The translations under genes were made by a program, and so were the position numbers. DNA of 64,000 nucleotides, taken from Natrinema versiforme JCM 10478 (GTDB taxonomy: Archaea; Halobacteriota; Halobacteria; Halobacteriales; Natrialbaceae). The stretch lies in assembly GCF_000337195.1 (NCBI RefSeq), contig NZ_AOID01000062.1, positions 16,447-80,446 of the forward strand, read 5' to 3'. The notes beneath the pieces were generated by a model, which did not search any database, was not told where the DNA came from, and was given only the letters and a program-made list of their open reading frames with translations. Below are positions 1-64,000 of the stretch, piece after piece (the first letter of the stretch is position 1; each line of letters begins with the position of its first letter).

Positions 1-20
1 GAGATGTGTATAAGAGACAG
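1..20 (+). other. Sequencing adapter (Nextera mosaic end) at contig start
   Basis: Bases 2-20 are the 19-bp Tn5 mosaic end used in Nextera libraries, and base 1 is the G that precedes it in the read-2 (i7-side) adapter. It is known library sequence, not genomic DNA. Its position at base 1 shows that the window begins at an untrimmed contig end. Confidence 0.95.
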
Positions 21-112
21 ATCCAGGGGCTACCGCGTGCATGTAACCACGACTAAACCTATGCCACTGATCAACAACCCTTATGCGTACCGAGTCGATT
101 CGCTGAGACAAG

Positions 113-1540
113 ATGGGACGTGAAAGTTGGTCGAGTCGGACAGGATTCATCCTGGCCGCGGTTGGAAGCGCCGTCGGCTTGGGGAATATCTGGCGGTTCC
201 CGTGGATGACTGCGGAGAACGGCGGCAGCGCCTTTCTGTTATTGTATCTGCTCATCGTCCTTACCGTCGGGGTGCCGGGCTTGCTGGCTGCGTTCGTGAT
301 TGGCCGACGGTCGAACCGGAACCCAGTCGGGGCGTTCAAATCGCTCGCCGGATCGCGCTTCTGGACGGCGTTGGGCGCGCTCTGTGTCGTCACCTCGATC
401 GTACTCCTGTCGTTCTACAGCGTTGTCGGCGGGTGGATCCTTCGCTACTTCCTCGAGAGCGCGACGGGTGCCTATTTCGCGGCTCCCGAGACCCACTTCG
501 CGACGATTAGCTACGGTGCCGAAGCGTTCGGGTATCAACTCGCCGTCCTCGCAATCACATCCCTGATCATCGCTGCGGGGATCAGACGCGGCATTGAGGC
601 AACGACGAAGGTGATGATGCCCGGCATCGTCGTGTTACTCATCGGACTCGCGATCTGGGCGGGCCAGCAGCCCGGCGCAACGCAGGGATACGAGTTCTAC
701 CTCGGGTTCGACGGTACCTACCTCACGGAGAACTTCCTGTCGATACTCGGGGCCGCTGCTGGCCAGGCACTGTTCACCCTCTCGATCGGCAGCGGGACGA
801 TGATCACCTACGCCTCCTACATCAACGACGATCGGTCGCTCCCCCTCGACGCCTCAGCCATCGCTGTGTTTAATCTCGGTATCGGCATCTTGGCCGGACT
901 CGTGGTGTTTCCGTTGCTGTTCTCGTTCGCATCGGGACCCACTGGGGGCGGTCCCGGTGCCCTGTTCGTTGGGATCGCCGGCGCGTTCGCGAGTCTGCCT
1001 GGCGGACGACTCCTCGGCGCAGTCTTCTTCCTCGTGGTTCTGCTCGCCGCCTTCACGAGCCTAGTCAGCATGCTCGAGATTCCGGTTTCGCTCCTGGTCG
1101 ACGAGTTCGACCTCGAGCGGTCAACGGCGACCGGCGGGCTCTTCGCGCTGGTCGCACTGACCGGCGGCGTGAACGCGTTCAACCCCGCAGTGTTTACGCT
1201 ATTCGCGGACCAGCTCGTTAATCTGCTTTTGGTGTTGGGCCTGACCGGGTTCATGCTGTACGCAGCCTGGGTACTCGGTCCGGCCGCGATCGAAGAGTAC
1301 CTCAAAGGCGCGGGACCGATCTCGCGCCCACTGGTAATCCCGTGGCGATACGCGATTGGGACCGTCTTCCCGGCGTTTCTCCTCTTTACGTTCTACACCG
1401 ACGTCGCAGCCCTCGTCGGGCTTTCAGTCGGAAGAGGGTCGTTGGTGGTCACGTCGCTGGTGACGCTGCTGGTACTCGTGGTAGTGGCCTGCCGCACCGT
1501 CTCCGAAACGCGACCGCAACTGAACGAGAGTGCGGACTGA
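113..1540 (+). CDS. NSS-family sodium-dependent transporter
   Basis: Predicted Na+-coupled importer of amino acids or related amines in the cell membrane, 475 residues. The N-terminus carries the family signature GNIWRFP followed by NGG and AF in the first membrane helix (about residues 10-45), and hydrophobic segments continue to about residue 460. This fits the 11-12 helix LeuT fold and the usual length. The ATG lies about 30 bases after a TTATGC box, as in a leaderless mRNA. It stands alone and its substrate cannot be read from sequence. A second, divergent NSS gene lies at 39018-40469. Confidence 0.9.
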   Translation: MGRESWSSRTGFILAAVGSAVGLGNIWRFPWMTAENGGSAFLLLYLLIVLTVGVPGLLAAFVIGRRSNRNPVGAFKSLAGSRFWTALGALCVVTSIVLLSFYSVVGGWILRYFLESATGAYFAAPETHFATISYGAEAFGYQLAVLAITSLIIAAGIRRGIEATTKVMMPGIVVLLIGLAIWAGQQPGATQGYEFYLGFDGTYLTENFLSILGAAAGQALFTLSIGSGTMITYASYINDDRSLPLDASAIAVFNLGIGILAGLVVFPLLFSFASGPTGGGPGALFVGIAGAFASLPGGRLLGAVFFLVVLLAAFTSLVSMLEIPVSLLVDEFDLERSTATGGLFALVALTGGVNAFNPAVFTLFADQLVNLLLVLGLTGFMLYAAWVLGPAAIEEYLKGAGPISRPLVIPWRYAIGTVFPAFLLFTFYTDVAALVGLSVGRGSLVVTSLVTLLVLVVVACRTVSETRPQLNESAD

Positions 1541-1811
1541 GAAGGCGGGTACTGCGAACGGTACCGACTGTCGTAACGTAGATCGCGTTCCCCGTTATCG
1601 GTGTTGTGAACCTGCTCAAATCGAACGCAATAAGCGCCGAAGGCTGACTAGCATATATTCATTCATTAGATAGCCGCAGTACGAGTCGTTAGCAGCAATA
1701 GAGGGTTGCTACTATGCGGTCGGGTGGAATGCTGACCTGCTGGTTCCCAACCGAGGGGACTCCTACTGATCCGGGAACAGAACTAAGTGATTTGACACAA
1801 AGGTGTTACTA

Positions 1812-2123
1812 ATGTCAAGTAATACTCCGTCGAACGGTGAGGAGCGTGTTGTTTCAGTGACGGAAAAAGGGCAGGCGACGATCCCAAAGCGGCTCCGGGA
1901 GAAACACGGAATTCCGGCGCCAGGACGAGTCAAATTCGTCGAGAACGAGGATGGAGAAATCGTGGTCCGACCAGTCGGCTCGATGCGAGAGTTCCGCGGT
2001 CTCGAGCGGGACGGCGATGCGGACCGTCCCGGAACAGCGGTCCTTCGCGAGGAACGCGAACGCGACAAACAGCGAGACGATGACGTAGTAGACCGTTTTT
2101 CCAGCGGCACGGAGGACGAATGA
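1812..2123 (+). CDS. vapB: AbrB/SpoVT-fold antitoxin (VapB-like)
   Basis: Short DNA-binding antitoxin. Residues about 12-50 form a SpoVT/AbrB swapped-hairpin domain (motif VSVTEKGQATIPKRLREKHG, then a valine-rich strand). The acidic and basic C-terminal tail would wrap the toxin. An in-frame GTG at 1803 would add three residues; the ATG at 1812 is preferred. The stop overlaps the start of the next ORF (ATGA), as in vapBC operons. The toxin gene is cut off by a transposon, so this antitoxin is probably now an orphan. Confidence 0.8.
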   Translation: MSSNTPSNGEERVVSVTEKGQATIPKRLREKHGIPAPGRVKFVENEDGEIVVRPVGSMREFRGLERDGDADRPGTAVLREERERDKQRDDDVVDRFSSGTEDE

Positions 2124-2250
2124 CGGACGCGATCGTTTTCGATACAGAACCACTCGTTGCCTATTTGGACGACGAGCCGGGGAGTGATACTGTCGAAGAG
2201 TGGATCGACCGAGTCGCGTCCGGCGAGATAGAGGGTTACATCAGTCCATT
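2120..2250 (+). pseudogene. vapC: vapC toxin, 5' fragment interrupted by a tnpB element
   Basis: The first 44 codons read as a PIN-domain ribonuclease: a hydrophobic strand with the first catalytic Asp (IVFDTEPLVAYL, Asp8), an acidic helix and then YISPL. From codon 45 the frame runs into the hairpin end of the insertion element. The remaining PIN acidic residues are not present, and the sequence beyond the element at 3676 does not give a clear PIN C-terminus in any frame. The toxin is therefore inactive. Confidence 0.75.
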
Positions 2251-2258
2251 GGCATCCT

Positions 2259-3542
<1,284 letters not shown>

Positions 3543-3920
3543 TACAATCGTAATTAGATACGATTGATTAAGTATATGTTAGAATATCAGGCCGTGCTAT
3601 CGTCGGTGGTTTGCGTCATTAATTGACGGCACGTATCCACGGCCTAAAGACCGTGGCATTGCGCCTGTTCAACCTGTAACGGCGTGGAAGAGACACTGCT
3701 CGAGCGGACAGTACGACTTCGAGTCACTGAGAATCGGATAGAAGTTGATAGGGGTCTTCCCGAACATGATAGCTGTCGCGCAACCCGCTGTGCGACAGAC
3801 CGCACGATCCAATCAGCCACCTACCAACACCCTACTGTGGCCTCCGGCGACGGGTCCCCCCCTTCCCGTCGTCGGCCCTGTCGCTTTTCGGCCCTCGGAC
3901 GATTCTATCTCCCTGCCCAA

Positions 3921-4358
3921 TCACTGCGTCAGTTCGACTTGTATCGACTTCGCCGTGCTGAGTACCTGCCCGGTGATGTCCTCTTGGAGGTAGCGACCGG
4001 ACAGTCGCTCGAGGAGGCCACAGACCCCGATTGCAGCGGCTGGCTCGCGCTCGTCGAGGCCGAACGAGGTTTCAACACCGACAACGCTCTCGAACTGTTC
4101 TTGTCTGGAAAACGCAATCCCGTTGTCTCGGATCGATCGGCGTTCCGTCTCGAGCGACTGTTCGGTTGAAAGGGTGTTGTTAGTCACTGCTAGGAGGCCG
4201 TGTTCCGAGACGATTTCGTCGATCCGATCGGACTCGAGCGTGGCGTGTTCGGAGTCCTCTCGACGCTCACCGAGCGGACGACCGTTTCCATCGTGACCGG
4301 CAAGCGGTTCTACTACGACCCCGTCTAGCGTCACGAAGACGGCGCGGTCGCCGAGTCA
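3921..4358 (-). pseudogene. IclR-family regulator, decayed C-terminal fragment
   Basis: The minus-strand frame shows the IclR effector-domain tail: DEIVSEHGLLAVTNNTL, then an Arg-Asn-Gly-Ile-Ala-Phe segment, GVVG-like strands and a closing helix ending in VELTQ. This compares well with the intact IclR genes at 45316, 51655 and 62419. Upstream the match breaks: a TGA stop precedes LGDRAVFVTLDG, the middle of the effector domain is unrecognisable and no HTH is present. It is a relic beside the transposon insertion. An active short protein is unlikely. Confidence 0.65.
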
Positions 4359-4524
4359 TAGAATCTCGAGTGAGCGTTCCGTCCGTGCCCGTAGTAGCAG
4401 GCTGCAGCAGCACTCACTCGAGCGGTGATCCCATCTCGCTCTTGGTTTCTGGCGGTTCACTGAATAGTGGCGTTGCCTTACAGTAAGGGCCAGCTTATGC
4501 ACAGTGTGCCGATGAATATGAGTG

Positions 4525-4887
4525 ACATCCTCCCACGACTAAAGTCGTGGGCTTCCCACGCCCACCAACGGGCGGTTCGGTGGTCTCTTCGGGTTTCAGA
4601 CCCGACGTGCCGGTGGGAGTGCCACGCCCCCGTTACTCCTATCCCGCGAAGGACTCGGAGGTATCTGATTATGTTGTGTCGGTTCTGCTGTCCACGGGCT
4701 TACTTTTTGATGAGGCAAACACCGAGTCAACTGCCAGTTTATGGACTGCCGAGAACCGATGGGAATCCATCGTCCCGACACCATCAGAGACGGCAGGTGG
4801 ACGCTCAAATGTTGCGGTTTGGGCGGTTGTGAACCGTGCGGCGATTCATCCCACGACTGAAGTAGTGGGTTTTCTCGCCTCAGTTCT
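4525..4887 (-). mobile_element. Non-autonomous MITE with IS200/IS605-type ends
   Basis: A 363-bp unit with no gene. The right-end hairpin is at 4532-4551 (flanked on the minus strand by AGGATGTCA) and the left-end hairpin at 4850-4869 (preceded on the minus strand by GAGAAAA). The left flank on that strand is TTAT (4888-4891). These features match the ends of the tnpB element at 34516-35970. The unit ends 10 bp before the stop codon of the gene at 4898. It could move only with a transposase supplied in trans. The interior may be a guide-RNA relic, but this is not shown. Confidence 0.7.
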
Positions 4888-4897
4888 ATAACAGGCA

Positions 4898-5707
4898 CTA
4901 CGTATATGCTCGAAGTGTCGACAACAAATCGCCGTCCAGTGCTCGCTCAGCCGACGCCAGCAATTCACCCATATTGTGGATCTGCCAGAAACCCACGTAT
5001 GTGGCAAGAATGGGGTTCTCACCGTAGTCTTCTGCCCAGCGCCCCAAGGGAACGTCCGCAACTGACTCGATATATACGAACTCCGTCCCGTTCACTGTCA
5101 CACGTAGCGGGTCTACTGAAACGGATTGAGCGGGGAGCTCGCTCCGAGGTACAAGTGTTGCACAATGGTTCGGTGGGAAGACAAGCCCCGTTTTGTAATT
5201 AAAAGGCGGACGAGAAAGGAGCCCAGCCAGGAGAACGGCTTTGTCATCACAGTCACCCTCACCGTCCACAAGGGTCTCAGATGGGTAGCGGACGTATTCA
5301 GTAGTCCCCGTTGACTCTCTATCTGTGGCGTAGTCAATAGTGTCAACGAAGGATTGGACGGCATGAAGCGCCTGAGGAATAGAGGAAGACGAGTCTATGA
5401 TGCGGCGGACAACGCCGTCGAGAAATTCGTTCTTTTGAGCAGCAGTAACAGCGTTTGAAATCGCGGCTTTTTCCTCACGGGCCGTCCGGTAAACGGTTCT
5501 GGGGATAGTTACGCGAACGTCCTCTTTCACACGCGGTGTCCGAACGGAATATTGACGGACGATATTTCCTCGGCTCTGCTCTTGTGTTCTCGAAACACAG
5601 CCTGCTACTGCGCCCATACCGGTTACGAGCGTCGCAAGCACCCCACGTCGCCCGTAACGATCGGTCTCACTGTTCTCCTCTTGAGAGGGTCCGTGCTGAT
5701 GGGACAT
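4898..5707 (-). CDS. Tat-exported lipoprotein with transglutaminase-like domain
   Basis: 269 residues from the ATG at 5707, chosen because it puts a Tat signal (RRG at about residue 20) and a lipobox (AVAGC) at the N-terminus; an upstream ATG at 5773 would bury it. The mature part has a papain-like transglutaminase core with a plausible triad: Cys153 in GEGDCDD, His181 in PNHCATL and Asp199 in SVDPLRV. It probably acts on surface proteins as a protease or cross-linker, but the substrate is unknown. Its GC content is visibly lower than that of the phosphonate genes next to it. A MITE ends just downstream. Confidence 0.7.
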   Translation of the reverse strand: MSHQHGPSQEENSETDRYGRRGVLATLVTGMGAVAGCVSRTQEQSRGNIVRQYSVRTPRVKEDVRVTIPRTVYRTAREEKAAISNAVTAAQKNEFLDGVVRRIIDSSSSIPQALHAVQSFVDTIDYATDRESTGTTEYVRYPSETLVDGEGDCDDKAVLLAGLLSRPPFNYKTGLVFPPNHCATLVPRSELPAQSVSVDPLRVTVNGTEFVYIESVADVPLGRWAEDYGENPILATYVGFWQIHNMGELLASAERALDGDLLSTLRAYT

Positions 5708-5937
5708 AACGGAGTCTTCTGGCGCTTTCGGGAGTCTGACGGCACTGATTAGAAGGGGGTATGGTACACGCAAAACGGCTGCTATGAGGAATCCCCTGTG
5801 ATATATACACAGTATAGGATATGCGTCTGTGGCGGGATAGCTAGCTCACTGCTGGCGGAACGATCGAGGTTGACCCCCGTGAGCCAGTCGGATCGAAGCG
5901 CCGGCAGCTTGGATGGGTCACGACGGAAACTGATCAC

Positions 5938-6954
5938 TCAATCGGGACACTCACACTCACGAGCGCACTGCTGGATCGCAATACCAGCGATGTTCGCGCC
6001 GTACTCGCCGGTTCGACGGATACTGTTGAGGAGGAGGCCGACGACATAGGCCTCGGCAGGATCGTCGTGGGCATAGAGGTCCCGATCGAGCGATCTGAGG
6101 TCTGCCGTCAGTTCGTCCCGTTGGGTAAGCGCCGTTTGTGCCCCCTCGACTCCGGCGTCGGCAAGGATCACGTCCGCAGCGCTATTGATAATCTGTCTGG
6201 AACTCGAGGCCAACGAATCGATCCGGTCCTCGAAGCTCGCCGGTATTGTGACTTCGGGATCGGAGGTAAAGCGAGCGATCCTTTCGGCGTGATCTGCAAT
6301 GCGCTCGAACTGCCGGCAGACGTAGTAGTATTCGAACAGTTCGTCCCGGGTGTACTCGAGTTTCTCGACCTCGTGGAGGTTCGTCAGCGCCCGTCGGAAG
6401 TGGCGAGTCACCATCGCGAACAACTTGTCGGCCTCGTTGTCGCGGTCGATGACGCGCTGTGCCAGCGTCTCGTCGTCGGTCAGGACGGCACTCACCGCAT
6501 CACGGTGCATCCCGAGCATCACGAGGCGGAGGCGAAGCATCGACTTGCGTATGTCGACGTTCTCGGCATCGATGAGGTTCGTCAGCCGTATTTTGGTGTC
6601 ACCGGCTTCCAGCAACTCGAATCCAGAGAGGTTCGCGACCGTGTCCTCGATGATCTCACGATGTTCGGTCGAGTGTCCCGTCCTGTCGACCAGCGTCACC
6701 GTATCGAAGCCGACGGCGTGCAGCGCGTGAATCCACTGTCTGATGGCGCTGTCTGAGTCTGTCGAGACGTCCACAGTCGTCGACCGTGTCTCCGTCGTTC
6801 GGTCCGCCCCCGTCTCGACCAGCAGCGAACCGTCGCCGTTGGGATACAGCGAGAGCGCGGATCCAGCGTCGATGCCGTGTTCCTGTGCCCACGACTTCGG
6901 AAGCGAGATCGTGTACGTCGTCCCCCCGGAGAGCTGAACTTTCCGTGTCTCCAT
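5938..6954 (-). CDS. AbrB-PhoU fusion regulator
   Basis: 338 residues from ATG 6954; longer upstream reading lacks any domain. Residues about 1-45 form an AbrB/SpoVT DNA-binding domain (METRKVQLSGGTTYTISLPKSW). Residues about 120-335 form two PhoU-like three-helix bundles with conserved acidic and Arg positions (for example FERIADHAERIARF). Such haloarchaeal proteins are thought to link phosphate signalling directly to DNA. It is divergent from a second PhoU-type gene at 7155 and lies next to the phosphonate operon, so control of phosphonate uptake is a reasonable inference. The true transport partner is not in the window. Confidence 0.8.
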   Translation of the reverse strand: METRKVQLSGGTTYTISLPKSWAQEHGIDAGSALSLYPNGDGSLLVETGADRTTETRSTTVDVSTDSDSAIRQWIHALHAVGFDTVTLVDRTGHSTEHREIIEDTVANLSGFELLEAGDTKIRLTNLIDAENVDIRKSMLRLRLVMLGMHRDAVSAVLTDDETLAQRVIDRDNEADKLFAMVTRHFRRALTNLHEVEKLEYTRDELFEYYYVCRQFERIADHAERIARFTSDPEVTIPASFEDRIDSLASSSRQIINSAADVILADAGVEGAQTALTQRDELTADLRSLDRDLYAHDDPAEAYVVGLLLNSIRRTGEYGANIAGIAIQQCARECECPD

Positions 6955-7154
6955 ATACGGACCGCCATCGACCAAGAACACCTTAAGGTTGGTATGACTG
7001 GTCCGTGCCGATACCGAGGAGAATATATCAGTATTTATGATTGTATGTGGATGCGTGGTTTGAACCGGGTCCGTTTTGATCCGGTCACGGAGATATATAG
7101 CCGTCCGGACAGTCTGTTGCACAACTCTAACATCGGGAGCCGAGATCAGCGGGT

Positions 7155-8060
7155 ATGTCCCGCCAAACATGGCAGCGCCCGCTCGGGGCGGGCGGCCGTG
7201 ACGCGACGCGTGTCCACATCGTCGAAGCGATCGACAGGACCGCACCCGAAACGAAAGCGGAACTGGCCCGGACGGTCGATATCTCCGAACAGTACCTCTC
7301 GGAGCTATTGCAGGAACTCAAAGCCGCGGACATCGTGCGCAAAGGCTACGTCGTCGATGACGCGGCACTGTATGATAATTCGAGGCATATCTCGAAACTA
7401 TACGGGTCCGATACCAGCGTCACGGAGATGGTCTCGAATGCGGAGAGCGGTGATCACGGAACGGAGGTACTGGAACTGCTCGACCGTCTGGAGTCGGTGA
7501 CTACACAGCAGTACGACGCCGCCCGTGCAGCGTTTCTCGGCGAGGATGTCGAGCAGTCAGCCAAGACCCTTGAGTCGCTCACTAACGAGCGCTACTCGGC
7601 AGTCCTCGCGGAACTGAAGTCGTACACGCTGACGACCGACTGGCCGGGCAACCGCATCGCAGCGGACTTGTCGACTATTGCGACGAACCTCGAAATCGTC
7701 GGGGATCGTGCCTGTTTCATCGCCGCTGTCGTCGACCGCGAGGACACCGACGCGAGCGGTATCGTCGGTGAGCGCATGACTGACATCTTTGCCTCGGGCG
7801 CACGAATTAACGACTACCTCTCGCGGATCTTGTTCGACTGTGAGCTCGAGGTTCACGGACAGCTCCGCGAGCAGGAGGAAATCGTCCATCGAGACCTAGA
7901 CGAACTGTTCGAACTCGTGACGGCATACGATCCGGACATGTACGGCTATCTGGTGACGATTACGCGAGCGCTCGAGCGAGCGATCTACTACTGGGTCGAC
8001 GCGGCGGAGCTGGCGGTGCAAATCCACTCTGGTCTCCAACCGGATCACGTCGAAATTTGA
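7155..8060 (+). CDS. Winged-helix protein with PhoU-like domain
   Basis: 301 residues. Residues about 18-70 read as a winged helix (AELARTVDISEQYLSELLQE, then a wing with DIVRKGY). The rest is helical with PhoU-type features (LEIVGDRACFIAAVV and a closing helix ALERAIYYW). The DNA-binding head is HTH rather than AbrB, unlike the divergent partner at 5938-6954. The two starts are 200 bp apart and share an AT-rich stretch at about 7020-7110 that should hold both promoters. It is likely a phosphate-responsive regulator of the neighbouring phn genes, by context only. Confidence 0.7.
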   Translation: MSRQTWQRPLGAGGRDATRVHIVEAIDRTAPETKAELARTVDISEQYLSELLQELKAADIVRKGYVVDDAALYDNSRHISKLYGSDTSVTEMVSNAESGDHGTEVLELLDRLESVTTQQYDAARAAFLGEDVEQSAKTLESLTNERYSAVLAELKSYTLTTDWPGNRIAADLSTIATNLEIVGDRACFIAAVVDREDTDASGIVGERMTDIFASGARINDYLSRILFDCELEVHGQLREQEEIVHRDLDELFELVTAYDPDMYGYLVTITRALERAIYYWVDAAELAVQIHSGLQPDHVEI

Positions 8061-8308
8061 GGCGCACGGACCGACCGCCAGCCACGAACGACCGGCACGA
8101 GCCCGTCAGGAACTGACCGAGCACGCTCACGGCCCTGACGAGCGCACGCCGCTCCTGCCTCCGTAGCGATTCGAGCGACCGCGAGGTTCGACGAGCAACG
8201 CCTCGATGAGACTGATACCCGTTTTCAGGTGGAGGGAACCACTCGAACGTGGCCAATTGTGAAAGAGAAAACCACTTGCTGAGATCGCTCCGTCTGGGTC
8301 CGAAGCCG

Positions 8309-8974
8309 TCAGTCCGAGGGTACCCGATCGGGCTCCGCAGGCGCGTATCTCGAGAGAAAGGTCTCCAGATCGCGGAACGCGTCGAGCCGCTCGGCCAGCG
8401 TCGCGTGATCCCAGTGCCACCACTCGGTCGCCTCGACTCGAGCGGCGACGTCCTCGGAGAACCGTCGGCGGATCGGTTCGGCAGGGACCCCGGCGACGAC
8501 AGTGTAGGCGGGGACGTCCCTGGTGACGACGGCACCGGCACCGACAACCGCACCGTTACCGATAGTGATGCCAGGCAGGACGATTGCACCGTGGCCGATC
8601 CAGACGTCATGACCGATCTCGACCGGCTGATCGGCCCGCCATTCGAATATCGACTCGTCGTCGCTGCCGAGGTCGTACATCGCCGTCCGGTAGGTGAAGT
8701 GGTGGGCCGTCGGGCGGTCGATCGGATGGTTCGTCGGGCCGAGCCGAGCGTCGGCCGCGACGTTGCCGAACTTCCCGACGGTGGCGTAATCGAGTTGGAC
8801 CCGCTCCATGAGATAGGTGTACTCCCCGATGGCCGACTCGTTGAGCCGGGCGTGGGGCCGAACCTCCGTCCATGCTCCGAGTTCGCTCTCGGTGATCGAG
8901 ACGGGGTCGTGCAGCGTTGGTTCCGGCCCGAGCGTGCGCGTCCGATCCGGCCCGTAGTCCTCGTAGTAGGTCAC
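8309..8974 (-). CDS. Phosphonate-cluster hexapeptide acetyltransferase
   Basis: 221 residues. A left-handed beta-helix acyltransferase with hexapeptide repeats ([20 protein letters not shown], then [18 protein letters not shown]) and the usual HP/HH segment for acetyl-CoA and substrate ([12 protein letters not shown]). It matches the transferase subfamily found in C-P lyase clusters, where it is thought to acetylate aminoalkylphosphonates or an intermediate. Its start overlaps the phnE stop (ATGA), so it is the last gene of the phnD-C-E operon. The exact substrate is unknown. Confidence 0.8.
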
Positions 8975-10002
8975 TGTCCGCGTCGCCCCATCGTCGAGGC
9001 GAGGATGTTCCGCGGTGCGTTGGCGAAGGCTTCGATGATGCCCGACGTTTCGACATCGTCATCGTCGCGGAGGGCCGAGCGGACTCGCTGGCTGGCTAAT
9101 TCGACGGAGGCAGCCAGCAGGAAGATGAGGATGATACAGGCCATCATCTCCGTGTAGTTGAACGTCTGGCGCTGGATGTACAGCTCCAGTCCCAGCCCCC
9201 CCGCACCGATGATTCCCAGACCGATGGCGGCCCGGACGTTGTGTTCGAGGTCGAACGCGATCCAAGCGATGAACTGCCGGAATACTTGACTCAGCATCCC
9301 AAAGGAAACGATCTGTGACCGGTTCGCTCCGGTCGAACGGATTCCCTCGATGGGGCCGTCTTCGATCTCTTCGAGTTCATCGGTAAACAGCCGCCCCAGG
9401 TAGCCCGTGGTGTCGACCATGATTGCCAGCGCACCGGTGAAGGGGGTGACGCCCGCGAGCGGAATCAGGATCAGGAACCACACCAGCCCCGGGATGGCAC
9501 GGATGAGGCTCATCGTCCCGCGGAAGACGAAGTTGAACGGGTAGGGGATGACCCGTTCGCTGGACATGACGCCGAAAAACAGCGCCAGTGGCAGGCCCAG
9601 CACTGTTCCGGCGAACGCCACAGCCATCGTAACGAACATCGCGCCCCAGACGATCTGGCCTTCCTCGACGGTGAGAATTAGGTTCTCCTCGATCATGAAG
9701 CTCACGTAGGCACCCAGATCGACAAACGGGATGCCGAAGTACGTCGTCGGCGGGAAATACTCTAGCAACGCCTCATAGAACTGGTCGAGTTGCCCGACCA
9801 GTTCCGCGAGGTTGAACCCGATAACGCGGAGGCTGGCATAGAACAGCAGACCGGTCGCGAGTAATCCGGCCAGCATCCAGAGCCGACGCTTCGTCTTGCG
9901 GCGCTTCATATCCTGCAGTTTCTGTTCGGCCGGTGAGTCGCCGATCTCTCCGTACCCGAAGTACGCCGCGAGTGAGTCCCCTTCGGACGGCGGTGCACTC
10001 AT
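8971..10002 (-). CDS. phnE: Phosphonate ABC transporter permease PhnE
   Basis: 343 residues. An N-terminal cytoplasmic segment is followed by a membrane anchor (residues about 38-58), a periplasm-like loop and a five-helix permease core with the EAA-type loop (about residues 215-235, [16 protein letters not shown]). This is the membrane channel for phosphonate uptake with PhnC and PhnD. The start overlaps the phnC stop by four bases. It is longer than bacterial PhnE (about 260 residues) because of the N-terminal extension, which is common in haloarchaeal versions. Confidence 0.9.
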
Positions 10003-10823
10003 GCTTCGATCCCTCGCTGGGCGTCTTCAGCCGCTCCCTCGCTGGGGTCGTCGCCGATCGCGTCGAGGGCCTCCTCGACGGTTTTTTCCTGGTCGGCTAG
10101 CCCGACGGTTTCGACGCTTCCGTAGAGGTCATCGATCAGCTCGGGCGTGAGTTCGTCGCGGCCGACGTCGAATAGCTTCCGGCCGTCGCGCAGGCCGATG
10201 AACCGGTCGCCGAAGTGAGCGGCGATATTGACTTGGTGGAGGCTCACCAGCGCGGTCACGTCGTGTTCCTTGGCGGCCTTTCGGAGATACCCCATTACCG
10301 TCTCGGCGCTCGAGGGGTCGAGGCTGGCGACCGGTTCGTCGGCGAGCAACAGGCGCGGGTCCTGTACCAGCGCGCGAGCAATGCCGACGCGTTGTTGCTG
10401 GCCGCCGGACATTTGGGAGACCCGCTGGTGGCTCTCGTCCAGCAGGCCGACGGTCTCTAAGGCTTCCAGCGCGCGGAGTTTGTCCTCGCGTGACTGCCAC
10501 TGGAGCATGCTCTTGAGCATCGAGACGCGATTGAGCGACCCCGTGAGCGCGTTGAGGTACGCCGAGACGCCGTCGACGAGGTTGTGCTGCTGAAAGATCA
10601 TACCGATCTCCGTCTGTGACCCCGTGATCGGCTCGTCGTCGAGGGAGATGCTCCCCTCGGTCGGGTCGGTCAATCCGTTGATACACCGCAGCAGCGTCGA
10701 CTTGCCAGCGCCGGATTCCCCTAGTAGGACGGCGAACTCGTCTTCGATCTGGAACGACACGTCTTCCAGAGCCGTCACGTCCCCGTACTGTTTCGACAAG
10801 TTCTCGACTTTGAGTGTACTCAT
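9999..10823 (-). CDS. phnC: Phosphonate ABC transporter ATPase PhnC
   Basis: 274 residues. Walker [10 protein letters not shown], signature SGGQQQR, Walker [14 protein letters not shown] and the H-loop ([10 protein letters not shown]) are all present. The sequence fits PhnC: the segment about residues 75-120 containing [14 protein letters not shown] is typical of this subfamily. It powers uptake through PhnE. It lies 26 bp downstream of phnD and overlaps phnE. The acidic C-terminal tail beyond residue 245 is a halophile-type extension. Confidence 0.93.
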
Positions 10824-10849
10824 TGTGTTGAAAAGCGTATTTCAAGCGG

Positions 10850-11878
10850 TTAGGCTGCCGGATCGACACCGACGGTATCCATGCGATCGATGATCGGCTG
10901 GTAGTCCTCGAGCGAGGTGTCTCGCAGCGTGGTAAACGGCAGTTCCTCCTCGTTGTAGTCCTCGGGGTAGTACTGCTTGATCAGGTCCTGATCGGAGTTG
11001 CGCAGTACCTCGCCGATTTCCGCTTTCTTGTCGGAGTCCCAGCTACTGCGTGCATACATCGGCTGTTTCGGAATCGGGAACGACCACCAGATCGGCTCGA
11101 ACTGCGGCGTCTCGGTGCCCATCGTGTCGAGGAAAGAACTGTTTTCGTTGACGCGATCGGGAACCTCGGTTCCCTCGGGTAGGTGCGGGATCCCGTTGCC
11201 GCCCCAAGTGGTCGCGCCGACAGCTTCGCCGTTTGCGAGGCGCTGAAGCGCCTGATCGTGGTCGGTAAACGTCGCGTCGAAGTCGACGGGGTCTTCCTTC
11301 GGCGCGTCGCCGATATCGAGTCCCGCTTCCTGGAGCGTGTACAGCGCGAAGATGGATCCACTGGTCGAGAGCCGATCGGCGAAGGCCCACTCCTTGCCTT
11401 CGATGTCAGTGCGTTCCTGGATATCCGATCCCGGCTGGACCAGCATTAGGGAGAAGTAAAACGCCGAACCCCCCGTCACAGTCGTCCCGTAGACGTCCAT
11501 AATATCGGGCTTAGAGAGGAGCGTGATGTCGTCCATCCCGATCTCGGCCTGCTCGCTTTCGAGGGCGGGTCGGATCGCCGAGTAGTCCGTCGGGACCTGC
11601 ATCTCCACATCGACTCCGTCCACCTCGCCGTTGATGAGGTTCTGGACCGGTTTGTACCGCCGGCGCGCATCGGCCGGCGTGCCCGGTGTCAGTAGCATCG
11701 TAATGGTCTCGGCGCCAGAGTTACTACCGCTGCTGAGACCCAAACATCCCGACAGTCCTGCGGTGGCAGCAAGCGTAGCGCTGCTGGCGATGAATTTCCG
11801 TCGTCCGGTCGATCCCGAATCGGGACCGTTGCTCAGTGCCGATATCTCCGAATCGTCGTTAGCCGAATTCTCGGACAT
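10850..11878 (-). CDS. phnD: Phosphonate-binding lipoprotein PhnD
   Basis: 342 residues from ATG 11878 (another ATG is one codon upstream). The N-terminus has a Tat motif (GRRKFIAS) and a lipobox ending in GLSGC, so it is a membrane-anchored surface protein. The rest is a type 2 periplasmic-binding fold with PhnD features: the LLTPGTPADARRRYKPVQNL start of the first domain, LVQPGSDI, and GATTWGG. It captures phosphonate for PhnE/PhnC and is the first gene of the minus-strand operon. A TATA-like TTATTC lies about 30 bp before the ATG. Confidence 0.92.
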   Translation of the reverse strand: MSENSANDDSEISALSNGPDSGSTGRRKFIASSATLAATAGLSGCLGLSSGSNSGAETITMLLTPGTPADARRRYKPVQNLINGEVDGVDVEMQVPTDYSAIRPALESEQAEIGMDDITLLSKPDIMDVYGTTVTGGSAFYFSLMLVQPGSDIQERTDIEGKEWAFADRLSTSGSIFALYTLQEAGLDIGDAPKEDPVDFDATFTDHDQALQRLANGEAVGATTWGGNGIPHLPEGTEVPDRVNENSSFLDTMGTETPQFEPIWWSFPIPKQPMYARSSWDSDKKAEIGEVLRNSDQDLIKQYYPEDYNEEELPFTTLRDTSLEDYQPIIDRMDTVGVDPAA

Positions 11879-12103
11879 CAACTCATTTCTGGAAGATGGA
11901 CCGAATAACGATTAGCTGTGTAGAGTCCGAATCGTCCGTAGTGACTCCCGCTTTTCCCGGTTCGATACGATACTGCAATCGCTAGTCCGTACTCGTCCGG
12001 ACGTCGTCTCTTGGGGTGGGGAATGAACCCCGAAGGCGAGCGAGCCATAGAGAGTACCGAGCGAATTCTTATGCAGTCGTTTGGACGTGGTTCGACCGAG
12101 TGT
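11879..12103. promoter_or_regulatory. Divergent promoter region of the two phn operons
   Basis: The 225 bp separate phnD (minus) from phnG (plus). A TTATTC box on the minus strand at about 11906-11911 lies near 30 bp from the phnD ATG, and a TTCTTATGC box on the plus strand at about 12067-12075 lies near 30 bp from the phnG ATG. Both fit leaderless transcripts. Any phosphate-response element for both operons should be here. I see no clear dyad that would identify it. Confidence 0.6.
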
Positions 12104-12547
12104 ATGGTTGATCCACACGACAGATCCGATCGGTTCGAGCTGATCGCCGCCTGCGAGGGGGCGACGCTCGCTCAGTTCGCCAACGACGTCCTCGACGGCG
12201 ATCCACCGCTGTCGGTCCGTCAAGAACCGCGGCCACAGTTGTTGATGCAACAGGTGCGCGACCCAGTCGAACGTCGCCCGTTCAACCTCGGCGAGGTTCT
12301 GGTGACACCCGCCGAGGTCGAACTCGAGGGAACACGCGGCTTTGCCATGGTGCCGGGCAAGGGCGAACGGGCCGCGCTCTCGGGCGCGATCGTCGACGCT
12401 GCCGTCGCCGCAGACCACGAGGAAACTCCTGCAATCATCGCCGCCCTCGAAGACGTGGCCGCCCGGCAGCGTGAACAGCGACGCCGGGACTGGTCCCAGA
12501 GCAAACACACTGCCGTCGAGTTCGAGACGATGGAGGGCCAAGAGTGA
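12104..12547 (+). CDS. phnG: C-P lyase subunit PhnG
   Basis: 147 residues from ATG 12104. Upstream ATGs at 12023 and 12071 would add residues with no family match and would place the start on the promoter. The conserved PhnG core is clear: RPQLLMQQVRDPVERRPFNL and GEVLVTPAEVELEG, then RGFAMVPGKGERAALSGAI. PhnG is part of the PhnGHIJ core complex that attaches alkylphosphonate to ribose 1-triphosphate. It is the first gene of a tightly packed operon and overlaps phnH by four bases. Confidence 0.92.
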   Translation: MVDPHDRSDRFELIAACEGATLAQFANDVLDGDPPLSVRQEPRPQLLMQQVRDPVERRPFNLGEVLVTPAEVELEGTRGFAMVPGKGERAALSGAIVDAAVAADHEETPAIIAALEDVAARQREQRRRDWSQSKHTAVEFETMEGQE

Positions 12548-13089
12548 GAGCGCTCGGCCTCGACCCCGTTCACGACACCCGCCGGACGTTCGACGGGCTA
12601 CTAGAGGCGATGAGTCGACCCGGAACCGTCCACGCCGTCCCGGCACCCGCGGACCACGCCGTCGTGGCGACCCTCGTCGATCACGAGGTGACGCTGGCGA
12701 CTGACGACGAGACCCTGCGAGCCGCCCTGAGTGAACAGGGCCGGCTCACACGCGCTCCGTACGGAGAGGCGGACATCGTCCACGCTCGCGAACACACCGA
12801 CTGGGACGTGCGAGACTGTAAGCGCGGCTCGCTGACCGAGCCCAGCGACGGAGCGACCGTCGTCTACCGCGTCGAAACCCTCGACGACGATGCGGACGGT
12901 GGAACCACCTTGGGACTCTCGGGTCCCGGTGTCGATGGGACGACAACGCTGTCGGTGGCCCTGCCCGAGGCGGAACTGTCCGCGCTCGCGGCGACGCACT
13001 CCGACTACCCGCGCGGCGTCGACGCCATCTTCGCCACCGAGGATCGCGTGGCCGCACTCCCGCGGTCGGTACCGATGGAGGTGGTCTGA
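12544..13089 (+). CDS. phnH: C-P lyase subunit PhnH
   Basis: 181 residues, with a GTG start inside the phnG stop (GTGA overlap). PhnH features include FDPVHDTRRTFDGLLEAMSR-like N-terminus (GLDPVHDTRRTFDGLLEAM), a PG turn, FATEDRVAALPRS and a VEV-like end. It is the PLP-transferase-fold scaffold subunit without PLP that dimerises in the C-P lyase core. Length is close to the bacterial enzyme (about 194). Its stop directly abuts the phnI start. Confidence 0.92.
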   Translation: MRALGLDPVHDTRRTFDGLLEAMSRPGTVHAVPAPADHAVVATLVDHEVTLATDDETLRAALSEQGRLTRAPYGEADIVHAREHTDWDVRDCKRGSLTEPSDGATVVYRVETLDDDADGGTTLGLSGPGVDGTTTLSVALPEAELSALAATHSDYPRGVDAIFATEDRVAALPRSVPMEVV

Positions 13090-14223
13090 ATGGGGTACGT
13101 CGCAGTTACTGCTGGGGAGGAACTCATCGAGCGCGCCGAGCAGTTGTTCGAGAAACAGCGCATCGACGACGACGCCGACGATATCGGCGTCGATCAAATC
13201 GAGGGGCAACTCGGCCGCCTCACCGCACAGGCGATGAGTGAGGGAGGACTCTACGCTCCACGACTGGCCGCGCTGGCGGTCAAGCAGGCCCAGGGCGACA
13301 CCGTCGAGGCCGCGTTCCTGTTACGGGCGTATCGCTCGACACTGGAACGATTCGACGAGACGACTACGGTCGACCCGGGCGAGATGATCGCGACCAGGCG
13401 GGTTTCACCGGCGTTCAAGGACATCCCCGGTGGCCAGATCCTCGGCGCGACCAAGGACTACACCCAGCGACTGCTGGATTTCGATCTCGCCGACGGTAGC
13501 CCCGAGGACCCCACCGCCGAGTGGGAGCTCGACGACGAGGGTGATCCCGAACGGCTGACTAATGTCACGGAACTGCTCCGAGAAGAAGGGCTGTTACACG
13601 AACCCGACGAACCGGCGGTCGACGAACCCAACGACACGACACGCGAGTCGATCACACATCCGCCCGAGCGCGACGAGGTTCTCCAAGAACTGGCCCGCGG
13701 CGAGACCGGCGCAGTGACCGCGCTGGGCTACTCCGCGCTGCGGGGGTACGGCCAGGTCCACCCGACGCTGGCGGAGGTCCGGGTCGGACGCCTGCCCGTC
13801 CGGATCGAACATCCGTACACCGGTGCGGAGGTGACTGTCACCCACACTGAGGTCACCGAGTCCGAGGCGGTCGTCCCCGTCTACGAGAAACGCGAAGACC
13901 CGCAGTTCGCGTTCGGGTACGGGCTGACTTTCGGCCGCAACGAACGCAAGGCCATCGGAATGACCATCCTGGACGCCTCGATCCAACTCGACGGCGACGA
14001 CGAACCCGCCGAGAACGCCGAGTTCGTCCTCGACACGGTCGACGGGACGGACTCCTTCGGCTTCATCGAACACCTCAAACTCCCCCACTACGTCACGTTC
14101 CAGTCGATTCTGGACCGTATCCGCGCCATCAGGGAGCGCAAGGGGTTGAGCGAGCAGAGCCGCGTCGAAACCGATGAACGACCTGCCGACTCAGCGGTCG
14201 CGGGAACGAGTGACGATGACTGA
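13090..14223 (+). CDS. phnI: C-P lyase subunit PhnI
   Basis: 377 residues. The family pattern MGYVAVTAGEELIERAE opens the protein, followed by the conserved ASxxL-like helix AAFLLRAYRSTLER, ARRVSPAFKDIPGGQILG and the late block FGRNERKAIGMTILD. PhnI is the nucleosidase-like subunit that, with PhnG, H and L, forms the ribose-phosphonate triphosphate. The start follows the phnH stop without a gap. An acidic, low-complexity tail follows residue 345. Confidence 0.93.
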   Translation: MGYVAVTAGEELIERAEQLFEKQRIDDDADDIGVDQIEGQLGRLTAQAMSEGGLYAPRLAALAVKQAQGDTVEAAFLLRAYRSTLERFDETTTVDPGEMIATRRVSPAFKDIPGGQILGATKDYTQRLLDFDLADGSPEDPTAEWELDDEGDPERLTNVTELLREEGLLHEPDEPAVDEPNDTTRESITHPPERDEVLQELARGETGAVTALGYSALRGYGQVHPTLAEVRVGRLPVRIEHPYTGAEVTVTHTEVTESEAVVPVYEKREDPQFAFGYGLTFGRNERKAIGMTILDASIQLDGDDEPAENAEFVLDTVDGTDSFGFIEHLKLPHYVTFQSILDRIRAIRERKGLSEQSRVETDERPADSAVAGTSDDD

Positions 14224-15280
14224 ACACACCACCACCGACGACGTATTGCCCGACGAGGGCACGCCCGTTGCGACCGACTCCGTCGATGCCGCCCTCGAGT
14301 CCTTGGACAGTGACGGCTTGGAAGGGTACAATTACGCGTACCTCGACGAACACACCAAACGCGAGGTCCGCCGCTCAGTACTGAAAGCCGTCGCCATCCC
14401 CGGCCACCAGGTGCCCTACGCCTCCCGGCCGATGCCGCTGGCCCGCGGCTGGGGCACCGGCGGTATTCAGGCCTCGCTGTCGATCCTCGGGCCCGAGGAC
14501 ACCTTCAAGGTGATCGATCAGGGCGCGGACGAGAGCATCAACGCCGCCAATATCCGGCGACTGGCGGAGAACACCGCCGACGTACCGACGACGACCGACA
14601 CCACTGAGGCGGACCTGATCCAGAGTCGCCACCGCATCCCCGAGGAGGTGCTGACCGACGAGCAGCGCCTGGTGTTGCAGGTGCCGATCACCGACGCGCT
14701 GCGGACGGTCGACCCATCGGACGCGGCCAACCGTCGGCGACACGCTCACAAGAACTACGGGAAAATGTGGGTCCACCTCTACGAGAACGTCGTCGAGTAC
14801 GGCGAGATCAAGATCTCCTCTCGGTATCCGACGATGGTCGCCGGGCGCTACCTGATGGACCCCTCGCCGATCCCGCGATGGGACGTGCCGAAACTCGATC
14901 ACGCGGACCATCTCACGGTGCTGGCTGCGGGCCGGGAGGCGCGTCTCTACGCCGTCCCGCCACACACCGAGGTCGAACCACTGGCCTTTGACGACCGGCA
15001 GTTCACCGTCGAACGCTTTCCCGAGCAGGCCTGCCACGCCTGCGGATCGACCGACACCTACCTCGTCGAGGTCTCGGAAGAGGCCACCGAGGACGGCGAC
15101 AACGCCTTCGAGACCCGCTACGCCTGCAACGACGCGAGTTTCTGTGCGAAGCGCCGCAAGAACCCCGACCTCCCGAAGGATCATCACCTCGAGGAGGCGG
15201 TCGATTGGGGGCCGGGGACGCCCGACGCGCCGACGGATGACGCCGGAACTCCGGTCGAACAGGGAGGTGCCGGGGAATGA
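14216..15280 (+). CDS. phnJ: C-P lyase radical SAM subunit PhnJ
   Basis: 354 residues from ATG 14216, chosen because it overlaps the phnI stop; an earlier ATG at 14174 lies well inside phnI. PhnJ cleaves the carbon-phosphorus bond using a 4Fe-4S cluster and a thiyl radical. The four conserved cysteines are present: Cys273, Cys276, Cys304 and Cys310 in ACHAC and RYACNDASFC, with the same CX2C and CX5C spacing as the E. coli enzyme. The C-terminal tail is rich in acidic residues and proline. All core catalytic residues seen argue for an active enzyme. Confidence 0.95.
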   Translation: MTEHTTTDDVLPDEGTPVATDSVDAALESLDSDGLEGYNYAYLDEHTKREVRRSVLKAVAIPGHQVPYASRPMPLARGWGTGGIQASLSILGPEDTFKVIDQGADESINAANIRRLAENTADVPTTTDTTEADLIQSRHRIPEEVLTDEQRLVLQVPITDALRTVDPSDAANRRRHAHKNYGKMWVHLYENVVEYGEIKISSRYPTMVAGRYLMDPSPIPRWDVPKLDHADHLTVLAAGREARLYAVPPHTEVEPLAFDDRQFTVERFPEQACHACGSTDTYLVEVSEEATEDGDNAFETRYACNDASFCAKRRKNPDLPKDHHLEEAVDWGPGTPDAPTDDAGTPVEQGGAGE

Positions 15281-16107
15281 CGCTACTGGAAGCCCGCGAC
15301 TTGCAGACGCGCTACGGACCCGGCTGTCCCCGCTGTGTCGAGTCGACCGGCGATCGCGCGGGGACGAACCAGTGTCCCCACTGCGGAAGTGTCGTCGCCT
15401 GTGCCGACGCCGATCTCAGCGTCGAGGCCGGGGAGGTGGTGGGCATCGTCGGCGAGTCCGGATCCGGCAAATCCAGCCTCGCAGAACTGCTTGCACTCGA
15501 GCGCGATGACGACGCCACGACTGCCGGCGAGGTTCACTACGCGGGCCACGACGGCAATCTGCTGGAGGTGGACTACGAAACGCGCCACGACCTCCGTACG
15601 GGCGAGATCGCACTCGTCCACCAGCACATCCGCGACGGCCTGAACCTCGAGTTCACCGGCGGCGGCAACGTCGCGGAGAAACTGCTCTCGGCCGGCCAGC
15701 GTTCCTACGAGGATGTCCGTGCTCGCATTCGGGAACTCTTCGATGAGACGGAGATCCCGGTTGCTCGGATGGACGATCCCACCAGCACGTACTCCGGGGG
15801 GATGCAGCGGCGCGTCCAGATCGCCCGCGCACTGGCGACCGATCCGGATCTGGTCGTGCTGGACGAACCGACCACGGGGCTCGACGTGAGCGTCCAGGCC
15901 CGCGTCCTGGACATGTTCCGACGCGTCCAGCGCGAGGAGGGCGTCGCCGCCATCGTGGTCTCACACGACCTGAGCGTCGTCCGCCTGCTCGCCGATCGGA
16001 CCCTGGTAATGCGCCACGGCCGCATCGTCGAGTCCGGTCTCACCGATCGCATCATGGAAGACCCGCACCACGAGTACACCCAGACTCTAATCAATTCAGT
16101 CATATGA
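15277..16107 (+). CDS. phnK: C-P lyase ATPase PhnK, with four-cysteine insertion
   Basis: 276 residues. An ABC ATPase with Walker A GESGSGKSS, signature YSGGMQRRVQIA and Walker B LVVLDEPTTGLDVS. PhnK docks on the PhnGHIJ core. Residues 17-36 hold two CXXC pairs (GCPRC and QCPHCG) before the ATP site, a zinc-ribbon-like insertion not found in E. coli PhnK but known in some other lineages. It overlaps phnJ and phnL by four bases at each end. The VESGLTDRIMEDPHHEYTQ tail is typical of PhnK. Confidence 0.93.
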   Translation: MTLLEARDLQTRYGPGCPRCVESTGDRAGTNQCPHCGSVVACADADLSVEAGEVVGIVGESGSGKSSLAELLALERDDDATTAGEVHYAGHDGNLLEVDYETRHDLRTGEIALVHQHIRDGLNLEFTGGGNVAEKLLSAGQRSYEDVRARIRELFDETEIPVARMDDPTSTYSGGMQRRVQIARALATDPDLVVLDEPTTGLDVSVQARVLDMFRRVQREEGVAAIVVSHDLSVVRLLADRTLVMRHGRIVESGLTDRIMEDPHHEYTQTLINSVI

Positions 16108-16841
16108 CAGTCCTGTCCGTCGACGGTCTCTCCAAAACCTTCGACATGCACGTGCTCGGCGACACGCAGGTCGTCGGCCTCGACGACGTATCGTTCGACG
16201 TCCGCGAGGGCGAGTTCCTCGCCGTCGTCGGAGAATCCGGCAGCGGCAAGTCCTCGCTGCTGAAGTGTCTGTACCGCACGTACGATCCCAGCTCGGGCGA
16301 GGTCGTCTACCACAGCCCTGACGGCGACATCGATCTGGCCTCGTGTCCCGACCGAACGGTAATCGACCTCCGGGGGGACAGCATCGGCTACACCTCACAG
16401 TTCCTCGACGAGATTCCCCGGGTCCCCGCGGTCGACGTGGTCGCTCGGCCGCTGATCGAACAGGGAGTCGATCGGGAGGACGCACGGTCGGTCGCTCGTG
16501 ACCTACTGTCGGCGCTCTCGGTACCCGAGTCGCTGTGGCAGGCGTACCCGGCGACGTTCTCCGGCGGCGAGCGCCAGCGAGTGAACCTCGCGCAGGCGCT
16601 CGCGCCGAAACCGGATTTGCTCCTCCTGGACGAACCGACCAGCGCGCTCGACCCGGACACCCGCCGAGCCGCGATCGATCTCCTTTCGACGTATCTCGGG
16701 TCAGAAACGACGGTCGTCGGCGTCTTCCACAACACGGACGTAGTCGACGCCGTTGCGGACCGCGTGGTTGTCCTGGACGACGGTCGCCTCCAGCGCGTCG
16801 TCCCCACCGAGGCGTACGACGAGGAGGTGGTGCTCGGATGA
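16104..16841 (+). CDS. phnL: C-P lyase ATPase PhnL
   Basis: 245 residues. An ABC ATPase with Walker A GESGSGKSS, signature FSGGERQRVNLAQAL and Walker B LLLLDEPTSALDP. The LHVLGD-like N-terminal strand (MHVLGDTQVVGLDDVSF) and FLDEIPRVPAVDVVA identify it as PhnL rather than PhnK. It takes part in the triphosphate transfer step and docks on PhnK. The start overlaps the phnK stop and the end overlaps the phnM start. Confidence 0.93.
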   Translation: MTVLSVDGLSKTFDMHVLGDTQVVGLDDVSFDVREGEFLAVVGESGSGKSSLLKCLYRTYDPSSGEVVYHSPDGDIDLASCPDRTVIDLRGDSIGYTSQFLDEIPRVPAVDVVARPLIEQGVDREDARSVARDLLSALSVPESLWQAYPATFSGGERQRVNLAQALAPKPDLLLLDEPTSALDPDTRRAAIDLLSTYLGSETTVVGVFHNTDVVDAVADRVVVLDDGRLQRVVPTEAYDEEVVLG

Positions 16842-18001
16842 GCTCGACGGTCCAGACGACCGAAGAGAGCGTCGCGGTCGTTGGCGGACGCGTCGTCACG
16901 CCCGAGGCCGTCCTCGAGGGCGGCGTTCGTATCGAGGGCGATCGTATCGTCGAAGTAGGGGATGTCGATGGTGACGCCGATACCGTAATCGACGCCGACG
17001 GGCGGCTCGTCCTGCCCGGTCTGGTCGATCTCCACGGCGACGACATCGAGAATCATCTCCATCCGCGCTCGGGAGCGCGAATGGCGCTTCCGATGGCGCT
17101 GGCCTCGGCTGACCGCGCGAACGTTGCGGCAGGAATCACGACGAAGTTTCACGCCATCTCCTTCGAACTCGACGAGGAGGCCGATCGGTCGCCCGAACTC
17201 GCGGCGACGTTGACAGCAGCTATCACCGCTGCTGACGACCTGCTCGTAGACCATCGTCTGCACGCCCGCTGTGAAGTCACCCAGAAACGCTGTGTCGACG
17301 CGGTTCTCGAAGTCGTCGAGAACGGCGACGCCGACCTCGTTTCGGTGATGAGCCACATCCCCGGTAAGGGCCAGTTCCGCAATATCGAGGCGTTCAAACG
17401 GTACTACGAGAACGCCAACGAGCACACGGCCGAGGAGGCCGAGGAGATGATCGAGGAGCGGACTGACATCGCGATGACGACGCTGCGCGAGCGCGTCGAC
17501 GAGATCGTTGCGGGTGCCCACGACGCCGGTGCGGTAACCGCCTCTCACGACGACGAGAATCCCGCGGAAGTCGAGCGATTGGCCGATGCCGGCGTGGACA
17601 TCACGGAGTACCCAATCACATTAGAGACGGCCGAGCGCGCTGCGGAACTCGGTATGACGACCGCGATGGGCGCGCCAAATCTCGTCCGCGGAGAGAGCCA
17701 GTGGGGCAACCTCTCGACGGCCGACGCCATCGAGGCCGGCGTCGTCGACACCCTCGTGGCCGACTACCATCCGCCGTCGCTGCTCGCGGCCGCGTTCGTC
17801 GACACTGGTGAGTCCCTTCCCGAGCGAGTCAACCGCGTCAGCGCCAATCCAGCAGACGCGGTCGGTTTCGACGATCGCGGTCGGATCGAAGTCGAGGCGC
17901 GTGCTGACCTGCTCGTCGTCGACCGCGATCCGACGCCGACGGTCGCCCGCGCACTCGTCGCTGGCCAGCCAGTGTACCGAGCCGATCAGGGGGTTCGATG
18001 A
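16838..18001 (+). CDS. phnM: Alkylphosphonate triphosphate pyrophosphohydrolase PhnM
   Basis: 387 residues from ATG 16838, overlapping the phnL stop; the frame is open much further upstream but only as a shadow of phnL. An amidohydrolase-fold enzyme that removes pyrophosphate from ribose-phosphonate triphosphate. Metal-binding motifs are visible: LHGDDIENHLHPR near residue 60, VMSHIPGKGQF, TASHDDE and GAPN. Together with PhnG-L it gives a complete C-P lyase pathway as far as C-P bond cleavage. The usual partners phnN and phnP do not follow. Confidence 0.93.
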   Translation: MSSTVQTTEESVAVVGGRVVTPEAVLEGGVRIEGDRIVEVGDVDGDADTVIDADGRLVLPGLVDLHGDDIENHLHPRSGARMALPMALASADRANVAAGITTKFHAISFELDEEADRSPELAATLTAAITAADDLLVDHRLHARCEVTQKRCVDAVLEVVENGDADLVSVMSHIPGKGQFRNIEAFKRYYENANEHTAEEAEEMIEERTDIAMTTLRERVDEIVAGAHDAGAVTASHDDENPAEVERLADAGVDITEYPITLETAERAAELGMTTAMGAPNLVRGESQWGNLSTADAIEAGVVDTLVADYHPPSLLAAAFVDTGESLPERVNRVSANPADAVGFDDRGRIEVEARADLLVVDRDPTPTVARALVAGQPVYRADQGVR

Positions 18002-18804
18002 CCGCGAGCGTCGGCGCAGCGATGGATATCCGCTTCGGACAGACCGTCGACGCGTTCATGCGCTACGTCACCGACCTCGGCTTCGACCACGTGGAGTTCA
18101 AACGCGAGTACCTCGCGGGCCATCCCGACACGCCCGGTCCAGGGCGGATTCGGGAACTGTCCGACCGCTACGGTGTCAGCGTCACCTATCACGCCCCCTT
18201 CCGAGACTGGAACATCGGTAGTTACGACGAGGTGGTCCGGCAGGACTCCGTCGAACGAGTCAAGCGGACGCTCGACGACGCTGCCGAGGCCGGGGCTGGG
18301 GCCGTCGTCGTCCACGGCGGCTCGGTCCCGAAGCGCTACCCCGAGTGGGTCCGCGACCGCGCGAAACAGAACGCGCTGCGCTCGCTGGCGGAGTGTGCCG
18401 AGTACGCGCAACTGGTCGGCGTCCCGCTGTGTCTGGAGAACCAACCCATCAACGAGCAGAAGCGGCGCTACACGACGACGCCAGCGGATCTCGCGTCGAT
18501 GCGGCGTCCCATCGACGTGCCACCACAGTACCTCGGCGTCACGCTCGACGTGGGCCATGCGAAGGTCAACGGCTACGATTGGCGCGCATTCGTCGAGGAG
18601 TTCGGCCACCGGATCCAGATCTGTCACCTTCACGATAACGACGGCACCGCCGACCGGCACGAGCCGTTTCCCGACTACGAGTCCGTCGTCGAGGCGGTTC
18701 CGGCGGACTACTTTGTCTTCGAAATGAAGTCCGTCAGCGACCTGGCGACAAGCGTCGGCACCGACATAACGCCCCCAGAAACGGAGCTGACGGCCCACGA
18801 ATGA
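17998..18804 (+). CDS. TIM-barrel isomerase/endonuclease-IV-like protein at end of phn operon
   Basis: 268 residues, starting in the phnM stop codon (ATGA), so it is translated with the C-P lyase genes. It has the AP-endonuclease-2/xylose-isomerase-like TIM barrel: VTYHAPF, VVVHGGS, LCLENQP, LGVTLDVGHAKV and IQICHLHDND. His, Glu and Asp at these strand ends are the usual divalent-metal ligands. It sits where phnN or phnP would be expected. It may process the ribosyl product of PhnJ (5-phosphoribosyl 1,2-cyclic phosphate), but this is inference only. Confidence 0.8.
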   Translation: MTASVGAAMDIRFGQTVDAFMRYVTDLGFDHVEFKREYLAGHPDTPGPGRIRELSDRYGVSVTYHAPFRDWNIGSYDEVVRQDSVERVKRTLDDAAEAGAGAVVVHGGSVPKRYPEWVRDRAKQNALRSLAECAEYAQLVGVPLCLENQPINEQKRRYTTTPADLASMRRPIDVPPQYLGVTLDVGHAKVNGYDWRAFVEEFGHRIQICHLHDNDGTADRHEPFPDYESVVEAVPADYFVFEMKSVSDLATSVGTDITPPETELTAHE

Positions 18805-18879
18805 CGGATGAGCGGGCGACTACGTCGCCGACGTGACCCTCTCGGTCGGGCGACCGCAGCGGAACCAGCCCACCGGACG

Positions 18880-18965
18880 CTATAGTAGCCCTTGAAAGTC
18901 AATGCACACCCGATCGCTGGACAGCGTTGCGATCGGTGTGTAAATCGTTTCAAGAGCTACTATAG
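18880..18965. repeat. 86-bp palindromic repeat, copy 1
   Basis: The left arm starts CTATAGTAGC and reaches GATCGC; after an 11-nt loop the right arm returns GCGATC to GCTACTATAG. The arms of about 37 nt pair almost throughout. A sequence with the same layout, loop length and blocks (GTAGC, TGAAA, GTGTG and GATCGC) lies at 56455-56536. It has no gene and no target-site duplication that I can see. It may be a MITE or a REP-like transcribed hairpin. Confidence 0.8.
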
Positions 18966-19085
18966 TCGCAGCGTTGACCGACCAGCACTGATCGCGACGG
19001 TTCTCTTCCTTCTCGGCTCCGGAACCGATCGAAGTACGGACTCTACGGACGATAGGTTCACGGTGAGACTGTCCGGGGTTGGAGT

Positions 19086-19481
19086 ATGCACCGACGAGCC
19101 GTTCTCGGGACGCTCGCCGCGGGTTGCGGGACACTGTTTGCGGGCTGTTCCGGATCGAGGGTCGACGGGGAAGTGGTTGCGAACGAAACGCCGCTCGTCT
19201 TCTCCCACGAGTACGCGACGCAGGCGACGTACTCCGGGACCCGGATCGTCGTCGACGTGACAGCCGAAAACGACGGTCTCGAGTCGATCACGCCGGAGGT
19301 ACCGGTCCCGCAAGTCGTCTGTACGTTCTTGGACAAGGACGGCGAAACGCTCCACCAGTCGGGGCTCAAATTGAAGAAATCCATCGCCGCTGGAGAGACG
19401 ATCACGCTCGAGTTCACACTAGCGGTCGATGTCGATGACGTGACTCGCTACGAACTCCGGAGCGAGTGGGTCGAAGAGTGA
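19086..19481 (+). CDS. Small Tat lipoprotein, unknown function
   Basis: 131 residues. A short twin-arginine signal (MHRRAVLGTLAAG) leads to a lipobox LFAGC with Cys21, so the mature protein is a lipid-anchored surface protein. The rest is beta-rich (VFSHEYATQATYSGTRIVVD, then a final ITLEFTLAVDVDDVTRYEL) and resembles FxLYD-type or Ig-like extracellular modules of haloarchaea. No catalytic residues are evident. It stands alone between the palindromic repeat and the Fic gene. Confidence 0.65.
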   Translation: MHRRAVLGTLAAGCGTLFAGCSGSRVDGEVVANETPLVFSHEYATQATYSGTRIVVDVTAENDGLESITPEVPVPQVVCTFLDKDGETLHQSGLKLKKSIAAGETITLEFTLAVDVDDVTRYELRSEWVEE

Positions 19482-19551
19482 CAATACGATGCCTCGAAGA
19501 CGGTGACGATAGTGAATGGGGTGATCGGGAAACTATGGATAATACTGGGTG

Positions 19552-19668
19552 GTGCCACGCAGACAGGGTGATCGTAGCCACGGACGGCGTCGGGCTTCGC
19601 AGTTCGTATGCAAGGAGTGTGGGGACGCCTACGTCGTCGACATCTCCTGTCCCGACTGTGACGCATAG
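19552..19668 (+). CDS. 38-residue zinc-finger ORF
   Basis: A short GTG-started frame with a basic N-terminus (Arg-rich) and two CXXC knuckles, FVCKECGDAYVV and ISCPDCDA, at the end. This is the layout of haloarchaeal micro zinc-finger proteins, which are often missed by gene finders. An in-frame TAA lies just before the start, so it cannot be longer at the N-terminus. It could also be the remnant of a larger zinc-ribbon gene. Confidence 0.4.
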   Translation: MPRRQGDRSHGRRRASQFVCKECGDAYVVDISCPDCDA

Positions 19669-19897
19669 ACGCTGTATTATCGCTGTCCTCGAGGAGCGAG
19701 TTCCCGAACACGGCATACTGCAGAGTCACACTAGAACGCGACTGCAGACAGTCTACTGAGACATAACACGGCCCTCCGCTAAGACCATTGTATGCATATA
19801 GAAGTTCTATATACAACTATGGTGGAGCGATAGCGATGTTGTTCGCATTTAGCATCAGTAGATTCAACTATATCGGATCAATAGAGCAGTCACGTGC

Positions 19898-21076
19898 ATG
19901 AAGAGGATCGGAGTTCAAGACACGGCACCTGGCGAACTCATTTCCGACGGGAAAGAGTCATACTACAAGCCGGATCCACTACCGCCCTCGCGAGACCTCA
20001 CGGTAGATGCAGACTTCTACGACCTGCTCGCCGACGCCACGTTTTGGCTCGGCAAACTCAGCGGTGTCAGTCTCGAACTCGACTTTCCGCCCGTCCTCTC
20101 CACGTCGCTTCTACGGAAAGAAGCGATGGAATCGGCCGAAATCGAGGGGGCCGATATCGACTATAACGCTCTCTACAGCCTCGAGACGCGAATTCTCGAC
20201 GAAGCCGAGGACGACTATTCTATCGAACCAACGGGTGACACGGATACCAAGGACACACAGAAAGTCCTCAACTACGAACAGGCTGTCGAAGACGGTATCG
20301 AGATACTCGACAGCGGGGGAGAAATTTCCGTGTCGCTTCTTCACGATCTCCACGAAACGTTACTCATGGACGTCCCGGACGACCGCGTCGATACGGATAC
20401 GATTGGTGGCTACAAGACGGTTCCAAACCACCTCGGAGACTTTCTCCCACCAGTTCCGGGCGAGGTTGACGGGCTGATGGACGCACTGGTGACGTACTAC
20501 CGAACCGGCGGGAGCTATCACACGCTCGTAGACATCGCGCTCTTCCACTACCAGTTCGAAACGATCCACCCGTATGGCGACTGGAATGGACGGCTCGGTC
20601 GTCTGCTCATCACACTCCAACTGTACGATAGCGGCCTTCTCGAGCGTCCGAACCTCTATCTCAGCGAATACTTCAATCGGAACAAGGCCACGTATGTCGA
20701 CCGTATGGACGCTGTCCGATCCCGCGGCGACTGGGAAGAGTGGCTCTCGTTTTTCGTGAAAGGGGTTGCCCAGCAGGCATCGGAATCCGTTACTCGAACG
20801 CTGGCACTAGACGAGCTACGACGCAGCTACGAGGCGGAGTACGGTGGCGTCCAGTACGCGAAGAATCGCTTAGCGTGCAGTCTCTTTGAACAGCCGTACG
20901 TAACGACCAAAACAGTCGCGGAGCGGCTCGATATCGAGCGATCGACCGCGTACCGTGCGATTGACACCTTGGAAGATGAAGGCGTCTTAGAGGAAGTGAC
21001 GGGCAACGATCGAAACAAGGAGTACCGGGCGACGGAAATATTCGACATTCTCGAGCGGCCGCCTCAAACGTACTGA
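19898..21076 (+). CDS. Fic-domain AMPylase-like protein with C-terminal winged helix
   Basis: 392 residues. Layout: an N-terminal helical region with a class II inhibitory motif (Ser79 to Gly84, SAEIEG), the Fic core with the active motif at residues 224-235 (HPYGDWNGRLGR), and a C-terminal HTH (TTKTVAERLDIERSTAYRAI). Fic enzymes usually transfer AMP to Tyr/Ser/Thr of a target protein. The normal HxFxDGNGR motif has Trp in place of the first Gly, which lines the phosphate pocket. The catalytic His224, Asn and Arg are kept. It probably self-regulates through its HTH; the target is unknown. Confidence 0.85.
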   Translation: MKRIGVQDTAPGELISDGKESYYKPDPLPPSRDLTVDADFYDLLADATFWLGKLSGVSLELDFPPVLSTSLLRKEAMESAEIEGADIDYNALYSLETRILDEAEDDYSIEPTGDTDTKDTQKVLNYEQAVEDGIEILDSGGEISVSLLHDLHETLLMDVPDDRVDTDTIGGYKTVPNHLGDFLPPVPGEVDGLMDALVTYYRTGGSYHTLVDIALFHYQFETIHPYGDWNGRLGRLLITLQLYDSGLLERPNLYLSEYFNRNKATYVDRMDAVRSRGDWEEWLSFFVKGVAQQASESVTRTLALDELRRSYEAEYGGVQYAKNRLACSLFEQPYVTTKTVAERLDIERSTAYRAIDTLEDEGVLEEVTGNDRNKEYRATEIFDILERPPQTY

Positions 21077-21091
21077 GCGCTCATCAGACAG

Positions 21092-21271
21092 CTATTGCTC
21101 GACGCTCTCTCGAGAGTGGACGACAGCGTCACGGGCGTGGGCGGCGGTGTCTGAATCCCACGTGCCGACGGTAATCGGTGTCTCGTCGTTCACTAACCGC
21201 TCGAGCAGTTCATCGAATGTCTCGTCGTCACGTTTGAGGTGCTCGAGTTTCGCTTTCGGCTCGCGAGACAC
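21092..21271 (-). CDS. VapB-type antitoxin (DUF7557-like), possibly frameshifted
   Basis: 59 residues from GTG 21271. The sequence AKLEHLKRDDETFDELLERL followed by a short acidic link and an Arg-rich helix ending RESVEQ fits the DUF7557 antitoxin-like family. The usual N-terminal strand is in another frame: an ATG at 21287 gives MSTFSRVSRA and then drifts out by one base, suggesting a single-base indel. No PIN toxin follows before the Fic gene. It is probably an orphan or decayed antitoxin. Confidence 0.5.
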   Translation of the reverse strand: MSREPKAKLEHLKRDDETFDELLERLVNDETPITVGTWDSDTAAHARDAVVHSRESVEQ

Positions 21272-21316
21272 GGCTGAACGTGCTCATTCGTCTGTGTCTC
21301 ACCTCCGATTTCGGGT

Positions 21317-22471
21317 TTACCACTCGGCGACGCTGCCGTCGTCGTGTCGCCAGACGGGGTTGTGCCAGTCGCGGTCGCTCTCGGCTTGCTCGCGGACGTG
21401 TTCTTCGTCGATCTCGATGCCGAGTCCCGGTTCGTCCGGGATCTGGACGTAGCCGTCGTCGTAGTCGAAGACGGACGGATCGGCGAGGTACTCGAGGACG
21501 TCGCTGGTCTCGTTGTAGTGGATGTTCAGGCTCTGTTCCTGAATGAACGCGTTGTGCGAGCAGGCGTCCACTTGGAGACAGGAGGCGAGCGCGATCGGCC
21601 CGAGCGGGCAGTGGGGAGCCATCGCCACGTCGTAGGCTTCGGCCATCGCTGCGATTTTCTTGACTTCCGTGATTCCGCCGGCGTGGCTGAGATCCGGTTG
21701 AATCACGTCGACGGCACCGTTCTCGAACACCTGCTTGAAATCCCACCGGGAGAACATCCGCTCACCCGTGGCGATCGGAATCGTCGTGTGAGACGCGATC
21801 TCCGGCAGTGCATCATTGTGCTCCGGCAGGACCGGTTCCTCGACGAACATCGGTTCGTGGGGTTCCAGCTTTTCGACGAGCCGTTTCGCCATCGGTTTCG
21901 ACACCCGGCCGTGAAAGTCGACGCCGATATCGACCTCGTCGCCGACGGCCTCGCGAACTTCCCGGAGCCGCGTGACGGCGGCCTCGATCGTCGCGGGATC
22001 GTCGACGCGTTCGATCTCCTCCGTCGCGTTCATCTTGAGCGCCGTAAAGCCGGCCTCGACCTGCGCACGAGCCTGTTCGGCGACGTCGGAGGGGCGATCG
22101 CCGCCGATCCACTGATAGACCCGAATCCGATCCCGGGTTGCGCCGCCGAGCAGGTCGTGAACCGGGACGCCCAGCTGTTTGCCCTTGATGTCCCACAGCG
22201 CCTGATCGACGCCCGCGATGGCGCTCATGAGCACCGGACCGCCGCGATAGAAGCCGCCGCGGTACATCGCTTGCCAGTGGTCCTCGATCCGCCGCGGGTC
22301 CTTCCCGAGCAGGTAGTTCTCGAGGAGTTCCTCGACTGCGGTCCGGACGGTCCTTGCGCGTCCCTCTACGACCGGTTCCCCCCAGCCGACCGTTCCGTCG
22401 GCCGTCTCGACGCGCAAAAACAGCCACCGCGGCGGTACTTCGAAGAGTTCGTAATCGACGATTTCAGACAT
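21317..22471 (-). CDS. dgoD: D-galactonate dehydratase
   Basis: 384 residues, near the 382 of E. coli DgoD. An enolase-superfamily (mandelate racemase-like) enzyme that dehydrates D-galactonate to 2-keto-3-deoxygalactonate. Metal ligands Asp185 (GVDFHG), Glu211 (VEEPVLPE) and Glu237 (ATGER) and the catalytic His187 and His287 (APHCPLGP) match the DgoD pattern with a +2 offset. No kinase or aldolase of the pathway is next to it. It is probably monocistronic; a 156-bp gap separates it from the NadE-like gene upstream. Confidence 0.88.
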   Translation of the reverse strand: MSEIVDYELFEVPPRWLFLRVETADGTVGWGEPVVEGRARTVRTAVEELLENYLLGKDPRRIEDHWQAMYRGGFYRGGPVLMSAIAGVDQALWDIKGKQLGVPVHDLLGGATRDRIRVYQWIGGDRPSDVAEQARAQVEAGFTALKMNATEEIERVDDPATIEAAVTRLREVREAVGDEVDIGVDFHGRVSKPMAKRLVEKLEPHEPMFVEEPVLPEHNDALPEIASHTTIPIATGERMFSRWDFKQVFENGAVDVIQPDLSHAGGITEVKKIAAMAEAYDVAMAPHCPLGPIALASCLQVDACSHNAFIQEQSLNIHYNETSDVLEYLADPSVFDYDDGYVQIPDEPGLGIEIDEEHVREQAESDRDWHNPVWRHDDGSVAEW

Positions 22472-22627
22472 TCGGGCTCTTGCAGAGCCTTTCCGGCTGT
22501 TTCGTTTAGTCGTTTCGGACGGGACTGTCCGACGATGAGAGAGAATCGGAGCGATCCCTCGAGTCCGTCGTTGAACCGCTTATCGGCCGAGAGGAAGCCA
22601 TCCCCCGCTCCAAATACGCCGACACGG

Positions 22628-23482
22628 CTAACAGCGATCTACCCCCGGCGTCGGCGGTTGCTGTCGTTTGTGTCGGGTTCGGACACACCACTCGTCGAGT
22701 CGGTCGACGAGTTCCGGATCGACCTCGAGTCGATCCGCAACGGTCGCTCTCTCCACCTCCTGGTCGAAACGCAGTCGAAGAATGCGATCGACGGTTTCCG
22801 GCGGGACATCTAACTGTTCGATCGCCGATTGCCCGTCGTACAGCGGCGATCCCGCCGTCTCGAAGGTGAGGTCCTCGGGGATCCCGATGTGTCGTGCGAG
22901 CGCGCGCACTTCGGTCTGGTAGAGGTCGCCGAACAACAGGCAGTCCGCCGCCGTTTCACCGTATTTCGTCGCGGATCCGAGGAGGTACCGCGTGCGATCG
23001 ATCGGGCCGACGACGAGGAGGTTGGACGTGTTCGCAACGTAGTAGGTACAGGCCATTCGGAGCCGTGACAGCATGTTGTTCGTCGCGATCGCGTCGTCGA
23101 CCGGCCCGTCCGATTCGCCGACGGCTCCCTGGACGGCAGCCAGGACCGGCTGGAGCTGGAGTCGGCTGTGTTCGATCCCCAGCGACTCAGCGACGGTCTC
23201 CGCGTTTCGAGCGATCGCCTCGTGACTGATGAACGCCGGCATCACGAGTCCAGTTACGTGCTCCTCGCCGATCGCATCGACGGCGAGCGTCGCCGCGACC
23301 GTCGTTTCGACACTGCCGTCCAGTCGCACCACGAGGCCGTCCGCGCCGGCGTCGGCGACCAGTTGCTCGAGGAACGGGGGGAGCCGTTCGCGAAGGGTCG
23401 TCAACGCCTCGTCGGTCGTCGCGAGCCCGTCGGAATCACGGGGGAGTTCCCTGACGGCCGTGTCGGAACCGGTCGCCGTCAT
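22628..23482 (-). CDS. NadE-like NAD synthetase paralogue with eroded P-loop
   Basis: 284 residues from ATG 23482; the longer upstream frame shows no similarity. The fold is that of NAD+ synthetase: the helix PPFLEQLV, MPAFISHEAIARNAETVAES, LGSATKYGETAADCLLFGDLYQTEV and AGSPLYDGQ. However, the ATP-binding SGGxDS loop reads RLDGSVET at residues 53-60, so two or three phosphate-binding residues are changed. It is probably not a standard NadE. It could be a regulatory or divergent amidotransferase-type paralogue, with the true NadE elsewhere. Confidence 0.7.
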   Translation of the reverse strand: MTATGSDTAVRELPRDSDGLATTDEALTTLRERLPPFLEQLVADAGADGLVVRLDGSVETTVAATLAVDAIGEEHVTGLVMPAFISHEAIARNAETVAESLGIEHSRLQLQPVLAAVQGAVGESDGPVDDAIATNNMLSRLRMACTYYVANTSNLLVVGPIDRTRYLLGSATKYGETAADCLLFGDLYQTEVRALARHIGIPEDLTFETAGSPLYDGQSAIEQLDVPPETVDRILRLRFDQEVERATVADRLEVDPELVDRLDEWCVRTRHKRQQPPTPGVDRC

Positions 23483-23952
23483 CGTTCCGTCAGCGGGAGA
23501 CGAACTGGGGCAGTAGTCGGACGCCGAGTGCGACGACGGTCGCGCGGGTCGACCGGGCGGGACTCGCTCGAGCCCGGGCCGAAAGCCGCGGTGGAAGACG
23601 GATAAATCATCGTTCACGTTACGAGAGACCAATCACGAGGTATAACGGTTTCTAGTCGAATCCTTACTCACTTGTGAACTCATAGGTGAGTATATTATAA
23701 TATATATGCTGTGGATGGCCACTTTTACTGTAGGATTGTCTTCTTTATCCGGATGGGGAGTCGGGGACCGGGGCCGCGATTCGATTCGAGCGTTTTGAGC
23801 CCGACACAGCACTGACTGAAAGACCGATCGAGGGGACGAACAGGCGTGCTCGAAGCTCCACCAGCGTCGGCCTCGAGTGTGACGCCGGCGACACCCAACC
23901 GCGTCGAAGTGGTTCTCGAGGTGCTTCGCGCCGAAGGGACCGAGTGAGTCGA
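23483..23952. other. Intergenic region with an inverted repeat
   Basis: 470 bp without a convincing gene. An inverted repeat TACTCAC (23665-23671) and GTGAGTA (23686-23692) is followed by an AT-rich run to about 23710. The site lies about 180 bp upstream of the NadE-like start on the minus strand and could be an operator. A 33-codon frame (about 23846-23947, plus strand) ends VLEVLRAEGTE and has no recognisable relative. Confidence 0.4.
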
Positions 23953-25008
23953 TCAGTCGTCGGACGGACTCAGCCGCAGACGGAGCCGAACGCGGTTTCC
24001 GCCTCCGTCGACCGTCTCGAACGCGACGGTCCCGCCGAACCGTTCGATGGTCCAGCGGACGATCCAGAGCCCGAGTCCGCTGCTGTGATCGATCTGTGAG
24101 ATATCGGTCTCGTCCGTTACGACGCGCTGTTCGATCGCTGGAATTTCCGGGCCATCATCCGCGACGATCACGGTGGCCCAACCGTCGCCGCTCGCCTGTG
24201 CCGTTACCCGTACGAGCGGCGAGCGGTTCGGATTGTGCTCGATCGCGTTCTCGACGAGAGCCGCGACCGCGGCCTCGAGTCGATCGGTCGCGACCACTGC
24301 AAGCTCGGTGGGGAGATCCGTCCGAATATCCGCAGTCGGGTACGACGCGCTGTAGGACTCGGCGACGGCCTCGAGAAGGGGGACGCAGTCGATTGCCGGG
24401 TCGGACGGTGGCGGCGTTTCGAGTTCGGTATGGATAGTTCTCGCTTCGTCGACCAGGTCGGCGAGCGCTTCCTCGGCCTCGGCGATCGCACGGAGGTGCT
24501 CGGCCGTCGCCGGATCCAACTCCTCGAGGCGGCCGGTCAGCGCCTCGAGATGGCCGTTGATGACTGTAAGCTCAGTACGGAGATTGTGACGCAGCAGCCG
24601 GGCGAAGACCTTGAACTGCCGTTCGTAGCGGTTGACTTCGGTCAGATCGGTATAGATCGCGAACGCGCGGGTTCGCTCGTCGTCCGTTTCGTACGGGATC
24701 GCTCGGTAGAGGAATTCGCGGAGTCCGTCCGCGGTTTCGCGGTGAACACGATGATAGCTAACGGCACCGTCGGAAATTTGCTCGTCGAAGGAGTCGGCAC
24801 CGGTAGTTTCCCACGGCGGGACGATCAATTCGTTGAGAGGTTCGCCGACGATTTCGGCCGACTCGTACCCGAATACGTCGACGAACGCGGCGTTGCTGTC
24901 CCGAATAATCGGATCGCCGTCGACGAGTTCGAATTCGACGATAGCGTCCTGTACGTGCTCGATAAGATAGCGAAAGCGGTCGTCAGATACCGACCATTTG
25001 GTCCCCAT
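23953..25008 (-). CDS. PAS-domain sensor histidine kinase
   Basis: 351 residues. A single PAS domain (residues about 8-130, FRYLIEHVQDAIVEFEL to TDLTEVN) is joined to a haloarchaeal HisKA (LLRHNLRTELTVINGHLEAL, phospho-accepting His in RHN) and an HATPase domain with the N-box VENAIEH, G1 IVADDGPEI and G2 SGLGLWIVRW. No membrane helix is evident, so it is a cytosolic sensor. No response regulator is adjacent, which is usual for orphan haloarchaeal kinases. The input signal is unknown. Confidence 0.88.
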   Translation of the reverse strand: MGTKWSVSDDRFRYLIEHVQDAIVEFELVDGDPIIRDSNAAFVDVFGYESAEIVGEPLNELIVPPWETTGADSFDEQISDGAVSYHRVHRETADGLREFLYRAIPYETDDERTRAFAIYTDLTEVNRYERQFKVFARLLRHNLRTELTVINGHLEALTGRLEELDPATAEHLRAIAEAEEALADLVDEARTIHTELETPPPSDPAIDCVPLLEAVAESYSASYPTADIRTDLPTELAVVATDRLEAAVAALVENAIEHNPNRSPLVRVTAQASGDGWATVIVADDGPEIPAIEQRVVTDETDISQIDHSSGLGLWIVRWTIERFGGTVAFETVDGGGNRVRLRLRLSPSDD

Positions 25009-25137
25009 TCTAGTGGATGTTGGGAAGAGTTACTGATAACACTGCCCTCTTCGTTCCGAATCGGGCACTTATTGTCCGCTCTCGAATACACGCACCGTTC
25101 AGCCGGATAAACGGGGACGGGACACCGCAGAAGCCGA

Positions 25138-25716
25138 TCAGTCACCGGCGGATTCGGCGGTGACGGTCGCGAGAATCTCATCCGTCGAACGGATCTCCGC
25201 GAACTCGTCCTCGAGGTGGGCGAGAGCCGTTTTGTGGACCAGCGACGACTCGAAGCGCTCTCCGTCGAATGTCCGACCGAACGTCGCCGTCGCGTCCCGA
25301 GCGAGGGTAACGTCGAACCCTCGGTTCTCCGCCATTCGGGTCGTCGTCGACACGCAGTGATCGGTCGTCAGACCACAGATTACGAGCGAGTCGACACTCC
25401 GCTCGCGTAGCCACGACTCCAATTCAGTGTCGACGAAGGCCCCGTTGACCCGTTTGACGAACTCGGGCTCGCCGTCTCGAGGGGCGAGTTCCGGTTTGAA
25501 TTCGAATCCCGGCTGGTCGCCACGAAGCGGCGACTCCGACTCCGTCGAATCGTGTCGAACGTGAGCGATCGGCCAGCCGGTCGTCCGCCAGTGGGCGAGG
25601 AGTCGGGCTGCGTTCGCCTCCGCGTCGGGGTTGTTGCGACTTCCCCAGACCGGATCGTCGAACCCCTGCTGGAAGTCGACGAGTACGAGGGCCGTACGGG
25701 CCGAAGTATCGTTCAT
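25138..25716 (-). CDS. Isochorismatase-family cysteine hydrolase
   Basis: 192 residues. The catalytic triad of the family is visible: Asp14 in LVLVDFQ, Lys in FVKRVNGAF and Cys in [11 protein letters not shown]. The cis-peptide region precedes the Cys. Members hydrolyse amides such as nicotinamide, N-carbamoyl compounds or isochorismate. The upstream gene ends 6 bp before this start, and a deaminase-like gene lies beyond, so it is probably the last gene of a small nitrogen-compound operon. The substrate is not determinable. Confidence 0.83.
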
Positions 25717-25722
25717 CTTCGA

Positions 25723-26544
25723 TCACCGGGTGGCGGCGCGACTCGATTGGTCGAGGAGATACTCCGACTTCGGGTGACTCCGGGTTACGGTGATCGGACA
25801 CTCGCTCGGCGCTTCGGCGTCGGTTTCGGTCAGCATGTACTGGGGCCACTCGCGATCGCCCTCGTTGCCCCAGTCGCCGAGGTCGGCGTGGGGACAGACG
25901 CCGTCGTAGTCCTCGAGTCGGTCCTGAATCACGTCTCGAGCATGCTGGCCGGCCTCGGTGTCGCCGGTGACGTTCAACTCCTCGAACAGCGTTCGGGGCT
26001 GGAACGTGATCTCGAGTCCGACGGGACAGTAGCGGCTCTTTCGGTCCTCGTAAAACGGGGCGCGACAGGTCGGAAACATCGGCTCGCCGCCGAAGCAGAA
26101 CTCCCAGTGGGGGTCGTCAGGTTCGGTCGGGATCCGGTCGGGCCACGGCTCCGGATCGTGGACGTGGAGAAACTGGAGGATGTGCCAGAGCGCGCGATGG
26201 TACTCCGCCTCGGACAGGCGGTCCTCGGGCGGTTTGAAAAACGTCACTAACGACGCGCGCTCGCTGTGGTCCCGATACGTCTCGAGGTACTCGAGCAGCG
26301 TTCGACCCAACTCGAGCAGGGCGTCCTTGTCGGTCATCGACGGGACGGCCGTGTACAGCGGATCGCCGTTCTGGACGGACTCGACGCCGAAAAAGCAGGG
26401 GAACGGACTGTCGTTTCGCTCGCCCAACAGCCCGTCGCGAAACGACTCCCAGTGGGCCGTGACCCAGTCGGGTGCGTCACCAGATTCGACGCGTGCCGCC
26501 ACGGTCGCTTGGTCGTTGAGCGTGCCGACGACGGAATCGGTCAT
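25723..26544 (-). CDS. YqcI/YcgG-family protein (possible heme oxygenase)
   Basis: 273 residues. It has the family's FPC motif (SPFPCFFG near residue 50) and a CP motif in FPTCRAPFYEDRKSRYCPVG near residue 160. Other YqcI/YcgG members include a heme-dependent N-hydroxylase of guanidino compounds (GntA), so a heme-bound oxygenase role is possible here. No signal peptide or membrane segment is seen. It is 6 bp upstream of the cysteine hydrolase and 72 bp downstream of an amidohydrolase on the same strand. Confidence 0.7.
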   Translation of the reverse strand: MTDSVVGTLNDQATVAARVESGDAPDWVTAHWESFRDGLLGERNDSPFPCFFGVESVQNGDPLYTAVPSMTDKDALLELGRTLLEYLETYRDHSERASLVTFFKPPEDRLSEAEYHRALWHILQFLHVHDPEPWPDRIPTEPDDPHWEFCFGGEPMFPTCRAPFYEDRKSRYCPVGLEITFQPRTLFEELNVTGDTEAGQHARDVIQDRLEDYDGVCPHADLGDWGNEGDREWPQYMLTETDAEAPSECPITVTRSHPKSEYLLDQSSRAATR

Positions 26545-26616
26545 CGACTAGAATTCGACCTTTTCTGCCCTTTTAGCTATCGGTTCGGGCAACTGCAACG
26601 TAGCCGCAAACGCCAC

Positions 26617-27945
26617 TCACGGTCGGGCGTCGGTCGCATCCTCGCGGTGCTCCGCGAGCGAGAGGTCAATCTCGGTCGCCCGACGGCGGATCTCGTCGGC
26701 GTCGACGACGGTGACCGTGCCCTCCTCGAGGAGGACCTCGCCGTCGACCATGGTAAACGCCACGTCGTCACCGTGGGCACCGAAGACGAGATGCGAGAGC
26801 GGGTCGTGTAGCGGGGTCGCTCGAGTCAGATCGGTATCTAGCCCGACGATATCCGCGCGCCATCCCTCGCGGAGCGCCCCGAGGCGGTCGAATCCGGCCG
26901 CCTTCGCGCCGTTTATCGTCGCCATCTCGAAGAGCGCCGCGGCCGGCGCGGCGACCGGATCCAACCCGTCGACTTTCTGGAGGAGGCTCCCCTGGCGCAT
27001 CTCCGTGAACGGATCGAGCGTGTTGTTACACGGCGGGCCGTCGTTGCCGATCGCGACGTTGATCCCCCGCTCGAGGTAGTCGGTGATCGGCGCGATCCCG
27101 CTGGCGAGTTTCATGTTCGACGACGGGCAGTAGGTGACGTGCGTGCCCGTCTCCGCAAGCAGTTCGCGCTCGCTCTCCGATGTCCAGACGCAGTGTGCGA
27201 GGACGACATCGTCGCCGGTGAGCCCGACTTCGTCCAGCCAGTGGATGTTTCGCATCCCGGTGTCCTCCTCGACGGTCTCGATCTCGCCGCGGTTTTCGCT
27301 GGCGTGGGTGTGGATCCGGACCCCCTCGTACTCGTCCGCGAGGTCTCGGGCCCCGCGCAGGCACGCTTCGCTACAGGAGACGGCAAAGCGCGGCGTCACC
27401 GCGTACCGGATTCGGTCGTCGAACGCCCCGTGGTACTCCTCGATCAGTCGCCTGCTCTCAGCCAGCGCTTCGTCGGTGTCCTCGAGCAGGCCGTCCGGCG
27501 ACCGTTGGTCCATCAGGACCTTCCCGAGAACGCCGCGAATCCCGATCTCGCCAGCGGCCTCGAACGCGCGCTCGGCATGGTTGACCGAGAGGTGATCGAT
27601 GCAGGTCGTCGTCCCGCTCTCGATCATCTCGAGATACCCCAGTTTCGCCGCGATCTCCATCTCCTCGGCCGAGAGTGACGCCTCCATTGGGAGAACGTAC
27701 TCGAACAGCCACTCGAGCAGTTCCGAATCGTCTGCGATGCCGCGACCGAGACTCTGGACTGAGTGGAGATGGCCCCCGACCAGTCCCGGCAGGAGAATAC
27801 CGTACGACTGCTCCTCGCGATCCGGGTACCGGTCGCGAAGTTCGTCGTACGGGCCGACGGCGGCGATTCGAGAGCCATCGACGACGACCGCCCCGTTCTC
27901 GATGACGGTGTCCGCGTCGGCGATGACCGTTCCGGAAAGTAGCAT
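26617..27945 (-). CDS. Amidohydrolase, S-adenosylhomocysteine/5'-deoxyadenosine deaminase-like
   Basis: 442 residues. A TIM-barrel metal-dependent deaminase of the TrzN/AtzA/MtaD group: metal ligands HLHS near residue 60, HTHASEN, LAHCVW and the Asp of NDGPPCNN. The C-terminal strand GTVTVVDADEI and the beta-sandwich ends are complete. Such enzymes deaminate or dechlorinate purine-like or triazine-like rings. The same strand and spacing link it to the YcgG-like and isochorismatase-like genes downstream. Confidence 0.85.
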   Translation of the reverse strand: MLLSGTVIADADTVIENGAVVVDGSRIAAVGPYDELRDRYPDREEQSYGILLPGLVGGHLHSVQSLGRGIADDSELLEWLFEYVLPMEASLSAEEMEIAAKLGYLEMIESGTTTCIDHLSVNHAERAFEAAGEIGIRGVLGKVLMDQRSPDGLLEDTDEALAESRRLIEEYHGAFDDRIRYAVTPRFAVSCSEACLRGARDLADEYEGVRIHTHASENRGEIETVEEDTGMRNIHWLDEVGLTGDDVVLAHCVWTSESERELLAETGTHVTYCPSSNMKLASGIAPITDYLERGINVAIGNDGPPCNNTLDPFTEMRQGSLLQKVDGLDPVAAPAAALFEMATINGAKAAGFDRLGALREGWRADIVGLDTDLTRATPLHDPLSHLVFGAHGDDVAFTMVDGEVLLEEGTVTVVDADEIRRRATEIDLSLAEHREDATDARP

Positions 27946-28295
27946 ACCACCCGAGAATTCAGTCCGACAGGCAAAACGGTTTGGACTACGGACCGACCGT
28001 GGCGTCTACGGGTTGCCGCTACTGTCTCGGTATACATTTCGGGTCTCGGCTCGCCGTCGGTAACGCTCGGCTCACGATACCGACCCGGCCGGGTTCGACG
28101 CGGCGAGCGAGACTGGTTGGAACCGGCTCGGGAGCCGGTTTGATGTCGGCAGAACTTACCCAACCTTAGTGTGTATAACCGTTTTATCGATGTCGTCGTT
28201 GCGGGATAATCGAACGATAGCTAACCGCATGGCGGCGGCGACTTTCCGGCCCTCGACACCTAAGTACGAAGAGCGTGTACGGTGCTTGTACGACG
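27946..28295. other. Intergenic region with a perfect hairpin
   Basis: 350 bp between divergent genes. A perfect 9-bp stem with a GG centre (AACCGGCTC and GAGCCGGTT) lies at 28121-28140. A TATA-like TTTATC box near 28190 and an AAGTACG box near 28262-28268 could serve the plus-strand gene. Nothing else is recognisable. Confidence 0.45.
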
Positions 28296-28835
28296 ATGAG
28301 CACAATTGATTTATCGCAACGACAACGACGAACGCTTACCGAACTCGTCAACGAGTATCAGGCGACCGACTCGCCGGTTTCGGCGAGCGATCTCGCGACC
28401 ACGCTCGACCGCAAGCCGGGCACGCTTCGGAACCAGATGTCGTCGCTCCGCTCGCTTGACCTCGTCGAAGGAATTCCCGGACCCAGCGGCGGGTACAAAC
28501 CGACCGACACTGCTTACGAGGCCCTCGATCGAGAACCGCTTGCCGACGCCGAATCAGTCACTCTCGCGCGCAACTACGACCGCATCACGGCGACCGTCGA
28601 CACGATCGATTTCACGACCGTCCACAATCCGGATCTCTGTCGAGCGCAAGTCCACTTTCAGCAGTCGGTCCGTGGCTTCGAGAAAGGCGACGAAATCGCG
28701 ATCGGGCCGACGCCGGTCGCGAACCTCGTCCTCGGCGGTGTGATCGTCGCCGTCAACGAGAGCGAAAACATGGTCATCCTCGACGTCGCTCTCTTGGAGG
28801 CACCGATACAAGAGGCGGAATCGAACACCGCCTGA
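28296..28835 (+). CDS. Winged-helix transcriptional regulator (haloarchaeal Rrf2-like)
   Basis: 179 residues from ATG 28296; a GTG at 28275 is in frame but leaves no room for the promoter. The N-terminal HTH (residues about 10-75: SASDLATTLDRKPGTLRNQM and LVEGIPGPSGGYKPT) fits haloarchaeal one-HTH regulators often labelled Rrf2-like. The C-terminal part (VHNPDLCRAQVHFQQSV, IGPTPVANLVLGGVIVAV) is a small beta domain shared by that group. Its target is not evident from the neighbours. Confidence 0.7.
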   Translation: MSTIDLSQRQRRTLTELVNEYQATDSPVSASDLATTLDRKPGTLRNQMSSLRSLDLVEGIPGPSGGYKPTDTAYEALDREPLADAESVTLARNYDRITATVDTIDFTTVHNPDLCRAQVHFQQSVRGFEKGDEIAIGPTPVANLVLGGVIVAVNESENMVILDVALLEAPIQEAESNTA

Positions 28836-29310
28836 GGACCGCAAGTACGCCGAAATGGTCGTCGTTGAAGAATACTGAGTACCCGGTGCGACTGACGACG
28901 TACTGTGATCGGTTTGACCCGCTCGCGGCTCGAGAACGGAGCGAACTGTCGAATTCGGTTGCGAGTAATCAGCGTGTACATCGGTTCAGTGGCTACTATC
29001 GCTCGAGAGCGGGATCCACCGAAGACTGTCGCCGCCCAACGCCGCGAGATCGGAGGTGAGCGGACACGCCGACCCCCGCCTTCTCGTTGGTTGGACGAGC
29101 AAGCGACGCCAGCCGAGTGAGGGGCTATTCGGTTAGGCTAATTAGTTAGACTAGCCGATAGAAAGCGCCATACGAACCGTTCGATGCGCGGACTGTTGGT
29201 TCCCGACCTCATTCGTCGGCCGCTCGGACAGAATGGTCAATCGGGGGTCAGGAATCCGCTACGCGAGGCGGCGAGCAAGACTTATACCTGACTGGCTAGT
29301 TAGTCAGTAC
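28836..29310. other. Intergenic region with dyads
   Basis: 475 bp with no convincing gene. At 29136-29156 GGCTA and TAGCC bracket an 11-nt core containing ATTAGTTAGAC, which is similar to the TetR-type sites at 29289 and 30602. A stretch at 28974-29001 resembles the right arm of the palindromic repeat family but has no matching left arm. A TATA-like CTTATACC at 29281-29288 serves the next gene. Confidence 0.45.
29289..29306. promoter_or_regulatory. Operator-like palindrome, site 1
   Basis: TGACTGGCTAGTTAGTCA, an imperfect dyad centred on CTAG, lies directly between the TATA-like box and the ATG at 29311. A site with 16 of 18 identical bases lies at 30602-30619 before the TetR/MATE genes. The TetR gene at 29860 lies between them and is the obvious candidate to bind both. 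Confidence 0.6.
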
Positions 29311-29751
29311 ATGGGCCAGGCACTATCGCAGAAACGACCGTGGCTCGCGGCACTCCTCGCAGCACTCGTGACCGGGCTCGGCCACCTCTATCTCCGGCGG
29401 TGGCGTCGCGCGATCGGATGGCTCGCCACGTCTTTCGTGACGACCGCACTATTCGTCGACCCGGCCGCATTCGACGCGTTCGTCGCCGGTAGCTGGGGCC
29501 GTGAGACGCTGATCGCGATCGCGCCGATGTTCGTTGTCATCGGCTTCAGTATCGTCGACGCGTATCTCCTCGCTCGAGTCCAAACCGACGACACTGTCAC
29601 CGACTCGAGCGACGGCACCGATGCGGACTCGGTCACGTGCCCCCACTGCGGGAACGACCTCGATCCCGACCTCGAGTTCTGTCACTGGTGTTCGAACTCG
29701 GTTGCGGATACCGATCGCGACCGCTCGGACCCGATAGACGAGGGTCGCTGA
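29311..29751 (+). CDS. Membrane protein with C-terminal zinc ribbon
   Basis: 146 residues from ATG 29311 (the upstream in-frame ATG at 29233 would read through the promoter). Two to three hydrophobic helices (residues about 10-95: GLGHLYLRRWRRAIGWLATS, then AIAPMFVVIGFSIVDAYLLA) are followed by an acidic linker and a CXXC-X10-CXXC zinc ribbon (TCPHCGNDL, EFCHWCSN). It has the layout of haloarchaeal TM2-like/zinc-ribbon proteins. The operator-like dyad over its start suggests control by the TetR at 29860. Function unknown. Confidence 0.65.
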   Translation: MGQALSQKRPWLAALLAALVTGLGHLYLRRWRRAIGWLATSFVTTALFVDPAAFDAFVAGSWGRETLIAIAPMFVVIGFSIVDAYLLARVQTDDTVTDSSDGTDADSVTCPHCGNDLDPDLEFCHWCSNSVADTDRDRSDPIDEGR

Positions 29752-29859
29752 CAATCACTCGGTCAGCCGACGGAGGTCTCGTCGCAGTGGGGTCGCGTTT
29801 CGGTTCGTATCGGAACTGTCTCGAGGAGAGTCCCGCGGCTGTCATAAGCGAGGCCGCGA

Positions 29860-30459
29860 TTAGGCGTCGCGCACCAAGACGGCGGTGACGTACTCGTCGG
29901 CGGTTCGTCTGGCCGTTTCGAGCGGTTCCCCGTCGTCCAAGACGACCGCTCGCGTTCGGGCCCCGTCGACGATCGTCATGAGCGCCCGCGAGACGTGATC
30001 GGCATCGACATCGGCGAAGACGCCCGCCTTGATTCCCTGCTCGATCACGGTCCGAAGCAGGTATCGAATGTACTCGTCGTTTTGCTGGAAGCGGTCGCTG
30101 AACGCGTCGTTGTAGGGGGCCTGACTCCGCATCTCTAGCATCGCGATCAGCAAGTCGTGGTGGTCTTCCGGGTCGATCAGCAGTTTGTCGAGCAGGAGGT
30201 CCAGCCGGTGTTCCGGATCGGTCGTTTCGACCTCGTGGATCGTGTCCTGAAATCGATCGAGGAGGTAGTCCAGAAACGCCGCGAGGAGGTCGTCTTTCGT
30301 CTCGTAGTGATAGTGGATCGCGGCGGTCGATTTGCCGTACTCGTCGGCGATCCGTTTGATCGTGAGCGCGGCGTACCCGTGTTTTCCCAGTGCCTGGTAG
30401 GTCGCACGCATGATCTCTTCGTTCGGATCCGAGGCGGGCCGTCCCGGCGAATCAGCCAT
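29860..30459 (-). CDS. TetR/AcrR-family repressor
   Basis: 199 residues from ATG 30459. The HTH (residues about 15-55: RATYQALGKHGYAALTIKRI and STAAIHYHYETKDDLL) is typical TetR, and the helical C-terminus forms a ligand pocket and dimer. It faces a plus-strand mini-TetR/MATE operon, and matching CTAG-centred dyads precede that operon and the gene at 29311. It probably represses an efflux module in the absence of a drug-like ligand. Confidence 0.88.
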   Translation of the reverse strand: MADSPGRPASDPNEEIMRATYQALGKHGYAALTIKRIADEYGKSTAAIHYHYETKDDLLAAFLDYLLDRFQDTIHEVETTDPEHRLDLLLDKLLIDPEDHHDLLIAMLEMRSQAPYNDAFSDRFQQNDEYIRYLLRTVIEQGIKAGVFADVDADHVSRALMTIVDGARTRAVVLDDGEPLETARRTADEYVTAVLVRDA

Positions 30460-30601
30460 TGCATCCCACCTTCGTTGTGGGGCGGATAATAGTTGTGACC
30501 CGCTCGTAGCCAGACGGGATGTTACCATCCGATTAGTCTACTTTCAGACGAACGGGGCTAACGAACCGAGAACGCTGATTCGGTAGCCTTCCAAAGATTT
30601 T

Positions 30602-30619
30602 TGACTGACTAGTTAGTAA
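30602..30619. promoter_or_regulatory. Operator-like palindrome, site 2
   Basis: TGACTGACTAGTTAGTAA, centred on CTAG, differs from site 1 at 29289-29306 by two bases. It is 16 bp before the ATG of the mini-TetR gene and covers the expected start of transcription, so bound repressor would block the MATE operon. Confidence 0.6.
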
Positions 30620-30635
30620 GTTCGATATCGATCGT

Positions 30636-30854
30636 ATGGACGACCCAACTACTGCGATTCTGAACACAGCGTATCAGGCCCTCTGTACGCATGGGTCCGC
30701 CGCGCTCACGGTCCGAGATATCGCCGCCGAATCGTCGATGAGCAAGGCGTCGAACCACTACCACTACGTCGGCAAAGACGATCCGTTCGTCGCGTTACTC
30801 GACTCTATCGAGACGGACCTGCTGGCCGAACCGGCGGCGGAGGGACGACAGTGA
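30636..30854 (+). CDS. Truncated TetR-type protein (DNA-binding domain only)
   Basis: 72 residues, ending in GTGA overlap with the MATE gene. It carries a whole TetR HTH (ILNTAYQALCTHGSAALTVR, SSMSKASNHYHYVGKDD) very close to that of the repressor at 29860, but stops where the ligand domain should start (LLDSIETDLLAEPAAEGRQ). It may be a deletion product of a duplicated tetR. If made, it could compete for the same operators without ligand control. This is inference. Confidence 0.65.
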   Translation: MDDPTTAILNTAYQALCTHGSAALTVRDIAAESSMSKASNHYHYVGKDDPFVALLDSIETDLLAEPAAEGRQ

Positions 30855-32323
30855 GCGACAGTCGCGGTCGTCTCGGGTCCCTGTTCAAGGGACGCGAGGA
30901 GTTCGATCTCACGGCCGGCGACATCGGAAAACCGCTCTTTTTCCTGTCGATGCCGATCGTCGTCACGAACCTCTTTCAGACGGCCTACAACCTCGCGGAT
31001 ACGTTCTGGCTTGGCCAGTACAGTACCGACGCGCTGGCGGCGATCAGTTTCGCGTTCCCGATGGTGTTCCTCCTCATCTCGCTCGGGATGGGGATCTCGG
31101 TCGCCGGCAGCGTCCTCGTCGCCCAGTACACCGGCGCTGGGGAAGAACGGGAAGCCGAGTACGCCGCCTCACAGACGGTCATCTTCGCCGGCATCGCCTC
31201 GGTCGTTCTCGGAGTCGTCGGCTACGCATTCGTCGAGGAGTTCCTGGGAGTCATGGGTGCCTCCGCCGACGTGTTGCCGATGGCGACGAGTTACATGGAG
31301 GTCATCTCGCTGGGGCTGCTGTTCATGTTCGGCTTTGCGGTCTTCATCGCGCTCATGCGGGGCTACGGCGATACGATCACGCCGATGCTCGTGATGTTCG
31401 GCTCGGTGGTTCTCAATATCATCATCGACCCGTTCCTGATATTCGGGTGGACGGTCGTCGAGAACGCACCGCTCGTGGGCACGGTCAGCTTCCCCGAGCT
31501 CGGAATCGAAGGGGCTGCGATAGCGACGGTGTTCTCCCGTGCGCTGGCGCTGGTCGTCGGCCTCGCGATCATGTTCCGTGGTACCCGTGGCGTGCAGATC
31601 AACCTCCGAGATATGGTGCCCAATCTCGGCTATCTCCGCCGTCTCGCTCGAATCGGGGTCCCGGCCTCCATCGAGGGGACCGGCCGGGCGCTGTCGATGA
31701 ACCTGCTGTTGTTCATCGTCGCGCTCTTTCCGGACACGGTCGTCGCCGCGTACGGAATCGGGACGCGTGTCTTCTCAGTCGTTTTCCTCCCCGCGATCGC
31801 GGTCGCCCGCGGCGTCGAGACGATGACCGGACAGAACATCGGTGCGAACAAACCCGAGCGAGCGGAACAGGCAGCAGCGCTCGCGGCGAAAACGCTCTTC
31901 GGCGTCCTCACGGGCGCGGGCGTTCTCGTCTGGTTCCTCGCCGCGCCGATTGCGGACGTGTTCACGACCGACCCCGCCGTCGTCGATATCTCCGCGACGT
32001 TCCTGCGTTACGTCGCGTTGACGTTCGGATTCATCGGGATCATGCGAGCCTACACGGGGAGCTTCCGCGGTGCCGGAAAAACGCTTACCGCGGCGGCGAT
32101 CTCCGTGCTAATGCTTGGTGTCATCCGCTTCCCGATCGCGTGGCTATCCGCCGGTTCAATCGGCGAAACCGGCATCTGGCTGTCCTTCGCCGTCTCGAAC
32201 GTCGCCGGCGCAGCGATCGCCTACGCGTGGTATCAGCGAGGCACGTGGCGCGAGAGCGATCTGACCGAATCCGCCGTCGACGTCGACGACACCAGCATCG
32301 ACGTTTCGACAACCCATGACTGA
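30851..32323 (+). CDS. MATE-family multidrug/metabolite efflux pump
   Basis: 490 residues with about 12 predicted helices in two repeats. MATE features include PIVVTNLFQTAYNLADTFWL in helix 1, GMGISVAGSVLVAQYTGAG, and the mirrored second half (GVPASIEGTGRALSMNLLLF, ARGVETMTGQNIGANKPERA). It exports cationic drugs or metabolites in exchange for Na+ or H+. The GTG start overlaps the preceding mini-TetR gene, and its own stop overlaps the next gene. Confidence 0.92.
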   Translation: MSDSRGRLGSLFKGREEFDLTAGDIGKPLFFLSMPIVVTNLFQTAYNLADTFWLGQYSTDALAAISFAFPMVFLLISLGMGISVAGSVLVAQYTGAGEEREAEYAASQTVIFAGIASVVLGVVGYAFVEEFLGVMGASADVLPMATSYMEVISLGLLFMFGFAVFIALMRGYGDTITPMLVMFGSVVLNIIIDPFLIFGWTVVENAPLVGTVSFPELGIEGAAIATVFSRALALVVGLAIMFRGTRGVQINLRDMVPNLGYLRRLARIGVPASIEGTGRALSMNLLLFIVALFPDTVVAAYGIGTRVFSVVFLPAIAVARGVETMTGQNIGANKPERAEQAAALAAKTLFGVLTGAGVLVWFLAAPIADVFTTDPAVVDISATFLRYVALTFGFIGIMRAYTGSFRGAGKTLTAAAISVLMLGVIRFPIAWLSAGSIGETGIWLSFAVSNVAGAAIAYAWYQRGTWRESDLTESAVDVDDTSIDVSTTHD

Positions 32324-33143
32324 CATGACTCGAAACGAGACGCTAGCCGACCGACGACTCGAGATCGACCGTCGACTCGAGGAGGCACTCGAGCCGGTCG
32401 AGCACAATCGGTTCGGCCCTGCCCGGACGTCGATTACGGAACGCGACGACAGGCGGTACGGCCAATTGGTGGCGCAGGTTCACGACTCGATCGCGGCGAC
32501 ACCGAATCGCGAGACCGTGTTGTCCGCGGCGACGGCGATCGAACTGTTCCGCGGGTACGCCCGGCTCCGGGCGCAATTGCTCTGTCGTCTCGGCGACGAG
32601 GACGCCTCGGTGCAGTGGGACGTGACGAGCGCGCTGTTGGCCTCCGACTACCTCTACACAACCGCGTACTCGACGCTCGGAAGCCTCGAGGACGACCGTA
32701 TCGGGTCATGTTTCGAAACGCTTGCGTCCGCCTCGGCCTCGATTATCGACGCATTGGGGACTGCCAAGAGCGAGTCGACGGGGCCGGCGACGGACTACTG
32801 TTCGCTGATCGACGAGACGGCTGGCTCACTCGGCCGCGGATCGGCCCGTATCGGTGCGACGCTTGCGGACATCGACGAGCAGTACAGCGAACACGTCGCG
32901 ACAGTGGGCCACGGGTTCGGAACAGTCAGTCGAATACAGTTCGTCCTCGCGTCCGACGCCGGCGCTCTCCAACCGGGTTCATCGTCACCCACGGTACGAC
33001 GACTCCGGCGGCACGCGACGCGGCGTCTGACCGAGGTCGAGCGGGCCCTCGACGAACTGTCGCCCGTCGCCGATGTCGCCCCCTTGCGAGCCTTCGTGAG
33101 GGAGGCTGCGCCGGACCGTCTGCCTAAACAATGTCGAGACTGA
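32316..33143 (+). CDS. Polyprenyl-synthetase-like helical protein (DUF7114-like)
   Basis: 275 residues (or 272 from the second ATG at 32325, two bases past the MATE stop). It is entirely helical and shares the general pattern of prenyl transferases: ATAIELFRGYARLRAQLLC, ALLASDYLYTTAYSTLGSL and a late helix DETAGSLGRGSARIGA. The two DDxxD metal motifs of active prenyl transferases are missing. It therefore seems to be a non-catalytic relative. The coupling to the MATE gene suggests a related role, but no function is known. Confidence 0.55.
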   Translation: MTDMTRNETLADRRLEIDRRLEEALEPVEHNRFGPARTSITERDDRRYGQLVAQVHDSIAATPNRETVLSAATAIELFRGYARLRAQLLCRLGDEDASVQWDVTSALLASDYLYTTAYSTLGSLEDDRIGSCFETLASASASIIDALGTAKSESTGPATDYCSLIDETAGSLGRGSARIGATLADIDEQYSEHVATVGHGFGTVSRIQFVLASDAGALQPGSSSPTVRRLRRHATRRLTEVERALDELSPVADVAPLRAFVREAAPDRLPKQCRD

Positions 33144-33999
33144 CTCGAATCGAGGTCCTGCCCGCTCGTGATAACAGGACGCCGAGGCAGTTCACAGACG
33201 ACTCAGGCCGTTTCCGACTGCTCTCCCCTCGAGCGACGATCGGTCTCAGTGAGCCACTCCCCCTCCGAAAGCTGATCCGCGATGTCGGTCAGCTGGCCGG
33301 GTAGGCAGTCGGTTCACTTTTTCACAGACCGAACCGCACGCAGTCACAGCACCGGTATACTGTGCCGACCATACTACCGAAGACACGTTCTACTGGGGAT
33401 CTCTCGAGCTATCGATAAATAGAGAGGTATACAGAAGTATACTAAATCCTAGTTTTCTATCGGATCCTGGAATCCACGTTTCGCGAATCGAAGTCGATGG
33501 CGACGATCTCCGGCGATGAATTTCGGAACGGAACCGACGAGAGACACGCCGCTTTGACGTTCCGCGCCGTGACCGTGTGTAGAACCACGAACGAAAACCG
33601 CAACGACGCCGAGTAAGGGGAATAGGCAGCGATTAGTTGCATTGCCGATCGGCTGTATGTGATCACTAGCGGTCAGCAGCGTAGCAGGCCACCGAATCGT
33701 CGGCCGGAACGCATCTGTGTGGGTTCCGTCTCCAGCCTGTCGGTTTACGTTCCTGTCGTACTCTGGGAGCATCGACTGCACCAGACCGATCGGAATCTCT
33801 CTGGAAACCAATCACTATTTGAGATTGGTAACTTCTGTATTGTGGGATGTCGATACGCAGTCACCTTGAGAAGGTCACGCACAGACAGCCGACCGAACCG
33901 GGTCTCTCGAGTCGGCGGTCGGTGCTTGCCGGCGACAGCGAAGATTTGGCCGCCCGGTTTCGATCGCGCCGAACAGCGTTCGGTGCCGCCCGAGCGCTC
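33144..33999. other. Gene-poor region between MATE cluster and IS element
   Basis: 856 bp with no supported gene. Open frames at 33449-33811 and 33457-33666 (minus) overlap in different frames and match nothing I know. A minus-strand frame ending near 33202 (PGQLTDIADQLSEGEW) has no start and looks like a relic. GTATAC occurs at 33424-33429 and 33435-33440. Confidence 0.35.
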
Positions 34000-34512
34000 T
34001 CAGCCGTCCAACGGCGACTCGGTGCCGCGGACGCTGTCGACGATTACGTCGCCGTCAGGCCGAGACGCGATCCAGAACAGTTTGTGGGCGGTGACCGCCT
34101 GCTCGAATTGCACGTCCGGCGTGGACCCCACGGCGATCTTCCGGAGCGTCCACTTGAATAGCGCGTTTTCGGCCTTCTCGCGGACCTGCTCGTCGGTGAG
34201 TTCGGACGGAACGACGAGGACGTCGTCGACGGTTCTCGAGACGGTCTCGGGGACCACGTCGGCCCGCACGGCGAGTCGACGAGCGCGGTCGACGCTGACG
34301 ACGTACTCGAGGTCTCAGTCCGCGATTATTGGTCGGTTGACCGTCACGACCGTGTCGTAGACGCGGTATGGATACGCGACCGCGCCGACGCGGCCGGTCG
34401 AGTCAACATCTTCGCGTGCTACTGTCGGCTCGATGACGGTCAGGTTCGAACGCTACCGGGTCTGTCCCGTGATGTCGGCGGTCTCGGCCTGCTGCCGACG
34501 CGTTTCGCTCAT
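34000..34512 (-). pseudogene. Haloarchaeal conserved protein with two in-frame stops
   Basis: One frame runs from ATG 34512 to TGA 34000 with no frameshift, broken by TAG at codon 20 and by a TGA later (about 34315). Segments between the stops are coherent: TADITGQTR, then SNLTVIEPTV, GRVGAVAYPYRVYDTVVTV, then VVSVDRARRLAVRADVV, FKWTLRKIAVG and DGDVIVDSVRG. The tnpB element at 34516 is inserted 3 bp before the ATG and has removed its promoter. It is best read as a gene lost after the insertion. The family is unknown to me. Confidence 0.6.
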
Positions 34513-34515
34513 TAT

Positions 34516-35970
34516 AAAGAGCAAGGAGAATACCCGCGCCTTTAGGCGCGGGATGAATCCGACATTCTGAGCGACAACCCACCGACGACACTCCAGCCAG
34601 ATATTCAACGCCCAGTCGTGTGTTTTAATAGGTCTCTTCTCATAACTAGTTATGGACCACAGACAGATGCTGGAGACGACCCGTACCTACGTCGCACGCA
34701 TCACGAATCACGAACAGGTTCGTGACGACCTTGACCAGTGTGGGTTCTCCGCATCCAAACTGTGGAACGTCGGTCGCTACTACATCCAAGGTCGGTGGGA
34801 CGACGACGACGAGATTCCCGACGAGGCCGAACTGAAATCGGAGTTGAAAGACCACGAACGCTATAGTGACCTGCATTCTCAGTCAAGTCAGCGAGTTCTC
34901 GAAGAACTTGCTGAGGCGTTTATCGGCTGGTACAACTCCGACGACGGTAACAACCCACCGGGCTACCGGAAACGTGGCGACGCCCACCCGCGTTCCACCG
35001 TCACGTGGAAGAAACGGGCTATCAAGCACGACGATAAGCACGGCCAACTCCGCCTCTCGAAAGGGTTCAACTTGAAAGAGAGTCGGTCTGACTTCATCCT
35101 CGCGGAGTACGAAACCCGCCCCGACGTAGAAGTCGAGAATGTCCAGCAGGTGCGTGCCGTCTGGAACGGAGACGAGTGGGAACTGCATCTCGTCTGCAAG
35201 AAAGAGATTCCAGTCGAAGACGCACCCGGCGACAAGACAGCGGGTATCGACCTCGGTATCACGAACTACCTCGCCATCGACTACGAAGACGGCCCTTCGG
35301 AGTTGTATCCGGGGAACGTGCTGAAAGAGGACAAGCACTACTTCACCCGCGAGGAGTACCAGACCGAAGGTGAGAACGGGCCGTCAAAACGTGCGCGGAA
35401 AGCCCGACAGAAACTCTCCCGACGCAAAGACCACTTCCTCCATACCCTCTCGAAACACATCGTTCAGCGGTGTGTCGAAGAAGGCGTAGAAGAGATCGCG
35501 GTTGGTGACCTCAGCGATATTCGTGAGGATGACAACGGTGACTCACGGAACTGGGGCCAGTCGAGGAACAAGAAACTCCACGGATGGGAGTTCGACCGAT
35601 TCGCTCGCCTTCTCGAATACAAGACCGAGGAACATGGCATCCTCGTTGACCGCGTAGACGAGGAGAACACGAGCAAGACGTGTTCGTGTTGCGGGCAGAT
35701 TCGTGACTCAAATCGCGTGGAGCGCGGTCTGTACGTCTGTTCGTCGTGCGGGGCGACGATGAACGCAGATGTGAACGGTGCGGTGAACATTCGCAGAAAG
35801 ATAACTCAAAGTCTCCCGACAGGGGATATGAGTAACGGCTGGTTGGCACAGCCCGGAGTCTTCCTGTTCGACCGCGAGAGCGGGTCGTTCAAAACGAGAG
35901 AGCAGGGAGTCTGCAAACCGTAATATCCCAACGCTTGGGATTCCTCCGCCTTCAGACGGAGGAGGATGTC
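34516..35970 (+). mobile_element. IS200/IS605-type element with tnpB only
   Basis: About 1455 bp. Left end: TTAT target (34512-34515), then GAGAATA and a hairpin at 34533-34552 with CTTTAGG loop. Right end: hairpin at 35943-35962 followed by AGGATGTCA. Joining the flanks gives a symporter stop codon (TGA), two bases and then the ATG of the small gene at 34512. So the element landed in the junction of an operon and nothing was lost. Its ends match the MITE at 4525. Confidence 0.85.
34652..35923 (+). CDS. tnpB: TnpB-family nuclease with altered RuvC-II motif
   Basis: 423 residues. RuvC motif I Asp200 (AGIDLG) and motif III Asp373 (MNADVNGAVNI) are present, with a zinc finger (CSCCG and CSSCG, Cys344-Cys366). 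The RuvC-II position reads IAVGDLSDI: the usual Glu is Gly285 with Asp286 next to it. Similar swaps are known in a rearranged TnpB group in which an alternative Glu may serve. It is longer than the other TnpB here and only distantly similar. No tnpA is present. Downstream sequence to 35970 should encode the guide RNA. Confidence 0.9.
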   Translation: MDHRQMLETTRTYVARITNHEQVRDDLDQCGFSASKLWNVGRYYIQGRWDDDDEIPDEAELKSELKDHERYSDLHSQSSQRVLEELAEAFIGWYNSDDGNNPPGYRKRGDAHPRSTVTWKKRAIKHDDKHGQLRLSKGFNLKESRSDFILAEYETRPDVEVENVQQVRAVWNGDEWELHLVCKKEIPVEDAPGDKTAGIDLGITNYLAIDYEDGPSELYPGNVLKEDKHYFTREEYQTEGENGPSKRARKARQKLSRRKDHFLHTLSKHIVQRCVEEGVEEIAVGDLSDIREDDNGDSRNWGQSRNKKLHGWEFDRFARLLEYKTEEHGILVDRVDEENTSKTCSCCGQIRDSNRVERGLYVCSSCGATMNADVNGAVNIRRKITQSLPTGDMSNGWLAQPGVFLFDRESGSFKTREQGVCKP

Positions 35971-36250
35971 AATCCTCACCCGAGTTCCAGTAATTGCTCT
36001 CTTCGACGTGGGCGCGAATGGTGTCCGTTTCCGTCACGGCTTTCGGATCGACATCGCGACCGCCGTCGGTCACGTACTCGGGCGTCCCGGTCGGATCGTC
36101 GCTGCTCGAGAGCGCCGAGAGCGGCTTGTTGAACGACTCGAAGTGGTCGTCGACGCCCTCCGGTGGCTTCGTCAGCAGTGAGACGACGATGAGCGTCGTC
36201 GTCGAGAGGATGAACGCGGGGAAGAGCCCGTAAACGGCGTCAACATAGGT
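35969..36250 (-). pseudogene. Sodium:solute symporter, C-terminal fragment
   Basis: About 93 residues remain. They hold the last membrane helix (LFPAFILSTTTLIVVSLLT) and the acidic tail typical of haloarchaeal SSS symporters (KPPEGVDDHF). The N-terminal 400 or so residues are missing and the sequence above 36250 does not continue the gene. Its stop codon lies at the right end of the tnpB element. It was the upstream partner of the small gene at 34000-34512. Confidence 0.7.
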
Positions 36251-36322
36251 GGCCCGCTCCGGTGAGGTGGGCTCCCCATCACAGTAGATAGTAGCACTGT
36301 TTTTCATCCAGAATTGTACATA

Positions 36323-37234
36323 TCAGTCAGCGATTCCGTATCGAGTGAGCTCTGCCCGAATCTCTTGGCGTTTCATCAGTGCGAACCCCACAACTATGAG
36401 GAGGAACCCTCCAACCATGGAGAACGTGATTGGCTCCCCGAATAGAAGCCACCCCGTAGTCGCGGCAACTACAGGAGACAGATACATAACAAGAGTTACC
36501 TCGAACGAGGGGCGACGCTGGAGCAATGAAAAATAGAGCAGATACGCAACGACTGTCGAGATGATACCGAGATAAACGACTGCCACGCCAGCAATCAGTG
36601 ACACCTCACCACTCCACGTCTCTCCAAATAGTGGGCCCAGGACGTGTAAGAGGACTGCACCGAAGGCCGCTGACCAAGCTGTTTGCACTGAACTGGTGAG
36701 TGACATGTCGGCGTATCGAATCAGCACACTCGACAGCGCGACGCCACCCGCACCCCCGAATAGAATGGCTTTGCCAAGCAGGCTCTCGGTGAACGTAATT
36801 GCTCCGGACGGAACCAGCATAACCACCACACCGACGAATCCGATTCCTAAACCAACGATCGAGAGAGGGCGAAGCCGTTCTTTGGGAAGAAGCACCCACG
36901 AGAACCCGGCTGTTAACACCGGAACGAGGCTAGTCATTATGCCCGAGAAAACGCTCGTCGTCAGGGCCTGGCCGATGTACCAGACACCGTTGCCGATTAC
37001 AGTCCACAACACGCCACCAGCAACGATCGCAAGCACGTCACCTTGTGAACGTGGCCACCAGTCTTCCCCCCGAAGGACGACGTACCCGATCATAATCAGG
37101 CTAGCCACGTCGAATCGCAGTGCCATCAACAGAAGCGGCGGGAACGTCGAAAGCCCGATTTCGGCAGCCGGAAAGATGGTACCCCATACCAGTGCGAGAA
37201 GCCCCAGATCCCGAACGTCTCTAACTGTCGACAT
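36323..37234 (-). CDS. EamA/DMT-family exporter
   Basis: 303 residues from ATG 37234 (the earlier ATG at 37297 gives a polar extension). About ten hydrophobic helices in two EamA repeats: LVWGTIFPAAEIGL at the N-terminus and a mirrored repeat VVMLVPSGAITFTESLLG. Members export amino acids or metabolites. GC is visibly lower here than in the phn region. It is the first gene of a set that includes proline racemase and an NSS importer. Confidence 0.88.
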   Translation of the reverse strand: MSTVRDVRDLGLLALVWGTIFPAAEIGLSTFPPLLLMALRFDVASLIMIGYVVLRGEDWWPRSQGDVLAIVAGGVLWTVIGNGVWYIGQALTTSVFSGIMTSLVPVLTAGFSWVLLPKERLRPLSIVGLGIGFVGVVVMLVPSGAITFTESLLGKAILFGGAGGVALSSVLIRYADMSLTSSVQTAWSAAFGAVLLHVLGPLFGETWSGEVSLIAGVAVVYLGIISTVVAYLLYFSLLQRRPSFEVTLVMYLSPVVAATTGWLLFGEPITFSMVGGFLLIVVGFALMKRQEIRAELTRYGIAD

Positions 37235-37590
37235 TCTATACTCTCCGTGATTTTGTAACCGGATTAGCTCTCCACAGTCTGATGATAGACTCCACACCGC
37301 GCCATTGTCCCGCGAGTTGTACTCGAGTTGTTGACGTACTCATTCGACTGACAGCCACCTGTCGTAATTGTCACACACGGTCTTGAAAATATCGAAGTTG
37401 GCGGATGTGTTCCGAAAATAATACTCAACCGGATGTGCAATGTCACGTCTGGAGAACCGCACCTCCTTCAACTTGTGGTAGCGCGGAGTCCCCACCCTCA
37501 AGGAGCAACGCAACGAGCGAACGCAAGTGAGTAGCGCAGTAGGGTGGGATAGTTGACTCCGAGTTTCTCAGGCTTGGTGTAATATCGAGT
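37235..37590. other. Intergenic region, probable IS1341-type end remnant
   Basis: 356 bp. At about 37490-37550 the sequence has the layout of a tnpB right end: CCCACCCTCAAGGAGC, an AACG-rich stem and GTAGGGTGGGATAGTTGAC. The frame leading into it carries a degenerate TnpB-like tail (NRTSFNLW). No intact tnpB is present. The rest is AT-rich with no gene. Confidence 0.35.
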
Positions 37591-38589
37591 CTAGACACTA
37601 AAGCCTGGGACTGAGTCCTCAGAATCACGTAAGAAGTTGTGGGTCGCGACGATATACGCGGATCCAGCAACCTCCGATGTCATCACGCGGGTGCCGTCTC
37701 TGTCCTTGTGGTCTTGGAGTTCGCCTTCAAAACGCGTTCCGATCACGCTTTCGTAATGATATGGCTCGTTAAGCTCAAGTCTGTCCTTGTCATGAAGAAG
37801 GGTCATTTTAGCACAAGTCCCGGTTCCACACGGTGAACGATCAACCTGCCCTTCGCCGAAAATAACGACGTTTCGGTCGGCGTCGTTGTCTGACTCATAG
37901 AACTCCGTAATGTCCACTGTTATACTCTTTCCAGAAAGTGGGTCTTGAAGATCAATCTCTTGGTTGATGGTCCTCCGGATTTCAAGGCCTAATTCGACGA
38001 ATTTGTCGGTGTTTTCTGTCGCGACTGCGAGGTCAACTGCAGACGCAGAAATGAGTGCGAATACATTACCAGCGTGGACAACGTCTACCGGTACTACGAC
38101 TGTTCTGCTACCAAGCGCCAGGGTAACTTCGACCTTGTCAATAATATATGTGGTAATGTTCTGGACCGCAACTCGTTCGACCTGCCCGTCCTCACTCATC
38201 TCTGGACGTGCTGAGACGACGCCTGCTGGCGTTTCGATTCGTAACTGTGATTTCGCTTCTAGTTGTCCCGTTTCTATCAATGCAGTCACGACACCGATAG
38301 TTCCATGCCCACACATGTCGAGGTACCCCTTGTTATCCATGAAGAATAATCCAAGGTCAGCTTCGTCACGAGAGGGAGGGACCGTAATCGCTCCGAACAT
38401 ATCGTCATGGCCTCGTGGTTCCTTCATCAGGAACTCACGCAAGTGGTCGAGCTCTTCGGCAAACTTATCCCGTTGCTCTTGAACCGTTCCGCCCTCGAAC
38501 ACTTCTCGGTTGAGGCCGCCAGTGATAATGCGAGTCGGCTCGCCACCTGTGTGCGTGTCGATCGACTCAATAAGCACGTTTGACTGCAT
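37591..38589 (-). CDS. Proline racemase/4-hydroxyproline epimerase
   Basis: 332 residues. Both catalytic cysteines are present, Cys93 in MCGHGTIG and Cys254 in SPCGTGTCAK, so it is a racemase or epimerase and not the Thr-type dehydratase. The overall pattern (DTHTGGEPTRI, GPSRDEAD-like) fits the hydroxyproline 2-epimerase group. It would convert L- to D-forms of proline or hydroxyproline. The NSS transporter and its partner lie just upstream. GC is about 50%, lower than the rest. The ProDH/P5CDH cluster lies 3 kb away. Confidence 0.88.
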   Translation of the reverse strand: MQSNVLIESIDTHTGGEPTRIITGGLNREVFEGGTVQEQRDKFAEELDHLREFLMKEPRGHDDMFGAITVPPSRDEADLGLFFMDNKGYLDMCGHGTIGVVTALIETGQLEAKSQLRIETPAGVVSARPEMSEDGQVERVAVQNITTYIIDKVEVTLALGSRTVVVPVDVVHAGNVFALISASAVDLAVATENTDKFVELGLEIRRTINQEIDLQDPLSGKSITVDITEFYESDNDADRNVVIFGEGQVDRSPCGTGTCAKMTLLHDKDRLELNEPYHYESVIGTRFEGELQDHKDRDGTRVMTSEVAGSAYIVATHNFLRDSEDSVPGFSV

Positions 38590-38691
38590 ATCCTATCATC
38601 CGCGAGTTCAAGTATAATGATTTCGCTCCTGAGGGGTTCTCAGTACCAATGAAAAAGATTCAATTACAGCAGTCAGATCTGCAACCCCAAC

Positions 38692-39015
38692 CTATAGTTT
38701 CTCTAAGTCGGATATCTGCGAGTCGTTCCAGTCGTAAAACGGCTCGTCTATCTCTTTCAGAGTCTCAACGCACTCATTGTACCGGTGGACTGCTATCTCA
38801 CGATACGGGTCGTTAGGATGGTTCTCGATCCACTCACGGAGTTCTGACAGAGCGCGTGGGGAGTAGCTCTCTATCGCCCCTTGTTTGGTTATCAACTCGG
38901 CTTTTTTATCTTCCTCGGAAAGGGTTTTCTTCAGAGCCACTATGGTAACCACCCACAAGCTAATTATCATTGATAGCATGACGACCCAACCGAACGCAGT
39001 TAATGTTTCCGCCAT
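38692..39015 (-). CDS. Small membrane partner of the NSS transporter
   Basis: 107 residues. A single membrane helix (FGWVVMLSMIISLWVVTIVA, residues about 8-28) is followed by a charged cytosolic tail. It sits 2 bp downstream of the NSS transporter stop and on the same strand. This resembles the small MetS-type subunit beside some NSS transporters in bacteria, although it is longer than those. Its role in the transporter is inferred from context. Confidence 0.6.
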   Translation of the reverse strand: MAETLTAFGWVVMLSMIISLWVVTIVALKKTLSEEDKKAELITKQGAIESYSPRALSELREWIENHPNDPYREIAVHRYNECVETLKEIDEPFYDWNDSQISDLEKL

Positions 39016-39017
39016 TA

Positions 39018-40469
39018 TCAGTCACCTCCCGGCGTCAGAGCGGGTTCATTCGTTTTTCCTCTCCGAATGAACTGCATGAGTAGGACACTCCCGATAGTAA
39101 GACCAGCCATGAGGGCGAGACCGCTGATTGCCCGCGGGTCCTCGATATTGGTCGCGAAGTAATATCCCATAATGAAGACCATCACGGTCGGAATCACGTA
39201 TTTGATGATCGGATCCCAATAAGAGCCAATATAGACATCGCTGTTATGATTTAAGTCGAGGATACGAGCGCGTTTCGAATCAATCACCCAGCCGACAAGG
39301 ATGAGTATCATCAACGTCGCAAGCGGGAGTCCGAAGTTGCCGAACATAAAGTCCATCCATCCGAGGAACTCAGAGGAATACGCGCTCGGAATTCCGAGCA
39401 ACCACCAAGCCCCGACAACTGCTATCACGGACTGAGTACGCGTCAGACGCGTCTCTTCTTTGACTGTCGTTACCCCGACCTCTGTGATACCGAGGCCGGA
39501 CGAGTATGTAGCAAACAGGAAGCCAAGGAAGAACAGAAGGCCCCAGATGTAGCCTCCGGTCATACTCGGGAAGATGGAAACGAGCGAAACGAAGGTCAAC
39601 TCAGCGCCTGTAGTCGGTTCTAGACCGAACGCGAAGACGGCAGGAAACACGGTAAAGATGGCAAGTAGACCAATGCTCGTATTCCCAACTGCGGTAATCA
39701 AGCCGCCTCCGAGCGGGACATCGTCGCTCTCTCCTAGGTAGCTACCGTAAGTGAGTGCAATACCCCATCCCAGCCCGGTTGAGAAGAGTGCCTGACCAAG
39801 AGCAGCGATCCACGTATTTGCATCGGTCATGTACTGCCACTCAGGGTTGAACGCGAACGCGAGCCCTTCCATTGCCCCAGGAAGCGTTAGCCCTTTGATA
39901 GCGACTGCGGATAGCGTCACCACCAAAGCCGGGATCATCCATTTGACGACTCGTTCAATACCATCCGATATACCGAAAAGTAACACAAATCCGACTAGGA
40001 CTGCAACCAATGTGTGCAGTCCCACGACTAAAAGAGGAGACCCAGAGAACGCGGCCCAGAACGCCGTGGGATCGAACCCAGGTTGATAGAACGTTCCCAG
40101 TACCGCGTGCGCCAGATAGTAGATTGTCCACGCGATTACCGGAGCATAATAAGACATCAACCCGATATTGACGATGACGACTACGAGGCCCAATCCTTCG
40201 GACCACCCTTCTCCGAGGAAGTTCTTAAACGCACCAATGACTCCACTCTGGGTGTACCGGCCGAGAAACGTTTCTGCCATTAATCCAGGGACAGCGATGA
40301 GGTACAGTAGGGCGAGATATATAACCAAAAACGCCCCACCTCCGTTCATTCCAGCAACATAAGGCATACGCCAGATGTTACCTGACCCCACAACAGCCCC
40401 AACCAGTGCCATAACGAAACCAAATCGTGTTGCCCACTGATCACGGGCAAGTCCTGTATCCTCTTCCAT
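39018..40469 (-). CDS. NSS-family Na+-dependent amino-acid transporter
   Basis: 483 residues from ATG 40469 (an upstream ATG at 40541 adds a non-conserved stretch). It has the NSS signature GSGNIWRMPYVAGMNGGGAF in helix 1 and 11-12 helices overall. It is only loosely similar to the NSS gene at 113. The small membrane gene and proline racemase downstream suggest uptake of proline or hydroxyproline. GC content is low compared with the core genes. Confidence 0.9.
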   Translation of the reverse strand: MEEDTGLARDQWATRFGFVMALVGAVVGSGNIWRMPYVAGMNGGGAFLVIYLALLYLIAVPGLMAETFLGRYTQSGVIGAFKNFLGEGWSEGLGLVVVIVNIGLMSYYAPVIAWTIYYLAHAVLGTFYQPGFDPTAFWAAFSGSPLLVVGLHTLVAVLVGFVLLFGISDGIERVVKWMIPALVVTLSAVAIKGLTLPGAMEGLAFAFNPEWQYMTDANTWIAALGQALFSTGLGWGIALTYGSYLGESDDVPLGGGLITAVGNTSIGLLAIFTVFPAVFAFGLEPTTGAELTFVSLVSIFPSMTGGYIWGLLFFLGFLFATYSSGLGITEVGVTTVKEETRLTRTQSVIAVVGAWWLLGIPSAYSSEFLGWMDFMFGNFGLPLATLMILILVGWVIDSKRARILDLNHNSDVYIGSYWDPIIKYVIPTVMVFIMGYYFATNIEDPRAISGLALMAGLTIGSVLLMQFIRRGKTNEPALTPGGD

Positions 40470-40676
40470 ACTACGATAAAACGTGAAAGATACGTTTGTA
40501 TAAATGTTTCTGTTCTCGTATCGCGTGTATCGCTGGATCAAAACGACTTCATGAGATCTTCCGATTTACTCCATATGAATCTCAAAATAGCACATTCGAA
40601 GAACACGCCAGGTTAGTCTAGGATCCCTTGATCAACATCTATCCTTCAATCAAGGATCCCATTCAGTTCAGTCTGC

Positions 40677-41423
40677 TCTGTTGAATAGAGGTACGGCATC
40701 GAATTCATAGTGCTGAAGAGGTGCATTCGACGTTGGAGATGTCGAATATCAAAACGCCTTCTCTGAACTCACGGTACCATGTCTGCGCTCGCACGGTGCG
40801 ACCGTGCGAGCGCTTACTACCGAAAAGCACGTCACACTCAGCCAGCGGTGGTTGTACAACTCATCGTTCATCCCACATTGTGTACGTGATCGGACGGTGC
40901 ATAGAGACAGTGACGAATTAGCGGACGGACATCATGAGAATGCAGCCACTCGCGAAACGCGTTCTTGCTGTAGCCTTTATCAGCGGCGAGGGTCAGCAGA
41001 TTCGAAGTACGTTCCATCGATCGTACCGTGGCCAAGTGGGCAGTGCTGTGCCGAAGCGTACAGAAACTGTCGCCACATCCACATCTTGAATCGGTCAAAC
41101 GCCTTGCACAGCGTGGATGGCTTCAGGAGTTCCGGATTAAACTCTAAGATATCGTAGACGGCACTCATCAAGGAAATTCGATTAACGGCCTCGCGGTACG
41201 TGTGGTTATCTTCGAGGCGGATACAGTGAATGACGACGTGTTTCTAGCGGCGAAATCGCCGCTGGCGGGCTCGCCCGCTCGCTTCCCAACGCTTGTTTAG
41301 CTAGCTGCTTACACTCCTGAACCAAGTCAAGGAGCGAGACTTCAATAGCAGGTTCTTCTCCTGGGCTCTATCTTCTCTAAACCACCGATACAGACTTTCG
41401 TAGAGGCTTTTCAACAAAGCTTC
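40677..41423 (-). mobile_element. Degraded IS5-family element
   Basis: Transposase pieces lie in several frames on the minus strand: CPLGHGTIDGTYFESADPR, LTLAADKGYSKNAFREWL, VRPLIRH, and TWYREFREGVL at the end. These match the IS5-type DDE transposase of haloarchaea, with frameshifts and stops. Inverted ends are visible: GTTGAATAG near 40682 and GTTGAAAAG read inward from about 41418 on the minus strand. It marks the right edge of a lower-GC block and is inactive. Confidence 0.75.
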
Positions 41424-41489
41424 CTGTACCAGATCTTAGCGCGGTCATTAATAAAGGATGTTTCCTCGGCGTTACTGACCCACACTCAG

Positions 41490-42329
41490 TCAGACGCCGA
41501 CGACGGCCCGAAGCGCGAACAAGGCGTTTTCCTTTCGCTCGCGGATCCGACGGTAGAAGTACTGCATCCACTTGTCGCCGTAGGGGATGTACTGATTGAC
41601 TTCGTAGCCCTTTGCGGCGAGGTCGCGCTGGACGTCCTCGCGAACGCCCATGAGCATCTGGATCTCGAAGGGGGTGTCGTGTTCCTTGTGCAGGTCGATC
41701 GCAGTCTCGAGCATCTCCAGATCGTGGCTTCCGACTGCGATGCCCTGATCGAACTCCCGGAATAGGAACTCGAGATGCTCGATATACGCCTCGTTGACGT
41801 CTTCTTTCTTCTCGTAGGCGACCGAGGACGGTTCGTCGTAGGCACCCTTAACCAGTCGGACCGCCGCGGGAACGTCGGCGAGGCGACGCAGGTCGTCGCC
41901 CGTACGTTTGAGGTTCGCCTGAATGGCGACGCCGACACCGTGAGGATGGTCCTGAGCCGTCGATTCGATGACGTCTAAGGTCGTGTCGGTCGTCGTGTAA
42001 TCTTCCATATCACACCAAACGAACACGTCTTCTTCGGCCCCGGCCTCGACGATTCGTTCGAAGTTCTCCGCAAAGACATCCGGTCCGATGTCGATGCCGA
42101 TCTGAGACGGCTTGACTGAGACGCTTCCGATCAGGTCGCGAGCGGCCAGTTCTGAAATAAGACGACAGTACTCGTCTGCATCCTCGTCTGCGGGCACACG
42201 GTCGTGATAGTGTTCGCCGAGGAGATTGACGATGCCACCCATCCCCGACTCGTTACAGTCGGAAACGTGATCCAGCGTGCCGGAGACGGTCGTTCCGGCG
42301 ACGAATCGACTCGCGATCGGCGGTATCAT
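41490..42329 (-). CDS. putA: Proline dehydrogenase
   Basis: 279 residues from ATG 42329. A monofunctional ProDH TIM barrel with family motifs: VSVKPSQIGID, VWCDMEDYTTTDTTLD, VRLVKGAYDEP, VGSHDLE, FEIQMLMGVRED and YFYRRIRERKEN. It oxidises proline to P5C and passes electrons to FAD and quinone. The P5C dehydrogenase lies divergently 950 bp away with the Bat-type regulator between them. It is shorter than bacterial PutA because the P5CDH part is separate. Confidence 0.92.
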   Translation of the reverse strand: MIPPIASRFVAGTTVSGTLDHVSDCNESGMGGIVNLLGEHYHDRVPADEDADEYCRLISELAARDLIGSVSVKPSQIGIDIGPDVFAENFERIVEAGAEEDVFVWCDMEDYTTTDTTLDVIESTAQDHPHGVGVAIQANLKRTGDDLRRLADVPAAVRLVKGAYDEPSSVAYEKKEDVNEAYIEHLEFLFREFDQGIAVGSHDLEMLETAIDLHKEHDTPFEIQMLMGVREDVQRDLAAKGYEVNQYIPYGDKWMQYFYRRIRERKENALFALRAVVGV

Positions 42330-42417
42330 ACCGTGTCGGTGGCACGCAAGCCCCCTAAATCGATACCCGACCAAAAGATTCGCCCAGTATCGTCGAGAAT
42401 TAATACCGGGGAGTCGA

Positions 42418-43143
42418 TCAGGTCTCGTCCGGGTTGAGCAGTTTCGCTTCGGCTTTCCGGAGGTGCTCGAGCAGCGTCGTTTTCGACACGCCGAGTTCGT
42501 CCGCGAGTTCGCGCGTATCGATCTCGCGCGGCCACGCGTAGTAGTTGCGGTCGCAGGCGAGTTCGAACGCGTCCCGCTGGCGGGGTGTCAGCTGGTCGAG
42601 CCTATCCGGCGTTCCCGACGAGTCGCCCGTCGGCGAGGCGATCTTGCTGATCGAAATCTCGGCATCGGTTTCGGCCCGAATGCTCTCGAGTCGGCTCTGA
42701 ATCTCGGGGCGACCGTCGGCGACGAAGACCGGCCAGTGCTCAAGCCCGCGTTCGACGCGCACCGATGCGTCGTGAATAAAGCCGTGCGAGACGAGCGTGT
42801 CGCTGATACTGTGTTCGGGCTCGTACTCGACGAAGAGTTCCCGGGTCGCGTTCCCGGGGTCCGGTGCCCCGCTGGTCGGGCGCTGGCCGAGTTCGACCGT
42901 CGAGTGTGTCAGCGGTGACTCGTTTGCGAATTCGACGAACTCGTCGAGTTGCGCCGTCGTGTCCGCGTAGACGGTGAAGTGACCCTTGACCGTTTCCTCG
43001 ACGGTTCGGTGGACGGTGTGGACGAGCAGTCCGGCGTCGACCGCTTCGGTCGCCTGTAACCCCCAGCAGTCGGGATGCCAAATCTCGAGCGCGAGTCGAG
43101 TGCCGTCTGTCCCCGTCGTCGCTGTAGAACTCGTGCTGCTCAT
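42418..43143 (-). CDS. Bat-type HTH-10 transcriptional regulator
   Basis: 241 residues from ATG 43143. The C-terminal HTH-10 domain (DQLTPRQRDAFELACDRNYY, then WPREIDTRELADELGVSKTT) is the haloarchaeal Bat signature, and the N-terminal part is a small ligand-sensing region (CWGLQATEAVDAGLLVHTV). It lies between proline dehydrogenase and P5C dehydrogenase, so it is likely the local activator or repressor of proline catabolism. PutR-like regulators of this type are known in haloarchaea. Confidence 0.85.
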   Translation of the reverse strand: MSSTSSTATTGTDGTRLALEIWHPDCWGLQATEAVDAGLLVHTVHRTVEETVKGHFTVYADTTAQLDEFVEFANESPLTHSTVELGQRPTSGAPDPGNATRELFVEYEPEHSISDTLVSHGFIHDASVRVERGLEHWPVFVADGRPEIQSRLESIRAETDAEISISKIASPTGDSSGTPDRLDQLTPRQRDAFELACDRNYYAWPREIDTRELADELGVSKTTLLEHLRKAEAKLLNPDET

Positions 43144-43276
43144 GTGTCGGTTCTGCTCGTCCGTTTCGGTGTGAGCAACATAAACATACTGAATACGGAC
43201 ACCGCCGACTCCGCTCGAGTCGGTCCCGACCATGGGAGGCGGTGGTTATTCCCTGCCAATCCGTGACTCATACGGT

Positions 43277-44812
43277 ATGAGCCAGCAGACGACAGCCCAG
43301 CCAAACCGTCACTACATCAACGGCGAGTGGACCGACGGCAAGGGCGACGAGACGTTCGAGAGCGAGAACCCTGCAACCGGCGAAACGCTGCGGACCTTCC
43401 ACCGCGGGACCGAGGCCGATGTCGACACGGCTCTTGAGTCCGCAGAACGCGTTCAAGACGAGTGGGAGGAACTGTCTCATATCGACCGCGCGGAGTACCT
43501 CTGGGACATCTATCAGGAACTCCGTGACCGGACGGACGAACTCGGCGAAATCGTCACAAAGGAGTGTGGTAAAGAGATCTCCGAAGGGCGAGCCGACGTC
43601 GTCGAGGCCGCACACATGGTCGAGTGGGCAGCCGGGAACGCCCGGCACCCACACGGGGATGTCGTTCCGTCCGAAATCGGAAGCAAAGACGCGTACATGC
43701 GGCGCAAGCCCCGCGGCGTCGTCGGCTGTATCACGCCGTGGAACTTCCCCGTCGCGATCCCGTTCTGGCACATGGCCGTCTCGCTGGTCGAGGGCAACAC
43801 CGTCGTCTGGAAGCCCGCCGAACAGACGCCGTGGTGTGCCCAGATCGTCGCCGAAATGTTCGAGGACAGCGGCATTCCGGACGGCGTCTTCAACATGATT
43901 CAGGGCTTCGGCGACGCCGGCGAAGCCATCGTCGAGGACTCGCGCGTCGACACCGTCCTCTTTACCGGCTCGGCGGAGGTTGGCCAGCAGGTCGGGCAGA
44001 CCGTCGCCGAACAGCCCGGCAAGCTCGCAGCCTGCGAGATGGGCGGCAAGAACGCCGTCGTCGTCACCGACGAAGCCGACCTCGACACGGCCGTCCACTC
44101 GGCCGTGATGAGTTCGTTCAAGACGACCGGCCAGCGTTGTGTCTCCGCCGAGCGCCTGATCGTCCACGAGAACGTCTACGACGAGTTCAAGGAGCGCTTC
44201 GTCGACATCGCCGCGAACGTCGCCGTCGACGACCCGCTCGCCGAGGACACCTTCATGGGTCCGCTCGTCGAGGGCGAGCACAAGGAGAAAGTCCTCGAGT
44301 ACAACGAACTCGCCCGCAGCGAGGACGTCAACGTGCTCGTTGACCGCGACGAGTTGGACGACGACGAGATCCCAGAGGGCCACGAGGACGGCCACTGGGT
44401 CGGCCCGTTCGTCTACGAGGCCGATCACGAGGCGGACCTCCGCTGTACGCAGGAGGAGGTCTTCGGTCCCCACGTCGCGCTCATGGAATACTCGGGCGAT
44501 ATCGAGGACGCCGTCGAGATCCACAACGACACCGAGTACGGGCTCGCTGGTGCGATCATTTCCGAGGATTACCGCGAGGTCAACTACTACCGCGACAACG
44601 CCGAGGTCGGACTCGCGTACGGCAACCTGCCGTGTATCGGCGCGGAAGTCCACCTGCCGTTCGGTGGCGTCAAGAAGTCAGGTAACGGCTACCCGAGCGG
44701 CCGCGAAGTGATCGAGGCCGTCACCGAGCGGACCGCGTGGACGCTGAACAACTCGAACGACATCGAGATGGCACAGGGGCTGTCCGCCGATATCACGACC
44801 GACGATGACTGA
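43277..44812 (+). CDS. L-glutamate gamma-semialdehyde (P5C) dehydrogenase
   Basis: 511 residues from ATG 43277. An aldehyde dehydrogenase with NAD-binding block (PWNFPVAIPFWHMAVSLVEG), the catalytic Glu in ACEMGGKNAVVV and the catalytic Cys in TTGQRCVSAERLI. The end RTAWTLNNSNDIEMAQG fits haloarchaeal P5CDH. It would oxidise P5C/glutamate semialdehyde to glutamate after ProDH. Other ALDH specificities are possible, but the neighbours support this. Its stop overlaps the start of a 32-residue zinc-finger ORF. Confidence 0.85.
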   Translation: MSQQTTAQPNRHYINGEWTDGKGDETFESENPATGETLRTFHRGTEADVDTALESAERVQDEWEELSHIDRAEYLWDIYQELRDRTDELGEIVTKECGKEISEGRADVVEAAHMVEWAAGNARHPHGDVVPSEIGSKDAYMRRKPRGVVGCITPWNFPVAIPFWHMAVSLVEGNTVVWKPAEQTPWCAQIVAEMFEDSGIPDGVFNMIQGFGDAGEAIVEDSRVDTVLFTGSAEVGQQVGQTVAEQPGKLAACEMGGKNAVVVTDEADLDTAVHSAVMSSFKTTGQRCVSAERLIVHENVYDEFKERFVDIAANVAVDDPLAEDTFMGPLVEGEHKEKVLEYNELARSEDVNVLVDRDELDDDEIPEGHEDGHWVGPFVYEADHEADLRCTQEEVFGPHVALMEYSGDIEDAVEIHNDTEYGLAGAIISEDYREVNYYRDNAEVGLAYGNLPCIGAEVHLPFGGVKKSGNGYPSGREVIEAVTERTAWTLNNSNDIEMAQGLSADITTDDD

Positions 44813-44903
44813 GACGACCTGTCCCCTCTGCGGGCGCGGAGCCCGCGTCTCGGACGAGTGGTGCCAGCGCTGTGGCCGGACCGACCGCTGCGGTGCCGAT
44901 TAG
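44805..44903 (+). CDS. 32-residue zinc-finger microprotein
   Basis: The ATG lies five bases before the end of the P5CDH gene and the frame ends in TAG 44903. The sequence carries CPLCG and CQRCG knuckles with Cys6, Cys9, Cys20 and Cys23, and a further Cys29. Such small zinc-finger proteins are common in haloarchaea and affect growth or metabolism in tested species. The overlap implies coupled translation with P5CDH. Confidence 0.6.
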   Translation: MTETTCPLCGRGARVSDEWCQRCGRTDRCGAD

Positions 44904-45315
44904 CGCCGATCGGCGACCGATCCGATCGACGCCGAACCACCTGTCGGACCGATCGTCGTCGGCCGATTGCGGGAGCGGCCGCGGGTCGGCGTTCCGAATC
45001 CGTGAACGAATCGTTCGAAGAGTAGCCTGTTACCGTACGACACACCACTGGTAACCGATGCAACTACCGAACGACGCGACTGATTCACGCATTCCGAACG
45101 GCAGGTCGGCCGGGGGATGGCGCGATCGATCACTAGTGATAGACGGACAGAAATATCGCCAACACACGAGCAGTAGTGTAAAATATAACAGAATTCCCCA
45201 GTAATATTCCTCGGCCTGTGAAACGAACCACCAAACGATACCCGTCATCACGACCCGTCCACGCCCGTTCACACATTCCGAACGCTTATGCGTGGGTGCG
45301 GCGACGACTCGAACC
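44904..45315. other. Intergenic region with a 17-bp direct repeat
   Basis: 412 bp without a gene. TTCACGCATTCCGAACG at 45084-45100 recurs as TTCACACATTCCGAACG at 45268-45284, just before the TTATGC box and the IclR ATG at 45316. The second copy is where an autoregulator would bind. Confidence 0.5.
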
Positions 45316-46092
45316 ATGACGGACGACGGCCCTCGCCCGGTCAAGACGACGAAAGCATCGATCGCGCTCGTTCGCGCGGTCCACGACAGCGACGGCGCGA
45401 CGCTGAGCGAGTTGGCAGATCGCCTCGAGATGGCAAAGAGCACCGTCCACAACCACCTCCACACGCTGGTCGACGAGGGATTCCTCGTCCGCGACGGCGA
45501 TACCTACCACATCGGGCTCCAGTTTCTCCCGTTCAGCGAGCACGCGCGCACCCGCAATCCGCTGTACGCACCGGCTCGACGGCGCGTCTATGCTCTGGCC
45601 GAACAGACGGGCAACGAAGCCGACTTCATCGTCGAAGAGAACGGCCGCGCCTACTCCCTCGAGTACGCGATCGGTGAGTCCTCTCGTGGGGGGCTGCCGG
45701 AATCGAGTCCGTTCCGGGCGGGCAACCGCTTTCACATGCACAACTGCGCCTCGGGAAAAGCCATGCTGGCCTCGATGCCCGAATCGCGCGTTCGAGAGAT
45801 CGTCGACCGATGGGGGCTTCCTGGCACGACCGAACACACGATCACCGCGGAATCGGCCCTCTTCGACGAACTCGAGACGATCCGCGACCGCGGATACGCG
45901 ACGAACGATGAGGAATTGATCGACGGCTACCGATCAATCGGCGCGTCGGTAACGAGCCCCGACGGCGACGTGATCGGCGCGTTCTCCATCGGCGGCCCGA
46001 CCTACCGCATGGCCGTCGATGAGGCGACGACCGAGGAGATCGCACAACTACTGAGCGAGGAAATCGACGCGCTCGAGGCGGGCCTCTTCTGA
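45316..46092 (+). CDS. IclR-family transcriptional regulator
   Basis: 258 residues from ATG 45316. The N-terminal winged helix (LSELADRLEMAKSTVHNHLH) is followed by the IclR effector domain (IVEENGRAYSLEYAIGESS, HMHNCASGKAMLASM, IVDRWGLPGTT and the RDRGYATNDEELIDG block). It probably senses a small acid or amine and controls the aldehyde dehydrogenase and quaternary-amine transporter that follow on the other strand. Two operator-like repeats lie upstream. Confidence 0.9.
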   Translation: MTDDGPRPVKTTKASIALVRAVHDSDGATLSELADRLEMAKSTVHNHLHTLVDEGFLVRDGDTYHIGLQFLPFSEHARTRNPLYAPARRRVYALAEQTGNEADFIVEENGRAYSLEYAIGESSRGGLPESSPFRAGNRFHMHNCASGKAMLASMPESRVREIVDRWGLPGTTEHTITAESALFDELETIRDRGYATNDEELIDGYRSIGASVTSPDGDVIGAFSIGGPTYRMAVDEATTEEIAQLLSEEIDALEAGLF

Positions 46093-46099
46093 TCTGTTC

Positions 46100-46119
46100 T
46101 TACATACATATGTGTGTAA
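46100..46119. promoter_or_regulatory. 20-bp palindrome, copy 1
   Basis: TTACATACATATGTGTGTAA, 18 of 20 bases symmetric, lies 8 bp after the IclR stop and before the convergent ALDH gene. The same pattern (TTACA, ten variable or AT-rich bases, TGTAA) recurs at 54100-54119 and 62344-62363. Confidence 0.5.
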
Positions 46120-46263
46120 TTGCTTCTCTAGGGAACGGGACACAGTATCGCCTCAGCCCGCCCCATCCGATAGACCGAGCGAAACACGGCGGCGTGCGCC
46201 GAGAGAAACAACTGGAGCGACGAGCAGCGGTCGACCACTGGTAACTGGCGTGTCGACCGCTGT

Positions 46264-47778
46264 TTACAGTGACGGTTCGTCTATGTTCGTGTAGACGGTC
46301 TTCGTCTGTCGATAGTGATCGAGCGCCTCCTCGCCTAAGTCCCGCCCCACGCCCGATTGCTTCACACCGCCGTAGGGCGCGTCCGGCAGGATCGGTCCGT
46401 ACTCGTTTACGTACACGACGCCGGCCTCGAGATCGGCCGCGGCGTTGTGGGCGAGCGACGTCCGCTCGGTTCCGATGCCGGCAGCCAGTCCGTACTCGGT
46501 GTCGTTGGCCATCTCGATCGCCTCGTCGTACTCGCTGAACGATAACACCGTTTGCACCGGCCCGAAGATCTCCTCCCTCGCGATCCGCATTTCAGGTGTC
46601 ACGTCGGTGAAGACGGTCGGCTCCACGTACCACCCGTCCTCGAGGTCGGGATCGTCGGGTCGACCCCCGCCGAATGCGAGCGTCGCGCCCTCCCGCTGCC
46701 CGGTATCGATGTACTCCGAGACGGTTTCGTACTGTGACGCGGTCGTCAGCGGCCCCAGCGTCGTCTCCGGATCGAGCGGATCGCCGATCACGTGCGATCG
46801 TGCAATCTCGAGGAATCGGTCGAGGAATTCGTCGTAGACGTCCTCGTGGACGATCGCCCGTGAGAACGCGTCACATATCTCCCCCGTACTGTAGAAGATG
46901 CCGTCGGCGACGGCGTTGGCGGCGCGGTCGAGATCCGCGTCCGGGAAGACGATAAACGGCGACTTGCTGCCGAGCTCGAGGGTTACCGGCGTCACGGTCT
47001 CGGCGGCGCGTTCCATCACTTGCCGGCCGACCGCGGAACTTCCGGTGAACGACACCTTCCGAATGCCGTCGTGGTCCGCGATCGCACCGCCGACACCGGC
47101 TCCCGATCCCGGAACGACGTTGATGACGCCGTCGGGGAAGATTGCCTTCGAGAGCTGTGCGATCCTGATCGTCGTCAGCGGCGTGGCTTTCGCCGGCTTG
47201 AGGACTGCCGTGTTTCCGGCGGCCAGCGCCGGTCCGAGTTTCCACGCCGCGACCCACGCCGGAAAGTTCCACGGAACGATCCCGCCGACGACGCCGAAGG
47301 GTTCGTGCCGGGTATAGAGGTGGACGTCCTCGCCGGTGGGGACGTGGGCGCCCCGCTGGGTGCGGGCAAGCGACGCGTAGTACTCGAGGGTCCGTATCAT
47401 TCCCTCGACTTCTCCGCGTGCGTCGCCGATCGGCTTCCCGGTATCGAGCGACTCGAGGAGCGTGAGTTCCTCGAGGTGATCCGCTAAGACGCCGGCCCAC
47501 TCTCGGATCGCGGCGGCGCGATCCGCAGGGCCGGCGGTACTCCACTCGTCGTCGAACGCGTCCCACGCGGCGTCGACCGCCGTATCCACGTCCGTAGACG
47601 TACACATCGCCACGTCCACGATCGGATCATCGGTAACGGGATCCCGCGGCGCGAACTGATCCGTGCCGGCGTACGTCTCACCGTCGATCCAGCCGGCGAA
47701 CTCGAGATTAGCGGTCGCTCGCTCGTGGGCGTTCAGATGTCGGTCTCGGATGTCGCTCTCGATACCGTTAGCTCCCAT
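46264..47778 (-). CDS. Aldehyde dehydrogenase (betaine-aldehyde DH-like)
   Basis: 504 residues from ATG 47778. It carries the ALDH blocks IVPWNFPAWVAAWKLGPALA, Glu in LELGSKSP and Cys in TGEICDAFSRAIV. The closest named group by feel is betaine-aldehyde dehydrogenase. The stretch FYSTGEICDAFSR differs from the usual NQGEVC. The gene follows a quaternary-amine ABC transporter on the same strand, so oxidation of an amine-derived aldehyde is likely. Confidence 0.85.
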   Translation of the reverse strand: MGANGIESDIRDRHLNAHERATANLEFAGWIDGETYAGTDQFAPRDPVTDDPIVDVAMCTSTDVDTAVDAAWDAFDDEWSTAGPADRAAAIREWAGVLADHLEELTLLESLDTGKPIGDARGEVEGMIRTLEYYASLARTQRGAHVPTGEDVHLYTRHEPFGVVGGIVPWNFPAWVAAWKLGPALAAGNTAVLKPAKATPLTTIRIAQLSKAIFPDGVINVVPGSGAGVGGAIADHDGIRKVSFTGSSAVGRQVMERAAETVTPVTLELGSKSPFIVFPDADLDRAANAVADGIFYSTGEICDAFSRAIVHEDVYDEFLDRFLEIARSHVIGDPLDPETTLGPLTTASQYETVSEYIDTGQREGATLAFGGGRPDDPDLEDGWYVEPTVFTDVTPEMRIAREEIFGPVQTVLSFSEYDEAIEMANDTEYGLAAGIGTERTSLAHNAAADLEAGVVYVNEYGPILPDAPYGGVKQSGVGRDLGEEALDHYRQTKTVYTNIDEPSL

Positions 47779-48009
47779 AGTCACCCTCACTTCCGCGACG
47801 GTAGTAATAAATGTTAGCACGGAACATGGCCTTCGGCGAGCGAGTCGAATCGGAACAGCCGCCCACGGCGACGGTTCGTCCACTGAGCACAGTGTGGTCT
47901 AGGGGGGCGGGCCGGTCTACCGGTGACGAAACACGTCCCCTAGAGAGACTGATAGCTCGAGGGAGTTCGCCATCCGGTTCGTCTCCGGGGGAAGACCATC
48001 TCGAATCGA

Positions 48010-48681
48010 TCATACTGCTGCAGTTTGGCCGCCGGAATCGCTGCGCAACTGCCGTTCGATACCGGCCAGTGCGAGGTCGAGCGTTATCGCGAGGACTGCG
48101 CCGACGAGCGCTCCTGCGAACACCTGCGACATGTCGAAGAGGTCGATGCCGCTGATCACCCACCGGCCCAGGCCACCGGCACCGATGAAAAAGGCGAGGT
48201 AGGCGGTCCCGACGTTGATGACCGTGCTCGTTCGAATGCCGGCGAAAATGACGGGAAACGCGATCGGAAGTTGGATGCGAACGAGCAGTTCGTTGTCCGT
48301 CATTCCCATCCCTCGCGCCGCATCGAGCGTGCTCTGCTCGATGCCGTCGATCCCCGCGATCGTGTTCGTCAGGATCGGGAGAAGCGCGTACACGAACAGC
48401 GCGACGACAGCCGGTCGAAACCCCAATCCGAGTATCGGGAACATGAGCGCGATCACGGCTAGCGACGGGATCGTCTGCGCGACGTTTCCCGCGGCCATGA
48501 TCGGTTCCCGTGCGCGCTCGTATCTCACCGCGAGGACGCCGAGCGGCACCGCGATGGCGATGGCCGCCAGCTCGGAGACCAACACCAGCTTGAGATGCTG
48601 TACGAGCAGCCCGAGCGCCTGATCGGAGTTGGCGACGAGGTACCGGATTCCCTCGAGTACGGTCGTACTCACACCAGCCAT
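48010..48681 (-). CDS. Quaternary-amine ABC permease (OpuBB-like), second copy
   Basis: 223 residues with about six helices and the EAA loop (ARGMGMTDNELLVRIQLPIAFP). It is one of the two permeases on either side of the ATPase gene; the start is 1 bp after the end of that ATPase. It has the OpuB/ProW fold for glycine betaine, carnitine or choline uptake. It is the last gene of the transporter operon. Confidence 0.88.
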   Translation of the reverse strand: MAGVSTTVLEGIRYLVANSDQALGLLVQHLKLVLVSELAAIAIAVPLGVLAVRYERAREPIMAAGNVAQTIPSLAVIALMFPILGLGFRPAVVALFVYALLPILTNTIAGIDGIEQSTLDAARGMGMTDNELLVRIQLPIAFPVIFAGIRTSTVINVGTAYLAFFIGAGGLGRWVISGIDLFDMSQVFAGALVGAVLAITLDLALAGIERQLRSDSGGQTAAV

Positions 48682-48682
48682 G

Positions 48683-49684
48683 CTACGCGCCCTCCGTTCC
48701 GTCGCGGAAATGTGATCTGATTCCCGATTCCGTGATCACGCCGACGACCTCGCCATCCTCGACGACTGGCGACATACTGCGATCCGCCTCGAGCAGCGTG
48801 ATAAACGACGATCGGAGATCCGTCGAGGGCGACGGCGGATCGGACAGTCGCTCGCCCCCGTCGGCGGCCGCAGCGGTTCCGCCCACATCGTCGAACTGAT
48901 CGGCGTGTGCCTCGACCGGGTCCATGACATCGGAGACCGGCGTGATACTCAACTGTTTCAACAGCCTGTTCTCGCCGATAAAGTCCTCGACGAACTCCGT
49001 CGCCGGATTCGCGAGTATCTCGTGGGGCGTATCGTATTGGACGATCTCGCCGACATCGAAGATCGCGATCTTGTCACCCATCTTCAGCGCTTCGTTGATG
49101 CTGTGCGTGACGAAGATGATCGTCGTATTGATCCGGTCTTGGATCGCGAGGAACTCGTCTTGAAGGTCGTCCCGCGTGATCGGGTCGAGCGCGCCGAACG
49201 GTTCGTCCATGAGGAGGACGTCCGGATCCGCGGCGAGCGCTCGCGCGACCCCGACGCGTTGGCGCTGTCCGCCCGACAGTTCCGTGGGATACTGGTCGCG
49301 AAACTCCCGCGGGAGGGCCATGAGCTCGAGGAGTTCGTCGATACGGTCATCGATACGCGCTTCGTCCCAGCCTTTGAGTTCCGGGACGGTGGCGATGTTC
49401 TCGCCGACGGTCATGTGATCGAAGAGTCCGATCTCTTGGATGACGTATCCGATGTTGCGCCGCAGTTCGATCTCGTCGACCGAGCGGGTGTTCTCGCCGT
49501 CGAAGTAGACGGCTCCATCCGTCGGTTCCTCGAGTCGGTTGACCAGTCGCATCGTCGTCGTCTTTCCGCACCCGGAAGGACCGACGAGGACTGTCGTCGT
49601 TCCTTCTTCGACGGTGAAGCTGATGTCTTCGATCGCTGTCGTTCCGTCCGGGTAAACCTTCGTGACGCTATCGAATTCAATCAT
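48683..49684 (-). CDS. Quaternary-amine ABC ATPase with CBS domain (OpuBA-like)
   Basis: 333 residues. ABC ATPase with Walker A GPSGCGKTT, signature LSGGQRQRVGVA and Walker B VLLMDEPFGALDP. A C-terminal CBS-type segment (SPVVEDGEVVGVITESGIRS, residues about 300-325) fits the osmosensing or ionic control of OpuA/OpuB transporters. The start overlaps the neighbouring permease stop by four bases. Confidence 0.92.
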   Translation of the reverse strand: MIEFDSVTKVYPDGTTAIEDISFTVEEGTTTVLVGPSGCGKTTTMRLVNRLEEPTDGAVYFDGENTRSVDEIELRRNIGYVIQEIGLFDHMTVGENIATVPELKGWDEARIDDRIDELLELMALPREFRDQYPTELSGGQRQRVGVARALAADPDVLLMDEPFGALDPITRDDLQDEFLAIQDRINTTIIFVTHSINEALKMGDKIAIFDVGEIVQYDTPHEILANPATEFVEDFIGENRLLKQLSITPVSDVMDPVEAHADQFDDVGGTAAAADGGERLSDPPSPSTDLRSSFITLLEADRSMSPVVEDGEVVGVITESGIRSHFRDGTEGA

Positions 49685-50427
49685 TGGTGGGTATTCCTGA
49701 CTGAGAGGAGTGTGGTAAGAAACCGCGTTCCGAGTGCCTGATCGATCGTTTCGCCGTTCCGGAGGCGGAGGTACTGCTCGACGACGCCGAAGGTGTAGTC
49801 GACGGCGAGGGCCAGCAGCGACACGGCGATCGTTGCGACCACGATCATCGTGGTGTTACCGGTCCGAATGCCCTCGAAGATGTACTCTCCTAACCCGTCC
49901 GCGCCGACGTACGCGCCGACCGCTGCAACGCCGATGACGATAACGACGGCGTTGCGAACGCCCGCGAGGATCACCGGCATCGCGATCGGGAGTTGGATTC
50001 GGCGCAGGCGCTGCCGACGCGTCATGCCCAGTCCGCGGCCGGCGCTCAGCGTCGCCTCGTCGATTTTCGTCAGCCCGACGTACGTGTTCCGTATCACCGG
50101 CAGTTGGGAGTACAGGACGAGCGCGAAGATGACCGGCGGGCTCCCGATCCCGAGAAACGGAATGAGGAGGCCGAATAGGGCAAGACTCGGTATCGTCATC
50201 GCGATTCCTGCGAGCCACAGGATGACCGTTGCTGCGCGATCGTCGTAGGTAGTCGCCACGCCGAGTGTCACGGCGATCGGCACGGCGATCGCGATCGTAT
50301 CCGCCGCGAGCAACGCGTGCTGTATCGTCAGGACGACCAGTTCGTCGAAATGTGTCGCGGCGAAGTCGACGTACTCCGCAACGAGCGCTGGCAGCATCGC
50401 GATCGGTGATGCGAGGAGTGTGGTCAT
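49681..50427 (-). CDS. Quaternary-amine ABC permease (OpuBB-like), first copy
   Basis: 248 residues with about six helices and the EAA loop (GRGLGMTRRQRLRRIQLPIAMP). It pairs with the other permease at 48010 to form a heterodimeric channel. It starts 3 bp after the binding-protein gene. The second half (AVGAYVGADGLGEYIFEGI) is typical of OpuBB. Confidence 0.9.
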   Translation of the reverse strand: MTTLLASPIAMLPALVAEYVDFAATHFDELVVLTIQHALLAADTIAIAVPIAVTLGVATTYDDRAATVILWLAGIAMTIPSLALFGLLIPFLGIGSPPVIFALVLYSQLPVIRNTYVGLTKIDEATLSAGRGLGMTRRQRLRRIQLPIAMPVILAGVRNAVVIVIGVAAVGAYVGADGLGEYIFEGIRTGNTTMIVVATIAVSLLALAVDYTFGVVEQYLRLRNGETIDQALGTRFLTTLLSVRNTHQ

Positions 50428-50430
50428 CCG

Positions 50431-51378
50431 TTATATGAGCCCCTCCTCGCTGAGGTAGTCGCGTGCCACTTCCTGTGGATCCTGGTCCTCGATATCGACC
50501 CGCTCGTTGATTTCGATCATTTTCTCCTCGGAGTCCAGCGATTCCATCACCGCGTTCAGCGGCGCTTCGATCTCGGGGTACTCGTCCATGACATCTCCGT
50601 TCGCAAGCGGTGCCGGGTTGTACGCCGGGAAGAAATCCTGATCGTCGTCTAGCACCGTGAGATCGTACCGTTTGATCTGTGGGTTCGTGGTAAACACCAT
50701 CCCGATGTCGGCTTCCTCCTCACCGAGTATCTGGTACGTGAGACTCGCGCCGACCTTCTGAACGGACAGGTCCTCGAGGGTGCTCTCGAACCCGTACGCC
50801 GCTGCGAGTCCCGGCCAGCCGTCGGACCGTTCCGCGAACTCGGACCCCAAAACCACCGAGACATCGGTGTTCCCCTCGTTCAGGTACTCGGCGAATTCGC
50901 TGATCGTCTCGAGACCGGTCTCCTCGGCCCACGACGGGCTCACGGCCAGTGCGTAGGTGTTGTCGAACGTCGCCCGCTGGAGGTACTCCAAGCCGTGTTC
51001 CTCCCGCATCTCTTCTTTCGCGCGTTCGTAGAGTTCTTCGGGGTCTCTGGGAACGTCGTCGTGGGTCGGCGGAATCGTCGCCCAGGCACCGCCCGTGTAG
51101 AGGAAGTAAAGGGCGATCTCGCCGCTTTTGACCGCCTCGAAGCACTGCATCGAGCCGCCGAGTGACGTCTCGTCGCCGATCGAGAGATCGGTATTCTCCC
51201 TGAGCGTTTCGTACCCCATGTATCCGAGGAGTTTCGCCTCGGACCACTGCATCGATCCGACGGCGATATCCTGTTCGCTACCGGTAATGACGCTACTACA
51301 ACCGGCGATCGCGCCCGTCGTCACTGCAGTTGCGGCTGCAGCGCTCTGTCGTACCACGTCACGCCTTGTGCTAACCAT
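50431..51378 (-). CDS. Quaternary-amine-binding lipoprotein (OpuBC-like)
   Basis: 315 residues from ATG 51378. It has a Tat-type signal (STRRDVVRQSAAA) and a lipobox (AIAGC). The binding domain shows OpuBC features: SMQWSEAKLLGYMGYETLRE, LYFLYTGGAW and VGASLTYQILGEEEADIG, with aromatic residues that could cage a trimethylammonium group. It is the first gene of a four-gene ABC operon. Glycine betaine, choline or carnitine are likely substrates. Confidence 0.88.
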   Translation of the reverse strand: MVSTRRDVVRQSAAAATAVTTGAIAGCSSVITGSEQDIAVGSMQWSEAKLLGYMGYETLRENTDLSIGDETSLGGSMQCFEAVKSGEIALYFLYTGGAWATIPPTHDDVPRDPEELYERAKEEMREEHGLEYLQRATFDNTYALAVSPSWAEETGLETISEFAEYLNEGNTDVSVVLGSEFAERSDGWPGLAAAYGFESTLEDLSVQKVGASLTYQILGEEEADIGMVFTTNPQIKRYDLTVLDDDQDFFPAYNPAPLANGDVMDEYPEIEAPLNAVMESLDSEEKMIEINERVDIEDQDPQEVARDYLSEEGLI

Positions 51379-51654
51379 ACCCGAACACATTCCCTACCGG
51401 CTATTAAAATTTCGGGTTGAACATCATATCTCGAGTTACAGAGGTACGTGTCCGGATATCCAAACCACCACTTATTCGATTTCCATGAAAACGGGTCAGG
51501 ACTGGACGCCGAACGAGTAGCGATTCGAGTTCGATCCCGTCACACCCCGACTCGTTCGAGCGTCTCACGGAAACGTCCGCTCCGAACGATGCCGGTTCGG
51601 CTTCCGTCCTCCGGAACAACATTTATCTAATATGTTACCGCTAGTAGTCGAGAA

Positions 51655-52428
51655 ATGAGTAACAAAGCACAGAATCCGGTCAAAGCCCTCATCACGACGA
51701 ACGAAGTAATCGAAGCGCTCGACGAACTCGACGGGGGACGGGTCACCGATATCGCCGCCCACATCGACCGACCGCAAAGCGTCGTCCACAATCATCTGAC
51801 GACCCTGCAGCAACTCGAGTACGTCGTCAAATCCGGCAACGAATACGAACTGGGCCTGCGGTTCCTCGCGTTCGGTGAACGCGTCCGCCACCGGCTGGAA
51901 CTCTACGAGATCGCGCGACCCGAAATTGAGCGGCTGGCGGACCGTACGGGGGAGTTGATCACGCTGCTGGTCGAAGAACACGGCCGGGGCGTCTATCTGG
52001 ATATCGGCCAAGGCAGCAGCGATATTCAGTACCCCGCGATTCCGGGCAACCGGATCCACCTCCACTGCTCGGCCGTCGGCAAGGCGATCCTCGCGCAGCT
52101 CCCGGACGAAACCGTCGACGAGATACTCGATCGACACGGGCTCCCACCGCAGTCGTCACAGACCATCACCGAACGGGAGGAACTGTACCGCGAACTCGAG
52201 ACGGTCCGAAAGAAAGGGCTCGCGTTCGATATGGAGGAGTTTCGGGACGGACTCCGATCGGTTGGCGCGCCGATTACGCGACGGGACGGCGGCGTGATCG
52301 GTGCGGTCAGCATCGCGGGGCCGGCACATCGGATGAAGGAGACGCGACTCAAACAGGAACTCCCCGAGGTGCTTCGGCAATCAGTAAACGTAATCGAATT
52401 GAATATAAATGATCCGGACGTGCGATGA
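51655..52428 (+). CDS. IclR-family transcriptional regulator
   Basis: 257 residues. The HTH (VTDIAAHIDRPQSVVHNHLT) and effector domain (LVEEHGRGVYLDIGQGSS, HLHCSAVGKAILAQL, ILDRHGLPPQSSQTI and VRKKGLAFDMEEFRDGLRS) are intact. It lies between the OpuBC-type gene (divergent start) and the Rieske/amidohydrolase genes (convergent end). It probably controls one or both of those units. Confidence 0.9.
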   Translation: MSNKAQNPVKALITTNEVIEALDELDGGRVTDIAAHIDRPQSVVHNHLTTLQQLEYVVKSGNEYELGLRFLAFGERVRHRLELYEIARPEIERLADRTGELITLLVEEHGRGVYLDIGQGSSDIQYPAIPGNRIHLHCSAVGKAILAQLPDETVDEILDRHGLPPQSSQTITEREELYRELETVRKKGLAFDMEEFRDGLRSVGAPITRRDGGVIGAVSIAGPAHRMKETRLKQELPEVLRQSVNVIELNINDPDVR

Positions 52429-52446
52429 TATGACGACGTCGCTCGC

Positions 52447-52812
52447 TTACAGCGAAACGACGACGCTGCCGTTTTCGACGCGAACCGGGTGGGAAGGAAG
52501 CCGCGTTCCGTCCTTGGAGAGACAGTCTCCCGTCGGAATGTCGTACTCCCAGCCGTGCCACGGACAGTTGAGAACCTCGCCTTCCTTACACCAGTCCAGG
52601 GACACGGTCAGGTCGTCCCGTTCGAAGGTCGCCTCGGCCGTTCCGGTGACGCTGCCCTCACAGGCCGGCCCACCTTGGTGTGCACACCAGTTCGTATACG
52701 CGTGATAGTCGCCGTTGACCCTGAACAGCGCGATCTCTCTGCCTTCCACTTCGACGAGTTTTCGATCGCCGTCCTCGAGTTCGTCGACTGCTGCGATTGT
52801 GTGGTCCCCCAT
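52447..52812 (-). CDS. Rieske-type [2Fe-2S] ferredoxin
   Basis: 121 residues. The two Rieske motifs are Cys43-Ala-His45 (NWCAHQGG) and Cys83-Pro-Trp-His86 (LNCPWHGWEY), with the usual Asp- and Gly-rich loops. It is the small soluble electron carrier of ring- or amine-oxygenases. The gene starts 2 bp after the stop of the amidohydrolase and is on the same strand. No oxygenase lies in this cluster, so its partner must be elsewhere. Confidence 0.9.
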   Translation of the reverse strand: MGDHTIAAVDELEDGDRKLVEVEGREIALFRVNGDYHAYTNWCAHQGGPACEGSVTGTAEATFERDDLTVSLDWCKEGEVLNCPWHGWEYDIPTGDCLSKDGTRLPSHPVRVENGSVVVSL

Positions 52813-52814
52813 GG

Positions 52815-53888
52815 TTAGATATTCAGTCCGAACGCCTCGACCGGCGTCTCGTACAGCACCTTCCGTCGCTCTTCGGGCGTGAAGTAGTGCTGGAGGTACT
52901 TATCCATCTCCTCGAGGTGATCGAAGTCCCAGTGGGGGTAATCGGTCGCGAACATGAGCATGTCGGCACCGAGGGTTTCGATGAGCCGTTTCATGTCGTC
53001 CCCGTTGTTGGGTTCGCCCAACGGCTGGGACGCGACGTAGAACTGGTCGCGGACGTACTCCTCCGGCGACTGCTCTAAGAGCGGCACTTCGCTGCGTCGC
53101 ATTCGGTAGATCTTGTTCATTCGATGCATCATGTACGGTACCCAGCCGATTCCGGCCTCCAAGAAGACGAAATTGAGGTCGGGGAATTTCGCGGGGACGC
53201 CCTCACCGAGGAGACTCGACATCGCCGCCATCTGTTGCCACGCGTGGCCGAGCGTCTGCACCTCGAAGTAGTTGTTGAACCCCTTGTTGTGGTGGGGAAA
53301 GTCGAACATGAACTCGTCGCCGTTTCCGTGAAACACGACCGAGAGATCGTTGTCCGCCGCGGCTTTGTATATCGGATCGTTCGACGGATCGCCGACCGGT
53401 GGGTATTCGCCGCTGGTGCCGATGTAGATGCCGACGATCTGATCTTCATCGGCGACGCGGTTGATCTCCGCGGCGGCTTCCTGCGGTTTCTGCGTGGCGA
53501 TCGCCGCCAGCCCGAGGAAATCGTAATCGTCCAAGAAGACATCGAGCAGCAGATCGTTGTACGCCCGCATGAGGTTCACTGCAAGATCGGGCTGAGAGAA
53601 CTTGCCGAGCGGTTCGAACGTATTGATGATCGGATACTCGATCTGGAAGTCGGCCTGGAACTGTTGAATGTCCTCCGGGTCAGTGAACGTCGAGAAGTGA
53701 TCGTCGATCTTTCCGCCCATGCGCTGATCCCAACTGCTCGACGGAAACACGGGGTGGGGGGAGTCCGTGATGCTCGAGCGGTACGGCTCGTCGAGGTACT
53801 TCGCGATCCGTTCCTCGTCGACTGTAATGTGAACGTCGGTATCGACGACGGTCGTCTCCGCTACCGAGCCAGGGGTTGCCTGTGTCAT
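52815..53888 (-). CDS. TIM-barrel amidohydrolase (amidohydrolase-2 family)
   Basis: 357 residues from ATG 53888 (the long upstream frame reads through the promoter). An N-terminal DTDVH metal motif, middle His in VVFHGN and GHAWQQMAAMSS, and the late Asp in MFATDYPHWDFD fit the ACMSD/amidohydrolase-2 family, whose members decarboxylate or hydrolyse aromatic or cyclic acids. The Rieske gene follows with a 2-bp gap. An IclR gene is convergent downstream. The exact reaction is not determinable. Confidence 0.85.
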   Translation of the reverse strand: MTQATPGSVAETTVVDTDVHITVDEERIAKYLDEPYRSSITDSPHPVFPSSSWDQRMGGKIDDHFSTFTDPEDIQQFQADFQIEYPIINTFEPLGKFSQPDLAVNLMRAYNDLLLDVFLDDYDFLGLAAIATQKPQEAAAEINRVADEDQIVGIYIGTSGEYPPVGDPSNDPIYKAAADNDLSVVFHGNGDEFMFDFPHHNKGFNNYFEVQTLGHAWQQMAAMSSLLGEGVPAKFPDLNFVFLEAGIGWVPYMMHRMNKIYRMRRSEVPLLEQSPEEYVRDQFYVASQPLGEPNNGDDMKRLIETLGADMLMFATDYPHWDFDHLEEMDKYLQHYFTPEERRKVLYETPVEAFGLNI

Positions 53889-54099
53889 ACGTACACACAG
53901 AATCGTAGCGATCATATAAGGGTTATCCCCGAATGTCGATCGTTTCGTCGCTCCGAAGCGACTCGCACTCGAATCGTAGCATACGGCGGCAAAACGCGTC
54001 GGATTGGGTTTCAAACAGCTGTATTCCCGTCCGTTACCGCGTCGACATGGCCGATTCTGAATCACCGAACGGCTCGAACGGTTCGAGAGCCGGGAAAGT

Positions 54100-54119
54100 T
54101 TACAGAACTATGTGTGTAA
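54100..54119. promoter_or_regulatory. 20-bp palindrome, copy 2
   Basis: TTACAGAACTATGTGTGTAA shares 16 of 20 bases with the copy at 46100. It lies about 210 bp before the amidohydrolase ATG (minus) and 121 bp before the ATG at 54241 (plus). Confidence 0.5.
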
Positions 54120-54240
54120 TCGGGTGAAGAACTCACACAGTACTCGGACTCCATCGGGTGGATAGGAAAATTCGGTAATACAGAATATCGCTTCCGCAGA
54201 AGGATTATATATTTCGGGGCTGTAGATGATCCCGATTCGA

Positions 54241-54555
54241 ATGGCAGCTGATTCGCCGGAGTGGTGGCAGAAGAACGATGCGCTGAGAGCGGAGATGGGG
54301 TTACCACAGTACGTTCCGTCGCGATTTACCGACGGCACCTACGTCCACGAGGCCGTCGCGGAACTGGAGCGTACGCACGGCTGTGACATCCGACTATCCA
54401 GTCACAGCCCGAGTTACCCCAGCGAGTGGGCCGTCATCGTCGACGGGGCCGTCTGTCTGACCGTCGTCCGGCGACGCGACGCGAACGCGAACAATATCTA
54501 CCAGATCTCCGCCGACGAGTTCAGACGGAGTATTCGAGAACTGGTGGACGATTGA
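54241..54555 (+). CDS. Conserved haloarchaeal hypothetical protein
   Basis: 104 residues from ATG 54241. It has a WWQ motif near the N-terminus and a RFTDGTYVHEAVAELERTHG stretch, then a beta-rich region (SEWAVIVDGAVCLTVVRRRD). I recognise this pattern as a small family seen in haloarchaea but no function is known. A TATA-like TTATATATT box lies at about 54205-54213. It stands alone. Confidence 0.6.
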   Translation: MAADSPEWWQKNDALRAEMGLPQYVPSRFTDGTYVHEAVAELERTHGCDIRLSSHSPSYPSEWAVIVDGAVCLTVVRRRDANANNIYQISADEFRRSIRELVDD

Positions 54556-54721
54556 TACCGTTTCCTCTCGATGTACGTCGTCCGTCTGTATCGAACACAG
54601 TGTGAAACAACTATTATACGGAATTTTATATTAGATGTCGCCTCTCGAGGAGACAGCAGCTAAACGAAGGGCACACAGCTGCAAGTCGAGCGAAACGGTT
54701 CGAGGCCGATCCGAGTAGCTG

Positions 54722-55978
54722 TTACTCCTCGGGGGCGACGCTCTCGCGGATCCGATCGGTGATTTCCTCGCGTGAGGGACGTCGCTCGGGGTCGGTCGTG
54801 TCGGAGAGTCGCATCACGACGAGATCGAGCAGGTTCAGCCGGCCCAACAGCTCCCGGGTCCGACGGCGATCGAGGCCCAATTGTCGGTGGACGTCGTACA
54901 GCGTCATCGACGACTCGACCGCGTCTATCAGTTCGGTGCCCGTGACGGTATCCGGGAGGCCGATCCCGTCGGTGACGAGCGGTTTGTCCGACTCGGAGTC
55001 GACCGGAGCGTCCGACTCAACCGATCGATCAGTCGACGCGTCCGGGGCGCTCGACGACGGGTTAGGTGGTTGGTCCGCTGTCTCGTCGGAGTCGGCCGCC
55101 GAATCCGCTGCTTCCGATTCGTCCGCAAGCGCCTGTTGGCCCTCCTCGCTTCCGGCGGTCGTCTCGTAACTCGCCGGTTCGTGAACACCGGCGTCGATCA
55201 TGTATCGACGAACCGTCTCGGACGCGATATCCATCTCGAGGGCGTCGGCCATCGCTTCGAACGTGTCGAGCGAATCGTACAGACACTGCAAGTACTCGGT
55301 ATCCTCGTAGGGCGGCAGTTCGTCGTTCCGCGCAGCCTCGAGCGACCGTTCGATCTCGGTGTCGATCGGAGTCTCGGGTTCGTCCTCGGCTTTCGACTCC
55401 GGATCGGAGGACCGTTCGGTCTCGTCTTCGTGCGTCGGACGTCGATCCAGCGCATCGAAAAGGGTCGCTGCTTCGGTCGAGGGCTCCGATGGGAGCGACG
55501 CCACGTGCAGTCGATCTGCAAACGTCATCGTGGGCTCCGTCTCGGAACTCGAGCCGGAACCGGAGTTGACAGCAGCCGTCGACGCAGTCGATACCTCGGC
55601 TGCTTCCGTTTCCGTGTCCGGAGCGAATTCCAGCGTGATCGTCACGAGGACGGTGCCATCGGCGGTGACCCGAGCGGCATCGGTCGTACTCGAGACACTA
55701 TCGGGCGCGTACTCCGCGATCGTTGCTGCGACCGATTGCGAAAACTCGAGCTGTAGCTCGCCGTCGACCCCGAGTGAGGCCGCTCGAGGCGTCGGTTCGG
55801 ACCCAGTCTGTGCGTCCCCGGTCGGACACAACGGGACGGCAACATCGATCGAAACGTGCAGTTCGTCACCGCCGTCTCGCCCGTGAACCGTTGCGTCGAC
55901 CCGATGAATCGCTCCCTCGTTCGACTCGTACCGCCGGAGTACCTGTGAGAGGACATCAAACGAGGTACTTACACTCAT
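54722..55978 (-). CDS. Large acidic protein with possible HTH regions, function unknown
   Basis: 418 residues. The N-terminal domain (residues about 1-120, GAIHRVDATVHGRDGGDELHV) is beta-rich. A Ser, Thr, Asp and Glu-rich linker follows. Two helical parts look HTH-like: YDSLDTFEAMADALEMD (about residues 228-256) and ELIDAVESSMTLYDVHRQLG, then RRTRELLGRLNLLDLV near the end. Linker composition is halophile-typical. It may be a DNA-binding regulator, but no ligand or target can be named. Confidence 0.6.
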   Translation of the reverse strand: MSVSTSFDVLSQVLRRYESNEGAIHRVDATVHGRDGGDELHVSIDVAVPLCPTGDAQTGSEPTPRAASLGVDGELQLEFSQSVAATIAEYAPDSVSSTTDAARVTADGTVLVTITLEFAPDTETEAAEVSTASTAAVNSGSGSSSETEPTMTFADRLHVASLPSEPSTEAATLFDALDRRPTHEDETERSSDPESKAEDEPETPIDTEIERSLEAARNDELPPYEDTEYLQCLYDSLDTFEAMADALEMDIASETVRRYMIDAGVHEPASYETTAGSEEGQQALADESEAADSAADSDETADQPPNPSSSAPDASTDRSVESDAPVDSESDKPLVTDGIGLPDTVTGTELIDAVESSMTLYDVHRQLGLDRRRTRELLGRLNLLDLVVMRLSDTTDPERRPSREEITDRIRESVAPEE

Positions 55979-56044
55979 GACTCAGCATACCATTCCACGT
56001 ATCATGAGACTGCGTGACAAATAATAAACCCCTTCAAATAAACC

Positions 56045-56290
56045 GTGTCGGAATCACTGGTTGCGACCGCTGAAGCACAACATGTGAAATTAAAAACACT
56101 CTATGGATGGATTAGTCGAAAATTGTACTTGAAGTCACCGAGTCAAGACGGGGACGTGATGCGCTCGATGGGTACTGTGTTCCTCGACGACATCGATAAT
56201 CCCGAGTCGTTCAACGAAGCGTATAGTACGTTAGCCGGCAGTAGTATCAATTCCATATACAACTCGGATTCTCGAGTTGATTGGTATTAA
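56045..56290 (+). CDS. Short hypothetical protein
   Basis: 81 residues with a GTG start at 56045. The sequence has no motif I know. It is lower in GC than its neighbours and ends RVDWY. The start sits 65 bp from the upstream minus-strand gene. It may be a real small protein or a remnant. Confidence 0.35.
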   Translation: MSESLVATAEAQHVKLKTLYGWISRKLYLKSPSQDGDVMRSMGTVFLDDIDNPESFNEAYSTLAGSSINSIYNSDSRVDWY

Positions 56291-56900
56291 GAGCGCACGA
56301 GCGGACCGGTAACCCGGACAACAGTCAATAGATGCGAACCAGACGGGTCAAAGTGCGATCGATGAGCAGTAGATTGACCCAATACGCATTGTAAACGGCT
56401 GTATAGCGATTATGTGCTCGATATCTCTGTATTTCGGTCGAGCAGTTTCGGTTTATCGTAGCCACTGAAACGATTCACACACTGATCGCGACGCAGCCGT
56501 GCGATTCGGTGTGCAATGACTTTCAGTAGCTACGATACCGCGAGCGGCAGTACGTATCACAAGAGTCCTAGATAAATCGACGGAATGAGACGGTCTTGCT
56601 TGTCCGTATTGCTCGTTGATTCGACTCATGAACTATTACCGAAGTTCATTGGCACGATTCCGGTTCCGAGCCGGAAACTATGGTTATCGGAACGCGACAG
56701 ACATATATCTCAAAATATGTATCGATGGTTCCCTCATTTACCAAATAATTATAGCACGCTACTTCGGATCGGTGGCCGAGATCGACGTCAGTGGATGATT
56801 CGCTCGCACTCACCAATATTTACTCGAGGGCGTCGACGGTGCCGGACGAGCCGCTCGGACGGGAGCAGAAACGCGGACATTCGAAAGGGTTGTATCCGCG
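56291..56900. other. Gene-poor, AT-rich region with a palindromic repeat
   Basis: 610 bp without a supported gene apart from the palindrome at 56455-56536. Small open frames at 56585-56995 and 56616-56798 have no start context and no recognisable family. Confidence 0.4.
56455..56536. repeat. 82-bp palindromic repeat, copy 2
   Basis: The left arm starts ATCGTAGCCACTGAAAC and runs to GATCGC; an 11-nt loop follows; the right arm starts GCGATTC and returns to GTAGCTACGAT. The arms pair almost completely. Blocks GTAGC, TGAAA and GTGTG with GATCGC are shared with the copy at 18880-18965. Confidence 0.8.
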
Positions 56901-57338
56901 TTGACGGTACTTCGTACCGTGCTCCCGCGAACAGTGCGACAAATCGTCATTCCTCCCGAAATCCGTCGCTCTATCGAGAGGCACGTCGCCGATGATCACC
57001 CGAACGAGGCTGGGGGCTTTCTCGCGTGTGAGCGCCGCGGTACCCAGTTGTATGCAACGCGGCAGATTCCGGTCCTGAACGGCTCCTCGAGGCCCAAATA
57101 TCGATTTGAGACGGTCGTCGATGAGCGGGTTCCGCCGCCGCCGCGGGTGTTCTATCACTCCCATACGAGCGCGCGGTCGCCCGCCGGCCTCACGAAAGTC
57201 GACGAGCGATCGATTCCCGAACCCTTCGCACTCGTCGTCTTTGCGCCCCACGGCCCGGCGCTCAGTTACCGGGCGTTCAAACGCGGATTGCTCCGGTGGC
57301 GGGAACTCCGCGTCGAAACTGTCGATCACGGGCTGTAG
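56901..57338 (+). CDS. JAMM/MPN-like metalloprotease
   Basis: About 145 residues. No ATG is available: the frame opens at TTG 56901, and GTG 56919 or 56934 are alternatives. A JAB1/MPN fold is suggested by NEAGGFL (the Glu), YHSHTSARSPAGLTKVD (HxH and a late T-x-x-D) and a following strand FALVVFAPHG. The normal spacing H-x7-S-x2-D is stretched here and Ser is replaced by Thr. It may remove ubiquitin-like SAMP tags or cleave an isopeptide. It stands alone. Confidence 0.6.
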   Translation: MTVLRTVLPRTVRQIVIPPEIRRSIERHVADDHPNEAGGFLACERRGTQLYATRQIPVLNGSSRPKYRFETVVDERVPPPPRVFYHSHTSARSPAGLTKVDERSIPEPFALVVFAPHGPALSYRAFKRGLLRWRELRVETVDHGL

Positions 57339-57591
57339 GTGACCCGACGATGACGCGTGTCGGTCAGTTTCGCCGTTGGATTGTATATATTGTATATATG
57401 GGCACCCACAGGCATGGACAATTCATACATGCACCCCTGCTGCACAAGTAAATATACAAACACAGGCCAGAGCTTTTCATTGATGAACGTATCTCCAAGT
57501 ATGTCGATACTATGCATCCGAAGCACATCCACTCTCGTGGGGAAATAGACAAACGAACATTGGGCTCGAGGGCTCCACTGGGGGTGAGCCA

Positions 57592-59148
57592 ATGAGCGTG
57601 ATCATCTACGGACTCGCGGCCGTCATCATCGCGATGCTGGCCATCGGGTTCTACGTGTCTCGGAAGATCAAGGGTGACAGCGTCAACTACATCGTCGCGG
57701 GTCGGGGGCTAATCCTCCCGCTGGCCGCGGCGACGTTGATGGCCCAGTCGCTCGACTCGAACGCTACCCTCGGGAATACGGACCTCGTTTCGTCCGCCGG
57801 CTTCTGGGCCGGTGCGGCCCTCCCGGTCGGGTTGGCGCTCTGTCTCTTCCTCACCGGGCTGTTCTTCGCCAAGCCGATGAACCGGATGAATCTCACGACG
57901 CTGCCGGACTTCTTCCGCCGGAAGTACGGCCGCACCGTCGAAATAGTCGCGAGTCTCATCATGTCGGTCGCCTACGCGTTCCTGTTGGCCGGGAACCTCG
58001 TCGCCGGCGGCTACCTCTTCCAGATTTTCGTCGGGACGAGCTTCGAGCTGGGGGTCTTCATCATCGCCGCGCTCGTCCTCTCCTATACGCTCGCCGGCGG
58101 CCTCTTCGCAGTCGCATACACGGACGTCCTACAGGCCGGCGTCGCGTTCGTCGGGTCCATCGCGCTCATCGTCTACATCACGACGCAGTACGGCATCACC
58201 GTCCCCGCCGGAATGGGGCCCTCGAACTTGGGACAACTCACTGACCCGAGTCAAGGGGCGTACATCAATCTCGCCACGATCATCGCCCTCGGGCTGGGCG
58301 ACATCGTCGCCATCGACTTCATGGAACGAGTCTTTGCGGCCGACAGCCCGGAAACCGCACGTAAAGCTTGCTTCATCGGTGCCGCCGGCACCCTCATAAT
58401 CGGCGTGCCGTTCTCCGTCGTCGCGCTCTCCGCGGGCCCGATCCTCGCCTCGCTGGGCGTCGAAGCCGGTAACCAAGCGGTGCTCTACTCCCTGTTACAG
58501 AACGCGGTCCCGCCGTGGCTTGCGTCGATCGTTATCGCGGGAATCGTCGCCGCCTCGTTCTCGACGAGCGATGGGGCGATACTGGGCACCTCCTCCGTCA
58601 TCGCTCGAAATATCGGCGGCATTCGCGTCGACGAGAGCGCGCCCGCAGCGGCGGACGGCGGCACGGACGAGGGCTTCCTCGGGACCGAGAGCGATAAACT
58701 ACTCACCGTGACTCGGCTCATGGCCATCCCCATCACGCTGCTCGGTATTTTCTTCGCGCTCCGAGTCTCCGCCACCGGGATGTTGCTCGTCCTGGCGTTC
58801 GATATCATGCTCGCCGGCGCGTTCGTGCCGCTGGTGATGGGTATCTACTGGTCGGAGATGGCGAACACGCCCGCAGCGCTCATCTCCATGCTCGCCGGGT
58901 CGGGGACGCGTCTGTTTTTCTTTGTGCTCCTGCCGACGACGTACGCCTACGAGAACACGCTGTTTTACATTCCGAACGACGTCTTTACCGCTGCCTTCGA
59001 CGGCTTGCCGACGTTCATCGCGGCGGGGGTGAGTTTGGTCAGCTTCGTCGTGGTCGCCTACGCCACGAAAGACTCCTACACGGCACGGTCTCTCAACCGA
59101 GAGGGACGACGCACCATCGTCGCGGGCGGCGACAACGATGAAGAGTAA
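57592..59148 (+). CDS. Sodium:solute symporter (SSS family)
   Basis: 518 residues with about 13 helices. The core signature is clear: DSVNYIVAGRGL, MAQSLDSNATLGNTDLVSSA, PDFFRRKYGR and the LeuT-type repeats. It has a cytosolic loop near residue 345 (ESAPAAADGGTDEG). An unusual AT-rich direct repeat (TTGTATATATTGTATATATG) lies at about 57381-57400. The gene precedes the AbrB-PhoU regulator and agmatinase on the same strand, so a guanidino or polyamine compound is a possible substrate. Confidence 0.9.
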   Translation: MSVIIYGLAAVIIAMLAIGFYVSRKIKGDSVNYIVAGRGLILPLAAATLMAQSLDSNATLGNTDLVSSAGFWAGAALPVGLALCLFLTGLFFAKPMNRMNLTTLPDFFRRKYGRTVEIVASLIMSVAYAFLLAGNLVAGGYLFQIFVGTSFELGVFIIAALVLSYTLAGGLFAVAYTDVLQAGVAFVGSIALIVYITTQYGITVPAGMGPSNLGQLTDPSQGAYINLATIIALGLGDIVAIDFMERVFAADSPETARKACFIGAAGTLIIGVPFSVVALSAGPILASLGVEAGNQAVLYSLLQNAVPPWLASIVIAGIVAASFSTSDGAILGTSSVIARNIGGIRVDESAPAAADGGTDEGFLGTESDKLLTVTRLMAIPITLLGIFFALRVSATGMLLVLAFDIMLAGAFVPLVMGIYWSEMANTPAALISMLAGSGTRLFFFVLLPTTYAYENTLFYIPNDVFTAAFDGLPTFIAAGVSLVSFVVVAYATKDSYTARSLNREGRRTIVAGGDNDEE

Positions 59149-59270
59149 CTAGCAGTCCACTTTTTATCGCATATACGCGTACGAACAGTCACCTGTAGAT
59201 ATATATGGTTCGAAGTCGTTTTGTTATTCGTCCCAATGACACTGGTTAGTACTCTTTTGAGGTGTGGCGA

Positions 59271-60320
59271 ATGAGCGGAAACGACCTTCGAATCCGTCGC
59301 AAGGCCCAGCAGTTGGGCTCCTCGACGCTCGCGGTAACGATGCCCGCGGAGTGGACCCATCGCCACGATCTCACGAAAGGTGACGAACTGATCGTCCAAC
59401 GCGACGAAAACGGCAATTCGCTGCTGGTCACGCCGAATCAACCCGCGATCGAAGACGCTGAAACGACGATTAACGCCGACGCGATGAGCACGGACGCGCT
59501 CTCTCGAGCCGTCATCACCCAATACGTCCTCGGACGCGGACTGGTTCGGATCGAAGCGGAGGAGGCGCTGGAAGCCAAACACTATGACGCGGTACTCGAG
59601 GCCGAACGCCGGCTGATGGGGCTCGGTATCGTCGAGGAATCGCCGACCCACATCACCGTCCGCTGCTCGGTCGATCCCGGCGACTTCGAGCTCCCGACCC
59701 TGCTCGGTCGATTAGGACGCACGGAAGCGACGATCCGCTCGAGTGCCGTCTCGGCTCTGTTGAACGGCGACACCGATGCCGCTCGGCGAGCGCGCGACCG
59801 GGGGTCACAACTGGAGAAGTTGTTCTCCCTCTTTCTCAGACTCGTCTTCACGACCTACCGCAACCCGCGGCTCAACCAGTCGGTCGGGGTCGGAACCGGA
59901 TTTCCGCTCATCGGCTACCGCTCTGCCGCACAAGACGTGTCGTTGATGGCCGGCATCGCCGACGATATCGCGACGATCGCTGCAGACCGAGTGACTGACC
60001 CCCTCGAGGGCGATGTCGCAGACGACATCGAAGTAGTCCACGGGGCCCTCGATACGGCCGCCGAACAGGTCCGCGACGCCGTCATCGATCCGGATTACGA
60101 GCAGGTGACCGATGCCCGCGCGAGCCTCCAGCGTGTCGACGATCACCTGGAAACGGCTGTCGATCGCCTCGAGGCAGAACGGCCCGAACCGCTGCTCGCG
60201 CTGAACCGAGTGCATCTCCTCTTCGAACGGAGTTCGCGCCACGCCGGCGATACGCTCGATGTCGCGACCCATCTCGCGTTCCGGGAGAGCCCGGACGTGG
60301 TCACCCACAACGGTGATTAA
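59271..60320 (+). CDS. AbrB-PhoU fusion regulator, second copy
   Basis: 349 residues from ATG 59271 (GTG 59262 is also in frame). The N-terminus is an AbrB/SpoVT domain (LRIRRKAQQLGSSTLAVTMP), followed by a linker and PhoU-like helical bundles (SAAQDVSLMAGIADDIATIA, then LLALNRVHLLFERSSRHAGD). The layout matches the regulator at 5938-6954. It lies between a Na+ symporter and an agmatinase-like gene. It is more likely to regulate these neighbours than phosphate uptake. Confidence 0.8.
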   Translation: MSGNDLRIRRKAQQLGSSTLAVTMPAEWTHRHDLTKGDELIVQRDENGNSLLVTPNQPAIEDAETTINADAMSTDALSRAVITQYVLGRGLVRIEAEEALEAKHYDAVLEAERRLMGLGIVEESPTHITVRCSVDPGDFELPTLLGRLGRTEATIRSSAVSALLNGDTDAARRARDRGSQLEKLFSLFLRLVFTTYRNPRLNQSVGVGTGFPLIGYRSAAQDVSLMAGIADDIATIAADRVTDPLEGDVADDIEVVHGALDTAAEQVRDAVIDPDYEQVTDARASLQRVDDHLETAVDRLEAERPEPLLALNRVHLLFERSSRHAGDTLDVATHLAFRESPDVVTHNGD

Positions 60321-60481
60321 GGTGTTTTAGGACACATGAACCGTTCGAGTACGCACCCACTCATGTGGAGAACTGAAATACCTTCCAAGAAAGGCTTTAG
60401 TATATTCTTATGTTTGAACCAAATAGGCAAGGAAGAGCTCGTATGGGCTTGAAATTGCACTAAACGGAGATAACCGAACAC

Positions 60482-61591
60482 ATGACTGACGAACCATCCG
60501 GCGAAGAGATGTACGGCGACGAGTACAAGGAAGCAAACGAACCGATCTTCAGCGGCATCCCGACCTTCCTCAAACTCCCCGAAGTCGAACGGGACCAGCT
60601 GGACGAAAACGATGTCGACATCGGTATCCTCGGTGCGCCCCTCGACACGGCGACGACGATCCGTCCCGGGACCCGCTACGGCCCGCGTGCGGTTCGTGCG
60701 GCCTCGACGGTCCCCTCGCCGCCCTACGAACACTTCAATATCGAGACCGGCATCGATCCCTTCGATACGTTCAAAGTCGCGGACACCGGCGATGCCCCGG
60801 TCTCTCCCGGCGATACGCGACAGAGCCAACTGAACATCGAAGACGCCGTCGCGGAAGTAAGCGAGCAAGCCACGCCGATCGTCATCGGCGGCGATCACTC
60901 CATTTCGTACCCTGACATCAAGGGTTGGGCGGAAGCCAACGACTACGACGATATCGGGCTCATCCACTTCGACTGTCACGCCGACACCGGCGATGACGGG
61001 CTGACCGGTTTCGAGTACGACCACGGCGCGTGGGTCAAACGCGTCTACGACGACGGGCTGATGGACGGGGAGAACTACACCCTCATCGGTCCGCGCGGGT
61101 TCTGGCCCGGTCCCGACACCTACGAGGAGATGCGCGAGGCGGACATGAAGTGGTACACTGCGATGGACGTCGCCGGGATGGACCTCAACGAGATCGTTGC
61201 CGATGCGGTCCAGCGTGCCACCGACGGAACCGACGCCGTGTGGGTCTCCTTCGACGTGGACGTGATGGAGCCCGCCTACGCGCCGGGCACCGGGGAGCCG
61301 GAACCGGGCGGACTCATCCCCCGCGAAGCGATCTACATGGTCCGCGAAGTCGTCAAGGCACTCGAGCCCGACGACTTCGGTTTCGACGTCGTCGAGGTCT
61401 CGCCGGCGTACGACGTGAGTGACACGAATTCCTACAACGGCGGAATCACGAGCGGCTTCGCCAACCGGCTCATTCTCGAGGTAATGGGCAGCATGGCGCT
61501 CGCAGAGAAGGGACTGGAAGAGGGATCGCCGATCAAGCCGAAGGAGCCGCTCGGGCCGAGTCCGGAGGTCGAGACACAGGCGGACGACTGA
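60482..61591 (+). CDS. Ureohydrolase (agmatinase/guanidinobutyrase family)
   Basis: 369 residues. Dinuclear metal ligands are all present: GGDHS (His139), Asp164-Cys-His166-Ala-Asp168 in HFDCHADTG, and Asp258 and Asp260 in SFDVD. A two-residue Tyr-Asp block and a specific insertion (GFWPGPDTYEEMREA) distinguish it from simple agmatinases. It hydrolyses a guanidino compound to urea plus an amine. The SSS symporter and AbrB-PhoU protein upstream probably form one regulated unit. Confidence 0.9.
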   Translation: MTDEPSGEEMYGDEYKEANEPIFSGIPTFLKLPEVERDQLDENDVDIGILGAPLDTATTIRPGTRYGPRAVRAASTVPSPPYEHFNIETGIDPFDTFKVADTGDAPVSPGDTRQSQLNIEDAVAEVSEQATPIVIGGDHSISYPDIKGWAEANDYDDIGLIHFDCHADTGDDGLTGFEYDHGAWVKRVYDDGLMDGENYTLIGPRGFWPGPDTYEEMREADMKWYTAMDVAGMDLNEIVADAVQRATDGTDAVWVSFDVDVMEPAYAPGTGEPEPGGLIPREAIYMVREVVKALEPDDFGFDVVEVSPAYDVSDTNSYNGGITSGFANRLILEVMGSMALAEKGLEEGSPIKPKEPLGPSPEVETQADD

Positions 61592-62418
61592 CCAGGACCG
61601 CGACTCGAGGGAGTCGATAGCTGTGGGGCTCCGGCCCCGCACCGTTCAGTCGCAACTCTCGAACCGGAAAAAGCCGGGAGCGACTCGCGATCAAGGGGGC
61701 ACCGTGAAAGCGGTGTGCAGTCACATCACAGCGCGTCGCGTTTTCTGTGTCTGCCGGTCGAACACTCGATGTTTCACCAATTATCTCGATCGGATTACTG
61801 TGATTTTGTGGATGGAGGTGAAACGATGAGGCAGTTGTAAGCTTCACTACCCAAATTCCTCTCGGATAACAGTCACTCTCGACTACCGCTCGAGCACTCG
61901 AGAGCAGCAGTGATACTCGAATGCGATTGTCCGGCTATACACGGGTTCACGAGGCTACGCGACGGTGACCGACGGTTCAAAGTGGATCGGACGTCAAACC
62001 TACCGATAGACGGCCCCATGCAAATAGGGTCGGGGTACAGGCTGTCGCTCTCTAAATTCCGAGACCGGAACTCATGATATACAGCGTAGAGAGACGGGGA
62101 GTATTCTCGGGAGAGTATCAGCCATCCAAGTACCGACGCAAAGAACGTCCTGTGAGTTTTCGCATAATTCGGCTCGGAACGGACTAGTGTCTCTGCACAC
62201 GATCGGGGGAGGGAGTCGACTAACGTCCGGTTCAGTGATCGTTCCTTCGGGCCCCGGTTAGTCGACCGGTCAATATCGGTTCCACGGAGCGACGTATTCG
62301 TGTCCCGGATCGACGGGCATCTTCGGGCGAATGACGAAGAGTATTACACACCTATATTTGTAATCCTCCTTCGACAGTCATGGAGTGTCGTTCGAACATT
62401 TCGAACGCCGAGTCGGGG
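61592..62418. other. Long intergenic region between convergent genes
   Basis: 827 bp with no supported gene. It holds a 14-bp palindrome GGGGCTCCGGCCCC near 61625, an inverted repeat GTCGACTAAC (about 62215-62224) and GTTAGTCGAC (about 62255-62264), and the 20-bp palindrome at 62344. The coding strand is not evident for any of these. Confidence 0.45.
62344..62363. promoter_or_regulatory. 20-bp palindrome, copy 3
   Basis: TTACACACCTATATTTGTAA matches the TTACA-N10-TGTAA layout of the copies at 46100 and 54100. It lies 56 bp after the stop of the IclR gene at 62419 (minus strand) and far from any known start. Confidence 0.45.
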
Positions 62419-63234
62419 TCAGCTACTCATATTGATATTGACCTCGATCACGTTCGCCGAGCGCATGACGCGTTCAGAGAGGCGCTCTCGAGCCTGTTCG
62501 TCGCGCATAAACTGTGCCGGAGCCGACACGCTCAACGACCCGAGTACGTCGTCGTCGGGGTTTCGAACCGGTACACCGATCGCGCAGAACCCCTCGATCT
62601 CTTCCTCGTCGTTGTACGCGTACCCGCGGTCGCGAATCGTTTCGAGTTCGTCGAACAGCGTCTCGCGGTCGGTGATCGTGTTCGCCGTTTGGGCGGGGAG
62701 GCCGTGCCGGTCGACGATTTCCGCGACGCGGTCGCGCGGAAGGGACGCGAGAATCGCCTTTCCGGAGGCGGTGTAATGGAGGTGGTCGCGTTGCTGGAGT
62801 TTCGCCGACTGGTAGTCGCCGTCGACGCCGGTTTCGCCTTTCACCTGATAGAGGTTGATTCCGCGACCGTTTTCCTCGGTGACGATGTGCGTGTACTGGC
62901 CGGTCTCGTCGGCGAGTTCGTCGACTTTGGGTTTGCCGTAGCGATAGAGCGGACTCCGGTTTCGGGCGGACTCTCCGAGGACGGAGAACTCGAAGGCGAG
63001 CTCGTACCGGTCGTCTCTCTGGACGAGCAATCCGTTCTCCTCGAGTGTCTTCAGGTGGATATACGCCGTGCTTTTCGAGACCTCGAGTTGCGTCGCGAGT
63101 TCCGACACGCCGACGCCGCCGCGTTCGCGGACGGCATCGATAACGCGTGACGCCATCGTCACGGTCTTCAGCGTTCGCGGCCCATCGTCACGGTCGCCTG
63201 CGGACATACCCGGATCAATTACCTCCACCGCCAT
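62419..63234 (-). CDS. IclR-family transcriptional regulator
   Basis: 271 residues (ATG 63234, or 262 from ATG 63207). HTH (VSELATQLEVSKSTAYIHLK), effector domain (IVTEENGRGINLYQVKGET, HYTASGKAILASL, IVDRHGLPAQTANTI and IRDRGYAYNDEEEIEGF) are complete. It is the third intact IclR in the window. The following unit starts at 63966 on the other strand and is the likely target. Confidence 0.9.
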   Translation of the reverse strand: MAVEVIDPGMSAGDRDDGPRTLKTVTMASRVIDAVRERGGVGVSELATQLEVSKSTAYIHLKTLEENGLLVQRDDRYELAFEFSVLGESARNRSPLYRYGKPKVDELADETGQYTHIVTEENGRGINLYQVKGETGVDGDYQSAKLQQRDHLHYTASGKAILASLPRDRVAEIVDRHGLPAQTANTITDRETLFDELETIRDRGYAYNDEEEIEGFCAIGVPVRNPDDDVLGSLSVSAPAQFMRDEQARERLSERVMRSANVIEVNINMSS

Positions 63235-63965
63235 TAATGTTCGTATATTTCAAATATTGCAGCGAAACGCACTCGAATGAGAGACAAATTACCCAGAAGT
63301 GCCCCAAGTGTTGTCTGTGGGTTCGAAGATCCATGAACTGGGTTCCGCTCGTCGGCGTCTCCTCGTGTATCGGCCTCGAGGAAGGCTATACGGAGCGCAA
63401 TCCACTCGAACCGAGACGAATACGCGACGATCGATCGGTGATCGCACTCGCTCGATCGGCCGTCGCCGACTCGATCGGCGCTAGTTCGTTCGAAATAGTC
63501 GAACGACCGAAGAGACGGTGGCGTCACCCCCAGAGTGGACGGACACACTGCATCGTGGGTGCCTCAATCGATTAAGGGGGAAATATGATCCTCATATACG
63601 GACGCACACCGACCCACAACGTTTTTGAATTCTTGACCGAAATTCGGTAATCGTGTTGCAAACCGAGACGAATGTGCAAACGTATCGGATCGAATCCGAT
63701 CAGTTCGCAACCGAGAGGAACGGATCACTCGAGGCGTCCCGCACGGCGACAGCCACTTCGGTTCCGCCGGACCGCTCGCGGGCGAGGACGAAACGGCCGC
63801 TTCGATCGTCGGGGCGATCCGCGAGGGGCGCGAGGTGACCGGTCGCGTGGCGCAGAGGCCCGCCAGGATGGAGCGCTCCGTAGACGAGTTCGCTATCGCC
63901 CATCCGAGCGATAGCGGGTATCGGACCCGCTTGGGTCTGATAGGAAGCACGCGGGGGACTCACGG
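63235..63965. other. Region upstream of next gene, with an unassigned frame
   Basis: 731 bp without a supported gene. A plus-strand frame runs from about 63637 to TGA 63967-63969 with no start codon until GTG near 63831. It contains GDSHFGSAGPLAGEDETAAS and ends next to the following ATG (ATGA overlap), so it may be a real C-terminal part or a decayed gene. Nothing else stands out. Confidence 0.4.
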
Positions 63966-64000
63966 ATGACGACACCGGAGCTCTCGATCGACGGAGCGCG
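63966..64000 (+). CDS. Partial gene at window end (start only)
   Basis: ATG 63966 starts MTTPELSIDGA and the window ends after 11 codons. The TGA of the preceding frame overlaps this ATG. Too little sequence is present for a call. Confidence 0.4.
   Translation, partial: MTTPELSIDGA

Follow-up and report, generated by a model that had tools for sequence, protein, structure and literature searches.

A divergent pair of PhoU-domain proteins with different DNA-binding heads as candidate regulators of the haloarchaeal phosphonate cluster

Introduction

In bacteria, PhoU is a partner of kinases and transporters, and we know of no DNA-binding head on the bacterial protein. The regulators linked to bacterial clusters for phosphonate uptake and C-P lyase are of another kind, the PhnF-type GntR proteins. 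Signaling by bacterial PhoU runs through PhoR (PMC9239213). Haloarchaeal PhoU proteins with an N-terminal DNA-binding domain have been described in synteny with the phosphate-transport operon, for example Haloferax volcanii PhoU2, HVO_2374 (PMC6267482). A phosphonate uptake and lyase cluster is also on record for a haloarchaeon, Haloquadratum walsbyi, in a paper whose available text has no occurrence of the word phoU (PMC1544339).

The window analyzed here, a stretch of 64,000 nucleotides from Natrinema versiforme, holds two PhoU-type genes that face each other beside the phosphonate (phn) genes. Which genes do these two proteins, RegA and RegB, control, and which signal do they read? Titles and abstract openings in the open-licence literature yielded no paper on regulators of a haloarchaeal phn cluster. 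DNA-binding PhoU proteins beside pst and the haloarchaeal phosphonate cluster itself were already known; a winged-helix-PhoU partner and a pair dedicated to phn were not found in the open-licence literature searched.

Results and discussion

Domain structure of RegA and RegB

The original prediction of two divergent genes, one for AbrB plus PhoU and the other for a winged helix plus PhoU, was confirmed, by Pfam for RegA and by predicted structure for RegB. In RegA (5938..6954, minus strand), both domains scored above their cut-offs in Pfam profile searches, the AbrB/MazE head with 33.5 bits (PF04014, cut-off 24.7) and the PhoU domain with 57.5 bits (PF01895, cut-off 23.5). The start codon kept in the aligned relatives was the ATG at 6954 (minus strand, METRKVQLSGG). 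This ruled out a longer start, and the 435-aa ORF was rejected as an upstream over-extension. The AlphaFold2 model of RegA (pLDDT 68.3) placed an AbrB-type head at about residues 1-50 and a six-helix PhoU domain at about 130-335, with an additional alpha/beta domain (about 57-129) between them. The PhoU part aligned with PhoU 4q25_B at a VIA Z of 18.2. The middle domain showed a likeness to Alba and Smr domains (Z 8.1-9.1), in what is a low-confidence model.

RegB (7155..8060, plus strand) was less evident at the sequence level. Both of its domains fell below threshold, HTH_24 with 20.6 bits (cut-off 21.9) and PhoU with 18.5 bits (cut-off 23.5). At E <= 0.05, the members of the RegB family matched HTH_24 in 7 of 7 cases and PhoU in 5 of 7. 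A sequence search of the RegB profile against solved structures gave no PhoU match, and the PhoU domain was visible in the fold only. The AlphaFold2 model, built with 7 sequences and of middling confidence (pLDDT 63.7), had a winged helix at residues 13-77, followed by six helices at 97-295. Over 193 residues, these helices aligned with PhoU 1t72_B at a VIA Z of 20.6 and 2.6 Å. The first nine VIA ranks were all PhoU or PhoU-like entries from several bacteria (Z 17.5-20.6), and winged helix-turn-helix structures aligned over residues 13-77 (Z 7.7-9.8). Foldseek gave a weaker result, with a probability of 1.00 and a best E of only 4e-3. The model shows RegB with a predicted PhoU fold of two three-helix bundles. 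Both proteins would share the six-helix fold of bacterial PhoU (1t72, 1sum, 4q25), each with a different DNA-binding head.

The two families differed greatly in their distribution. RegA-type proteins were present in all 242 genomes of the class that we compared, and RegB was missing from 222 of them. The paired RegA proteins were 40-100% identical to that of the window, the lowest value being that of G160 (40%). Unpaired RegA-type proteins reached up to 55% identity, and the paired protein of G160 was no closer than some of these. From this ubiquity, and from the position of G160, RegA appears to be a specialized member of a general family. Two further relatives (52-54% identity) lay near 8500-9900 in L116 and L117, stretches that gave no RegB or phn matches; the one in L117 adjoined amidohydrolase-like and permease-like ORFs, named by eye. 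These relatives are possibly a further specialization of the family. The named relatives of RegB, six of which were found in the named collection, were haloarchaeal records. A scan of 196 genomes of the phylum for RegB outside the class returned three genomes of the class itself and two weak matches to the PhoU region only.

The common promoter gap

The two genes lie 200 bp apart, and their common gap (6955..7154) proved to be AT-rich, as had been predicted. Its GC content was 0.505 against 0.604 for the window, and 6.6% of 200-nt windows were as low. We searched the gaps of up to 26 loci by EM motif discovery with one site per sequence, and four conserved blocks were found, one of which, the RegB promoter block, belonged to this gap. 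The RegA side had a further block of its own, TCATAnnAAnnnTAAG (6981..6998, minus strand), 27-44 nt before the RegA ATG. The RegB promoter block had the form TAtaTAnncGTCCGgACagTCtGTgG across the loci and was represented in the window by TATATAGCCGTCCGGACAGTCTGTTG (7094..7119, plus strand), the second copy of an element, E2, that recurs at the phn promoters. A putative TATA box of RegB followed at 7125..7134 (plus strand), 21-30 nt before its ATG. In one locus, L104, the RegB match overran its start across a stop, so the gap length given for that locus is too short.

Organization of the phn cluster

A phosphonate import operon had been predicted near the pair, and this was borne out. On the minus strand beside RegB stood a phosphonate-cluster hexapeptide transferase (8309..8974; TIGR03308, 308.6 bits, cut-off 201.65), the phnE permease (8971..10002; 233.2 bits, cut-off 216.7), the phnC ATPase (9999..10823; 260.6 bits, slightly below the cut-off of 266.1) and the substrate-binding protein phnD (10850..11878, with its ATG at 11878). 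PhnD scored 104.2 bits with PF12974, above the cut-off, and the NCBIfam phnD models remained below theirs. Opposite to this operon, the C-P lyase operon ran along the plus strand from phnG to phnM and a TIM-barrel gene. It comprised phnG (12104..12547, starting MVDPHDRSDR), phnH (12544..13089), phnI (13090..14223), the C-P lyase core phnJ (14174..15280), the ATPases phnK and phnL (15277..16841), phnM (16838..18001) and the closing TIM-barrel gene (17998..18804; PF01261 and synteny). PhnH, phnI, phnJ and phnM were assigned by profile matches, phnG by its operon position, and phnK and phnL by operon position from ORFs and synteny. For phnG we took the start at 12104. A TTG start at 12011 was rejected since the promoter block would fall inside the ORF; further ATGs occurred in the phnG frame at 12023 and 12071.

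The ORF list gave no noticeable PhnN or PhnP between phnD and the TIM-barrel gene. The TIM-barrel gene followed phnM in 21 of the 23 loci holding phnM, the other two stretches stopping inside phnM, and its predicted product could take the place of PhnP. A TnpB-like protein (2493-3542; PF07282, 75.3 bits) was encoded close to the regulators.

Two absences had also been predicted. That of a PhnF-type repressor held for contig C62, where a GntR head (PF00392) had no match. That of a phosphate transporter held for Pit-type proteins (PF01384), which had no match on the contig, and for the ORFs between 1 and 20 kb, inspected by eye; another contig, C29, did carry PstS-like and PstB-like genes. The pair resembles PhnF in being tied to the phn cluster and differs from it in having a PhoU sensor, with no GntR head on C62.

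Co-occurrence and synteny among haloarchaeal genomes

If the pair serves the phn genes, the two should be inherited together. We searched the 242 genomes with RegB, PhnJ and RegA (the window being C62:16447-80446 of genome G000). RegB was found in 20 genomes and PhnJ in 19, and all 19 genomes with PhnJ carried RegB (Fisher p 2.6e-27, uncorrected for relatedness). The PhnJ genomes spanned 12 genera. Within the genus of the window the distribution was patchy, with both genes in 5 of 15 genomes and neither in the other 10. In each of the 20 RegB genomes, the best RegA match of the genome was the divergent gene beside RegB.

The pair also stayed close to the phn genes, at a distance of no more than 1.4 kb in 17 of the 19 phnJ genomes. 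The exceptions were G164, with about 9 kb between them, and G037, in which phnJ was about 118 kb away and the pair stood beside a partial transferase copy. Only one genome, G076, had RegB without phnJ. Its pair was intact beside short transferase and TIM-barrel matches, and inspection by eye (L103:10900-11200) gave the impression that the phn cluster had been lost except for the tails of these two genes. Among named relatives, phnE, phnC and phnD together with phnG to phnM adjoined the pair in L085, L086, L087 and L089; L089 was without a transferase match, and the stretches of L086 and L087 stopped inside phnM. In the Haloquadratum walsbyi J07HQW1 MAG (L088), the match to RegA was partial; RegB and the transferase were present, and a fragment of phnE ran into N. 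Another MAG (L084) had the pair with no phn genes in the 10 kb downstream. In G160 (L108:8650-19300), the usual phnDCE genes were missing beside the pair, and a different, distantly related transporter followed the TIM-barrel gene.

RegA and RegB appeared to have evolved together. Over the 22 loci with all three genes in one stretch, which left out L084, L088, L101 and L103, their pairwise identities correlated with an r of 0.946, and the correlation of the pair with PhnJ was weaker (r 0.76). L088 was also left out of the RegA alignment. The joint RegA-RegB tree grouped loci of different families, L098 with L099 and L095 with L096. These mixed pairings suggest transfer of the regulator locus as a unit.

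Such close co-inheritance with catabolic genes is what would be expected of a substrate-specific regulator, and RegA and RegB might be substrate-induced regulators that respond to a phosphonate, or to an intermediate of the C-P lyase pathway, instead of to phosphate. However, the solved PhoU proteins that they match are named for phosphate transport, and we consider this reading rather doubtful.

Conserved elements at the phn promoters

Two of the other three blocks of the motif search lay against the two phn operons. The D box, GGACTCTACnCAGnCAAnnGTTATT (11902..11931, minus strand), abutted the core promoter of phnD and was found in all 22 loci given, with a lowest score of 17.6; L108 had been left out before this run. 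The G box, ATAGAGAGTACCnAGnGAAnnCTTATG (12045..12073, plus strand), abutted the core promoter of phnG. This block had the form ATAGAGAGTACCnAGnGAAnnCTT and was present in 22 of 23 loci. It was missing from L108, the locus that also lacks phnDCE at that place. D and G boxes had a common frame, TAC-n-CAG-n-SAA-nn-STTA, to which neither box of the window was a perfect match, each having a mismatch. Applied to the opposite side, the two box models picked out the partner box in register as their best match in 17 and 16 of 22 loci; a stricter score test of this sharing was passed in just 10 and 12 of 23. Both boxes ended in a TATA-like stretch, approximately 25-36 nt ahead of the adopted start codons. 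Since 72% of the transcripts of H. volcanii are leaderless (PMC6560208), D and G can be read as putative regulator boxes set against the basal promoter.

The distance between the D and G boxes was 111-114 bp in 13 loci, 123-124 in two, 153 in one and 163 in five, with 347 in L086. These distances seem to step by about 10 bp, as for a helical register. This is suggestive only, as the tree contains few independent changes and L086 does not fit.

The remaining block, E2, lay within the phnD-phnG gap and had the sequence AGTCCGTACTCGTCCGGAC (11984..12002, plus strand). It was a direct repeat whose consensus, GTCCGTACTCGTCCGGAC, has two half sites 10 bp apart; in 21 of 22 loci, the distance from its start to the G box downstream was 62 nt. 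The E2 model had been trained solely on the gaps of phn. It matched the RegA-RegB gap in 23 of 26 loci (shuffle p <= 0.05), failing in L106, L107 and L109. Most of these matches coincided with the RegB promoter block; 5 of the 23 were on the minus strand, and that of L100 lay elsewhere in the gap. As a control, one of nine other gaps of the window matched, the one before a PhoU-family gene at 59262. A combined E2 pattern, itself written from the copies in the phn gap and the RegB promoter, had those two as its only exact matches in the 4.19-Mb genome. There were three one-mismatch matches besides, and one match for a reversed control. An E2-like match at 39494-39510 was set aside as chance; it falls inside a transporter-like ORF.

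The PhoU-family gene of the control gap (59262-60320) scored 22.7 bits for PhoU, below the cut-off, and had an AbrB-like start by eye. It stood between solute symporter-like (57592-59148) and agmatinase/arginase-like (60482-61591) genes, also named by eye, and the E2-like match before it was marginal (6 of 300 shuffles).

The D/G pattern could not be extended beyond phn. Its core was found in 4 of 26 RegA-RegB gaps and was rejected there. A wider regulon was likewise rejected, with four one-mismatch matches in the genome against two for the reversed pattern; the four were the two phn boxes, a site in an ORF judged transposase-like by eye, and a site in a stretch without a clear promoter. At three mismatches the pattern was useless, with 20 matches in the window against 18.8 expected by chance.

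These elements bear on whether the pair regulates phn at all. It might merely lie near phn and regulate other genes, as would be allowed by the pairs that lack phn (L084 and G076) or lie apart from it (G037 and G164). Against this stand the E2 element common to phn and regulator gaps, the co-occurrence in all 19 genomes and the remnants of phn next to the G076 pair, and we regard it as highly improbable.

They also bear on the direction of control. PhnF offers a model of repression by occlusion and release. By analogy, RegA and RegB could block the TATA regions of the two phn operons under ample phosphate and leave them on starvation. This is compatible with the position of the D and G boxes, directly beside the putative TFB/TATA region or overlapping it, and E2 at the RegB promoter would fit negative autoregulation. 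On the other hand, the E2 of the phn gap occupies an activator-like position upstream of the G box, and the pho-boxes of H. salinarum are cited as essential for the upregulation of two pst transporters (PMC6560208). A pair of repressors is a possibility that we take seriously and still lean against.

Relation to the pst promoters

DNA-binding PhoU proteins were known from pst loci. The pair could belong to a general haloarchaeal Pho response and act on pst as well as on phn. RegA resembles H. volcanii PhoU2 in joining a DNA-binding head to PhoU, and it has relatives near PstS-like genes: of 20 regions of 4.1 kb that were compared, 5 had an AbrB-PhoU paralogue close to such a gene, as did the genome of the window. 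We compared seven of nine pstS upstream stretches, two (L118 and L141) having been left out beforehand as mostly coding. At the 5% level, the D/G core reached none of the seven promoters and E2 reached one, a promoter of the window's genome, marginally (8 of 200 shuffles). By eye, the promoters of the pstS-like genes had a different box, CATAGCAnnGTA, against the TATA region. With RegB also missing from most genomes that have RegA-type proteins, a role of the pair in a general Pho response seems improbable.

Taken together, the different pst box and the near-absence of the phn elements from these seven promoters suggest that the elements are confined to phn and the genes of its regulators. For the same reasons the pair looks dedicated to phn and not like one branch of a common Pho regulon. 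RegA differs from the pst-linked haloarchaeal PhoU proteins in sitting with phn, in having a winged-helix-PhoU partner and in the boxes of its cluster, which are unlike the pst box.

Three pstS-like promoters of the window's genome (L111, in the 60 nt or so before 9476, 15096 and 16572) shared the block CATAGCATC(G/A)TA immediately before the TATA region, which by eye is a candidate pho-box.

A model of the phn switch

RegA and RegB are, in our judgment, probably dedicated regulators of phn that act through the D and G boxes and E2. This degree of confidence applies to that core claim, with which the repression and phosphonate-sensing alternatives overlap. Of the predicted two-factor switch reading phosphate, the part that concerns a phn switch is well supported by the co-occurrence, the synteny and the common E2. 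Phosphate as its signal we infer from the PhoU domains and from the work on haloarchaeal pst.

The two proteins would be one-component regulators, each with its own DNA-binding head on a PhoU sensor domain. The simplest model has one regulator per type of element. One would bind E2 in the phnD-phnG gap and at the RegB promoter, so that RegB would be autoregulated together with phn, and the other would bind D and G, the boxes set against the TATA regions of the two divergent phn operons. Our tentative assignment gives E2, which has a palindromic half site, to the winged helix of RegB. The D and G boxes would go to the AbrB head of RegA, because the pst promoters beside AbrB-PhoU genes have a box in the same place. 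On phosphate shortage, the PhoU domains may change state and phn would be activated, and the position of the boxes directly upstream of the TATA region would suit contact with the basal factors. We favor activation on shortage because of the position of the elements and the precedent of the pst pho-boxes, with repression as the main rival.

A more elaborate and speculative form of this model, which we hold to be somewhat unlikely, has RegA and RegB joined through their PhoU domains. Such a heteromer would use the winged helix to contact E2 and the AbrB head to contact the D and G boxes, bridging both phn promoters in helical register. If true, archaea would have a one-component phosphorus switch in which a common sensor fold carries two different DNA heads.

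In salt ponds, a correlation between C-P lyase genes and the release of methane is on record; the organisms concerned need not be haloarchaea (PMC8692437). For haloarchaeal phosphonate use, the analysis names specific candidate regulators and candidate binding sites. In these proteins, PhoU would be tied directly to DNA through two different heads, and two genes with a few short DNA blocks would make up a system that is immediately testable.
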